This document shows positions 1-64,000 of a DNA stretch of 64,000 nt, one piece after another. The position numbers and the translations under genes were made by a program. Each line of letters opens with the position of its first letter. Within the stretch, counting starts at the first letter, position 1. Location: NCBI RefSeq assembly GCF_029962835.1, contig NC_080588.1, positions 64,380,001-64,444,000 on the forward strand, in the 5' to 3' direction. This DNA comes from Magnolia sinica (lineage: Eukaryota > Streptophyta > Magnoliopsida > Magnoliales > Magnoliaceae). The notes under the pieces were generated by a model, which did not search any database, was not told the DNA's origin, and saw only the letters and a list, made by a program, of their open reading frames with translations.

Positions 1-1162
1 AGCGCTTGCATGTTAGAATCCAAGCCAATCCCATCTTACTACATGAATTTCTAAAAGAATGGGTGAAAAACTTACCTAGGCAACCCACGGACGGTTGTTG
101 AAGTCAAGGAGAAAAGTTTCTCCTTGTGGAGAGGTAGGGAGTTGGAAGGGTTGACTCTCTTGGGCCCCACTTCGATCTAGGGTCCACCTTGAATCTACCT
201 CCTTCTCTCTTTCTCCTCTTTACTCTCCTTCACTCACCTTCTCTCTTGGTGGTTGTAGCAAATGAGAGAGTGGGTTATGAGGGTTAGGGTTTATTCCCTA
301 GACTTGGGCCCTTTGGCCTTGAGTTTCTCCAACTTTCCAAAATAGCCTACTAGGTCTCATTTTTAGAGTTGGAGTGGCCCTAATGCTCCATTGGCCACCA
401 AATTTGGTGGGTAGGTGCCCTATGGCCCGATTAGGGCCCGTGTAAAATTTGAGAACAAACGGATGGACGATTGTGGAGTTTGAGTCAACGGTTCTGATCT
501 TTAAACGGCCCTGTGGGGTCCATTCTGGTGATTAGAGTGATTCTGGTGGTCCTCTGGCCATGAAATTCCTATGATAGATGCTTCATGGCCCGATGAAGGG
601 CCATGCAAAATTTGGGGATGATCGGATTTGGGATTTGGTCGTACGGGTCCGATTTGTGATCGACGATCACCATTCCACGATCGGGTCCCAGAGTTGGTGG
701 GCGGGTGTAGGAAAATTCATTAGACCTCCATCGTAAATATGGAAGAGATCCGATGGTTAGATAGCCTGGTATCTCGGTTTCATTTGCAATCGCCAGATTT
801 CGGTCCTGGCATGGGTGGGGTGCATTTAGTCAGTGTCAGATCCCACTTCTGGGTGTTCGCTGGGTCCGCGGTCCGCGATGGTCCACAAGCCCAATGAGCT
901 CTATGGTTTCCTAAATTTTTAGAATTTTCTGACCCTCCCACATCGCGGTATAGCCCGTACGGGCTGTTGCTCAGTGTAAATGGTCATCCGGCTTAGCGGC
1001 CCGCACTTGGTCTTGTCATAGCCTGTCTGGTTTATTCAAATGGGCTAATCCTAGGTTAATTAGCTTATGGTACCCCCACCGCATATGTTTTAAACGATCG
1101 GTCCTGCGGAAAATCCTACGTGGACGCCTCAGGACACTGTACTGGTTGGACAGGTTGTTACA
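1..1162 (-). repeat. Partial gypsy-type LTR, cut by window edge
   Basis: Read on the minus strand, the segment begins at 1162 with TGTAACAACCTG, the usual start of long Del/Tekay-like Ty3/gypsy LTRs. It runs off the left edge of the window, so neither its far end nor a target duplication can be seen. Its first ~700 bases align by eye with the block at 35140-35765 inside the LTRs of the large element further right, sharing the words around 'GGGCGTCCACGTAGGATTT' and 'ACAGCCCGTACGGGCTATACCGCG'-type sequence. It is a fossil fragment of a related lineage. Confidence 0.7.
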
Positions 1163-1615
1163 GAAGCAGAATCATCTTTGATAGATCTACCTATATGAGT
1201 AGAGAAGTGAGGCCGCTTTTGAAGAGATTGGGATCGTCTCTAGAATACTCATGAAATAAAGATACGCACAAGGCCAGAAATGTGTGAACTTTTACATCTC
1301 GAGTTATATATGAATAGATGTGTGTTATGTGTCCGGTGAGTCATATAAGGTCCTTAGTTCAAGACTAATGGGTCGCTAAGTACGTGACATAACTTTGATA
1401 CGTATACACTAAAGTAAAGGTTCAAATCCAAAAGATACATTTACTTATGCACCTATTTATATTGATATGTCATTAGATCCAGAATCTGATTTTATTTTTG
1501 AATTTGTTGGGGATTATTGTGTTTTTCAGAATAAAAAATAATTTTAAAAAATAAAAGTTATTTTTAGAAAGTAAATAAATATATTAATTATTTAAACTTT
1601 CCATAAATAGTGAAT

Positions 1616-1775
1616 ATAGCCGGTCGGTAAGAGAAATGGTTTTTGCTTATGCAACTAGAGTTCAAATCTCCTTCGCACCGTCCGCGCGTGCGGCTAGGCT
1701 GTAGGGCGCTTTTTTGCGCTTTATTAGGCGCACTTAGCACTTCGTGCGTTCGTATCGTCGCAAGGAGCAATAAGA
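1616..1775 (+). repeat. Possible degenerate tRNA-derived SINE
   Basis: The word TAGCCGGTCGGTAAGAG resembles a tRNA A box, and 35-40 bases on, GAGTTCAAATCTCC resembles a B box (GTTCAAATC). A GC-rich stretch follows. There is no clear poly(A) tail and I see no target duplication, so this is only a suggestion. Confidence 0.25.
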
Positions 1776-2629
1776 GCCTTAGTTTTTATAGTACACAGTT
1801 CAAACTTTTTTGTGTCATGGTTCAATTGGTATTGAACTGGGGTCTACTCTGATGTTTTATTACCTTTTTTTTATGATTGAAAGTAATTGTGACATGATTG
1901 TACATGTGGCACCTATGCCACGTGTCGCTTATGTGGATACAGTTTTTCCTGTTGGATAACTGCTCCTGTCTGAATGGGTACAGAAATAACTGTCATAGGT
2001 CAAAGAGTCATGTCCTTTCATGGAAAGGCAATTATTTGCTGTGAATGGGTATGGATTTTTTGAAGAGGCTCTTTAACACCTCTTCAGGAAGAAATCCATA
2101 ACCTTTCAGTTGATATAAATCATGGATACTATAATCCAGAAGGATTCTTAAGACTAAATCCATAAATCTATAACCTTACTCTCTTGCTGAGTTTTTTCTG
2201 AACGTCTTAAGGCATATCAGTGTCAAAACTAGAGATCTGTTCAATACTTAAATATGCAAATTTTCGTGTTGAAAATCGGATTGAGAGTTCATTACATCTT
2301 AAAGACAATTTGCAGATTTCCTTCGTTTGCACTTGCTGAAAATTCCAGATAAAGGGCAGCAAATCTATCTTGAGAAATTGACTATTCAAGTCAAGCCTTG
2401 AACACAATAGATCTGATCCTTTCATTATCGTTTTCTTCTATCCTCCGTTGTGTACAAAAAACACTTACAATTTTCTAACAGGTTAGGCCACACCATCTTA
2501 TTTACGTGAAATCCACCCATACCACTTATTGTTGTCTAATCAAACATAAGGCTATGTGTGTAACGAATGACCCATATTTGGTCAACATGCAGGATTAAGA
2601 TTAACATCGGGATGCCAAAGTCTACTTGA

Positions 2630-2757
2630 CTTAAATTTAATTGAATGCTTACGATCCCAAGCATTGAACTAGCTAAATTATAATTAGACCGTAATCGACT
2701 TAAATTTGATTGAATACTTCTAATCCCAAGCACTAAACTAACTAAATTATAATTAGA
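2630..2757. repeat. 69-bp direct tandem duplication
   Basis: Two adjacent copies share CTTAAATTT(A/G)ATTGAATRCTT, ATCCCAAGCAYT and CTAAATTATAATTAGA. They differ at several positions, so the duplication is not recent. Confidence 0.7.
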
Positions 2758-3671
2758 TATATGAAAGTTGATTTAACTGTTCAACCACAAAAGTTGCAGT
2801 GATTAGATGATTTAAGAAGGGAGAGTTAGTCATTCCAAATGGAATATTTTTGCCTTGTGACTAAAGACTTTTCTTTCAACGGTAATAGTGGTTTCAGATT
2901 TCTCAGTAATGCGATGATGAATGAATAAGATTAAAATAATGTTGAACGCCGATTTTATTAATTTATAAGGATAATAAAATTAGCAAAATAAAATTAAACT
3001 GCTCAGATAAACAAAAACTAATTACCTTTGAATGCATGTGCCGATGGACTAAGCGAAGTGAGCAGTTTGTAAAATGTGACTGCTGTGATCTATCAAGTAT
3101 AAACTCAGTGATCATTGAGATCCGATGACGGCAGTCGTGGATATTAAATCTACTCCTGAGCATACTGCAACGATAGCATTGGACAATGGTGAATCGGAGT
3201 TAAACTAAGGATTTCGAACTTATTGCAGTATGGTTAGATAGAAGTGGAATATTGAAGATAAGAATATAAAATTAGGATAAGTAATGTTGCATTGTAGAGA
3301 TTGATTAATTGTGTGTGATATGGGCCTGGAGGATTCAGATTCTTTATACTATTGTAATATGATTTCTTTCTAATTTTAGATGAATCCATTTCTTAACCGT
3401 CCATAGTCTCTGGCTCCAAAACTTAACTCCATCTGTGATTTATATGGATTACATTATTAGAAAAAGTATAAAGGACAATGCTTACCTTCAAACTATTTTC
3501 CTTAGTGTGGCCCACCTAAATCAGGGATGGGCCCAATTTTTAGGACTCGATCATAACTTTTGGTATGACATCTAATGATTAGAGGAGATTTCATATATTC
3601 ATCATGATGGGCGCTGTAAAAATCAAAGTTGGACGTCTCTCTCCTAACTATTTCCCTTGGTGCGGTTCATC

Positions 3672-3781
3672 TTTTTTTTTTCAATGACACACTAGCACCC
3701 ACACACACCATAATGGGTATTCAAATCCATGACCTCTCTATTGAAATTTGTGTGAGTCTACCACTAAGCCATGAGTAGAGA
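3672..3781 (-). repeat. tRNA-derived SINE (Au-like)
   Basis: On the minus strand the element starts near 3781 and reads CATGGCTTAGTGGTAGACTC, containing a near-perfect RNA polymerase III A box (TGGCTTAGTGG). About 35 bases later comes GGTCATGGATTTGAATACCC, a B-box region. It ends in a poly(A) tail seen as a T run at 3672-3681. The flanks CCTTGGTGCGGTTCATC (left) and CCTTGGCGTGTCCCATC (right) match at 12 of 17 positions and look like an aged target-site duplication. The structure fits the plant Au-type SINE family. The insertion lies inside the second of two tandem MITE-like units (about 3485-3660 and 3782-3935). Confidence 0.7.
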
Positions 3782-4247
3782 CCTTGGCGTGTCCCATCTG
3801 AATCACAAGTTAGCTTAAATTTTTGGCCTTTTACCTAAGTGAGATTACACATCTAATGGTTGAAGTGGTTTCACATACATATCATAGTGGGCCGGTTAAA
3901 AATCATAGGTACCCCTCCTTTCCCAACTCTTCATAAAAAAAATTTTATTTGCCCTTAATTTTTGGCCCATTGTGATGTTGTGATGTGTATGTGAGATTCA
4001 CTCTAATCATTATATGTATAATCTTAAATTATACTCAGTTTTAAAAAATAAGTTGGCTTGTGATTTAGATAAGGGTGACAATGGGCTAGGCATGGGCTTG
4101 AAAAATTAGAATTTTGAATAGGGCTAGCCCAACAGCCCAGCTTAAAACAATTCAAAACCGAGCCAAAAGCAACCCTAGATTTAGGTTAGCTGCACTAAAG
4201 GAAACAATTGAAAGCTAGATACCCACCTTTGATTTTTACAGAACTGT
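3782..4247. other. MITE-like unit and hAT-like scrap, no gene
   Basis: 3782-3935 repeats the unit at about 3485-3660 (CACATCTAATGRTT, ATCATRRTGGGC, AAAATC). The stretch 4074-4160 (GGGTGACAATGGGCTAGG...AGCCCAACAGCCCAGC) resembles the ends of short hAT-type elements that carry GGGC/GCCC words, but only one end can be seen. Confidence 0.4.
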
Positions 4248-5660
4248 AGACACTGAAAAATCGGCGCCTACGCTGGTATGGATGTTATGGTTTTGGTGGT
4301 GGGATTAGCCTAAGTATGGATGTTGGAGTCGCCACTAGCCAATAAACTCAAAATCCCGCAGTCGGCTAAAACCCACGGAACATGTAAGGTTGGAGAAATC
4401 CGAAGACTCCCCTACCTTAGATTGACTTCTGGTCTGCGATCCGGGATTCCGGGTAAGAGACCTCGGTTACAAAGAAGGAAGGGGTTAGGCACCCTCTTTG
4501 CCCGTACGAACGTACGATCTCTACTTAGTGTGGTAAAATAATCTCAAGGGATGATGATAATGCTGTAGTCATGATGGAGACTAGTCATATGTGAATTTTT
4601 GATGTAGCAAGATTCGAAATTTCGGCATGCCACAGAGCATACGTCCGACAATGTGTCTAGAAAGTAGATATGATGATACTTATGTAAAAAGGTAAAGAAG
4701 AAGTGGACTAAATCACTAGAAATTTCTGATGTGATAGGATCCGATGTGCGGCAAGTCACAGAGCATACATTACTAGAGATCTAGAGAAGCAGAGGGGTTG
4801 AGAAGGGAGTAGATGTCATGATGAATGCTCGTAGGATGATGGATCCTTGGCTTGATTTTTGAATAGGCTAAGATATAGACTGAACCATGACTAATCTGAG
4901 CTTATGGGTTGGAAATGTTGAGAAGAAGGTTAGAGGGTGGCTGAAAAAATCAAGATTTTGAAAGCTTGGGAGCTCCTTCCCTTTCCCTTACTCTCTCCCT
5001 CACTCTCTTCCTTTCCCACTCTCCTCCTCTCTCACTCTCTTTCTCTTGGTTGTTGGGTGTGTGGAAATGAGAAGAGGAGAGGGCTATTTATATCCTTCTC
5101 CAATGGCATTGCTGCAATTACTGGATTTGAGAGGGTTAAAAGCTGAGGTGGCAAGTGGTGGTTGGTGGAGAGGAGAGAGATGCCACATGGCACACTCTCA
5201 TTGGCTTGTGGGGCTGGTAAATCGGTAAATAGTGAAGGTGGGGGGGTAATTTTGAAGAAAAGTTGACTTTTGGACGCTGAGACAGCTGTCCACATGCGGG
5301 CCGCGAGCGACGGCAGTCGGAGTGCCGCAAGAGGTAGTCAGACTACCGCCCGGGCCTGGTTCGGGCCAGATTCACACGTGTGGGCTTCGTGTGGCGCTTT
5401 GGTTTGTCCGGTGGTCTCCGTTTTGGGTTTCTGGGACTCAAAGTGGTGGATTTGGGTATGGATAGAGGGTTCTGGCCAGGGTATAGGGTATAGGTGAGGT
5501 TGTGTGTATACTGAATGACTTGAATCACAGTTTCGGGTTGTGACTAGAGAGTTTTGGAGATTCTTGACTAGGGTTTGCGGCTAGGGTTTGGGCTAGGATT
5601 GGGATTAGGGTTAGGTCTAGGATTATGGTTCCCGTGTTATCTTAGCTTTCTCAAGATACT
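4248..5660 (+). repeat. LTR-like fragment, gypsy (Tat/Ogre-like) type
   Basis: The segment opens with TGTAGACACTG and contains GGAGTCGCCACT at 4326-4337 and GGGGTTAGGCACCCTCTTTG at about 4481-4500, words I associate with the LTR/leader region of Tat/Ogre-type gypsy elements. A T/C-rich tract at 4977-5046 follows. The right end is not defined: no clear ...CA terminus and no target duplication were found, so the stated end is approximate. No coding sequence is visible. Confidence 0.4.
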
Positions 5661-8350
5661 AGCCCGGGTGGAGTGTATACAAGAACACATTATGATTATT
5701 ATACGAAATTCATTACAACTATTAGATACTATTCATCCCCATTATCGCTAATTACTGCGAAAGCCAATCAAAGCTTGTTACGTGTGAGCTAAATGGATTT
5801 GCATAGTGTATTTGGAGATTTGTGGAGATATAAGAAAAGGATTTTACAATAGTACAACTGAAGTGCATCGAGCGACGTCGCATCATATATTAAGTGGTCG
5901 ATTGAAGAATAATCATGTAGAAGCAATTACAAGACAGATGATAAGAGTAGAAGTAAAGAAGGCCATGTAATATGAAGCGATTATAGCAACCGTAAGAACG
6001 TGTGAATCATCTAGATGTTCAAGGTAATGTTATAAATAACAAAGGAATTCAACATGAAAATTTTATCTCATACCGACCCAATCAAACTTAATATATCTTT
6101 CAATTATACATCATTTACAATTTTTTTGTAATCACTTTACCTTTTTTGTAAGTCAATTATATTTTCTGGTGCAATTATTTACTTTTATACATGATGTTTA
6201 TAATTTATAGTGTAATCTGTAATGTTAATCAAGTAGCTAGTAATCTTAACTGTAATTTGAGTCTAAGTTTATACACTGAATTTAATTCTACATACATGAA
6301 TGTGTTTTGCAGCCACTCTCCACGATCGACAGTAAAGTTTCCTTTGTCGATCTTTTATCTGTATTGAAAATTCCTTTCATACGCAAGGCAAATGTGTAAC
6401 CCATCATCGAAGGATGAATCATATCCTCTGAATGTCGCCTAATCCTATTTACATACTAAGTGAATAACCGATTAGGTAGCCAATCTCATTCGATTTCAGT
6501 CGTATACTCCGTATCTACCTATTTCAGCGCTTAGAGTCATAGTTGTTCGTTTGAATTGAACTGCAAATTAAATTATGGCACGCCTACACTATTCATGTAA
6601 CCATATTGGAAAAACAACACCACACCAAGTACCACGCCAAAATTTAAGCATGGCCCAAATATTAGGCCCGCATATGATTCAGATGTGGCAAAACCAAGAG
6701 AAATAATTTAAAGGGTGAGTATTGCCCTGTACACTTTTTTCAATCATGTGATCCACTTAATCACATGTGGAGTTGAGTTTTGAGGCTCTATCCCTAAGAC
6801 GAGGTGACACACTATATGGTTAGGGTAGATTTGACATAAACATCATGGTGGAGCCACCCTATCTACCAACCCCTTTTCTCGCATGGTCGCCGAGAGCCGT
6901 ATTAAGAAATCTAAAAGGCGATCTAATGATAACTGTTTACATTAATGTATTGTGTTATAATTCATTCTGTTCATCAATTAAGCTCCTTTCCATTGTGCAA
7001 CCGTTTAAAAATCTAACATATCAACAACACGGGTGGGCCACAACACATAGTACATTGAGAAGATGCTGAGCATATGTTTGTGTGTGGGGCCCACTTTAGT
7101 TGGGATTCAGTTTTTTTTTCTATGCATGTTGAATTCAAAGCACCTCACTTGATGCATGGATTGGATTGTGAAGATCTATAAAGGTGGCCCCACAAGGTTC
7201 GGTTGTTGTACATCGGAAGCTAGAAGGGTACAATAGGTGTGTGGCAAGAGGCATACGATCCATGTCCCACAATGCACGCATGTGCACCGCACATCGCACA
7301 AATCCCAACTAGTTTGGATCACACAATGATGTAGAGCGCGTCATGGATAATTTCATGGCCAAGATGGACCAAAAAAGGCCTAATTGGAGACGGAGGTGAT
7401 CCGGACCGTCAGAACTTAAAACGAATACATCTCACAAACCGGAATGAGTTATCCGACGTGCCATATATGATTTTGGGATAAGACGAGCTACTTCAGTCAC
7501 CTAACCCCATTACAGAGGGTTGCACATGCCGAATTTTCGAAATACCATCAGATCAGTGGTTGAATTCCTATTTTAATTAAGTTTTTATTATTTATAATAA
7601 GTTTTAGTTTGAGTATAACTCTTGATCCATTGGGCTTTGGGAGTTGCGCCCAATATGAAACGTGCTTAGAATAATTAGGAGAATCACATATTTGAGCCAG
7701 ATATAACACTATTATTTTTGGACGAAAACCACGAACACTAGTGTAAATAATGAATGCCTATAAATAGTAAGTTTACTATTTATAGTAAGCCACGATTACT
7801 AAGAGTTTTAGTCGTAGTCTAATTTCGAAACTTCTTACCGGGTTTATGATATTATTTAAGAGGTGAGATCTTTTTCATCAACAATCAAATTAGTACAAAT
7901 TTTATTAGAATTATTTTCTATTTTTATCTCGGATTTGAGTCATCTCTGCGAGGGGTCCAAATATATGACATGGATTCGGAGTAGTCACCCTGAGGAAGAG
8001 GGTGCTCGACCTCAACACGTTCTCCCCTGCGTCACACAACGTGCCCTTTTCCTCGGTGCAGGCATCATAATGGGAAATGATCATACTGGCCAATCGTGTC
8101 AATTGTGCGGGAGATCTTAACCGTGAAAAAGGTGGACCCACCGTCAAGATCATCTAGTTAAAAATCCAAACTGCACCATTCATCGGATTGGCTGCACCGC
8201 TGGGGTCGATGTAAAGCCAATAGACTACAATATGGCCCACCAAATGAGTAGATCGGTCTGTTTTTTAAGACAGGTGGTCTTCATGGTTGACCGTACATGA
8301 CACCAAAGGGGGGGGGGGGGGTGGGGCGTGCATGCTGCTGTAATGTGATG
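5661..8350. other. Gene-free DNA with dispersed repeats
   Basis: No protein-like frame is recognised. From about 6730 to 7080 and again near 8160-8340 there are short stretches of the 'GTGGGCC...ATCC...' repeat vocabulary. A 28-bp perfect palindrome lies at 7758-7785 and a run of 14 G residues at 8308-8321. Confidence 0.5.
7758..7785. repeat. 28-bp perfect palindrome with two TATA-like cores
   Basis: Arms CTATAAATAGTAA and TTACTATTTATAG are exact reverse complements separated by GT. Each strand therefore reads CTATAAATA, a good plant TATA box. No gene is seen on either side, so this may be a hairpin inside an unrecognised repeat rather than a promoter. Confidence 0.75.
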
Positions 8351-8886
8351 TACTCGGATTCGGTAGTGATCCTCCAGTATCAAGGTTTCGGTACTGATCT
8401 GTGCTGTGGGCCCCACTGTGATGTATGTGTTTTATCCATACCGTCCATACATTTTTACATCTTATTTTAGGGTGTTAGTAAAAAAAATAAAATATATATA
8501 GATCTCATGTCGACCACACCATGGGAAAAAGTGATAATTGAACGGCCACAATTAAAAACTTCTTAGGGCTATAAAAGTTTTGGATCAAGCTGATATTTGT
8601 CTGTTTACTTCGTCCAGGTATGTGTGACTTAATAAACAGATTGGATGGAAAATAAAATATTATAGTGGGCCTAGGAAGTTTTTAATGATATGCGTTCAAA
8701 CACCACTGTTTCCTATGGTGTGGTCCACCTGAGATTTTGATCTTCATAATTTTTGGTCTTATGCCATAAAATGATATGAAAAAGTGGATGGACGGCATGG
8801 ATAAAACACATACATCACAGTGGTGCCCACGGCACCGACCTGTACCGAGACCTTCGTACTGGAGGGGTCACTACCGAACCCGAGTA
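8351..8886. mobile_element. MITE with ~100-bp terminal inverted repeats
   Basis: The left end TACTCGGATTCGGTAGTGA is matched in inverted orientation by the right end (TCACTACCGAACCCGAGTA). The inverted similarity continues inward for about 100 bases through GTGGGCCCCACTGTGATG and the 'ATCCATRCCGTCCAT' word. The interior is non-coding. No convincing target duplication is seen (9-mers on either side do not match), so the superfamily is left open. Confidence 0.75.
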
Positions 8887-11800
8887 CGTAAGTAATCAGT
8901 TCTCTTTTACGACAAATAACAGTAAAAATGATCTCGTACAATTGGTTGCATCTTAGTCTTACAATACCAATAGTAGCTACAGCCGATGATCCTCTAATCA
9001 TTGATCCGTACCGTCCATCCATTCCAGGCCCCATCTAAGCATCCGATGACGTGGGAATCACATGATCAAAAGTCGCAATTGTTAGATCATAGCCCACTAA
9101 AAGTTACTGGAAGGTCAAGATCATCAGAATAAAATAAGGTCAGCCATCAACTTAAACCATCCATTCAATGGGCCCCACATTGATCAAAAGAAACTATCCT
9201 ATTTACGACCAACAGCGACCTGGAATGAATGGATCCTATCATGCACGTTCAATGCTAGAAGTTTGCATCATAAGCTTATGATACAGCTCGTTGGACGGGA
9301 ACATTCATTAATACAGAACATTATCACGTGGAATTATAAGGTGGGTCTGTGACGCTTAAATGCAGCACTAGGTGTGGTCACGTTCATGTGAATGTTTTCC
9401 ATTAGTGGATTTGGACTATTAAAGATATGCATGGATTGAATGCATGGTTACTGTTAGATATCGTGGTGATGGTATCCAACGGCCCTCGTTGTCTTATCCA
9501 TGTACCCAATTAAGTTAGGGTTTTGACATGGGCCCCACTTGTGACAAGATGATATGATGTGTACCACACAATAATGGTGGAGCACTGTGGCTAATTCATG
9601 TCTTTGGTCTGAAGTGTACATAAAAGAGGTACGCTTTAAATACAAGCACGCATGCAGGGGTGGCCCGCGGTTTTACCTGTTCATCGTTTAATGATCTGGA
9701 CCGTTCACTAGGTATGGCTGATCATGAAGGGTCCTGGTTCAAAAATCACACTAATTGAGTGATCTTAACCATTCAATTGGCGATCTGCAAATGGCGATAA
9801 GCGATTAAAGAAGTGTAAAAAGTAGTGGTCCTCATTGAAAGTCTGTGGAAGGTGTGGATTTTGTTTTGGGGTTATGGCCATGCATTGTTTGGGACCCACT
9901 TGAGAACTTTGAGGATCTTGTGAACATGCGCCAGGTGTACTACCTCTGAATGTCTGGAGTAGAAATCTATCATTGATTTGATCTGGGGCTAGTTCGGACG
10001 CGAATTTCCTATGATTGTTATAGGGAGCTCGTTCAACAAAAAGCTCTGTGGGACCCACCTCAATGTTTTTACGTGGCATCCATTCCGTCCATCATTTACA
10101 TCAGGTCATTTTGGAGGAAGAAACGAAAATTTAATACAATCCAAAATTCGGTTGGACTACACCACAAGGAAAAGTGGGGATGGGGATGCCCACAATTGCA
10201 ACCTTCCTGTGCCCCACCGCGATGTTTATATGATATCCAAGCCGTTAATTAGGTGATTCCCATCTGGATGATTGGAAAAACCAAATATCAACTTGAAATC
10301 AACTTCAGCGGGCCCGAAAATATGTAAAAGTTAATCATCCCCATCCCCTCTTTTTTCCTTGTGGTGCAGCTAATTTAAGTTTTGGGTTTGCTTTATTTTG
10401 TGTTCATGTCTAAAATAAGCTGACGCAGATGACAGACGGACCAGATCTCACAAAATGCATGACTATGGGCCCACAGATCTTTTTGATGCACGGCCTCCCT
10501 ACAAGAAATTCACCTCCCGTTTTATCCATGTGGCTTTGACTGATACAAAGCGTTACGTGATTTGTATAGATCCCAAACTGTATCAGACGATAGGACCAAT
10601 GTGGGTCCCACCTGCAGAAGGTGATGGGATCTGCAGGCTTTCCGAGCGACGTTCTACCAAACCGCCCCCAGAACGAAAGGGGATTTGCGAGCCCCTGGGC
10701 ATGGTGGAATGGGAAGCTGCGTGGAGTCCACGGTGATGTCTGTGACAAATCGACTCCGTTCATCAGTTAAGAAAGAGCTCAATAAGATAGGAATCTAAAA
10801 CTTATGAAGATCCAAACTGATGTGGGCCACACAAAATGGAACGGCGGGGATTGAACGCCCACCATTGGAAACTTCGTGGGGGGCCACAGAAGTTTTGTAT
10901 CAGGATGATATTTGTGTCTAAAGTTTATCTGAGTGGTTATAACCCTATGAACCGTTTGGATGGCATATAAACATCATGGTCAGATCCAGGAAGGTTTTAA
11001 CGGTGGATGTTTCTGTTTCCACTGTTTCATTTGGTGTGGTCTACATGAGTTTCGGATCTGCCTGATTAGTTAGTTCCTATTTATTGAGGTATTTTTTAAC
11101 TGATGGATGGAGTGGATTTGTCACGGGCATCCATGTGGACCCCACAAAAACTGCTGAGTTCACGCGGTGTAGCCTAAATGAATCATTTATCAGGCTGATT
11201 TTTGTATATTTTCTGCATCGTGGTGAATTACACCGTATTAACGGGTTTGATGAAAGTTATATGCCATTTTGGCCCCACACACAAGCCTATGGTTAGTTTC
11301 CCGTTCCCATTTTTTCCATGTAGTGTAGACCATATGAGTTATGGATCTAGCTTATATTCTGCCTTTAGGGTTGAAATTGAGGATAGAACCTGATAGATGG
11401 AGTGGATTTTATATATAAAACATGGTGGGCCCCACAGACTTGGGCATTTTAGGTTCTGCGTAAAACAGGCATGGTAGAGGATTCCAACTGTTGGGTCTTG
11501 TTCGTGAGAGAAAGTACTGTTTGCTGACGCGCAAGATTCCGTACACGTGTAGATATGTTTCAATTATCTAAATTGCTTACATGATGGACGTCTCTGTGGA
11601 TGTGGGGACCCAAAAAAATCTCCTTCACTGTAAATTTCAACCCTTGGATTATTGAAATATTTAGCTTTGAATGTGAACCGTCTACTCATCCATATTTTTG
11701 TAGGCCCTTTAATAAAAGTTTAGTACGTTCAAATCTTGAAGATTAAAAGGAAGCAATCACCATCTATGTATCTCATCATATCAACCGTCCAGATCACTGA

Positions 11801-12310
11801 TCCTTGCCTCCACATGTACGGTAACATGCACATCAGGAGTACATTTACTGATGAGCAGGATCCCATAATTCCTCCAAGAGGAATAGGATTGGAAAGCTAC
11901 TGATAGACTAGTGGGCCCCACGAGGGTCCACCCAAAAAGATAATAATTCTTAGATGGAACGGTTCAGAAAAGTCCTTCTCAGGTCTTGTAAACCGGATAA
12001 AACCAAAGAAAAGAAATGCTGAGGTGGCAAGGAAGCCACTCATCAAATTGGGTCCACTCCCAACATACCATGGCCAACAAAAGAAACAAGTAAAATTGAG
12101 TTATCTGATGGCCCACATATGTACGTTTAATGCTTTGTTTTCTTATACATGTATAATCTACTTACAAGTGGTCTTTTGATTGGGTGTCGTTTTGGAATTA
12201 GTCACAAAGTTACAACAATAGGAAGTTATTGTATTTATTGGAACAATCTTCACATTAAAAAAATAAAAATAACAATCCTAGCCCTCTATTAGGATTTCCA
12301 CTACTTATTG
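8887..12310. other. MITE-derived DNA, no gene
   Basis: Repeated fragments of one vocabulary fill this stretch (GGGCCCCACTT near 9530, GGGACCCACC near 10050, GTGGGTCCCACC near 10600, GTGGGCCCCAC at 11427 and 11910, with 'GATTTGTGTCTAAAG', 'GGTGTGGTC' and 'AAACATCATGG' words between). I could not pair terminal inverted repeats cleanly, so individual elements are not delimited. The frames here are not protein-like. Confidence 0.5.
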
Positions 12311-13035
12311 GATTCAGATTGGGTAGTGACCTTACACAAGTTGGTGGTGGAAAAGTTCTATGGACTCACCATGATGTATATGTTTTATCTACGTCGTCTA
12401 TCCATTTTTCCTGCTCATTTTCATGAGCATAAAAATGAGGCAAATCCAAAGCTTAAGTGGGCCACACCATGGGAAATAACAGGGTTAAATGCCTATCGTT
12501 GAAAACTTCTTAGGGGCCACAAACATTTTGAATCAAATTAATATTTGTGTTTCTTCATCCAAGTTTATGTGACTTCGTGAATAGGTTGGATGGGAAATAA
12601 ACATTCTGGTGGTCTCTTAAGAGGTTTTCAACATTCAATCCCTATTATTTCTTATGATGTGGTGTGGTCCACTTGAGCTTTCAATGGGTTAAATGCCTAT
12701 TGTTGAAAACTTCTTAGGGGCTACAGACATTTTGAATCAAGTTAATATTTGTGTTTCTTCATCCAAGTTTATGTGACTTCGTGAATAGGTTGGATGGCGA
12801 AATAAACATTCTGGTGGTCTCTTAAGAAGTTTTCAACATTCAATCCCTATTGTTTCTTATGATGTGTTGTGGTCCACTTGAGCTTTCAATTTACTTCGTT
12901 TTTTAGTTGATGCCTTAAAATGAGTTGGTAAAATGGATGGATGACACGGATAAAATACATCCATCATGATGGGCCCATCGAGCTTTTCCACCATGGGCTT
13001 GGATGGTGGGGGGGGGTCACATCCCAATCCGAGTC
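12311..13035. mobile_element. MITE with an internal 204-bp tandem duplication
   Basis: The left end GATTCAGATTGGGTAGTGAC is inverted at the right end (GTCACATCCCAATCCGAGTC), with inverted similarity extending through the GGTGGAAAAG and CATCATGATG words. Inside, the segment 12482-12685 is repeated almost exactly at 12686-12890 (both begin GGGTTAAATGCCTAT and end CACTTGAGCTTTCAAT). The family resembles the 8351-8886 element. Non-coding. Confidence 0.7.
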
Positions 13036-14578
13036 TGCCTCTACCGTGTTCACAAGATCGCCTACTTACATGCAAATTGGCAAGTGTTCTATATATTTCC
13101 ATTACAATGCTATGAAAAAACACTATTTCATAATTAATCTAAGGAAAGAAAAATTACATAAGAAAATATCTAAAACAAACAAGAAAAATAAGAGATGAGG
13201 TACATTAAATGATGTACTTGTAATGAGATAGTTAAATGAAGCTTTTTTCTTTACTAAAATAAGAAAAACAATAATATAAAGATTATTTTTCTCACCACTC
13301 TTTCACCATGTAAAGAATCTCTCACAAAAAATCTAGAAGATATACCTTTTTACGGTGTTTTTCTTATATGGACAACATCTGAAGAAAGGGCACGGATTAA
13401 AGCCTTTTATAACTAATTAAACTTTATCATACGTTTTGTACTAGTATATATAGCAATAAACTGCCTCAATATACCCTCTCTCTCTCTCTCTCGCCTTTAG
13501 AAACATATGATCATATGAATTAAGTTTTGAAGTCTGACATACATAGTTAACAAACTCAATCCCATATATTTGAAATCTAAAAGACACAAGGCCACCTTTG
13601 TTTTGGACCACACGAGCCACCGTACCAGATATCATGTCTCACTTTTCTCTTTTGGACTAATATGATAGAAATTCTAACTGTTCCAACTTATGTGGCCCAC
13701 TTGAGTCATGGGTTGTCTGCCCCCAAAGCTTTTAAATGATACGTGGGACAAGGAATCTTTATTTAAACCCTCCACTCATTTATACAGCTAGGGGTAAGAA
13801 ATGATGCAAAAATCATACCAATTGGATAATCGTAAACATATGAAAAGTATCACAATTGAGGTCAGAAGGTTCCATCATTATTTTAAAACATCTATTGAAT
13901 AGATTCCACTTCTGTATTGCTCAAATAAGCATTTTTGTTATATGATTCTAAACATGCAGTCCATCAATCGCATATGAATTAAAAAAAAAAAAAAAATTTT
14001 AAAAAAGAGCAGTTGTGACAAATTAGCCCCATTCAAAGAGTTTAGATAATCATATGGCATGATTCTTACACCATGGCTTAATTGTAATGGTAATGATGAA
14101 TTAACTGTCCCAATTGATAATTAAGTATCCAGCGTATCATTTAAAAGCTTAGGGAATACTGCTAATGTCTCCTTGAAGATGGGGACATTAGCATTTTCTT
14201 TATTAAATTAGTAAATTCATGGGATTAAATAAGGAAACCTCTTGATCTATTTTTTGAAAATATTAAAGAAAAGCCCATTGAAAAGAGCACTAATCCTTTT
14301 AAAACATATATATATATATATATATTTCCAATTTTTCTCTAAATCTCTTTAAAAACCACAATAAATCGATGATTACAAAATAGGAAATATGGATCTATGC
14401 TAGGCAATAAGTTCTAACAAAAAAGTTTTTTAAAAAAATTAAGAAAATTAAAAAGATAATTAATGCGGTTCCGAAGTTTAGAAATCATTAAAAATAAAAA
14501 TAAAAAAAAATAAAAACTTCTTTGATTTACAATTATATTGTATTTTTCTTTGATTTGATGACAATGGAATCTCTTGGA
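13036..14578. other. AT-rich intergenic DNA
   Basis: Nothing protein-like is seen. It holds short homopolymer and dinucleotide tracts: a CT tract at about 13476-13492, an A run at 13980-13996 and a TA repeat at about 14305-14326. Confidence 0.6.
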
Positions 14579-15023
14579 GGTCGTTTGGCACCATGGATTT
14601 GAGGGGATTTCAAATCCTTTGTGTGTTTGGCACCATAAAGTAACAGGGATTTAAATCCCATCCTTAAGAGAGTTTGAAATTCAAGGTGGAAGCTATGATT
14701 ACATTTCAATCCCCTTTATCTCATAACCCAGGCATCACGTCTCATGGGTTAGAACCTCGGCTAAACTCTTATCGTGAGCCCCAAATTACATGGCACCGCC
14801 TCACACGAGCCACCGGAATCACACAAGTGGGGCCCGCCTATCACAAGCTACCCGCCTCACATGGGCCGCCCACCCCGAGTGTGTCCCCGCATCCTACGGG
14901 CTACCCCACTCAAGCCCAATGTGAAAATGCCCCTGCATTAAGAAGGTTCTTAAATTCAATGTATTTCAAATTTGGCAAATTTTTAAGTCAGAATATTTCA
15001 AATTCATGGTGTCAAATGAGCCC
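14579..15023. mobile_element. MITE with TTTGGCACCATGGATTTGA-type inverted ends
   Basis: The left end GGTCGTTTGGCACCATGGAT and the reverse complement of the right end (GGCTCATTTGACACCATGAA) are clearly related over about 25 bases. The centre (about 14745-14930) is unexpectedly GC-rich and contains GTGGGGCCCGCC. The open frame across it has no family resemblance and is treated as incidental. Confidence 0.65.
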
Positions 15024-15795
15024 TTAAATCATCCACTTGAATTTAAGCCCTAACAAAAATAAAAAAAACTTGGCCAAAAATCATTAAGAAAAAAAAACTA
15101 ACCAGGCCTGCAATGTGTAAATCATAACGTCGGCGACCTCGGTCCATTCAGATCGGACTCAGGACATGTGGACTCGGTCCAGTCCTCAAACCATGAATTA
15201 CACATGGCTCATGACACCACCTTAGGAGCCGTTGGAGAATTTAAACATCTCATCAGAACATGGCATAATCTCATATTTACATACATCATGGGGGGGTCCA
15301 CAGACTTTTTAGGGGGTCACTACCAAATCCGAGTAGGTGTTGAGTGGACCATCCTGATTTTGGGGCCAGACATGTTCATGGTGGACCCACGTAATTAATG
15401 TCACTGGATTTAGTATGTGTCATGAGTGGTCCACATCTCTCTAACTTTTTATTAATCGGAGTAAGAAGGATATAATCATCAATGATACATTTATCAATGT
15501 GATAACACTGTCATTAAAGGTCACACCAATGGATGGATGGGCCTATCATACAAAAGGACACCTGGGCTTTTTAGTAGGTTTTCTTCATTTTATTTATTAA
15601 AAGCTACGTGGCATTTGTGAAAGAAAGAGGGGAGGGTGAGGGTGCCTTTACTGCTAACAAAAAGAGCTTCTTTGACCCAAAAGAGAAATCATTTTCCTGC
15701 CATCATGTCACATGTTTAGAATATCTAATCCTATAAAAGAGCTGGCCATATGTTGGATGGTCCAATAAAAAATCGGCATCTACATACATTGGATT
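15024..15795. other. Intergenic DNA with MITE fragments
   Basis: The part 15260-15440 carries words of the 8351-type MITE (GGGGGTCACTACCAAATCCGA, CATGGTGGACCC) but only one end. The rest shows no recognisable feature. Confidence 0.4.
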
Positions 15796-16240
15796 TAGAG
15801 ATGGCAATGGGTCAGCTTGAGTGGGATCAAGGTTAGCCCAACCTCAACCTCTCTGTCAAATGGGCTAAAAATTCTAGCCCAAGCCCAATCCGAGACCTGT
15901 TACTCTATGGCCTGACCCAACCCACTGAACTGTTATTGGGTTGGGCTGAACTGACCCAACCAACCTAAGTAAGGTTCAAGAATTGAATATAGGACTAGGT
16001 ATTCTAGCCCTGATAATTTTCCATTATTGGTCAGGTCAGTTAGGCTAGCCCATTGATAACCCATACTGGCGGTTGCGTGGGTTCGTTTCAACTCAAGCCC
16101 GACCCATCTACTTAAGTGGACCACATTTTAGTGGTAGCCAAACCCACTACTCATTTAGCTTGGCCCAACCCCACCTCCAAAATGATAGGGCCACTTGACC
16201 CGCACGGCGACACGGCCCATTGCCATCTGGCCCATCTCTA
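15796..16240. mobile_element. Short non-autonomous hAT-like element
   Basis: The left end TAGAGATGGCAATGGGTCAG is inverted at the right end (GGCCCATTGCCATCTGGCCCATCTCTA), where one side has about ten extra bases. GGGC/GCCC/CCAACC-rich subterminal sequence and the TAGAGATGG terminus are typical of plant hAT-type short elements. The 8-bp flanks do not match, so there is no preserved target duplication. Confidence 0.55.
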
Positions 16241-16706
16241 ATATTCTCGATACACCAACTTTCAGTGTATAAACTATATAGAAAACCATGGTCCTAAAGA
16301 AGATTTGAACCACAAAAGCAAGGAACACGAATAAGTCTTTAACCTTGAAAACCTATGCCATTTTCTTCCCTTTCAAAAAGGGTTTACAACCAAATAATTA
16401 TTCCATCTCACATCAAATACAATATGGGAGCTTTTCTAATTCTACATCCACCTCTTCATGCGCCATGCACGAACCCGACACGCGAATTTCCAATCCGTGC
16501 ACTCATACACCCCACCTTGTCGATGATCTGGCCCAATAAACAGGCCACTCAACTCATTAGGTGGTCCAAGCGCAAACGGATGGTTTTTTTTAAAAAAAAA
16601 AATTGCCAACTATTTACATTCCATGTACACACATTCAACCCGCCCCACAAGCGGGCCAGCCCGGTTTGTCGGCCGGGTCATCTACAGGTGGGGCCCATCC
16701 CTTTGA
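16241..16706. other. XTH downstream region, no second gene
   Basis: This is the DNA just 3' of the XTH stop codon, with an A/T homopolymer at about 16585-16602. No separate coding sequence is credible here; the 3' untranslated region and poly(A) site of XTH presumably lie in the right part. Confidence 0.45.
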
Positions 16707-19695
16707 TCAGAACTTTGGGAGGGAGCATTCTTTTGGAAGATTGTTTTGGAACCTCTGATTATCTAGGCAGTAATCATAGAGGAGGTAGTACTTCCTGGCC
16801 CACTTGAACAACCTTCTTTGGGCCCATGTTAGGGAGCTGTACCTGGGCTTATTCCACCAGTTTATGGTACTTTCACCCCTACAGAACCTTGCATTCCCTC
16901 TCCAAACACATGCATCGATCTTATAGTTCCTGAATGTTGCTATGAATGGGCCCATGGTCCAGTCGATCTTGTCCTTCCCTCCTCGTGTGGCCCAGCTATC
17001 CCCATTCCATAAGCTGATCTTGAGGCTCATTGGCTGCCATCTGGGGAATGCAACACCTTTGTCTGCATGGTTTTTGTACACTCTAATAGGCACCCAATCT
17101 ACCATAAATCTACAAGTAGATGTATATATAAGAACTTTCATTAGGCACATGATCGTTGCGTTTGGATGCAAATGCAATAAGGCAGAATCCCCATTTATCG
17201 CAATAAAACGCGTTTCTACTTCAAGTAGAAATGCTTTCTATCACATAAAATGGCCTAGTTTGGCATTTTCCACCAGCCAAACACAATTTAAAATATAATG
17301 TACTATGATTTGGGATTGTGATTGCGTTTTATTGCGATAAGTGGGTCTGCCAAACGGGGTAACTTGTAATAGTATCAAATGAATGGGATTACATTGAGTA
17401 GCTTAAACATGCTAAAGTGGCAGATCTGAGCCACTTATCAGGTGAGTCCCATCTACACCCTACAGTGTAGATGGCCTAATCCGAAAACGGGGTGCGCTGT
17501 GTGGCAGGAATGATGTATATATAACATCCAACCCGTCCATCGGATGCGTCACCTCAATAAACCATCTAGCACAAAAATCCGCTCCATCCGACACTCAGGT
17601 GGGCCACAGAAGATGGAAATTTTGGGAGGGGATTCCCACTCTTGATTTTCACCAGGGCCCAGTTGAGTTGCAACACCTCCTGAGTTTTTGTGTGAACCTT
17701 CATCCAGGCCATATGAAGGGTCTGAACGACCTGGACTCAATACACACAACATGGTGGGTCCCCCACCAAAATCAATAGTTGTGTTTCCTCCTAATTTGTT
17801 CCCTTTTCTGTGGCCCACCTGAGTTTTGGATGGCTTAATTGAGGTTTGTTTAGGTGGGCCCCACATCAGCCTGAGTGTCCCCTTCTGAAAATAGGTCAGT
17901 ATGCTCATCTGGTGGGCAATACAAGTACCATGAATGTAGACACTGGTCAGTTTCTTCAACCATCCATTTTTTTAGTACATGTGTGGCCCACTTGATGATC
18001 AGATCAGTCTGATTTTTAATACAATGAACTATGGGCAACCGCGTCTTGCTCGGCGCCAATGACTTATAGTGACATGTTTGGATGTTATCTAAATACTAAT
18101 ATGTAAGAAATTCACTCACACAATCTGATGAATGTTCCATAAGACTGAATAGGTATGGAAGTCTTCTGTTGGATCAAACCATAGGTACATCCTCTCCTCC
18201 CGGTCATCGGATCCGTCGGCAAAAACGTTCGTCTGTAGCATATATGGCTGTCCGCTTACATTGCCGAGGAATTCAAAGTCTAATTCGTCACGTTTAGGTT
18301 GATCAGAGCTTAGCTGCATTTTCAATTAGCTTATGTAAAGATAATCCATCACCCAAAAGAGAATTTTCAAAACTAGAATTGGAATGAAGGCTCACGTAGA
18401 AGGCGACCACTGTGCCTGCCGAGTGGCCCGGTACCAGTTTAATCTGCATGTCGATCTGCCCGAACAGGAACATATCATTGGAAGCAAAACCAGAGCCTAG
18501 CAAACATTGATAACACGATTCATGAGAATTTTAATCAGGCTAGGCTTGCCAATGGGTTAGAATACTACACAAGGTAGATATACTGGCTCTGATAACATAT
18601 GTGATATCTGGTCCATTTATCTAGTGTACCCACCATGTATGTGCTTCGGTTCCAAAATCAGCCATTTGGATCATTAAGTGCGACACACATACATGACAGA
18701 GATGTGGACAGGGAAATTAACCTCTGTAATATCTAATTTACACAATTTACAGTTATTCGTCCATTAGGTTTAGAGTGTCATTTTTCATGAAAATGTTAAA
18801 AGATCAACAGTTAAGCAATAAAAGTCATTCTTGTGACTTTAAAAATATTTTGAAAATGATTTTAGTATTAAAAAAGTTATAAATTGAAAAATGATTTCTC
18901 CCTTCCTTTTAATTTCTCAAATAAAGAAAACTATGCCATTTTTCTCTTGAGCTTTCCACCTTCCCACACGTTTATCTAACATGCATAAAATTGGGCCATG
19001 GCCAAGCCCAACGACATCTAAGGCCCAGGCCTCACTCAACTCAGCCTGTTGAGTTAGCAAGCCTTATTTTCCTGACCCATCAGTACTATTAAAAGGTTTG
19101 AGGATTAAAGTTTTCCATTACTAATTATAAATTTCTCATAACCTAGCACAAGATCTAACAAGTAAGACTCAAACCCAACAAAGAAGAAGCGCGACTCAGC
19201 TGGCCCACGGTCGAAACTGACCGATCGCCTGCGTGAGGAATATGTGTCGAACCAACCGAACAATATGGTCTTTGTTTTAGGAAAATCTGTACTGTGGAAA
19301 GATTGAAGAGGTGATTTGCTAACAATGTGGCACACCAGTGTAACATCTAACCAATTCATCAGGTAGGGTCCATTGTCAGTATGCCCTGACTCAAAAATGA
19401 GGCTGGCCCATAGACAGGTCATTTTTTGGCCATTGCATGTTCTATGTAGTTCCCACTCAATAAACGGTCCACATATCATCCCCTTCAATATTTCCTTTAA
19501 TGAATTACCTGATTCCAGATCAAGCTTAAGGCTCCGCTCGTGCCCGTCTTCGGAAGTGTTCACATGGCTAGGTGACCATGTCACGAAGAAATCCTCGTTG
19601 AAATCCCCCACAGATACAATCGAACCAAGTCCAATTCCGGCCAGACTCACGCACAAAAGCCCGAAAAACACATGGTTTCCATGACTCGAGCCCAT
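16707..19695 (-). CDS. XTH: Xyloglucan endotransglucosylase/hydrolase (XTH), 4 exons, 294 aa
   Basis: Exons on the minus strand: 19695-19509, 18496-18396, 18313-18120 and 17109-16707. All introns are GT...AG (1012, 82 and 1010 bp), and the exon sum of 885 bp is exactly 295 codons including the stop. XTHs (GH16) are secreted wall enzymes that cut xyloglucan and rejoin it to another chain, loosening or reinforcing the wall. Residues 1-~30 form a hydrophobic signal peptide, followed by [16 protein letters not shown]. The catalytic DELDFE is at 105-110 (expected nucleophile Glu106 and acid/base Glu110), directly followed by the family's N-glycosylation site at Asn114 (NVS). WATRGG lies at 200-205, and the C-terminal XET domain has Cys228, Cys237, Cys275 and Cys289 with YDYC at 272-275. 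Length and intron positions fit the family. Oddities: Arg104 where most members have His before DE(I/L)DFE, and Trp166 in FMVDW where many have Glu. I read it as functional. The exact XTH subgroup cannot be fixed by eye. Confidence 0.92.
17155..17360. mobile_element. ~206-bp MITE in XTH intron 3
   Basis: The two ends share CCGTTTGG/TGCGTTTGG-like termini and an inverted TTATCGCAATAAAACGC word (left copy at about 17197-17213, inverted right copy at about 17323-17340). The element lies entirely in intron 3, starting about 45 bases from the exon 4 acceptor. It is non-coding. The host gene's reading frame and splice sites are untouched. Confidence 0.7.
17400..18060. other. Repeat-derived interior of XTH intron 3
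   Basis: The rest of the intron carries the dispersed-repeat vocabulary (GTGGGCCACAGAAGATGG, GGTGGGCCCCACATC, TGGCCCACTTGATGATCAGA). No ends could be paired. The open frames here are antisense or intronic and are not credible genes. Confidence 0.45.
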
Positions 19696-19744
19696 GATTT
19701 CTGTCGAGCAGTCCTTTGAAATTGCAAAGCATGCAATGTAGAAG

Positions 19745-19754
19745 CTATATATAG
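19745..19754 (-). promoter_or_regulatory. TATA box of XTH
   Basis: The symmetrical CTATATATAG sits 50-59 bases upstream of the XTH start codon. With transcription usually starting about 30 bases downstream of a TATA box, the 5' leader would be only some 20-30 nt. Confidence 0.6.
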
Positions 19755-19874
19755 AGATTGCAGTGAAAATGAGATACGAAGCAAGGAAGGTTTGTTCAAG
19801 CAAGTATAACGTTTGTCTCAAGCAAAGGCATGTCGGGCTTTGAAGACCTCATAACGGTTTCACACACGATTGAT

Positions 19875-19920
19875 TGACTCAGAACCGAACTGAGTTAGCT
19901 GACTCAGAACCGAACTGAGT
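19875..19920. promoter_or_regulatory. Two 25-bp-spaced TGACTCAG...CTGAGT units upstream of XTH
   Basis: Positions 19875-19895 and 19900-19920 are identical 21-mers, each beginning TGACTCAG and ending CTGAGT, so each is itself an inverted pair. The core TGACTCA is the bZIP (GCN4/Opaque2-like) recognition word. They lie 180-225 bp upstream of the XTH start. Binding is inferred; the duplication and symmetry are seen. Confidence 0.5.
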
Positions 19921-21314
19921 CAGGTGGCTTGTTATCACAACGAGTCAAGTTCATCTTTCAACCCTTTAAAGCTTATGAGTTGCACTGAGTTTTAGTTTTA
20001 TTATTTGGAGGGTCGGTCTTTTATGCTAGTTGGGCCATGCGTGTGAATGATCAGAACCATTCATTAGGTAGGACCCACCGCAAACGTGCATGAGGAAGTA
20101 TGGTCATCCTCGCCATTCGAGTGTGTCCAACGGCTTAGATCATCTTTATAGAAAAAGAAGAACACCCATGGCTAGTTCATGGTGGGCCATACCTCCTCAA
20201 ATGGGACCCACACTAATCCTGGCCCACTCTGCTGTTCTGGTGTTTTTTAGATGTTTAAAATAAGCGAGTCAAGGAGAAATCATGACTCACCGAGTCAACT
20301 GGGTTGACTCGGACGAGTTCGATCACCCACCATAGAAGAAAGGAAAGGATCAAAGGCATAGGGGTCATAACTAATAAAAAGCATTGCCGTTTCATATCTA
20401 TGCGTGGAAAAGGCATGATATTCCTAGCTTTGGGCAGTCTCACTGGGGTTATTTTATTTATTTTTAGGTGTTGGAAAATATAAAACGTGGACGACTGACA
20501 TGACCTGTCTCTTTTTTTCTTTTTTTTTTTTTTTATCATTTTAGGATTACTTGGCCTTTGTGTTTCCTTACATCCCTTTGTCTTTTTCTGGGACATCCAT
20601 TGATTCCTTACCTTTCTCCTGCCTTTGCATAAGGCTGCCCTAGGATCATCCAATAGGCTTTGGTGTCAGTCGCGTAGGTGATCTGAGCCGTGCATGACGA
20701 AGTCTCCACCATGAAGATCACCTGTTGAAAAAATCAGAGCGGTCCATTCATTATGCATGTTGTCTTGTAGATCAGATCTGCCAATATAAGTGTGGCCCAC
20801 GTGATCAGAGGATCAGCCTGATTTTTGTACAATGTGATCTTCAAGTCTGGGCACACATTATGGATGGGTAGGATGTAAAACACATGCGACACATCTGCAA
20901 CATGTGCGAGGATGGACCTTAACTTTGCATCCGTATGGGGTGTATGTGATTGTTCTCCTATTATAGTCACTGTGAAGTATGATTATATGGAAGGCTTCTT
21001 TAAGAGAATGTATATTTAATTTGGGGGTCCATAATTATTGAAAGAGAACTGATCACATACAGTGGTTGCGTGTGAACATTCACACAGCAATTTTTTTACC
21101 GCTGATGTTTCACATGGGTAGAATGTTCCACCTGTACAAAAGGTGGGCCACACCATGATAATTATATGGTATGAAAATAAGGGCAATCCATTTATTAGCT
21201 GGGCCACACAGGTACACCGCTGTCCATTGATTTTGGCATTGTCTCTGGCTGGATAGTGGACCATCTTGATTCCCTTACCAGCTGATCATTATAGTGTAGT
21301 GTGGTGGACCTTTT

Positions 21315-21905
21315 GGAGCTCGAAAATTTTTTTGAGCAGAGTTCGAGCTTGCCTGAGCTCGACTCGACTCGGATCGAACCTCAACTCGAAGCAACTCGGA
21401 TCGAATCAGATCGGTGACTCGGTTATTTTGATATGGATGTTGCTCGCCGAATGTTTGATGAAATGATTCAACGAAGTATTGGCGAAGAAAGAATGGATAT
21501 GTTAGGTGTTTGATTTTGATGTTGCTTGCTGAGTATTTGATTTTGATGCTACTTGTTGGGTGTTTGATTTTGTTTGATTTTGATGCTACTTATTGAATGT
21601 TTGATTTTGTTTGATTTTGATATTGCACGCTGAATATTTGATTTTGATATTGCACGCCAGGTGTTTGATGAAATACATGTAAATTGTCATTACTGTTTTG
21701 CATTCTATGAGAAATTTAAGATGCATTCCAAGTGTTTGATAAAATGTTGCACAGGCTCGAATTGGCCCGAGTTGCTGACCGAACCAAGCCGAGCTGGCCA
21801 GACAAGCTCAAGGACCGAGTGGAGCTAAGTTCGAGCTGGGGTTAGCTACTGGCCGAGCCGAGCTATGCCAAGTTCGACTCAGATCGGCTCGTGTATGGCT
21901 CTATG
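21315..21905. mobile_element. hAT-like short element with internal minisatellite
   Basis: Both flanks are rich in GAGCTCGACTCG / CCGAGC-type words in inverted orientation (21320-21420 and 21750-21895), and the right edge reads CGGCTCGTGTATGGCTCTA, a hAT-like end. The left terminus is not preserved in matching form, so the element is probably truncated or diverged. The middle is the 27-bp repeat listed next. Confidence 0.45.
21428..21675 (+). repeat. 27-bp minisatellite grown from a PPR-like coding scrap
   Basis: The first unit translates as FDMDVARRM followed by FDEM, which resembles the helix of pentatricopeptide repeats (DVARRLFDEM). After a 60-bp gap come five units of 27 bp, or 37 bp where TTTGATTTTG is doubled. 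Each starts TTTGATTTTGAT, continues with a degenerate TTGCTTGCTGA-like word, and the array ends again in TTTGATGAAAT. A unit of 27 bases is nine codons. That the array grew from a captured PPR fragment is inference. Confidence 0.5.
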
Positions 21906-23668
21906 GATCTTATGCATTGGGTGTAAAGACCCTAATCTAAACACACCTTTGCCATTTATTATTAATGTTGAAGGTTGAAAGAGGAGGTGAGCAACTGTGG
22001 AATCTTCCTTCTCTTCCTCCCTCATGGCAATGAAAACAACATAATTACAAATAGGAAAAGAGTTAAGAACGGGGGCTCATTTTTATGCTTGATTGGGTGA
22101 GCAATGAAGTCTACCCATTATTGACTTCCTACTAACTCCATCACTTGCATGCCTCTCTCCCGAGAGAGAAAACCCTTGTTTTGTATTTAACTTTAGGTAC
22201 ACTCAATAATAAATTATCGAGTTATACTTTTGTAGTGCCCACCTAATACTCATCAACGTTATCCAAACCATCTATTCTCTTACACAGGTGGCCAATGTTA
22301 TATGTGGCCCATTCATTATTACATTTTTTCACTTGGGTCACTCATAACATTGGCATATACATATTATAAATTATAGATATCTAGTACATACTTTACAAGC
22401 CTAAAATCTTATTAGATATCTATAATGAATTCTGAGCGGTACTTTGAATTATTTAGTCCATTGACACTACTAATATGGAACCATGGTAGTTGTCGCTACA
22501 TTTATAAAAGTGAGACAATGCATGATCACTGATATTAATACTCCGAAGTCATAGATCCTGATAGCTTAGGTACATAGTATGCAAATCTCATACCTAATTT
22601 GGCATTTCATGTAAATTTTCAAACAGTCCTACTATCTCTTCAAAGAGACGCCTAACACACACATATATCATGTTCACTTACTTTAATCATGCATGTAAAA
22701 ATTATACGTTAAGAAATAGAAGTAATAATGTCATAAAATTGAATTGTCAACCATACTAGTTAGATTGAGATGTGAAGATAACCAGAATGTTTGTATTCTC
22801 CTACTAATTAAACATACCTTTAATGCTAACCAATTATATGCTACTCACTAATTCCTTTAATGACTTTGAATGTAAGTCATAAACTAGGGTATCACGCTCC
22901 AAAATTTGAAACTCGAGTACATTGATCCCGATCCTAAGTTATAGGGTATGAACTAATTTTTCATGCATTCATTCATTACATTTGCACTCAATTCATCACA
23001 CATCTAAACCAAATGATTATTAAGTCATCTAAATCATAATAATTAAACTTAAAAACTTAAAGTAAACTTTATGAATTCAAAATCCAACTCTTCTACTACT
23101 ACAAATCCTCCCTCATAACTTTTCACTTTAAGTTTATTACACTTTTCAAAAGTAAGAATGTCTAAAGACTAAATAATAATGGAAGTGGCTATCCAAGTAT
23201 TCTTCTTTCACTGCTCATCTCTCATCCCATAAACCTATATGAGTTATCAAATATGGATGATCTAGAAACCTAATGGAATTATATCTACTACGGTTGAATT
23301 CCAAGAGATATACAATGTGGAATGAGTCAATGATAGGCATGAATTGAATAAGATCTCAACTGTAATGTCGCAAATTTAATAATGTAAACAATTGTATATT
23401 TCATCACAATTGAATTTAATATAACTATTTTTTCACAAATTCGCATGGCTCTAACAATAATTGTTAGAATGTTGGATTTGTAAATTTGTATTTTGGAAAA
23501 TTCAAAATAAAAAATTTATAAAAGAAAATTAAAACAAGAAATAGAAATTCAAGATGGGACAAAAGCTATTCGGCTTAAAGTTGATTTGCCCTCCTTTGAA
23601 TGTTGTCCGTAGTGCAACAGGAATACGGGACAATCAACCTTCAGAATACCCTCAAATGTTGTCTTATT

Positions 23669-25925
23669 TGTTGAGGGTCAAATATTGCATATTAGACCTC
23701 AATTATTGCCTGGATTTACAAGCATGATACCGTTTAATGACTCGATTTAATCGTATTTGTGATGCAGAGTATATTTACGAGCATGGACTGGAAAGGATGT
23801 TAAAAGCATGGATTTAAAGCTCAGGCATCACCAAGGCATTGGACGGGGCCCCATGGGACTACGATCGAGGATTTACACGTCAGAGATTAGAGAAATTCTA
23901 GCCACTCATCTTAAACAGGCCTAAAAGACATCCAGAATGCAAGATCATAGGGTTCCCACCATCTGATCAGTTCGAAACTCCATACGTGGCTTGAGGACCA
24001 TAAATTAACCGTACACGTCAAATTTCAACCCTCGGATCGTAATAAAAGTGGCCCAACGGATAGATCAGCCACCAAAACAGTGATATGGGGCCCACCTGCT
24101 ATCAGGATACGCTTTAAATTTGGTCCCCACGGTTAAAATGGATGACAAAACGGATGGATGGAGCAGATGTCTCAAAAAGATCACAGTGGACCCCACATGT
24201 ACACACGCGTGTACATATTACACTTTCACCGGCCACGCACCGGATTTCCCAAAGTCGGTCAGCGCACGCTGACCGACTCAAATTTCCTTCCTGCGCGAAG
24301 ACACCAGCGGACAGACAGAGTCCGTCCAGGCTTTAATTGTGGGCCCCACCCATCAGGTATTTTGATAATCTGGACCATCCATTGCTCAATAGGTGGGGCG
24401 TAACTCTCACTTAGATGTCCTTCTCTTCCCATTATGCACACACGTGTAAAAAAGCGATCAAACGCAGAATAGACGATGGAAATATTTGATACGGTGGGCC
24501 GCACTAAAATCAAGAAAAAATATACATTTCTAATTGGTTTTTCGCCATGAGTCGAATGAACGGAGTGGATTTGCTTTTGGACATTGTTCATGGGCCCCAC
24601 CGACTCTCATTCAAAAAAAAACAAAAACTTCCGTTTCTTTTGGCGTGAAACAGGGCGCCGGTTGATCCTTGTGGGCCACCATCTTAACTCAATGGTCCAA
24701 TCCGGACCATCCATTAGACTCCAACGGAGGTTCTTATCTAGACCTAGATGAGGAAATCGGACTTACACAGCAAAAACGATGTCCATGTATTTAAAACGCA
24801 AGATGGACAGTGCGAACAGAGAGCTGTAGTTCACCTCTGTGGGTCACGATTTCAATCTGAAATCTGTCCATTCCACCGAATTTTCACCACAAATCCGGTA
24901 GAAGGAACGGATTCCTCCAACTCCAGACAATACAGGGCCCACCATCAACGTGCGGCAGATTCTTGCGTTTGGTTCCGCTACGAACTGAACTGCGTAAATA
25001 GAGACCTACGTAAGGAGTTCCCGATCCTTCTTTGCTGTGGAAACCGGCCGACTCCAGGAGCATCCTGGTTATAAAAGAAAGAGGCTTGGGCAGGATGTGG
25101 GGATAAGAGGGAAGGAAAGGAAGAAGAAAAGGGACAGGACGTGGAGCAGAGAGAGTTGGACGTGGAGAAGTTCACAAAGTTCTTTTTCTTCCTCTCCTTT
25201 GTTTTGATTGTATGTCTTCTATGAGATCTAGTCCCATCATGTTGGGCTAAACATCTTAGCTAGGGCTAAGAGGTGAAGCTTGTAGCGTGATGGGAGAACT
25301 TGTTGCTTGTGTCTTTTGTTTAGATTGAAGGGGTTTTTGATTTAATTTTATTATGGGAATATTTTTAGTTTTTAATGGTCTGTTGTGACTGAAATTACAA
25401 TGGGTTTGCAATGGCTTTGAGTATTTCTTTTTCCTTATTTTGATTATGACGTTAAGAAGCCCTGTTATTCGCCATCGTCTCCTGGGCATGGTTGGATGTC
25501 GGTACCCTTCTTAACCTTCAGAATCATCTGATTGGTTGGTAATTAGTTTAATTCTATTGTTAACTTTATCTCCTGGGCATGGTTTGGTGATGGAATCCAT
25601 TCTAATTCATATACCTTTCATCTCTTTAAAATTATATCAAAGGAAGTTCAGTTTAATTTTCATGATTTTTGAAGCAGGCATAAGATCTCCCTGATCTCTA
25701 CAAGTGGATCCTCTGAATCCCTAGTTTCTTATCTCTGATTTCTCTTAAGTTTTAGATTAATCTCTCACCATTATTCATCACTTTATATTGGATTTAGATT
25801 TCATCTTAGGCTAGTTCTATTTCTACCTAGTTTCAGGTAACGTACAAGTATCAGTCCCTTGGGATTCGACCTCGGTCTCACCGAGTTTATTACTACATCA
25901 CAACCCTATACTTGGGAAGTGAACA
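23669..25925 (+). repeat. Solo LTR, gypsy-like family B, copy 1
   Basis: It starts TGTTGAGGGTCAAATATTGC and ends CTTGGGAAGTGAACA (TGTT...AACA). It is flanked by TTATT and TTATC, four of five bases matching. It shares order and words throughout with 32665-34848. A promoter-like GTTATAAAAG lies near 25068, marking a probable U3/R boundary. No primer site or internal region follows, so it is a solo LTR. The end sequence (ATTCGACCTCGGTCTCACCGAG, ACCCTATACTTGGG) is of the kind seen in Athila/Tat-type gypsy LTRs. An old fossil. Confidence 0.75.
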
Positions 25926-27094
25926 TTATCATACCGATGCACTTGATGTACAAAGACCCAAACCACCACCATATATCTAACTCAAAGACATAATCAAATG
26001 AACCAAAGAGGAGGCAATTTCATACTTGTAAAAATTTAGAGTACAAACAATTAAATGAATGCTAAAACCGGAACTAAAGAAGTCCCTTTTATAGATTTCA
26101 AAGGTTGCCTCGAAAGGGTGTCTATGCACCACTGTCAACAGACATGGCTGTTAGGTTTTCGAATGAGATAACTTTTTGTTTTTTGGCTTTATTCGAAATT
26201 TTTTTTTCAAAAAATTGTTCTGGTCAAGTGTTGCAAAAATGGAATTTCAAAAGGTAAGAAAACATTTTGGCTTTTGGCAAGTATACTCGTGCACGCGCCA
26301 CACTACACCGCATTACGTCCACGGCCCGGCGTGTGTGTGGTTTATGGCCCCCCCCAAAAAAAAAAAAAAAAAACCAAATTCGTATAACTCAAAATTGTTT
26401 ACTTGCTTATTCGATGTAGGATTAAACTGACAACACTACAAGACAAAAATCATTTGTTGCTTTACAAAAAAATTTATAGGGAACTTTTTCATTTTTTAAA
26501 GAAAATAATAAAAATTTATTTTGAAATAAAAATATAATTCACTTCGGTTACTTTTTACAATCCTAACATGCTCACCTAACTAGTCCAGCCAGGCACGTAC
26601 TTAAATTCAATTCAATTCTCAATATCTCGAACGGCTCTGACATTAGACTCCTTTTGCAATCCTTACATGCTCGCATAACTAGTTTAGCAATAATACTTAT
26701 GTGCACATAAATGATCAATCCCGATACACTCGCTGATCTAAAAGAGCTGTAAGATCTCACACAGCTCTGACATCAGGTACATTTGTAATCTTTATATGCT
26801 CACTTAACCAGTCCGATGAAGTGGCAATCTTGAATGCATGCAGATGGACAATCCTTACATACTCGTTAATCTATCATCTAACCAAAATCTAATTCCAAAT
26901 ATTCACAATTTTTAATTTTAGATTTTTAAATTAAATAACATGTATATCCATGATGATGCAAGTAAGTCAATTCCCAAGCAATCATAAAATAAACAAGGAT
27001 TCTAGTTCAAGCACGCCATGGCATGATCATAATGCACTTAATATGCACGAATAGACAACTTAACAAATAATTCAAAAAAATTTAATAAAGCAAC
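25926..27094. other. Short AT-rich stretch between two solo LTRs
   Basis: The stretch 26550-26880 carries three diverged repeats of a roughly 105-135-bp unit, each with (G/C/T)AATC(C/T)TTACATGCTCRC-like and AGCTCTGACAT words. An A run with a C run lies at 26348-26373. No gene is seen. Confidence 0.4.
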
Positions 27095-30000
27095 TGTAAC
27101 ATTCTGAATTTTCACTATTTGGATTGTTAAAAATCCTTAATTTTTTTTAATAACTAGCTCCTGTTGTCACTTACTGACCTTTGATACTTGAAGTGAGCCT
27201 ATACGTAGGTGATACCAGTAAAGAACCACACAAATTTAATTAACCAACCATATGAAGCCAACTAATCCTTTTGATCACTTAAACCTCAAGTCTAGCTTCG
27301 TGAATTGTTCATTTAGAGCCCAAATCTAATCGACTCATCACTAACTAATTAAGACAACTGTAACTAAATTAAAGATCTACCCAAAGTCGAGCCAGTTATG
27401 GCCCATATCATAACTAATAAACCAAATCAACCCGGTCACTCATTTAGCCTAAGAACCAACGATCTAGAGTGATAATGACCAAATAACCCTTGTCGCTAAT
27501 TTTGAATAAGCTATACTATGAACTTAGTTAATCCAGACCCTATCAACTGTACTCAAGAAATCTCTCTACCCAATTCATTCAAAAAATGCCCTGATTATCC
27601 AAACAAGATCTAGACCGCTCATTAGTGGGTCATTAGTTCCGAAATTATAAAATAATGTCCGTCTCACTGGGCTTGACATCCATCGCGGATAGTGGACCAA
27701 AGCGATGCCCCAAACTGTGCACAACTTAGATCATGAAGGTAAAGCTTGAAAGGCGCGACTCTCCGGAACTTAAAACCTGAAACTTAAGTGAGTTGACCCT
27801 GCCACTAAAACAATGAAGTTGGGACTTTCCAACCGTTGAATTGCAATTAAACTCGGGTCATGAGTCAATGATATTTCCCTGCTCATATCCATATAACCAT
27901 GGGCCCGATCGATCATCAGTGATCGTTGATCTCAAATCAGGCCCCCGCGGTCAATCGAGTCATCCGATTGCCGCCAAATTCGAACCAACCACTCATTTGA
28001 CAATAGGGCAGTTGCTCCGTGACATAGATGGGCCAGAGGACCACTGGAATGGCCCTATGGGCCAAGATCCAACCCACTAGGGGCATGCATATTAAAAAAA
28101 AAAACTCATGAGGCTATAAAAATACAAATTTCAGACTATATAAGCCTGAAAATCACACTCCCTCACTCTCATACAAATTTTTCTATTATAAGAGAGAGAG
28201 GGAGTGGAGAGAGTAGAGGAAGGGAGCCTCCAAGGAGCTGGATTTGAGGGAATTTTCCCTCTTACCACAGCCCACATCGGAGCCCACGACTCTACTGCCC
28301 TAGAAGCGACCCACCGGCAATAGAGAGGTAATCAATCCAACCCTTTATCAAGTTTTAGCACATTAGACCACTTGCATGCACCCTAACATGCAAATTCTAT
28401 CGGCACAGGGCTCCGACACACCAACCTGCGGGACCGACACCTTGAGAGCGGCTCCACAAACCATCAAACCATTCCTAGGTGCGGACCATTAACCTTAGGT
28501 GGCCAATTATCGAACCTAGGCTGAAATTAATTATTGTTTATGTAAATTTGCCGTGCACACTGATTTGTAAGAAGTTCATTGGTAGTTATTCCACTATGAA
28601 TCTGCCTAAGTATGTTTAAAATAATCAATGTTTGGCTTCCATGCTAGATTAGGCCAAGTTATTAAATTTCTGTCATTTTCTTTGTTTTTCCCTTTGGTTA
28701 TGTAAATTTTGAAATTGATTTATCCCCAAACCTACGACGATTTGGGGGTAATATGCCGCATGTTATCAATATGCTTAGATTGGGTTAAATGTGTATGGTT
28801 ATTGACATGCATGCCTGAATTTTTTGCAACTAGGAGCAGTTTATGATCTTCTGTATAATGTTAAATGATTAAATCTTTTTCTGGGTTGGCCAGCGAAACT
28901 ACAAGACCTGTACGGGTAGCCCCGCCGGTTGGGCCACCCAACAACCAATCCGAACAATTTAGGTCGAACACGGATAGCCGACAATAGTTGGACTACGTGG
29001 GATGCTCGCACCCAATGCCGGGTGTTTCGCAGTTCGCCTGAATTGAACAAATTGGCTCACTAACTGACCAATCATGTTTGTTAACCATGTATGATCGCGC
29101 CTGTTTGAACTTGAGGCATCCTACGCCCATGCAACGCTTACTGGTGACAATTATGATGCGATCCACAAGTCATGGGAGCCGAGCATGGTGGAATGGGACA
29201 CTATGCTTGAGCTGTCGGCCTATGCTGGGGTGAGGAGCCTCCCCGTAGTGACTGTGAGCAATCCAGGGTACAAACCCACCTCGTGAGCCTGGCATGGTGG
29301 AATAAGACACTATGCTCGAGATGTCGGCCTACGCTGGGGTGACAAGCCTCCCCATAGTGACCGTGGGTGATTCAACTTACAATCTGCCTTCGTATGTGTT
29401 ATCTGGAAGTGACGAACCCAAAAGGATTAAGGATCGTGTCCGCTGCGGCCGCTTAGGCCCCACGATTGGGATAAGGCATTGACTCCGTTAGGGTGTCCCA
29501 ATTTCCCTAAACTGCTGAATGAATAAACGTAACTAAATACTTAGCTAACATATTTACATCGCATCGCATTAGTTAGGTTGGTGACTCAACAGTCAAAGTC
29601 GCATTAAGGGAGTATTGGGCATTGCAAATGTAAGATGGTGTCACTCAAGGGAGTGTTAGAGCGCAAGTGCATGCGTCATATCATAATGACATGCATATCC
29701 ATAAAAAAATAGCTAGAAACTTTATGTCTATATGCTTTTCATTAATTGCTCATATGAAATTGATAACTTTCGTAAATTATTGTTAATGGAACCCACTGAG
29801 TTGATCACTCACTCCCACTTTGGGAAAGTGTTTTAAAACACCAACCAGAACCTGTCTTAGATGCAGGGATTACGGAGCTCGACGTGCTTGATGGAGCAAG
29901 CGTGAACGAGGAGGATGAGCTGTCATATTTTCATATCTTTGGTGGATCCCCGTATACCGCCTTAGGATTAGTGATGGGACTCAGGGTAGAGATTTGTTCA

Positions 30001-30257
30001 TTTTTGGATTATATATTTTGTGGGACACGGTCCCTTATGTTTATTTACATTATATCTTTGTTGGATATAGATTTCATATTAGTTGCACATGATCTCTTTA
30101 TATTGGTCTTGATTTGTGCTGTGTGGTCCACTACACTTCCCCATTGCTTATGAAACAATCAAGCTATGCATACCTAAAGGAACCCATAATGCATAAGTGG
30201 CACCCGGGAATTCGGTAGCCGAGTATTTACTCGGTCCACGAAATCCAAGGCATTACA
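27095..30257 (+). repeat. Solo LTR, long-LTR gypsy family A, copy 1
   Basis: It starts TGTAACATTCTG and ends GGCATTACA, with a perfect 5-bp target duplication GCAAC at 27090-27094 and 30258-30262. Its length (3163 bp) and order match the LTRs at 34934, 42936 and 46387. A TATA-like ACTATATAAG is near 28136. Near 29829-29840 is the conserved TGTTTTAAAACA palindrome, followed by a short acidic stretch shared with the other copies. An internal duplication of about 110 bp is visible at roughly 29176-29390. It looks older than the pair in the full element. Confidence 0.85.
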
Positions 30258-31538
30258 GCAACGGATTAATATAATGAGAAAATACATAGTAGTGCAAGGA
30301 AATGTACTAAAGAGTTAGAATTTCAAAAGGAATCACGCCAAAAGTTCATAATTCAAGATATATAACAAAAAGATTAACTCCAAAGGATATAGACAATATA
30401 CACCTTTATTTGCTCATGCCTTAAAATGATCTTGTAAAGTTGATGGACAAAGTGGATGAAATATATACACCATTATAGGGCCCACAAGGCTTTTCCAATC
30501 TTTAGTGGTGGGTGTTTAATCACCATTGTTTCTTATGGTGTGGTCTACTTGAGATTTGAATTAACCTCATTTTTTGGCTCATGCCTTGAAACGATCTCGT
30601 AAAATGGATGGACGAAGTGGATGAGACATAAATTATGGTGGAGCCTACATGGCTTTTCCAGCACCTACCCATGTCAACCTGGGTATTGGAGGGGTACAGA
30701 AGCCCTCTTTCCGATCTCTCTCTCTTTCTGTCTCTCTCTCTCTCTTCCACCTAAGATTTGTATCTACTTCATTTTACGGACCATTCCTTAAAATGAGCTG
30801 GAAAAACATAGTAACGATGTAGATATACAGTATATACATCAAGGTGAGTCCCACAATTACAACACGATCAAACTTGGTGTTACTCATCTTGGCTAAATCC
30901 ACCCCCGCAGTGTAGGAGAAACTTGTTAAAGTACATCCTCTTCGCCCCTGTCCCATTTCAGGATCCATCATGTATCACCACCCATTGGCCTACATGTTGA
31001 GTATTTAAATAACCAGAATTGTCCATGTTGTGGAACCAATGTTATATAGTCAACATCATGGGTATCAAATCATCATTATTTGTAGTACTGGATGGACAGC
31101 GGGGATAAAATCAAATGGTTAAAATTATTTTCTCAAGTATGCTTTACATGGACCTATCTTTAATAGCGGCACCTAGCCCAACTAAATTCAAACGTTGATT
31201 GCTTATTTTCTCAAGGATGCATGTGTTTCTCATCCACATTGTCCATTTATTTTTTCAGATCATTTTGAGACATGAGCCCAAAAAATAAGGCAATCCAAAT
31301 CTCAAGTGGACCACACCATAAGAAAGTAGTGGTGATTGAATGCATACCATTAAAAACTTACTGGGGCCCACTATAATATTTATTAGCCATCTAACTTGTT
31401 GATTAGCTCACACATATCTAGATGAAACAAAAACACGAATATCAGTTTCATCCAAAACTTTTGTGGCTCATAATGGTGTGTATTCAATCACCATTGTTTT
31501 CCTGTGTTGTGGTCCACATGAGATATAAATCTATTATC

Positions 31539-31590
<52 letters not shown>

Positions 31591-32664
31591 ACACACGCGC
31601 GTGCGCGCACACACACACTTATATCTTAAAATGATTTAGAAAATGAATAGATAGCATGAATAAAACACATACATCATGAAGGGGTGCACAGAGCGCCGAC
31701 CACCGTTCAATCGCTAGTGGCTACCGACATTGTTAATAGGCAATCCACCTCCACTAATTTCCACTACAATCACGGATGAGATTTGGTTAGACCACACACT
31801 ATCCTGAGAGATTAGACAAGGTTGAACAAGCACTTGACAGAACAACTTTCAAATATACTTTTGCATTGGCCATGGCCTAATCAAATCCCACTGCATTGTG
31901 TCACCAGGTGATAGGCAGCTAACTATGGGAAGCAAGGATGACAGCTTTGTTGGGCTACTGTGCTAATTTTGCACCATTTAAAAATAATGAGTATTATTAA
32001 TGTACACTCACCCACCCCATCTATATTGTGGGTCATGTTACCAAAGAAAAAGGTCTAAAGCGATGTTGATCAAATAAATATAATTAGTGAACATGAAATG
32101 AATAATTAAGAGTAAAATTACAGGTGGCCCAAAATTGGCAGGGAATCTTTGATAGGAAATGTTATTTTGTAGCTAAAAATTTTCATCAAATTTAGAGCTA
32201 TACGTGTACTAGTTTGCTCAGTTAACTCGCTCAACTTAACTCAGCTCAAAATTAAGTTCAAGCTGAGTTGAGTTGATTTTTTGAGCTCATAAAAATTTCA
32301 AGCCGAATTCAAGCTAGACTGAGCTCCACTCAAAATTTGACTTGAATTTGACTTGGTTCAAATTGATTTAACTTAAAATGGATTCGGTTCGAATTGATTT
32401 AACTTAGAATGGATTCAATTAATATAAACATTTTGTGTGTGTGTGTATTAAAAATCTTAAAACCTAAACTTAAACTCAACTGGTAGGTTTGAACTCAAAC
32501 TCGTCTTAAAAAATCAAGCTTAAGCTCACCTCGAGTTGGCGTGAGTTGTGATTAAGTTGAGTTGAGCTGGCCGATTAGGCTTGAAGCCCAAGATGAGCTG
32601 AGTTCAAGCTTAGGTTTTTACTCTTGCTCCAGTGGTGAAATTCCACTACGGCCTGAGGGCTTGT
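30258..32664. other. MITE fragments, Z-DNA-prone tract, hAT-like scrap
   Basis: 30415-30680 and 31190-31690 repeat the words TTAAAATGATCTYGTAAA...GTGGATGA and CTTGAGAT...CACACCATAAGAAA of the MITE families above, without complete ends. A CT tract lies at 30713-30746, and alternating TA / CA / CG repeats at 31541-31618. 32193-32625 is rich in AACTCAGCTC / GAGCTGAGTT words and starts TAGAGCTATACGTGTAC, like one end of a hAT element; no matching right end was found. No gene. Confidence 0.45.
31541..31618. repeat. (TA)n then alternating CA/CG tract
   Basis: A TA repeat of nearly 50 bp (31541-31589) runs directly into a perfectly alternating pyrimidine-purine tract (31590-31618) including CACGCGCGTGCGCGCACA. 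Both halves alternate, so the tract is a strong candidate for Z-DNA or cruciform formation. Confidence 0.9.
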
Positions 32665-33996
32665 TGTTGAGGGTCAAATATTGCATACTAAACCTCAGTT
32701 ATTACTTGATTCTACGATCATGATACCGTTTAATGCCCTGCTGTAATTGTGTTTGTGATGCAAGGTGTATTTAAGAACCTGGACTGGAAAAGGGTACTAA
32801 AAGCATGGATTTAACGCTCATAAATCACCAATGCAAGGGACGGACTCCAGGGGACCGAGATCAACAAATTTACACGCTCGGGATTCGAGAAATTTCAGTA
32901 GTTCACACTAAAGAGGCCTGAAATTCGTCCAGAATGCAAGATCACAGGATTCCCACTATCTATTCAACTTGAACTTTATATCTATCCTGAGGATCCTAAA
33001 TTAACCGTATACATCAAATTTCAGCCATTGGATCCTTGTGGAAGTGGGCCAACGGATAGATCAGCCCATCAATTTCTGATTTGGGGCCCACCTAATATTT
33101 GGATATGCCTCAATTTTGGTGTCAACCACTTAAATGAGATGAGAAAAGGGGTGGACGGAGAGGATTTCTCACACGGGCCCCAGGGGACTTCACTTAAGGG
33201 TGTGCGAGTGCACATGTGTGCACACACCAGCCGTGCACTGCAACTTAGATCGGGTAAAACCGACTTTGACCCAATCTCATTCAAAAACGACAACTGCCGT
33301 GCTCCGCTGCTGCGAACGGACGAAGAGGGAGTCTCTGCATGATCTCTGGGGGTCCACACCGTCCATCACGCAAACGATCAGGACTGTCCATTCTGTCTAG
33401 GAGGTGTCCACGACCCTCGCCAAGGTCTCTTCATGGTCCTATGCATGCACACACAGACAGATTACATTCAATTCTAAGATGAACGGCAAAGTAAAAGATC
33501 TTGTGGGCCTCATCAACGAACAGCCGAAAATATCCATGTTTCACTAGAATCTCGAGATGTATGCAATGGATGGAGTGGATTTTTCTGAAGACATCGATCT
33601 TGGGCCCACCATCAGCACAGCGCAAGGAATTGCGCAGGCTCTGTTACGCGTGTCTGAGATCCGGTTGATCCGGGCCGTTTTGTGGCCATGGCCAAGATCG
33701 GTCCAATGATCCTAGCCGTTCAAAACCTCCCAAGGTGGGGTCGACCAAGCCCAAGGGGTTTGAATGGAAAGGATCTCACATCAGAATTGTGTCTTTGCTG
33801 AAACTCACATCAAGCCGTGAGACCATTGCATTCTTCTTTTGCATACGGGTGTGCTGTGTAAAGAAGACTTCCACCGACTACAGCTGTGCGTAAATAGCAC
33901 CGACTACACCTCTCCTTCCACCGACGCAATCACTATCCCATACATGCTATAAAAGAGAGGGATCAGTAAGGTGAAATTCATTCGATCCTGGGCCGT

Positions 33997-34037
<41 letters not shown>

Positions 34038-34848
34038 GGAGAAAATTTCAGAAATTTTACTTGTTTTTCTTTACTGTTTATTTTTCTTATGATTTTTGAG
34101 AGATCTAGCCCAATCATGTCAGGCTAAACCTCTTAGCTAGTGCTAAGAGGTGAAGCTTCTGGTGTGATGGGAATGACTCTATGGCTTTGATTCATGTTAG
34201 ACTGAACTAATTTGATTTTAGTTTGATTAATAGGAATGCTTTTAGTTTTTAATGGTTTGTTGTAACTGAAATTACAATAGATCTACGATGGCTTTGAGTA
34301 TTTTCTTTTCATTATTTTGATTGTGAAGTTAGGAAGCCTTGTTTTCACCATTGCCCATTGGACATGGTTGGATGATGGAATCCTTCCTAACATTCATACA
34401 TCTTTTCGATTGGTTGTGGATTGGTTTAATTCTGTTGTTTACTTTGTCTCATGGGCATGGTTTTGTGATGAAATCAACTCTAATTCTCATACCTTTCATC
34501 TCTTTGAAAACTAGATTAACGGAAGTTCAGAGAGGGTTTTAATGATATATCTTCCAACTGGATGAAGATGGGACTCGAAGTCCAGTTGAATTCATGAATC
34601 AAGCGTAGATCTCCCTGATCTCCACAAGTGGATCCTCTGAATCCCTAGTTTCCTACCTTTGATTTTTCTAAGTTTTAGTTTACTATTTCACCATTATTCC
34701 ATCATATTCACCTGATTTAGATTTCATCTTATTCTAGTTATAGTTCTGGTTACTTTCAGATTACGTACAAGGTTCAGTCCCTATGGATTTGGCCTCGGTC
34801 TTACCGAGATTATTACTACATAACAACCCTATACTTGGGGTGTGAACA
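32665..34848 (+). repeat. Solo LTR, gypsy-like family B, copy 2
   Basis: It starts TGTTGAGGGTCAAATATTGC and ends GGGGTGTGAACA. Flanks are CTTGT and CCTGT (four of five). It shares structure with 23669-25925, including a TATA box (GCTATAAAAGAG, about 33948-33959). A GA repeat at 33998-34036 follows where the transcript leader would lie. It sits exactly at the left edge of the small DNA element continued at 34849 (GGGCTTGT|LTR|CCTGTTTGGCTGGG). No internal region remains. Confidence 0.75.
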
Positions 34849-34933
34849 CCTGTTTGGCTGGGCGGATTAAGAGGGATGGGATGGTAAAATCCCAGGATAT
34901 CCCAAACGAGCCAAACAAACCTGATGAACTTGT

Positions 34934-37900
34934 GTAACATCCTGAATTTTCACTATTTTGGATTTTCAAAATTCCTTTAATTTTTTTTTTAATTTAATTA
35001 ACTTATAATATTACTTATTAACCATTAGGACTCAATGTTAGTGTATACAGGGGTAGTACCAGTAAAGAACCGCACCAGTTCGATTAATCAGCCGTAGGAA
35101 GCCAATGAATCTGCCCGATCACTTGAACATTAGGTGTAGTGTAACGACCCGCCGAACCAGAATAATGTCTTGGGGCGTCCACGTAGGATTTGCCACAAGA
35201 CCGTTCGTTTAAGCTACTCGTAGTGAGGTATCACAAATAAATTAGACCAAGATTTGCCCAATTGATTAGGCCAGACGGGTCCTGATAGAACCTGGTGTGG
35301 GCCTCCAAGCCAGATGACCGTTTACACCCAGCGACAGCCCGTGCGGGCTATACCGCGACGCGAGAAGGTCAGAAAAATCTAAAAATTTAGGGAACCATAG
35401 AGCTCACTGGGCTTGTGAACTATCGCGGACCACGGACTCAGTGGACACCCAGAAGTGGGATCTGGCACTGACTAAATGCACCCCACTTATGCCAGGACTG
35501 GAATCTGGCGCTCACAAATGAAGCTGAGATACAAGGCTATCCACCCGTTGGATCTCTTCTACATTTTCAGGGGAGGTCTAATGAATTTTTCTACACCCGT
35601 CCACAAACTCTAGGACCCGATCGTGGAACGGTGACCGTTGATTGCAAATCGGGCCCGTGCGACCAAACTCCAGATCCGATCGTCCCCAAATTTTACGTGG
35701 CCCTTCATCGGGCCATGGAGCACCTATCCTATTAGTTTCATGGCTAAAGGGCCACCAGAATTGCCCCGAATCTCCAAACAAGCTCTACACCACTCGTTGG
35801 CGGGCCACTAGTTCCGAAACTATAGAATAATGTCCGTCTCATTGGGCTTGACGTCCATCACGGGAATCGGACCTGGGTACTGTCCAGAACCGGTCAACTT
35901 GAGCCGAAGGACGAGTGCATGAGAAGTGCAAATACCCTAAAGGAATGAGTTGGAACTTAAGTGAATTGAGTCATCCACTCTTATGCAAAGTTAAGAATTT
36001 CGGACCGTCGGTTTGCGACCAAACTTTACCCATGGAGTAAGAATATTTTCCTGCTCATATCCGTATAACTGTGGCCCCGATCGACCATCGGTGACCGTTG
36101 AACAGACTTCTAATCATATCTGTCGATCGGCGCATCCAAATGGCGGGCCGATCATGTTCATATATAGATCATCATTAGGGCTAACTATCATACGGTATAT
36201 ATCAATATGTACACCCCATAGTGGGCCCTAGAGCTTAGAAAGACCCTCCCATAGGTCTAGTATAGTAAAAACCCAACACTTGGGGCCATTTCCACCAAAT
36301 CTGACTTTATAAAAGAGCCTCATTTGGGCACCCCCTCTCCCCATACGATTTTTGCCCTAGAGAAAAGAAAGAGAGAAAGAGAGAAAGAGGAAGAGAGAGA
36401 GGAAGAGAAGAAGAGAGAATAGGGTAGGGGAGGCTTTAGTGCTTTCCTTCATTGGTCTCATCCAATCAAGCTCTAGCGTCGATCTTTTCCTTCTGCCGAA
36501 TCCGCCTCATTCACGATTGGAAAGTAAGAAACAAAACCTACTCCCCACCTAGGTTTTTCTAAAATAAATTGCATGAATCATACCTAATTGCTTCTAAATT
36601 GATATAAGAATCATTTTCCCCAATTTTCTAACCCAAGGAGCGCCATGAGTTGGGCGAAACGTCACAAGGTGCGGACTATTGTTCTTAGGTGGCCTAGCAC
36701 CAATTCTAATATGAGATTAATGATTTTGGTTGCTTAGATGTCATATTTGGAGAATTTAGAGAAATCCTAGGAATTGTAGGTTTGTTGAAATAATATGGAA
36801 TTGTTGCTTGACTCTTATGATGATTGATTTTACCTCTCACATGACTTGATGTATGGTTGACAGTATGCCCATGGTCTCTTGATTCTTTTCCTCACATGTG
36901 GTGTTGTTTTGTGTGTATGATTTATAATCTTGTGCACATGATTTCTTGAGATGGAGGAAGTGTTTAACTTCCTCACACACACTCACACACTCACACGCAC
37001 CGTAGTTATTAACAATGTATATTTGCTTGCGAGTACGTCCGTATTGTATGGATGGAATGCATAAGTATAGGATACTATTATGCTTGATGATTTTTGGATA
37101 GTTGGTAGGCTATGGATCCCCTCACCCTCCTTGGGTTGGTCAGGAATTTGAGAAGTGACGGTAGTCCCATCGGTTGAACTATGCTATGGTTAGACCCATG
37201 CGTTTGGACGGGCGTGTTTGGGTGGCTGTAGTTCGACTACATGGGTCCCTTGTACCCGATGGCACTCGCCTCATGCTCGCTTAACTCGGGTGGTCTAGCC
37301 TACCGTCTGACCAACCTTGATTGTTAACCTTGCTTGTTCACACTTGTATGGAACCTGGAACACCCTACAACCGTTGTAGCTCATCAATAATCCACTTAAA
37401 ATTTAGTCCACAGCCTTGTGAGCCGGGCATGGTGGAATGGGATACTGTGTCCGAGCTGTCGGCCTATGCTGGGGTACCGCGCCTCCCCGTAGTGACCGCG
37501 AGCTATCCCTTTCTCATGGCACTCCTCATGTGCTTGAAGTCGGGGATGAGGAACCCGACGGGATCACGGACCGCGGGGTCTCGGCCTCATGCATTGGGGG
37601 GTCTTGGCCTCGCAACCCATTTAGGGATTGATACGTGGGGTGTACCAGATTCCCAAATCTGCTGGATGAATGGACCTAACTAATCACACGGCTAACATGA
37701 TCGCATTGCATCGCACTAGTTAGGGTGGCGACTCGGCAGTCGAGGTCACACTGAGGGAGTGTTGGCATTGGCGATCGTTAGATGGTGTCGCACGAGGGAG
37801 CGTTGTGGTGAGGGCATGCATCATGTCATGCTGCATACATGCGCATTAATAAGATTACTTAGATGTATGTGATTGTCTGCTTTTCATTAAGATCATATTA

Positions 37901-38411
37901 TAATTGATGCCTGTGATAACTTGAGATTAATAGCACCCACTGAGTTGATCACTCACTCCCACTCTGGGACGGTGTTTTAAAACACCAACCAGACCCATTC
38001 ATAGATGCAGGTGACTCGGGACTGGAGGAGCCTGGCGAGACGAGCCTGGACGAGGAGGACGAGCTATCATACTTCCAGTTGATGGACAGTTCTCCACCAG
38101 CTTGAGAGGCGGGATTGGATCGCTGAGCAAGGGCTCAGTTTTATTCCTTTTTCGAGTTAATATTCTTTTACGATTTTGTTGGGTACCATCTTATGCGACC
38201 CATGTATTCCTTTGGACATGTATCTATATATATATATATTTGTATTCAGTGTCTTTCATTTTAGTGGACTTGTGTGGATGTACTTCATGTTCTAGGAGAT
38301 TCCAGGCTGCGCATTTAGATTGGATCGCATATTAATGAAAATTGGCTATAAGTGACCTCGGGAACTCGGGAGTCGAGTATATGCTCGACCCCCGATTTTC
38401 AGGGCGTTACA
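34934..38411 (+). repeat. 5' LTR of the LARD-like element
   Basis: Ends TGTAAC...GTTACA. A promoter-like TTTATAAAAG is at about 36306-36315, so U3 would be ~1.4 kb and R-U5 ~2.1 kb. A GA-rich tract follows at 36365-36420. The block 35140-35765 is foreign to the solo LTRs of the same family and resembles the fragment at 1-1162. The GGTGTTTTAAAACACC palindrome is at 37971-37986, and a short acidic stretch follows. Confidence 0.88.
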
Positions 38412-41400
38412 AGTTGGTATCAGAGCAATAGTTTGGAATTAATTGGGCCATGGGTCATGAACTCACTAACGCATCCGCTGACTTGAGAGGAAACACAATA
38501 GAAAACACGAAATGTTAGGAACTATCCCAGTACTTGAACCGCCAGTCTTAGGTGTAAGGTGAGACTTTCAAGGTGTTAGGGTTCGGTAGCGAGAGGGAGT
38601 AGTAATGCTAGAGAAGGGGATCCGAGAGTCCTACAGTGCCTCGGCCCGTTCTCAAACAAGAATTTGGGAACTTGACAGCAAGACTCGATTCGACTAGCTA
38701 GGAAATTTAGCCATTCCAGTCCACCAAATCCCTAAGGGACTGTTGGGCCAACTGAAATAGGTGAGATTAGGGTGAATGAAATGGTAAGAGTAACCATAGA
38801 TGCATGTGTAAGGTATTGTCCCTGGATATAGTGTATCCCATGTTTTACAATACCCTGTTTAGAATGTATTCAATTAAAGGTAAATCCCGGAATTTTTCTT
38901 TCAAATTACATTCAAAAATTCATCATCATGGGATTTAGAAATCCCATCGTACACCTTCCACTACAAGGCTCATTTTTCAAAGCCTATAAAAGTAATTTTA
39001 AATCCTATTCCACACTCATCCCAAACATGACATTCCCAATCTTGAGTTGGGATTAGCATTTCAATCCCATTTAATACAACTTAATGTCATTGGCCAAACA
39101 GGCCCTAATTCAAATTCCTTTTTTCAACCTATCTCCTTTAATCTTCACCTTCCACTACTCTGTTCCTTTAATTTCTTAGTACTCTCCATGTTAAACACAA
39201 ATCTTGAAGCTCAGAAGATGAAGAGCTATACTCACATTAAAATTTATCGAAAATAGTGTAAACGTAAATAAAATAGATTTTTGACCACTAATAAAGAGGA
39301 ATCTCACAAAATAACTAGGCCCATTGCGTAGATCATCTTCTCCTACCCCAAATTCATATATGGCACGTCGAATAACTCATCCTGGTTTGAAAGATATGGT
39401 CGTGCACCACAGCGCCCGGGCCGGTGCAGCCAACGCCCGATCTAGATGGTCGGGCGGCCCGTTTTTCTGTAATTTCTATCCGACTTCAAAATTTCATATC
39501 TCCTTCGTTACAACTCCGATTTAGGTAATTCAAAAGCTAGATTGAAGCTTAATAAGTCTAGTTTTATATAAAAATAAAATAAAAATAAAATAAAAATTAT
39601 AATATAATTAAATTTGGAGTGAATTGATAACTATTTAAAAATCGTTAGTTTTAAACGACGGTTACTTCTAGAATTTTTACAATTTATTTACAATTTCAAA
39701 TGATATGAAATTTGGTAAGATGACCTAAAACTTGATGGTAAATCATTATAAAAATTTTAAAAATAATTCAGTTACTAAAAGTATAAGAAACATTACAAGA
39801 TATGTCCCCTCCTCCTTTTCAACATACACACGAGTGGGGCCCATTTCCCTTGCTATTTAGGACTATCTAGAGTCCATAAAACCTATCTCTACTACTCCCA
39901 TTACCCTCTACCATCCCTTCTAAACCTTAGAGAAAACTATCACTCTCCCAATCTCAAAACCCAATCCCCAAACCCACCATCTTCTTCTTCACTCTAACCC
40001 ATCTCAATCCTCATTCTCTCAAACCCTTTCCAAACTTATCTCAATCTCATTTCTTCAACTCATTCCTAATCACTTCTCAACTTCCATCCCTTAAATTCAT
40101 TTTCTTAAACTCATCTCCAAATTCATCTCACTCAACATCTCCAAACATATCTTCTCCTCCTTCACAAACCCATCACTAAATCCATTCTCAACACCATCTC
40201 AAACCCATTCACTAAATCTATTCTCAACACATCTCCTTCAACACCCCCATTTTTTTTAACCCATTCTCATCACATTCCCCTTCAACAAAACCCATTCAAA
40301 ACCATCCACTCATTCACTCGCATAAGCTCATTCACAAAACCCAATGATTTGTAGAAATTGATTTTATATACTTTGGCATAGATTGATCATTAGATTGTTG
40401 CAATTGGAAATTTTTATATGAGGTGGTACTAATTAAGAGGCAATAAATTACTGTCCATTTTTAACTTCATTTTAGCCCAATTATTAATATTTTCCATTCC
40501 ATTTCCTTTCATAGGCCAATTGGTGTTGTTGCCACCACTCGAGCACACCCCTTGAGGTTTGTGGCTACAGACCTTAAATTTCTTTTCATTCTCCAAAACT
40601 TTCCAGATAAAGAAAGTTGCTAAGGATGCTACGTAGTCCACCTAATCAATGAGATTTAATTTGCCTCTAGGATCCAACACATCGACCTGGATGGGGTGAT
40701 CTGACCCTTCAACAGCTTGGGCTAGGTATTCCATCCGACAAGTTGCCTTTATTGTCCTGTTGGAGCTATAACAGAAGTTGAGTCTTGATTGACTCCACTA
40801 GCTCTCTCCAAACCACCCTCATTTTCTATACCCTTCTCGAAACCTCCTCACCTACAACACTCCTTCATTCTCTTCATCTTTCCTCTGCCAAAACCCACTC
40901 CCAACATTTATTTTCATCCCATTCTCAACTTTCTTTTCTAAACTCATTCATGAAAACCGACCTCAAACCCATTTTCAAGAGACCCATCCAAGAGCATCCA
41001 GCCTCTACCCATTCCTCTTCATCTTCTCCAAACCCATTGTCAAACCCAATTCAAAATACATTCCCAACACTCATCTTAAAACTCAAACTTCAAACCCCAT
41101 TTCAAATTCATATCCAACCCACATTTCTCAATCCCATTCTCAAATCCTTTTCGAAACCTGACTTCTAAACCCATTTCCCTCTACTCCCACTCCATCACAC
41201 TCACTCTCCCATCCTCAAACCCATCTCCTCCTTCTTCTTCTTTTCTTCTTCTCCAAACTCATCATCAAAAACCCATTACTTCAATCCTTTCTTCTTCTTT
41301 TCATTCTTCCAAAGGCAACCATTGAACTAGAATATGATCATCTGAAACTCAAATGGGCCATCTCATGAAATAGTTGAGAAGGAACATCCACTGTTAGTTA

Positions 41401-42935
41401 TATACGGGGCCTACAATGGTCTTTATCTGCCACCCAATCCATTCATGTAATGTGCTTCATCACAGATAGGTGAGGTTGCTCTAAATGAAAATAAATAAAC
41501 TGTGATTCCATATACACATCCCCATCTGAATATTATGTTGTCCACAATTAAAGATACTTTGTAGCCATGGACATTCAATGCTTGATTTTGGTACCAATAT
41601 TGGGTGTGGAAGTGGCTAGGAAACAGATCAGTCATGAAGACAGATAGTTGACTGGTGAAGACTTTGCTAAAATAGAAGCTGACAAGCAAGTTCCAGGATA
41701 GGCTATGGGTGTTGGAAACAATTCTAAAAGTAGAAATTAAACAACAAGCTGAATCTATTAATGAGTTTTGTTGCAAACGCAAAATAGGTTATCATGGATT
41801 GAATTTAAATAGGTCTGCAGTCGAAACCAAATATGCAGTGAAAGATAAGAATGTTTATTCCTAATAATACTAGGAATCATCGTATGATTAGACTAATTTT
41901 TATATACGTTTTTCTATTTTAAGTAGTTTTCAATGCAATCGAATTAGGACCCTTGAGTAGGATTGGGTTTCACAGTTTAAGGCTCCGAAAGTTCGTATTA
42001 AAGGCGGACTATGGTAAAATATGTCAAGTTTTCATATTCTGTTAAAGAATTAAGGTTTGTACCACATTGAGAAGACGACGTTCTTCGTTTTTCCTTTTCT
42101 GCATCCTTCTTAGCGTTGTTAGCACTTCAAACCTCTGAAATACCTTAGAACTTTCGATTCTTCCTTCCCTCTCAAAGTTTAGGAAACTGAAGTGCAGTCT
42201 GCTCCTAACCCACTAGACATGAGATCGAAATGGTGATATACATATAAGATTTTATACTACTAGAAACCTTTTTAGGATAATCATTTGACCATAAGCACCG
42301 TGGGAGATTTAAATCACTAAGTTAGACAAGAATTAAAATGAGAACTCTCACGGACCAAGACCCAAAGGACAACCTTATAAATAGGAGATTTAAACTTTTC
42401 AATAATGGTCATTCCCTAAACAATTATATTGATTGGACTACGGAATTACGGAAGTATACACCTGCGAAGCATTCGCGGCTTGACTCAATTCTCAATCCTG
42501 GGCGACTACCAATGGACTCACTGCTTTGACCGAGCAGAAGACTAGGATCCACCAGGATGAAGAAGGGATACGATGAGTCTTTTACCCTGGTCAGGTAGAT
42601 GATTGACGTATCGGGTTAAAGCCCACTACAACCGTTTCTCCGTGTTGGTCTAACATTGAAAATAAATATTTCACTCTAGATAGAGGGAAGCCATCGCCAT
42701 GAATCTAAATCTTTAAAAAAAATAAATAGGTATATAAATAAATTTTAGTAAACCATCAGGGTGAAAAAGTTTTAAGGGGGGTAGATCACAATGAGCTAGG
42801 GTAGTGTACTTATTATATACCCTAAAACGTATATAAACACGAAACCAACAAAACTTAAGCAAACGAACTGATAATATCTTTATTTATTACCCTTAGGCAA
42901 TTTCGGGGATGAAATTATTTTTAAGGGGGGTAGAT
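38412..42935 (+). other. Non-coding interior of the LARD-like element
   Basis: After the primer site the sequence shows no gag, protease, reverse transcriptase or integrase resemblance. A short MITE-like piece ends near 39107 (GGCCAAACAGGCCCTAA). 39933-40319 is completely free of G on the plus strand, and 40790-41300 is again pyrimidine-rich and G-poor. The open frame at 40785-41168 comes from that skewed composition and is not a credible gene. The last 90 bases carry the polypurine tract. Confidence 0.7.
39933..40319. repeat. 387-bp stretch without a single G
   Basis: Reading base by base, the plus strand holds only A, C and T here, made of loosely repeated CTCATTCTCAAACCCAT-like words. The minus strand is correspondingly C-free. 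It lies inside the retroelement interior. Confidence 0.9.
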
Positions 42936-45900
42936 TATAACATCCTGAATTTTCACTGTTTTGGATTTTCAAAATTCCTTTAATTTTTTTTTTAAATTTA
43001 ATTAACTTATAATATTACTTATTAACCATTAGGACTCAATGTTAGTGTATGCAGGGGTAGTACCCTGCCCGATCACTTGAACATTAGGTGTAGTGTAACG
43101 ACCCGCCGAACTAGAATAATGTCTTAAGGCGTCCACGTAGGATTTGCCACAAGACCGTTCGTTTAAGCTACTCGTAGTGAGGTATCACAAATAAATTAGA
43201 CCAAGATTTGCCCAATTGATTAGGCCAGACGGGTCCTGATAGAACCTGGTGTGGGCCTCCAAGCCAGATGGCCGTTTACACCCAGCGACAGCCCGTGCGG
43301 GCTGTACCGCGACGCGAGAAGGTCAGAAAAATCTAAAAATTTAGGGAACCATAGAGCTCACTGGGCTTGTGAACTATCGCGGACCATGGACCCAGTGGAC
43401 ACCCAGAAGTGGGATCTGACACTGACTAAATGCACCCCACTTATGCAAGGACCAGAATTTGGCGCTCGCAAATGAAGTTGAGATACAAGGCTATCCACCC
43501 GTTGGATTTCTTCTACATTTTCAGGGGAGGTCTAATGAATTTTCCTACACCCATCCACAAACTCTGGGACCCGATCGTGAAACGGTGACCGTTGATTGCA
43601 AATCGAGCCCGTGCGACCAAACTCCAGATCCGATCGTCCCCAAATTTTACGTGGCCCTTCATCGGGCCATGGAGCACCTATCCTATTAGTTTCATGGTCA
43701 GAGGGCCACCAGAACTGCCCTGAATCTCTAAACAAGCTCTACACCACTCGTTGGTGGGCCATTAGTTCCGAAACTATAGAATAATGTCCGTCTCATTGGG
43801 CTTGACGTCCATTGCGGGAATTAGACCTGGGTACTGTCCAGAACCGGTCAACTTGAGCCGAAGGATGAGTGCATGAGAAGTGCAAATACCCTAAAGGAAT
43901 GAGTTGGAACTTAAGTGAATTGAGTCGTCTACTCTTATGCAAAGTTGAGAATTTCGGACCGTCGGTTTGCGACCAAACTTTACCCGTGGAGTAAGGATAT
44001 TTTCCTGCTCATATCCGTATAACTATGGCCCCGATCGACCATCGGTGACCGTTGAACAGACTTCTAATCATATCTGTCGATCGGCGCATCCAAATGGCGG
44101 GCCGATCATGTTCATACGTAGATCATCATTAGGGCTAACTATCATACGATGTATATCAATATGTACACCCCATAGTGGGCCCTAGAGCTTAGAAAGACCC
44201 TCCCATAGGTCTAGTATAGTAAAAACCCAACACTTGGGGCCATTTTCACCAAATCTGGCATTATAAAAGGGCCTCATTTGGGCACCCCCTCTCCCCATAC
44301 GATTTTTGCCCTAGAGAAAAAAAAGAGAGAAAGAGGAAGAGAGAGAGGAAGAGAAGAAGAGAGAGTAGGGTAGGGGAGGCTTTAGTGCTTTCCTTCATTG
44401 GTCTCATCCAATCAAGCTCTAGCGTCGATCTTTTTCTTCCGCCGAATCCACCTCATTCGCGATTGGAAGGTAAGAAACAAAACCTACTCCCCACCTAGGT
44501 TTTTCTAAAATAAATTGCATGAATCCTACCTAATTGCTTCTAAATTAATATAGGAATCATTTTCCCCAATTTTCTAACCCAAGGAGCGCCATGAGTTGGG
44601 CGAAACGTCACAAGGTGCGGACTATTGTTCTTAGGTGGCCTAGCACCAATTCTAATATAAGATTAATGATTTTGGTTGCTTAGATGTCATATTTGGAGAA
44701 TTTAGAGAAATCCTAGGAATTGTAGGTTTGTTGAAATAATATGGAATTGTTGCTTGACTCTTATGATGATTGATTTTACCTCTCACATGACTTGATGTAT
44801 GGTTGACAGTATGCCCATGGTCTCTTGATTCTTTTCCTCACATGTGGTGTTGTTTTGTGTGTATGATTTATAATCTTGTGCACATGATTTCTTGAGATGG
44901 AGGAAGTGTTTAACTTCCTCACACACACTCACACACTCACACGCACCGTAGTTATTAACAATGTATATTTGCTTGCGAGTACGTCCGTATTGTATGGATG
45001 GAATGCATAAGTATATGATACTATTATGCTTGATGATTTTTGGATAGTTGGTATGCTATGGATCCCCTCACCCTCCTTGGGTTGGTCAGGAATTTGAGAA
45101 GTGACGGTAGTCCCATCGGTTGGACTATGCTATGGCTAGACCCATGCGTTTGGACGGGTGTGTTCGGGTGGCTGTAGTTCGACTACATGGGTCCCTTGTA
45201 CCCGATGGCACTCGCCTCATGCTCGCCTGACTCGGGTGGTCTAGCCTACCGTCTGACCAACCTTGATTGTTAACCCTGCTTGTTCACACTTGTATGGAAC
45301 CTGGAACACCCTACAACCGTTGTAGCTCATCAATAACCCACTTGAAATTTAGTCCACAGCCTTGTGAGCCGGACATGGTGGAATGGGACACTGTGTCATA
45401 GCTGTCGGCCTATGCTGGGGTACCGTGCCTCCCCGTAGTGACCACGAGCTATCCCTTTCTCATGGCACTCCTCATGTGCTTGAAGTCTGGGATGAGGAAC
45501 CCGACGGGATCACGGACCGCGGGGTCTCGGCCTCATGCATTGGGGGGTCTTGGCCTCGCAACCCGTTTAGGGCATTGATACGTGGGGTGTACCAGATTCC
45601 CAAATCTGCTGGATGAATGGACCTAACTAATTACACGGCTAACATGATCGCATTATCGCACTAGTTAAGGTGGCGACTCGGCAGTCGAGGTCACACTGAG
45701 GGAGTATTGACATTGGCGATCGTTAGATGGTGTCGCACGAGGAAGCGTTGTGGTGAGGGCATGCATCATGTCATGCTGCATACATGCGCATTAATAAGAT
45801 TACTTAGATGTATGTGATTGTCTGCTTTTCATTAAGATCATATTATAATTGATGCCTGTGATAACTTGAGATTAATAGCACCCACTGAGTTGATCATTCA

Positions 45901-46352
45901 CTCCCACTCTGGGACGGTGTTTTAAAACACCAACCAGACCCATTCATAGATGCAGGTGACTCGGGATTGGAGGAGCCTGGCGAGACGAGCCTGGACGAGG
46001 AGGACGAGCTATCATACTTCCAGTTGATGGACGGTTCTCCGCCAGCTTGAGAGGTGGGATTGGATCGCTGAGCAAGGGCTCAGTTTTATTCCTTTTTCGA
46101 GTTAATATTCTTTTACGATTTTGTTAGGTAGCATCTTATGCGACCCATGTATTCCTTTGGACATGTATATATATATATATTTGTATTCAGTGTCTTTCAT
46201 TTCAGTGGACTTGTGTGGATGTACTTCATGTTCTAGGAGATTCTAGGCTGCGCATTTAGATTGGATCGCATATTAATGAAAATTGGCTATAAGTGACCTC
46301 GGGAACTCGGGAGTCGAGTATATGCTCGACCCCCGATTTCCAGGGCGTTACA
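42936..46352 (+). repeat. 3' LTR of the LARD-like element
   Basis: It repeats 34934-38411 with the same landmarks: the foreign block at 43094-43718, the TATA-like ATTATAAAAG near 44271, the palindrome at 45916-45931 and the end GGGCGTTACA. It is followed directly by the second ACTTG target copy. Confidence 0.88.
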
Positions 46353-46386
46353 ACTTGTCCCTGGATATAGCAAACCCATGGATCTT

Positions 46387-49300
46387 TGTAACATCCTGGA
46401 TTTTCACTGTTTTGGATTTCCAAAAAAAAAAAAAAATCTTAATTTTTTTCTGTGTAATTAACTTATAATGTCACTTATTGACTATTAGCACTCAATGTTA
46501 GTTTAAACACGGGTGAAACCAGTAAAGAACCACACAAGTCCGTTTAATCAACCGTAGAAAGCTAATGAATCTGCCCGATCATTTGAACATCAAGTTTAGC
46601 CCCATGATTCACTCACATTGGACCCAAAAATCTAACTGACCCATCACAAACTAATCAAGACAATCATAACTAAATTAAAGATCTAACTGAAACCAAGTTA
46701 GATAAGGCCCGGATCTTAACTAATAGACCAAATCAACCCCTTTACTCTTTTAGCCAAAAACCAACGGTTTAGAGTAATCATGACCAAATCTCCACTTTCA
46801 CTAGTTATAAATAGGCCACACTATGAACATAGTTAATCTAAACCCTAATCATTGCCCACGAGAAATCTCACTACCAAATTCATTCCAGAAATGCCCTGAT
46901 TTTCCAAACAAGCTCTAGACCGCTCGTTGGTGGGCCATTAGTCCTAAAATTATAAAGTAATGTCCATCTTACTAACCTTGATGTCCATCACGGGAGTCGG
47001 ACCTAGGTAGTGCCTAGAACCGCTCAACTTGAGCTGAAGGACGAGTGCATGAGAAATGCAAATACCCTAAAGAAAGGAGCGGAAACTTAAGTGAATTGGG
47101 TCGTTCACTCTTATGCAAAGTTGAGGATTTCGAACCGTCAGTTTACGACCAAACTTCACATGTGGAGTAAAAATATTTTTCTGCTCATATCCGTATAGCT
47201 GCGGCCCCGATTGACCATCGGTGACCGTTAAACAGACTTCCAATCATATCCGTTGATTAACACATTCAAATGACAGGCCAATCATATTTATACGTAGATC
47301 ATCATTAGGGCTAACTATCCTACTGTGTATATCAACTTGTACACCCTATAGTGGGCCCTAGAGGCTAGAAAAACCCTCCCATAGGGTTAGTATAGTAAAA
47401 ACCCAACACTTGGGGCCATTCGCACTAAATCTGGCATTATAAAAGGGGCTTCTTTAGGGCACCCCTCTCCCTATACGAGGAGAAAGAAGAAAGAAAGAAG
47501 AGGGGATGTGAGAGTGAAGGAGAGTAAGGGTGGACCATAGATCGGGGTGGGGCCCAAAGAAACCAAATCTTGCAACTCCCTATCCCTTCTCCAAAGGAAA
47601 CTCTCCACCACAATCGCAAGGATTGCTCCGTTGATCATATAGGTAAATCTCTCACCCTTTTTTCTTGAAACCCTTGAGTTGAGAAAGGATTAGCATGAAG
47701 TCCTAACATGCATGTGCTTGCTCTAGGGATTCCGGCCTATCAACCCCCAAAATCCACACTCCTAGGTCATTTCTAAGTCTTCAACGATCCATAGGTGCGG
47801 ACTAGTAACCTTAGGTGGCCTAGCACCAATTGTAGTATGAATCTAATGATTTTGTTTGTTTGGATGATGTATTTGGAGAATCTAGGAAAAAAACCTAGGA
47901 ATTGTTGGGTTGTTTGGAATTGTATGGAATTGTTTGTCATGTTGATTTTCTTATATGATGTTGTTCTTGCCTCTCACATGATTTGGTATAAATTGATGAT
48001 CTCATGTTTATGTCTTGTTTAGTTTTCTTCACATGATGTTACCCTATAGCATGTATGCCTTATTAATCCTTGTGCAATTTGGCTTTATGAGGTGTAGGAA
48101 GTGCTTAACTTCCTCACCAACCCACACAACACACATGCACCTTCATTCATGATATTGTTAGCCTCTCTTGTTAGGAGATTCTGAATCGCATGTTGATGAG
48201 TATGATGACATGATGTTGTTTATGCTAGTTGATAACCCTGTTAGTTGGCATGTTATGAATCACCACCCAAACCCTTGGGTTGGTCAGGATTACGAGGAGA
48301 GCGAAGGCGGCCTCGTTGGTAGGATCGTCTTAAGGCTAAACCCATAGATTTGGGCGAATGCGTATGGGCGGCAGTAGTTAAACTACATAGGTCGCTTGTA
48401 CCTGATGCCGTTCCGCCACGTACTTGCCTGAACTCATGCGGTGTAGTCTACTGGCTGACCAACCTTGTTTGTTAACCGTGTTTGATCATACATGTATGGA
48501 ACCTGGCACATCCTACAAGTGTTGTAGCCTATCGATAACTACCTGAAGCCGATCCACTGACTCGTGAGTCGGACATGGTGAAATGAGACACTGTGGCCAA
48601 GCTGTCGGCCTACGCTGGGGTGACACGCCTCCACGTAGCGATCGCGAGCGATCCATTTCTTAACACTCCCCATGTGCTTAAAGTCAAGGATGGGGAACCC
48701 GACGAGATCAAGGATCGCAGTGCTTTGGCCTCACAAGTTGAGGGGTCTTGACCTCACAACCAGTTGAGGGCATTGATACGTGGGGTGTATCAGATTTTTC
48801 AACCTGCTGGATGAATGGACTTAACTAAGAACTCGGCTAACACGATCACATTGCATCGCACTAGTTAGGGCGGTGACTCGGTAGTCGAGGTCGCTCTGAA
48901 GGAGTGTTGGTCCTACGCGATCGTTAAATGGAGTCGCTCGAGGGAGTGTCGTGGCAAGGGCATGCATCATATCATCCGTCATGCATGCGCATTAATAAGA
49001 TTAGGTAGGTGTTTATGAATGATTGTTTTTCATTAAATTTATAATATGAATGATGCTTGTTACAACTTAAGACTAATAACACCCATTGAGTTGATCACTC
49101 ACTCCCACTCTGGGACTATGTTTTAAAACACCAACCAGACTCTTCAATAACTGCAGGTAGCGATGAGTTCGAGGAGCCTGACGGCGCGAGCCTTGACGAG
49201 GATGATGAGCTATCTTACTTCCAGCTGATGGGTGACTCTCCATCGGCTTGATAGACAGGATCTGGATCGCTGAGCAGTAGGCTCAGCTCTATTCTTTTTA

Positions 49301-49547
49301 GACATATTATTTTTTTGTAGTTTTGTTGGGCAACGCCTTGTGCGACCCATTTATATTTTTGGACCTGTATATATACTAAATCTCTTTCATTTTAGTAGAC
49401 TTGCGTGGTTGTGCTTCATATTCCAGAAAATTCCAAGCTGTGCATTTAAACCTGATTAAACACATATTAAGAAAAATCGGTTATAAATGATACTCGGGAA
49501 CTTGGGAGTCGAGTGTATGCACGACTCCCGATTTCTAGGGTGTTACA
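46387..49547 (+). repeat. Solo LTR, long-LTR gypsy family A, copy 2
   Basis: It starts TGTAACATCCTGG and ends GGGTGTTACA. The target duplication ATCTT is perfect (46382-46386 and 49548-49552). Length is 3161 bp. It has a TATA-like ATTATAAAAG near 47437, the TGTTTTAAAACA palindrome at 49129-49140 and the acidic stretch after it. It lacks the foreign block found in the LARD LTRs and instead matches 27095-30257 there. It inserted in the same small DNA element as the LARD, 34 bp away. Confidence 0.88.
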
Positions 49548-49627
49548 ATCTTAAACCAATTCACTGACATCACCATCATTACCTTAACATTTATCCCATC
49601 CTTCCTAATCCCATTCAATCGTGCCTA

Positions 49628-50088
49628 GGGCGTGTTTGGTTGGATAGATTGGAAGGGATTGAAAGGAAAAATCCTGGGATATGCCGAGCGTGCCAAACAG
49701 ACCTAGTGAACTTGTCCCGGGATATAGCAATCCCATGGATCTTAAACCAATCCACTGACACCACTATCATTACCTTAAAATCCATCCCATCTCTCCTAAT
49801 CCCATGGGATCCGTCCGGCCAAACAGGCGATTGCTATATCCCGGGACAAGTTCACCGAGTCTATTTGGCACGCCCGGTGTATCCCGGGATTTTACCTTCC
49901 AATCCGTCCAACCAAGGGACGAGATCAATTTTAAGATAACAATGGTGATGTCAGTGGATTGTTTTAAGATCCATGGGATTGCTTATGCCTCGGGACAAGT
50001 TCATCGAGTCTGTGTTGGCTTGTCATGCATATCCCGGGATATCGCGATCCCATCCCTCCTAACACAAGTCCGACCAAAAAGGCCCTTA
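49628..50088. mobile_element. Cluster of related MITEs, partly inverted
   Basis: 49628-49828 runs from GGGCGTGTTTGGTTGGATAG to CGTCCGGCCAAACAGGC, with the interior words CTTGTCCCGGGATATAG and CCATGGATCTTAAACC. From 49829 the same words appear in reverse complement (CTATATCCCGGGACAAG, TTTTAAGATCCATGGG) twice, ending CCGACCAAAAAGGCCCTTA. The layout suggests at least two further copies in the opposite orientation, nested or head-to-head. Confidence 0.65.
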
Positions 50089-50756
50089 GTGTGTTGGGGT
50101 GTGTGTAAAAATAAAAAAAATAAAAAAATAAAAAAATAAAACAAAACTGGTGTAGCTTTTTGATCCAAGCCCAGCCCAGCTTTACTTGGTTCGGCTTGTG
50201 TACATTTAATGGCCGTATAATGAACGGTTAATAATAAAACTGTGAGAGGTCCAAATATGAGGAAAGAATGGTAGATTATTTTTTTTTAGTGCAAAATTTC
50301 GACCACTCTCCATTGACAATTGGTCATCGGACCATAGTCATGCAAATCTGGACAGTCTAAATAGTGGGCCACATCGTGGATTGAATAGACGGATAAAAAT
50401 CCCATCAAGGATGAACAGAAAAAAAAAAAAAAAAAATGGCGACCGGACCGAATTCAACAAAGGAAAAGAGACGGTTAGAAAGGTCAGCCCTGTCTGATTT
50501 TCTCGATATTCACCGTCCAGGGAAAGAAAAAATTAATTAAAATAACCCGTCCCGATATTTGTCACCAGTGCCACGCGTACGGATGAAGAGTCTCTGTGAC
50601 GTAAGAAACTGATGATACGTGTGTAAAACGCACATTTTAGCTTTACCCTTTCCTTCTAAAATCTACCGAACCCTAGCTTTACCATTTCTTTTGAAAATCT
50701 ACCAAACCCTACTCTCTCTCTCTCTGTCTCTCAAGTCCGCACGCTCTACAAGCAAA
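50089..50756 (+). promoter_or_regulatory. Upstream region of the CMT-like exon
   Basis: A-rich tracts at 50109-50142 and 50420-50437 and ordinary unique-looking DNA are seen. A CT repeat at about 50710-50731 lies just before the start codon; such pyrimidine tracts are common in plant leaders. I see no convincing TATA box. Confidence 0.35.
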
Positions 50757-51044
50757 ATGTCGTCGTCGACACACAGCCGGAAGTCGAAGAAGCTTCTAGA
50801 ATCCTCTCCAGCGGTGTCCATGGAATCTAAAACCGGCGAGGAATGCCAGATTCCGGCCGAATCGTCAGACGCAAAGAGATCGAAGTCTTCAAAGAAGACG
50901 AAGCGATTGGAGGGGGAAAAGGAGCTGACAACAGAGAAAGCTCCAGCTCTGAAGACGAAGGTCGAGTCCGAGTGCCAGTTCATCGGAGAAACCATTCCGG
51001 CGGAGGAAGCGAGGAAAAGATGGCCAGAAAGATATGTAAAGAAG
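50757..51044 (+). CDS. First exon of a chromomethylase-like DNA methyltransferase (partial)
   Basis: The start codon at 50757 (AGCAAAATGTC) opens 96 codons that end exactly before a good splice donor, AAGAAG|GTGAGA, in phase 0. The protein is Ser/Lys/Glu-rich and low-complexity at first (MSSSTHSRKSKK..., KRSKSSKKTKR). It then ends in ECQFIGETIPAEEARKRWPE followed by RY. That tail matches the pattern just ahead of the BAH domain in plant CMT3-type chromomethylases (FLDEPIPESEAKSTWPDRY in Arabidopsis CMT3, from memory). These enzymes methylate CHG cytosines at H3K9me2 chromatin. No BAH, chromodomain or C5-methyltransferase motif is visible in the remaining 13 kb. The gene therefore either has a very large first intron now filled by the hAT locus and continues beyond the window, or it is truncated. 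The upstream in-frame codons from 50619 are probably leader sequence. Confidence 0.6.
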
Positions 51045-51249
51045 GTGAGACTCCAGACGAGATAAATGACATTTAGGCCCTCTGTTTTTTAAAGTGTGGA
51101 CACCTTTACTGCTTTTGGTATTAGAATGGTATGCAAAACACTTTCTTTCTTACTAAAAATAGAGAAAAGGCTTTAGGAAAGGGAAGAGCTGACCGGGCTT
51201 GCAGGAGCAAACACAGCACACGTTTGTTAGATCTTAGCCGTTGTTTGGG
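51045..51249 (+). other. Start of intron or 3' flank of the CMT-like exon
   Basis: The donor GTGAGA at 51045-51050 is followed by unique-looking DNA up to the point where the duplicated segment begins. Confidence 0.4.
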
Positions 51250-52050
51250 TGGAGCCCGACTTAGGTCTTGCTGGATAAAGGTGTTATTTATATAAAATCA
51301 AAATTAATTTTGATAGATTAAATAATAAAAAGAAATGACGTCCTCATAAATAAGAATATAGTTGCCTCATAATTAAAGAAATTGTAAAAGAAGAAACAAT
51401 GCAGAAGAATGATAATAGAATTTGAAATGAATAGAAATAATCTGAAATTAAAATTTAAGAGCTGAGGCACATTAAAGAAATGCTGTCTAAAAGATAGATA
51501 AGCCCCATTACAGAAATGATGTATTGGGTCATAACTCTCTGCCTCTAGAATATAGCAGCCTTTTGGAGAGCGATCAGCTCAGATCTGGTGCACAAATCAT
51601 CTAAACCCCACCAATACAGCTTAAAATGTTGTCCCAAAAAACAAAAGGAAAAAAAAATAATATTCCAATAGACTACATTTCTATTTAATGAAAAGAACTC
51701 TTTAAAACAATAGTTGTTGTTTTTCCTATGTCCTAAAAATCTAAGCACTCTGAGAGTTCTGTAGTTTAATTTGATATAAGATGGGAGGGAAAATTTTAAC
51801 TTTAAATTTTAAAATTGGAAAAAAAAAGAGACGCAACAGTTGAAAGACTTGGTCTAACTACAACAATCTTAAAATGTGTCAAAACTAATTGATTAACCTT
51901 GAAATTTTGAATTTAAAATTTAAATAAAAAATTTCAAACTAAAAAATTGTATAGGCCTTAGACCACACTCATATTCACACTCTACATCTACGGCCTAGCA
52001 CTCGCACGTATTGTAAATAAATTAACCCAAACTCAACTCATAGTTCCCTC
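51250..52050 (+). repeat. Direct repeat A, left copy, abutting the hAT element
   Basis: It begins TGGAGCCCGACTTAGGTCTT and ends CAACTCATAGTTCCCTC, touching the hAT left terminus at 52051. The same sequence returns at 58294-59196, right after the hAT right terminus. It is AT-rich with no coding potential I recognise. It lacks the TG...CA termini and primer site expected of an LTR. Confidence 0.9.
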
Positions 52051-52339
52051 TAGAGCTGGGCATGATCCCACCCGAAACGATGGATCCGACCCGATCGAAT
52101 CGGTCGGGTCTGATCCGACCCAAACCGAAAGTTAGGATCGAGTCAGATCGAGTAGGCCCACTCAGATCCGACCGCACAACAAGTCGAGTTAATAGCCAAT
52201 CCGATCCGATTGGCATCGCACCCATCTTGATCCGAATTCAGGCCACTCAGCAGCCCAACAACCCATCTTCACCGTTCATCCTCCATTCATTAGGTAGGTT
52301 CCATTTATTTTTTTATTTTTATTTTTCTTTGTATTTTCA

Positions 52340-52500
52340 ATTGGTGGCCCACCCTGGCTCACTGGTGGACCACACTGGCTCAGGCACAGCCATGCAGGTT
52401 GTTGGTGGCCCGCCCTGGCTTGCTGGTGGTCCGGCTGAGGTCGGGACCCCATTAGCTCGGCTGCAATGTCCCGCCCTGGGTCGCTGGCGGCCCGGCCGAG
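52340..52500 (+). repeat. GC-rich minisatellite in the hAT element
   Basis: About three to four diverged units of GTGGCCCRCCCTGGCTYGCT followed by GGTGGYCCGGC are seen. GC content jumps sharply from the surrounding AT-rich DNA. Confidence 0.6.
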
Positions 52501-52502
52501 AT

Positions 52503-52888
52503 ACCCTAACCCTAAACCCTACCCTAATCTTAAACCCTACCCCTAATCCTAAATCCTAACCCAAACCCTAACCTAAACCTTAACCCTAAACCTTAACCCT
52601 AACCCTTAACCTTAAACCTTAAACCTAACCCTAAACCCTTAACCCTAACACTAACCCTAACCCTAAACCCTAAACCCTAACCTTAAATCCTAACCCAAAC
52701 CCTAACCTAAACCCTAAATCGTAAACCTGAACCCTGAACCCTAAACCTTAACCCTAACCCTTAACCCTAAACCTTAAACCTTAAACCTAACCCTAAACCC
52801 TTAACCCTAACCCTAACCCTAACCCTAAACCCTAAACCCTAACCTTAAACCCTAACCCTAAACCTAATTCGTAAACCCTAATTCCTAA
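52503..52888 (+). repeat. Telomere-like CCCTAA/CCCTAAA array
   Basis: Nearly 390 bp of degenerate CCCTAA, CCCTAAA, CCTTAA and CCTAAA units form the array; the plant telomere repeat read from this strand is CCCTAAA. A higher-order duplication of roughly 155-165 bp is visible: the stretch from about 52591 recurs from about 52746. It lies well inside the transposon, so it is interstitial and not a chromosome end. It contains many AAACCCTAA telo-box words. Confidence 0.92.
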
Positions 52889-53141
52889 ATTGCAAGAGTG
52901 TTTAATTTATTTGAAATTTTGAATTAAACAATTAGTAGTTAATTTGTTGGAATTACTATTTACATTGCTTTTTGGTTTTGCCATTTACATTGCTTATTGC
53001 TTACTGCTTACTGCTTAATATGTTTGTATCATTGTATTACATTACTTTTTTTACTTATCTTATTTTTGTGCATTGTATAGTTAGCTTAATATGTATTACG
53101 TTGCCTTTTTTTGTTTAGCTTAGTATTGTGAGTTGTGAGTT

Positions 53142-54353
53142 GTGATTGTGAGTTAGATAATTAGTTGCCTATTTGAAGATTTCTATGTGGTCATACATAG
53201 ATATAGTGTGTTTTTGGTAGCATAGAAATTGCTCAAATTATCCCATTTTTGGACAGTTCAAGGTTAGATGGATAGTATGCTTTCATATAACCTATTTAAA
53301 TGTTCATGCCTGATCTGCAGTCCATCTCCCCATTTCTCTTTGGATATGTTTTTTCCTTTTCATTTCCAATGACAAATATCTTCACATTGCTTAGATATTT
53401 GGCATCAGAATGTAACGGAAGATCAACTTATCTGGAGAGGCATGGGGAGATGCTGCCGGATTTTTTGTGTCGGCGTTTAAATGGGAATATGAAAGTATTA
53501 CAATCATCCAACCTTGGATGGGTAACTAATTTAACTTATTATTGTGACTTGTGATTGTGAGTTAGATAATTAGTTGCCCATTTGAGAATTTCTATGTGAC
53601 CATACATAGATATAGTGTGTTTTTGGTGGCATAAAAATCGCTCAAATTGTCCCATTTTGGACAGTTCAAGGTTAAATGGATGGTACGCTTTCATATAACC
53701 TATTTAAATGTTCATGCCTGATCTGCGGTCCATCTCCTCATTTCTCTCTTGATATGTTCCTTCCTTTTCATTTTCAATGACAAATATCTTCACATTGCTT
53801 AGATATTTGGCATCGGAATGCAACAGAAGATCAACTTATCTGGAGAGGCATGGGGAGATGCTGCCGGATTTTTGGCGTAGGCGTTTAAATGGGAATATGA
53901 AAGTATTACTATCTATCCAACCTTGGATGAGTAACTAATTTAGCTTATTATTGTGACTTGTGATTGTGAGTTAGATAATTAGTTGCCCATTTGAGGATTT
54001 CTATGTGGCTATACATAGATATAATGTGTTTTTGGTGGCATAGAAATCGCTCAAATTGTCCCATTTTTGGACAGTTCAAGGTTAGATAGATAGTATGTTT
54101 TCATATAACTTATTTAAATGTTTATGCCTGATCTGCGGTCCATCTTTCCATTTCTCTCTGGATATGTTTCTTCATTTTCATTTCCAATGATAAATATCTT
54201 CACGTTGCTTAGATATTTGGCATCGGAATGTAACAGAAGATCAACTTATCTGGAGAGGCATGGGGAGATGCTGCCGGATTTTCGGCATAAGCGTTTAAAT
54301 GAGAATATGAAAGTATTACAATCTATCTAACCTTGGATGGGTAACTAATTTAG
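53142..54353 (+). repeat. Three tandem ~409-bp repeats upstream of the transposase
   Basis: Units 53142-53550, 53551-53959 and 53960-54353 each begin GTGATTGTGAGTTAGATAAT and end in CCTTGGATGRGTAACTAATT. All three contain ATCTTCACRTTGCTTAGATA, which resembles a splice acceptor, followed by an open stretch reading LASECN(G/R)RSTYLERHGEM and LPDF. That frame stays open in all three although the sequences differ elsewhere. Single units may be duplicated 5' leader exons or a promoter module; I do not recognise the peptide. Confidence 0.85.
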
Positions 54354-54420
54354 GATTTAGTATAACTCTTTTAACATTAGATTACTAATGCTAATATATT
54401 TAGTATCTTTCAATTATTAG

Positions 54421-56472
54421 ATGGCTGGTGAGGGTCTTTCCAATACCCCAGGCGGTTTGTCAGTCACATCGCCGATGATCCTGAAAGATGAAGGATTAGG
54501 TCTAGAAGATGAAGAGGCGCCCATTGGTACTAGTGCCTCACAGTTACATATTGGGGGAAAAGCGAAAAAAAGATCGGTAGTGTGGGACGATTTTGAAGAA
54601 GTAACCTTGAAAAACGGCACCGTGAAGATACAATGCAAGTACTGCATGGCTCAATATGCTAAGCAAGCAGATGGGTCGACCACAACTCTGAAAAAACATA
54701 GTTTGAAGTGTCATCAAAAAGTGAGAACTCAGACCTTAAGGCAACAGACACTTCCATTTACCCAATCTTTAGTTGGTCCATCGCAAGGTACATTGTCCAT
54801 CTACAAGTATAACAAAGAGCAGGTGAATGAGTGGACGACCAAATTTATTATTACTGATGAAAGACCATTTCAGATGGTAGAGAGTCCTACTTTTGTCGAA
54901 TTTGCCAGATGCCTTAACCCCAGATACGAGAAGGTCTCCCGTACAACAATAAAGAGAGTGTGCATGAAGATGTATGAAAGCGAGAAGCTCAAGTTAAAAG
55001 GACAGTTGGAATCGATTTCTCGAATTAGCCTGACATCAGATTTGTGGACAGCATCCAATCAACGAAAGGGGTATATGTCACTAACTGCTCACTACGTTGA
55101 TGCCGAATGGAAGCTCTGCAAGAGAATCATAAGCTTTCGTTATCTTGCGCCTCCTCATACTGGATTGATGATTTCAAGTTGCATGTACAAATGTCTTGTG
55201 GAGTGGGGAATTGAGAAGAAAATTTCCACAATAACTTTAGATAATGCCTCTGCAAATGATAGCATGATAATGAATTTGCTTAACCAGTTTAGGGCCACTG
55301 GTGACTTGTATTTTGGTGGAAAGATATTTCATGTTAGGTGTTGTACCCACATCTTAAACTTGATTGTACAAGATTGCCTTAAAACAATTGAGCCAATGAT
55401 TGAGAACATAAGAGAGAGTGTGAAGTACATACGAGGGTCACCTTCACGATTATATACATGGAATGAGATGGTGAAGCAGTTGAATTTGTCAACTCAGAGA
55501 ACGATGAAGCTGGATGTCATAACACGTTGGAATTCAACTTTTGAAATGTTGGATTCAGCGATAGCTTTCAGACATGTATTCTCTCACTATGCGGAGCGTG
55601 ATAGTGTGTATCTTTGGTTGCCTTCTGAAGATGATTGGTCAAGAGCTGAATCAGTTCGCAAGTTCCTTTCAGTTTTTTACAACACAATGAAGAAATTTTC
55701 GGGAAGCAAGTATTTAACAACAAATATATTTTTGCCAGAACTTTGGAAGGTAAAAGATGCCTTGCATAAAAGCAGTAGTGGACCAGACTTTTTACAATTA
55801 CTAACCATGGGCATGCAGGTAAAGTTTGATAAGTATTGGTCTGAGTGTAGTTTGGTAATGGCTATTGCAGTCGTTCTTGATCCTCGATACAAGATGATCA
55901 TGGTTGAATTCATATGTAGTAAGTTGTATGGTGCGATGAGTGCCCCTGAGGTCGATAAAATTCGTGATGCAGTCAATGATTTGTACAATTTTTATGTGTG
56001 TGCCGCAAAAGACAAATCTCCCCACGTGGGTTCTAGTTCTGCTATTGATGAACCGTCAGAAGAAACGGTAGATGATTTCATGTCTTACGTCGCACAGCGG
56101 ACTCAAATGCAGACACCTGTATCAGAACTTGAAAACTATATCAAAGAGCCACTTGTAAAATTCAAAGACGATGAATTTGATGTTTTGGACTGGTGGAAGA
56201 TGAAATCTCGTGATTCACAATACCCTGTGCTCTCGTTAATGGCACGAGACATATTATCAATTCCAATTTCAACTGTGGCTTCAGAAGCTGTTTTTAGTAC
56301 GAGGAGTAGGGTTGTAAACAAGTATCGAAGCTCACTTACACCAGAATCGGTTGAAGCACTCATTTGTACACAGGATTGGCTGCGTCCGATATGGGGGAAA
56401 GGGAACTCTGTTGATGATGAGTTCGAGGAAGAGGAGAGTGACAAGCAAGATGAGACAATGCCTGCAGGATAA
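54421..56472 (+). CDS. hAT transposase, BED zinc finger + RNase H-like + dimerisation domain, 683 aa
   Basis: An uninterrupted single-exon frame. The ATG directly follows TTCAATTATTAG, a plausible acceptor for an intron in the 5' leader. Domains: an acidic N-terminus (1-45); a BED-type zinc finger with Cys72, Cys75, His93 and Cys97/His98 (50-100); a DNA-binding/linker part; and an RNase H-like core with Asp207 (LTSDLWTA), Asp274 (ITLDNASAND), the C-x2-H motif at 307-310 (CCTHILNL) and Trp370 (RWNSTFEML). The C-terminal hAT dimerisation region (about 565-660) carries the third acidic residue at Glu622 (VASEAVFS) and ends ALICTQDWLR. The tail is acidic. Length and order match plant DAYSLEEPER/RICESLEEPER-like and active hAT transposases. 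No domesticated-gene context is seen: the frame sits between matched TIRs, so I take it as the element's own enzyme. The usual STGGRV word reads STRSRV here. Confidence 0.95.
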   Translation: MAGEGLSNTPGGLSVTSPMILKDEGLGLEDEEAPIGTSASQLHIGGKAKKRSVVWDDFEEVTLKNGTVKIQCKYCMAQYAKQADGSTTTLKKHSLKCHQKVRTQTLRQQTLPFTQSLVGPSQGTLSIYKYNKEQVNEWTTKFIITDERPFQMVESPTFVEFARCLNPRYEKVSRTTIKRVCMKMYESEKLKLKGQLESISRISLTSDLWTASNQRKGYMSLTAHYVDAEWKLCKRIISFRYLAPPHTGLMISSCMYKCLVEWGIEKKISTITLDNASANDSMIMNLLNQFRATGDLYFGGKIFHVRCCTHILNLIVQDCLKTIEPMIENIRESVKYIRGSPSRLYTWNEMVKQLNLSTQRTMKLDVITRWNSTFEMLDSAIAFRHVFSHYAERDSVYLWLPSEDDWSRAESVRKFLSVFYNTMKKFSGSKYLTTNIFLPELWKVKDALHKSSSGPDFLQLLTMGMQVKFDKYWSECSLVMAIAVVLDPRYKMIMVEFICSKLYGAMSAPEVDKIRDAVNDLYNFYVCAAKDKSPHVGSSSAIDEPSEETVDDFMSYVAQRTQMQTPVSELENYIKEPLVKFKDDEFDVLDWWKMKSRDSQYPVLSLMARDILSIPISTVASEAVFSTRSRVVNKYRSSLTPESVEALICTQDWLRPIWGKGNSVDDEFEEEESDKQDETMPAG

Positions 56473-56742
56473 GACACTGCCTTCTATTTCTCTTGCATTT
56501 GCTTACAAGTTATATCAGGATGTTTGTAATTATTTTTTTGATGGCTTAAAATGTAATATTTTATGGGTAGATGGATATTTATCTCTTTTTATTTGTATTA
56601 TTCAATCAGTTAATGTTGCATCTTATATTACATGGTTGGGTAATTGCGTTTATTCATCAATATAACTTTTTTTTTTTTCGTTGCCTTAACCTAACCAGAT
56701 ATTTTTATTTTAAAATATACACCTGTATATATGTAATTGGAA

Positions 56743-57429
56743 GATGATGCATTGCCAGATATTGGGGATTATGGACTCCAAGTCTACTCCCAATATGGAA
56801 AGATAAAGTTAAAATGTAAGTAGTGCGGAAAGCAATTTGGAAACAAAATTAATCGGCTGAAATTACATTTGGCTTGTCGAGGAGAGGACGCTGCACCATG
56901 TAACAAAGCTCCTCAGGAAGTTCAGGATCGACTCAAATACAAAGACTTTCTACACCCCCTACAATTAAAACCAATACAACCAGCCATAGAATATATAAAA
57001 GTAAGCCTATTATAAATGAAGAAAGGTTAAGCAGAGGAACTGCCTTCAGTTCCAGGCCTTCCATAGCTAGTAGAGAAGAAGAACAAGAGAGAATTTTAGG
57101 GAAACAAGACGAACACGATTATCAAGAGGCCGTAAAAGAAAGCTTGAAAATGACATCTAGATCAAGGAATACCAGACAACAACATCCCATCCTTCCGAGA
57201 CAACATGATGCTAAAGCAGGCACGAGCACGAGTAAATCATCAAAGTTTCTTAAAAGTCTCGGAGCATTTTATAGGTGGTTGGGAATCTCGTACAAATCGG
57301 ATTATAGAAAAGCGGCTGAAAAAACTTGTTCAATCTATGAATGAGGACGATGGGAAGATATCTCCACCATCTAATTTAGCAGAGGTGAATGACCATCTTT
57401 TGGACACCTCTAGCTCGGAGTCGGCTTAG
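56743..57429 (+). pseudogene. Broken second BED-finger gene inside the hAT element
   Basis: In the frame through 56755 the sequence reads LQVYSQYGKIKLKCK, a TAG stop at 56821-56823, then CGKQFGNKINRLKLHLACRG, EDAAPCNKAPQEVQ. This is a BED finger of the other common plant hAT type (pattern CxxCGK...NRLKxHLA...DVAPCKKVP). The stop replaces the residue expected before the second Cys. Further codons in shifted frames (57144-57344 with FLKSLGAFYRWLGISYKSDY, and 57205-57429) look like later pieces. The finger differs from the one in the intact transposase, so it is a separate gene relic: an older transposase, an accessory gene or a capture. Confidence 0.65.
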
Positions 57430-57770
57430 AGTTCTCCTGCAGTTGAAGCCGTAAAAAGAGAATCAAATGATGATTATAGTGATGAAGGTTGGAGGTGGAG
57501 GAGGGGCTTACTATTACGGAAAAGGTTTATTTGGTTACATGCTACAAAGACATTCATCATACGAAGGTTATTGAATGTATGAAAGTTTTACCTAATCTGT
57601 ATGTGTATGTTAGGTTTATTTACTTTTGATTTTGGACAGGGTTTATTTACCTTGTTCGTTTTACGGATGTAGTTTATTTACTTTGGAAGTTGGATCTATG
57701 ATATTTTAAGTTTTTAATAGTTGAATGATCTAGCTAAATGGTCTAACGTATTGGTATCATGCACTAATGC

Positions 57771-57841
57771 GCATATGCGAATATGGGATCATGGCATATG
57801 CGATTTGACACAAATGTGAATCGCATATGTTGCATATGCGA
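57771..57841. repeat. GCATATGCGA motif cluster with an 11-bp hairpin
   Basis: GCATATGCGA occurs at 57771-57780, 57794-57803 and 57832-57841, and inverted at 57820-57829. CATATGCGATT (57795-57805) and AATCGCATATG (57819-57829) are perfect inverted arms around a 13-nt loop. It lies about 450-520 bp inside the hAT right end. Confidence 0.8.
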
Positions 57842-58293
57842 TGTACGGACTCTTAATCTCTCTCATATATTTTCACTCCAAGTCATCTTAATCTCTCTTT
57901 TAATTGATTTTATTTCTCTCAAATATATTTTAAATATATGTAAAATTAGTTATTTAATAACTTAGGAAAGTTACCCTTAATTTCTTTTTTCTTTTTTCTT
58001 TTTTTTTTTTTCCTTTTTTTACAATTTTTTTGGAAAATTTCCATATTTTTTTATTTTAAAAAATAATTAAAATAGAAGACTCGATCCGAACTGTACCCAC
58101 CCCGATCCGACTCGGTTTTCCTGACCGAGTCGGACTCGGTTCGGGTCAGGCCAGCAGGGCATCGGATCGGATTGAGTCAGCCCTGCTGGACTCGGTCCTG
58201 GATCAGATCGAGTTCGGGTTAGTTGCTTGAAAAATTCGGATTAAGTCAAGTTGGACCCAATCCGGTCTGACTCGACTCGATGCCCACCTGTAG

Positions 58294-59196
58294 TGGAGCC
58301 CGACTTAGGTCTTGCTGGATAAAGGTGTTATTTATATAAAATCAAAACTAATTTTGATAGATTAAATAATAAAAAAGAAATGACCTCCTCATAAATAAGA
58401 ATATAGTTTGTGTAACAATTAAACAAATTGCAAAAGAAGAAACAATGCAGAAGAATGATAATAGAATTTGAAATGAATAGAAATAATCTGAAATTAAAAT
58501 TAAAGAGCTGAGGCACATTACAGAAATGTTGTCTAAAAGACAGATAAGCCCTCACTAAAGATCATAGAATTTGAAATGAATAGAAATAATCCAAAATTAA
58601 AATTAAAGAGCAGAGGCACATTACAGAAATGCTGTCTAAAAGATGGATAAGCTCCATTACAGAAATTATGCATTGGGTCATAAGTCTCTGCCTTTAGAAT
58701 ATAGCAGCCTTTTGGAGAACAATCAGCTCAGATCTGGTGCACAAATCATCTAAACCCTACCAATACAGCTTAAGATGTTGTCCCAAAAAACAAAAGGAAA
58801 AAATAAATATATTCCAATAGATTACATTTCTCCTTATGAAAAAGAACTGTTTAAAGCAATAGTTGTTGTTTTTCCTATGTCCTAAAAATCTAAGCACTGA
58901 GAGTTCTGTAATTTAATTTCGGTATAAGATTGGAGGGGAAATTTTAACTTTAAATGTTAAAATTGAAAAAAATAAAAATAAAAATGAGAGGCAACATTTG
59001 AAAGACTTGGTCTAACTACAACAATCTTAAAATGTGTCAAAACTAATTGATTAACCTTGAAAATTTGAATTTAAAATTTAAATAAAAAATTATATAGGCC
59101 TGAGACCACAATCATACTCACACGCTACATCCACGGCCTAGCACGCCCACGTATTGTAAATAAATTAACCCAATCTCAACTCACAGTTCCCTCTAG
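58294..59196 (+). repeat. Direct repeat A, right copy
   Basis: It begins TGGAGCCCGACTTAGGTCTT immediately after the hAT right terminus and ends CAGTTCCCTCTAG before unrelated DNA. It is about 100 bp longer than the left copy, mainly because a segment of about 115 bp (AGAATTTGAAATGAATAGAA...) is internally duplicated near 58455-58680. It also differs by scattered substitutions and small indels, so the duplication is not very recent. Confidence 0.9.
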
Positions 59197-59861
59197 TTGG
59201 TTTGCTTTACAAATTTAAGGGACAGTGATATTATCTTGTAAGGACTTCTTTTTCCATACTCCCATTCAATGTGATATAGAAAAAGACTAAATCACATATG
59301 ACAAAAGTATAAAAGACAAAAAAAATCATTAAAAATTATTTTCTAATTTAAAAATTCTTAATTTTTACTAACAGAAAGGTCCACTCAATAGACAGATCAC
59401 ATGTGTTCATTGACGATGGTGATTGGTCATGTTATTTCATCATTGGCTATCATTTTCTCAAGCTTGTGGCCCACCTTTTTTGGTGATTGTCTTGATTTTT
59501 GGCTTGGGGCAGTTCCTAGATGCACCCCATGTGATGAACGGTCTGGATCTTAAAAACATGTTTTCTATTTGCAGGTGTTTTACATTGACTCTTCGTATTT
59601 GGCTAATACCTCTCCCATCCCTACCTAGTAATGGAGAGGTGTTTTACATTGACTCTGCGTATTTGGGTAATACCTCTCCCATCCCTACCTAGTAATGGAG
59701 AGGAGCTCTTAAAAAATGAGGCAAGTCCAATGCTCAAGTGGACCACACCCATTGAAAGGATGGGAGTGCTGTGAATGAGCACTCGGCCTATGTTATTGTA
59801 TGTAAATATTTCACTAACTAATGTTGTGGAACAACTCTTTTAATACTTTTCCCCACTGCAG
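59197..59861. other. MITE-like DNA with a 64-bp tandem duplication
   Basis: 59573-59636 and 59637-59700 are near-identical 64-bp units (AGGTGTTTTACATTGACTCT ... ACCTAGTAATGGAG). The surrounding words (TCAAGTGGACCACACC) belong to the dispersed MITE vocabulary. No gene. Confidence 0.6.
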
Positions 59862-60347
59862 GAAATAATCGAGGAATTACAAGTGACTCAGACACCTAAG
59901 TCCTCTCATAGTAGCAATGCTCAAAACAACATTTTATCCCGGCCATCGGGACCAGAGCATCCCAATCAAGTCTGCATGATGGGATTAGCTCCCACATCTT
60001 CCATATTATGGGGTGCGAGAGGCACTGTTGCCTAATCACAGAGGAAGACTCCAGAGTTACAGCGACAAATGAACGAGCGGGTGGAGCAACTGGTGGAGCA
60101 AACGGTTGAGCGGCTAGTGCAGCAGATGAATGAGCGGGTGGAGCAACTGGTGGAGCAAATGGTTGAGCTGCTAGTGCAGTGGATGAATGAGCTAATGACG
60201 ATGTGGATGAGAGACATTGTGACCTTATTGGCAGCGAGCAATGTCCTCAATGTGGAGACTATTCAACATGAATCTGCAGCTACATTTGTACAAGCCGCCT
60301 CAGTATCTAGTCATGAGGAGACACTCGAGGCTGAGGGACCCCAATAG
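59862..60347 (+). pseudogene. Plant transposase (PTTA, En/Spm-CACTA type) exon remnant
   Basis: After a good acceptor (CCCCACTGCAG) an exon-like frame of 162 codons runs to 60347 with one internal stop (TAA after GARGTVA). It reads EIIEELQVTQTPKSS, then PSGPEHPNQVCMMGLAPTSS and ILWGARGTVA. This is similar in order to the C-terminal part of plant PTTA/En-Spm proteins (VLGxEHxGRVRGxGxGPTPS), from memory. It then has a coiled-coil-like region of three 57-bp units starting at 60069, 60126 and 60183 (NERVEQLVEQ...). No CACTA ends are identified. Assignment rests on motif resemblance only. Confidence 0.45.
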
Positions 60348-62405
60348 AAAGAGGGAGAATAATCAATAGGTGGTTTACATCTTATTTTCTTTTCACAATT
60401 GTATAGTCCGGGAGTAAATGTCACGGTGGTCACATGGTCATGGAGGGACAAGCTTGAATAATCCCATTTCAACAGATAAGCATCTACAAATCAAAGGTTA
60501 GGATGGTTCCATGCATTTATTTTTTGAGATTGACCAGAGGATATTGAGTTCCACAATTTCACTGAGGTAGATTGGGTATAGCCCCTGTCATGAGCTCGAA
60601 ACAAATTGGGGCTCAGAGGAGCCACCGTGATGTGTAGCTAGCAACATCTGATTAATGAACCAACTTGATTTTCTTCAGAACAGAAGATCAGCAAAGTGTG
60701 TCACACCTGATGGACCATTAGGATCTTTCCATGTTTTCGCAAAGCATACCATTGGTTATTTATTTGCATCACATCGATGGTGGTACTTGATAGAGTGGAA
60801 TGGCCAAAAAGGATTCATATAGGCGATCTTAATTAGTTGGAAGAAAGCTTAGATGATGATGAAGACGACCATGACGACATGGACATTGGTAAGTTGGAAG
60901 TACAGACACCAGAGGCACCACATGAGGTTTGCTAGAATATATCCAGACCCATTGCTATGGGATGGGTCAGTGACTATAGCTGTTGGATTTAGGTCATTTT
61001 TAGTGATGATATACGGAGAGCGGTGGCCTGCGAAACTAGCTGAGACAATGATCCATATTTAAAAGGAAAAGAGTTAAATGATTCCTTTGTTAAATATTTC
61101 AATGCATTAGTTGCATTCATTGTTTTAAGACTTCTCTGAGTCAAGGGCGACTTGAGTTGGTTTGACTCAGTGAGTTGGGCCAATTCAGTCCTAACTCAGG
61201 CAAGTTGCAACTCGAACTAGGTTTAGATAAGTAGATCAAAATCTCCTAGTCTTTTTAACCACAGTTTCATTAAATAACCTATGACCTCAGCACCGAAGGC
61301 CGTAATTAGGGATGCGGATTGGGCACTATCCTGTCCCAAGCTCGGAACGGGCGGGGCTATGAGGGGATGCCATGATGTATGGATTTTATCCACACAATCC
61401 ATCGATTTCTGCAATATCATTGTATGTTACGAGCCCAAAAATAAAGTAGATCCAATGCTCAAGTGGACCACACCATAGGAAGCAGCGGAGCTAATAATGA
61501 CTACAGTCGAAACCATTCTAGGCCCCAACGTGATGTTTATTTGCCATCCAACCTATTCATAAGGTTATATGGACCTGGATAAAGGAAAAACACAAGTATC
61601 AAGGCCCCAAATAAGTTATCAACAATTGGTATTTAATCTCCCATTGTATGGTCCACTTGAATCTTGGATTTTTGGGTTATTTTTGATCTTTTGGCCAAAC
61701 AAACTAAAAGAAGATAAAAAGATTATTTATTTATTTATTTATTATTATAATTATTTAGAAGAGAGTTCTAACAAAATAACAAATGGGTTTTTCTTTCTTA
61801 GAGAAAATAAGGAGAAAAAAAAAAAGAAGAAAGAAGGAGAAGTGGTTTTGTAGAAGAGGAGAACAAGAGCTTTCTACCACCGAAATCTTCACATCTAGGT
61901 TCATAACAAGTCTATTCACAACATTAGCTTCTTTGACTGTCTTCTCCAAAAGTTATGTTGAAATTTTTTACCACCTCTAATTGGTGAGAAATTACTTTAT
62001 TTCATTGGTGTTTATAATCCACCTTTGAATGAAGTATTTGGGATATCTAATAGATGTCTTTTAGTAATTGTACTTTCATTATTTTTATTATAGTGAATTT
62101 ATGTTGGAGTAGGTCTCATTGGTTTTTACTTCATGTCATATGGTTTTCCACATGAAAAATCTTAGGGCCTGTTTGTTAACGCTGAATTTTTGCACTTAAC
62201 GCAGAATTGAAAAAAAAGTTTCGTGTTTAGTGGTGTTTGTTAATGTATTGTTAATGCTGAAGAAGGAAAGCGCTAAGTGGTTTTTCACCGAATTCTTTTT
62301 ATGATAGGAGTTTGGCTTAATGGTGAACGCGGAATGCGCTCTGTAAAATTTTTATTAAACAAAAAAATTTGCTTCCAAAATTACCCTTTTAAGTTACTAT
62401 GGATG
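60348..62405. other. Gene-poor DNA, possible further transposase scraps
   Basis: 60840-61060 has an acidic-codon stretch (GATGATGATGAAGACGACC) that may belong to the same decayed transposase gene. 61130-61225 is rich in GACTCAG/CAACTC words. 61360-61690 is a MITE fragment (CATGATGTATGGATTTTATC, CAAGTGGACCACACC). 62163-62340 starts GGGCCTGTTTGTTAACGCTG, the end of a MITE whose other end I could not find. Confidence 0.4.
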
Positions 62406-62880
62406 GGCTACTCCCCCTGCCACCAGCCCTGGGGCTAGTGGTCGGTGCTGTGGGCCCCACCATAATGTATATGTTTCACCATTCCGTTCATCCATTTTTA
62501 AAGATCAATTAAGGGATTTATTCCAAAAATGAGAGATATAAATCTCAGGTGGACCACACCACATGAAAACAACAATGATTGGATATCCACCATAAAATCG
62601 TAAGGCTCACTATACAGTTTATTTGACATCTAATATGTTGATTAGGTCATACAGGCCCCGATTAAGGGAAAAAACAAAAATCCGCTTGATCCAAAACTTT
62701 TATGGCCCCCAAAATGTTTATTCAATGTTGTTTCCTATAATGTGGTCCACTTGAGATTGGGATATACCTCATTTTTTGTCTCATACCGTAAAATGATCTG
62801 TAAAAATAGATGAACGGAATGGATGAAACACATACATCATGGTGGGGCCCAAAGAGCACTGGAATGTCAGGGGAGTAGCC
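62406..62880. mobile_element. 475-bp MITE with ~85-bp inverted ends
   Basis: The left GGCTACTCCCCCTGCC and the reverse complement of the right end (GGCTACTCCCCTGACA) agree. The similarity continues inward for about 85 bases through GGGCCCCACCATRATGTATR and ATCCATTTTTA-like words. It is non-coding. Flanking bases show no target duplication. Confidence 0.75.
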
Positions 62881-62903
62881 AATTTGTTTCCGATACATGT
62901 CGA

Positions 62904-63102
62904 TAGGGTTGTACACGAACTGGGCTAGCCCGGTTAACTCGCTTGACTAGGCCCGAAAAAGCTCGACTTGGCCCGACCTGGAACTGAGTTCGGGCCGGGA
63001 CGGGCCATTTTCTTCAGCTCGAAACTGAGTTCGGGCCAAGTTCAAAAGTGTTCCAGTTCGGCCCGACTCGGTCCAAAACTCGACTCGACCTGGCCCGACT
63101 TG

Positions 63103-63141
<39 letters not shown>

Positions 63142-63360
63142 CAGAGAAGTGAGAACGCCGTCCGTCCCTTTGTAGATGGAGCAGGCTCGAAATTGGCCTG
63201 AACTCGGCCTGAACTCGCTCGATTACTGACCAGGCCGAGTTCGGGCTAAACATGTTGGCCCGGTGACCGGGCCAGGCCAGGTTCGGGCTAGGTGTGGCTG
63301 GTGACCAGGCCAGGCAGGGTTGAGACCAGTTCAACTCGGATTGACTCGTGTACACCCCTG
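62904..63360. mobile_element. Non-autonomous hAT element with 8-bp target duplication
   Basis: The left end TAGGGTTGTACACGAACTGG and the complement of the right end (CAGGGGTGTACACGAGTC) form TIRs. The flanks CATGTCGA (62896-62903) and CATGTTGA (63361-63368) match at seven of eight positions, the expected hAT target size. The body is made of GGCCCGACTCGG/CCGAGTTCGGGC words in both orientations around a TA repeat at about 63104-63140. Confidence 0.8.
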
Positions 63361-63375
63361 CATGTTGATGTAAAG

Positions 63376-63900
63376 ACGGAGCGCCGACGCTCCTGGACGT
63401 GGATGGCTTTTGCAGGAAGTTCCTGCACTTAAAACTTAGGTGGGTCCACCGTGATGTTTTTCAGAAATCCACTACGTCCATCCGTTTTGTGAGCTCATTT
63501 TATGAAAAGATATCAGATTTAAGCAGGATACAATACTCAAGTGGGCCGTATTAAAAGAAAAGGTTGTTAAGGAAATATCTACCGTTGAAACCTCCCTAGG
63601 TTCGACATTGATGTTTACATGCCATCCATACCGTAACGTCATTTGTGCTGGGATGAACTGAAAACACAAATAATAGTGTTATTCAAAACTTTTTTGGCCC
63701 CACGAATATTTCAATTGTGGATGTTCAATTATCACATTTTTGGCCCATTAGATACGGTTTATTTTTGGCCTCATCTCCTAAAATGAACTCAAAAAACGGA
63801 TGGATGGAGAGGATTTCTCACAAATATAACAGTGGGCCCCACTTGGGTTCCAAGTGTAGGAACTTCGAAATCCGCATTGGACACTCCTCGCTCTCCCTAT
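63376..63900. mobile_element. MITE with degenerate inverted ends
   Basis: The left GACGGAGCGCCGACGCTCCT and the right GACACTCCTCGCTCTCC form imperfect inverted ends. More internal inverted words agree better (AAACTTAGGTGGGTCCACCG vs the complement of GTGGGCCCCACTTGGGTT; GAAATCC and the CGTCCATCCGTTTT words). Non-coding. Confidence 0.55.
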
Positions 63901-64000
63901 TGTACTAATGTTTCAAAGGAGATCAAAATTACATGGCCTTACAATGATGTATTTATTATATCCACACTGTTCTTCAAATTTTCGAGATTATTTTAGAGCA
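63901..64000. other. Window end, MITE-like scrap
   Basis: The words ACAATGATGTATTTATTATA and TCCACACTGTTC suggest another element of the same family beginning here and cut by the window edge. Confidence 0.3.

Follow-up and report, generated by a model that had tools for sequence, protein, structure and literature searches.

The locus described here raises the question of whether a transposable element lying exactly between two copies of its flanking DNA has produced that duplication by itself or has inserted there later. In a stretch of 64,000 nt of Magnolia sinica (contig NC_080588.1; the window means this whole stretch), a hAT element separates two direct copies, A and A', of a 0.8-kb segment, whose left and right boundaries we call e1 and e2. 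The features are collected in Table 1. According to the alignment, A, the hAT and A' are contiguous with zero spare bases; the inner limits of the homology between A and A' are the hAT termini, and the outer limits pass into unrelated DNA on both sides. The preliminary description of this DNA had regarded the hAT ends as the exact breakpoints of the duplication, and the end-to-end alignment confirms this to the base, with homology that does not pass the hAT ends; the architecture it gave was right, while its starts of A and A' were each one base off (51249 and 58293 are correct). The sole ambiguity of the boundaries is the TAG following A' (59194-59196), which is also the first three letters of the hAT.

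Table 1. Features of the locus; positions are those of the window.
Feature	Position	Strand	Description	Basis
Probable first exon, candidate chromomethylase (CMT3/ZMET2-like)	50757..51044	+	upstream of A	weak PDB matches
Left copy A	51249..52050	+	802 bp; begins with 33 bp of flank outside repeat R, followed by ~770 bp from the start of R	A/A' alignment, R boundary
Shared non-R stretch	51249..51281	+	33 bp, in both A and A'	starts of R matches and A/A' sequence
hAT element	52051..58292	+	6242 bp; termini TAGAGCTGGGCA...TGCCCACCTGTA	scored genomic copies, transposase domains
Telomere-like array	52503..52889	+	degenerate, CCCTAAA-type, within the hAT	sequence and self-matches
Three tandem repeats	53133..54353	+	~409 bp each, ~92% identity, within the hAT, upstream of the ORF	
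Transposase ORF, intact	54421..56472	+	683 aa; BED zinc finger, hAT RNase-H-like and hAT dimerisation domains; Hermes-like	
Right copy A'	58293..59193	+	901 bp; first base directly after the hAT right terminus	alignment
Remainder of R past e2	59194..59373	+	R terminates in CTAACA	homology of the C11 and C2 copies

Assignment of the element to the hAT superfamily is based on PF05699, PF14372 and zf-BED, all above cut-off in the transposase, which also matches the structures of Hermes and related transposases at ~1e-12. Its termini are the family's own ends: of the 39 scored non-self genomic matches to the left 200 bp, 37 begin exactly with the first base of the hAT, and of the 40 scored non-self rows obtained with the right 253 bp, 35 stop at its last base; short terminal inverted repeats are common to the dispersed copies. 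The family is large: a first look with the ORF gave 1576 candidates, 40 of which were scored.

The two copies share 783 aligned bases with 45 substitutions (23 transitions and 22 transversions; K2P 0.060), corresponding to 94% identity at aligned bases and 88-94% in local matches, and the 269 bp next to e1 are likewise 94% identical. There are 11 gap events; one of these, a 103-bp stretch missing from A, reflects a direct repeat internal to A' (58454-58549 with 58557-58652).

Most of A belongs to R, a dispersed repeat of LTR-like character. Matches to R begin at 58324-58328 (51280-51284 in A) in nine of the eleven fetched R loci, and the other two (L014 and L015) match only further in. At the right side, the homology of two R copies, C11 (L017) and C2 (L016), crosses e2 and reaches 59376 and 59373, respectively. 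Because a 33-bp flank outside R is shared, and because no other scored match resembles A or A' as closely as they resemble one another, A and A' are, judging from these comparisons, a single local duplication rather than two insertions of R. Two independent insertions of the dispersed repeat are ruled out by the 33 shared bases and by the identity of 88-94% against at most 81% for the other scored R matches. That A might simply be dispersed, a doubt raised in the preliminary description, is thus correct for most of A but not for the non-repeat flank duplicated along with it, nor does it account for A and A' being the closest pair. Another candidate, that A and A' are the LTRs of one retrotransposon enclosing the hAT, was rejected: R overruns A' by ~180 bp on the right, the hAT cuts R on the left, and A begins 33 bp ahead of R.

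An ordinary insertion of a hAT leaves a mark of its own, because hAT transposases cut the two target strands 8 bp apart. At the window copy the 8-bp target duplication is lacking: the inner 8-mers, GTTCCCTC on the left of the hAT and GTGGAGCC on its right, agree at 3 of 8 positions, as the preliminary description had noticed. Both ends could be placed in six other copies: three of them retain the duplication (L026 and L031 with 7/8, L035 with 6/8), so that the family does make short target duplications, and the other three agree less well (L025 and L073 with 4/8, L072 with 5/8; CATATA adjoins both ends of L073). Mismatched 8-mers are therefore not diagnostic by themselves, since half of the comparison copies agree at only 4-5 of 8; no flanking duplication was found at L025. 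Had the hAT landed later and by chance exactly where the two copies of an older A-A' tandem met, which the preliminary description offered as the alternative, the insertion must have added eight bases copied from the target, whereas A and A' adjoin the hAT directly. This explanation is contradicted by the missing bases, because an exact 8-bp loss would be needed besides the hitting of the single right base. It gains something from the intact ORF and from fewer private transversions in the ORF (0.7%, against 1.4% per lineage between A and A', interval 0.8-2.0%), which would suit a slightly younger hAT; we nevertheless give it only a very slight chance. Since the hAT lies exactly between the two copies and shows no sign of ordinary insertion, it very probably made the duplication itself, and a duplication driven by transposon ends is supported.

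The outer sites bear on how this was done. No scar of a hAT is visible at e2, because A' matches the C11 copy of R straight across the breakpoint (GTTCCCTC followed by TAGTTGG in A' and by TAGTAGG in C11); at e1, which has no comparison sequence, the absence of a scar is judged solely from the absence of a doubled 8-mer. The locus is thus a direct duplication with breakpoints at both element termini and clean outer sites, as judged at e2 against C11 and at e1 from the 8-mers. A match search at 1e-5 found no second hAT in the window outside 52051-58292, and at the locus there is no shared 8-bp target copy, doubled 8-mer or recognisable footprint. These observations bear on the reversed-ends transposition or re-replication of the maize Ac type. 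According to PMC3744419, the direct duplications that come from reversed-ends transposition have their breakpoints precisely at hAT ends, and one flank does not match; every repeat begins at a hAT, and the middle and first elements share one 8-bp target copy. The maize duplications resemble our locus in the superfamily, the direct orientation, the breakpoints exactly at the termini, the mismatched 8-mer at the middle element and, in natural cases, a size of ~0.12-1.26 kb; they differ in that the window contains just a single hAT and lacks both the outer element and the shared target copy. The window has neither the predicted hAT heading the first repeat nor a middle element that shares a target copy with it; e1 shows no footprint that could have replaced an outer hAT, and no scar is seen at e2. 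The composite insertions of Ac re-replication, as PMC4270019 describes them, likewise have flanking DNA duplicated beside hAT ends, but they use the termini of two elements and 8-bp target-duplication flanks, neither of which is seen in the window. We consider this class of explanation highly improbable. Of the maize-like alternative transposition proposed in the preliminary description, the part concerning duplication by transposon ends stands, and the analogy with Ac reversed ends and re-replication fits poorly, since no outer hAT, shared 8-mer or visible footprint is present.

The reading that we prefer, with a probability of about 0.5, is that the hAT used its own ends to create the duplication, by hybrid-element insertion of sister ends into an element-free chromatid. 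One chromosome would have carried the hAT at e1. Once it had replicated, a left end from one sister chromatid and a right end from its counterpart would have acted together as a hybrid element, which would have inserted at e2 of a chromatid without the hAT. The chromatid up to e2 would have been joined to the left end of the hAT, with the hAT and everything to the right of e1 following. The product would be A - hAT - A', in which neither outer site is altered, and the reciprocal chromatid would have lost the segment. The old 8-mer (GTGGAGCC) would lie to the right of the hAT and the new one (GTTCCCTC) to its left, and thereafter the copies would have diverged by ~3% each while the hAT remained in place. 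What we observe is the segment from e1 to e2 twice, with each hAT terminus cleanly joined at one boundary.

Hybrid element insertion has reportedly been described for Drosophila P elements, by Gray in 1996 and by Preston in 1996. As other papers describe it, it resembles our locus in the duplications and deletions flanking the element, and in our own working-out an element-free target chromatid should yield the direct duplication, the junction element and the untouched outer sites; it differs in that it concerns the P superfamily and the laboratory, whereas the window element is a hAT. Hybrid-element insertion for P and sister-chromatid transposition for Ac/Ds are both mentioned in PMC3744419 and PMC2775673. 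In PMC3744419, two points count against the preferred reading: the maize products of sister-chromatid transposition are bridges, breaks, inverted duplications and deletions, and hemimethylation restricts the alternative reactions open to Ac ends. Among the literature matches listed for single-element flanking duplications, we found the maize Ac papers and P-element references and nothing closer.

The main rival to this reading is that two hAT insertions of the same orientation lying close together, at e1 in one haplotype and at e2 in the other, underwent unequal exchange by ectopic recombination. Exchange between insertions is a Bar-type event known from Drosophila. The product would be a single junction hAT, flanked on the left by the 8-mer of e2 and on the right by that of e1, with the outer sites clean, as is observed, and the many copies of the family and the uneven divergence along the hAT (ratio to siblings ~0.53 up to 56520, 1.1 for 56520-57675 and 0.46 thereafter) speak for it; but it requires two independent insertions in the same orientation 0.8 kb apart. 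A one-changepoint gain as large as that observed arose in 5 of 300 simulations, yet an exchanged element would be expected as a simple left/right mosaic, and here the ends are alike and only the middle stretch deviates; a two-part mosaic is unsupported, the better fit being a divergent middle with the right end back at the low rate. In that middle, 3/32 and 3/29 of the private changes are common to the other subfamily (control means 0.12 and 0.09), a sharing not above controls, which counts against exchange. A further objection comes from PMC3744419, in which NAHR involving a pair of Ac elements is expected to leave three of them; it holds if both elements are present on both chromosomes, which the exchange considered here does not assume. 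Galileo inversions, described in PMC2775673, similarly involve one element with non-matching target copies at its two ends, target duplications having been exchanged by ectopic recombination between transposon copies, but they are inversions defined by chimerism, whereas the window has a direct duplication and a hAT in which no left/right mosaic is seen. Taking these together, we regard exchange as possible but on balance doubtful.

Another rival is a split insertion of one excised hAT. If its ends joined targets separated by 0.8 kb, either on two sister chromatids or, followed by long fill-in, on the two strands of a single duplex, the outcome would in effect be an 802-bp target duplication. 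Such an insertion would yield the structure, the clean outer sites and two unrelated 8-mers with no earlier hAT at e1; however, the three of six comparison copies that keep 6-7 of 8 fit the usual 8-bp stagger, and no precedent is known for a stagger as wide as this requires. We judge it improbable.

For timing, half the distance between A and A' (~0.03) and the private change of the hAT ORF (0.036) suggest that the ages of the duplication and the hAT roughly agree, in line with the preferred reading. A hAT much younger than the duplication was rejected, its noncoding 3' stretch being 0.067 diverged against 0.053-0.115 in ten siblings. The ORF of the window copy is intact, while all 29 other copies compared carry stops and frameshifts; for 78 neutral changes 7.2 such lesions are expected against none observed (P 0.0008), and under full neutrality since the duplication, with 57-59 neutral changes, P is ~0.005, so that complete neutrality over this time is hard to square with the intact ORF, a puzzle that weighs against the preferred reading. 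Domestication of the transposase is unsupported (syn/nonsyn 24/46 against 13 pooled dead siblings, Fisher p 0.60). The ORF and both hAT ends are less diverged than the noncoding 3' stretch.

As for the neighbouring gene, the only PDB matches of the exon upstream of A at E<=1 are chains of DNA (cytosine-5)-methyltransferase 1 (E ~0.5, residues 71-94), namely maize ZMET2; the identity of the exon as chromomethylase is suggestive only.

The locus seems to be a naturally occurring example of a side reaction that is known for such elements but seldom observed, and we tentatively suppose that hybrid-element insertion of the Drosophila P type may also be at work in nature for plant hAT elements. If this is true, a single hAT between direct copies of its flank, with clean outer sites, is a signature missed by screens for two hATs such as the published maize one. 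If such single-hAT duplications are common, small segmental duplications would arise with no partner element at the second site, and screens demanding two elements would undercount duplications by transposon ends. The signature is a simple one, consisting of flank copies adjoining both termini together with 8-mers that do not match, and lends itself to scans of plant genomes.

The arrangement in which a hAT element separates A, the left copy of a duplicated segment, from A', its right copy, was confirmed to within a base of the preliminary description by the A/A' alignment (783 aligned bases, 45 substitutions, 11 gap events, K2P 0.060) and by the boundary contexts tabulated below; the window belongs to contig C16 of the 1.84-Gb genome. 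There is good support for the hAT having produced the duplication, by one of the three candidate routes ranked below, and the case lies in A and A' abutting the element exactly without extra bases, not in the mismatch of its flanking 8-mers, which by itself proves little because 8-mers are often worn in this family. Inside A', at 58454-58652, about 103 bp are duplicated in tandem, which is not the case in A.

Components of the duplication and sequence contexts of its boundaries
Feature	Position	Length (bp)	Relation to neighbors	Left of boundary	Right of boundary
A	51249 (start)	802	adjoins hAT base to base
hAT element		6242	between A and A', no spare base on either side
A'	59193 (end)	901	adjoins hAT base to base
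e1, outer (left of A)				TTGTTTGG	GTGGAGCC
A-hAT				GTTCCCTC	TAGAGCTG
hAT-A'				CACCTGTA	GTGGAGCC
e2, outer (right of A')				GTTCCCTC	TAGTTGGT

The hAT identity is genuine and both termini are exact. The 683-aa product of the ORF at 54421-56472 has BED, hAT RNase-H-like and hAT dimerisation domains and matches Hermes structures; the same first base starts 37 of 39 non-self genomic matches to the left 200 bp (best 40 of 869 first-look candidates), and the same last base ends 35 of 40 non-self matches to the right 253 bp (best 40 of 4746), both sets being samples of the closest copies. In six other copies both termini could be placed, and their flanking 8-mers agree at 7/8 (L026, L031), 6/8 (L035), 5/8 (L072) and 4/8 (L025 and L073, the latter with CATATA abutting both ends), against 3/8 in the window copy; the family thus generates target duplications, often worn. 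L025 (C4:86129526-86134556), taken with L054 and L055, shows no duplication in the flanking DNA that was read and is possibly a deletion or exchange product. Within the window element lie a telomere-like CCCTAAA-type array, degenerate and ~390 bp long (52503-52889), and, downstream of the transposase (56824-57426), broken frames that by eye presumably resemble a second BED-finger/DUF659-type hAT protein.

Apart from A', the scored matches to A in the genome have at most 81% identity. Among 11 fetched loci, nine matches start at the equivalent of 51280-51284 and two match further in only, while two continue beyond e2, to 59373 and 59376, indicating that A consists of 33 bp of ordinary flank and the first ~770 bp of R, a dispersed LTR-like repeat (TGTTATTT...CTAACA) with a candidate 5-bp target copy, AAAGG, the right one offset by one base. 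R was already present before the duplication, and because the 33 bp outside it are in both copies, the event was local and a second R insertion is ruled out as its source. One locus on another contig (C2:6733500-6739500) carries two R copies in opposite orientation, both within ~3 kb. Upstream of A, the exon at 50757-51044 gave only three PDB matches at E<=1, all to DNA (cytosine-5)-methyltransferase 1 (E ~0.5, 24 residues), which we take to be maize ZMET2; this is no more than suggestive of the start of a chromomethylase. Since no further CMT exon was recognized by eye among open frames of at least 60 codons from 46000 on, an intron location is not claimed for the duplication. A sequence of 1.2-1.3 kb occurs three times in the window (48242-49552, 45045-46356 and 37216-38412) at ~78% identity.

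Insertion of hAT at a ready-made A-A' junction, the alternative in the preliminary description, is contradicted, because it would add 8 bases on one side and those are absent. The maize Ac-type analogy is a poor fit: after a reversed-ends event (PMC3744419) there should be a hAT on the outside and a single 8-mer in common, and neither is at the locus, a search of the rest of the window for hAT giving no match at 1e-5. At e2 the right-hand copy runs on into R as in the R copy on contig C11, so that this side bears no visible scar of hAT excision; at e1, which has no comparison sequence, no doubled 8-mer was seen. Among eight siblings, i.e., other genomic copies of this hAT family (one end roughly placed in L033, L029, L023 and L034), comparison of the flanks read gave only short matches in three (19-44 bp) and none in five, against 269 and 236 bp in the window as control; none of this small sample of the family showed the arrangement.

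Three mechanisms account for the structure seen here and leave the outer sites clean. We rank first a hybrid-element insertion, in which sister ends would act together and insert into a chromatid without the element; second comes unequal exchange, in which two hAT copies on different haplotypes, one at e1 and the other at e2, would recombine; the third is split insertion of a single element. A discriminator written for inversions is given in PMC2775673: ectopic recombination leaves chimeric copies, and hybrid-element insertion does not. Private change of the window hAT relative to siblings is ~0.53 up to 56520, 1.1 at 56520-57675 and 0.46 to the right end, uneven but forming no left/right mosaic, and the other subfamily shares no more of the middle-stretch changes than controls do. 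The window copy likely comes from a lineage whose activity outlasted that of its siblings, with no constraint on the sequence past the stop codon; low synonymous change in the ORF (24 vs 25-53 in siblings) leaves this reading unproven.

The A/A' half-distance is ~0.03, and private change of the window hAT is 0.036 in the ORF (0.055-0.090 in 13 siblings) and 0.067 in 56473-57772 (0.053-0.115 in 10 siblings). Transversions amount to 1.4% per lineage for A/A' (interval 0.8-2.0%), 0.7% for the window ORF and on average 1.8% for siblings' ORFs; pooled figures are from 13 siblings, L024, nearly identical to L023, being left out. Judged from these divergences, the presence of hAT here may date back to roughly the time of duplication, and a very recent insertion is at odds with them. 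The window ORF is intact, whereas all 29 other copies compared (from 39 scored, of 1576 first-look candidates) are broken by one or more stops and one or more frameshifts relative to its frame. Neutral expectation is 7.2 lesions for 78 private changes (P 0.0008), with P 0.004-0.005 for 57-59 changes, and the intact ORF does not fit well with neutral ageing since duplication; its synonymous/nonsynonymous ratio looks neutral although it is intact. The locus is a natural case that belongs to a known class; its form is absent from the published hAT cases compared.
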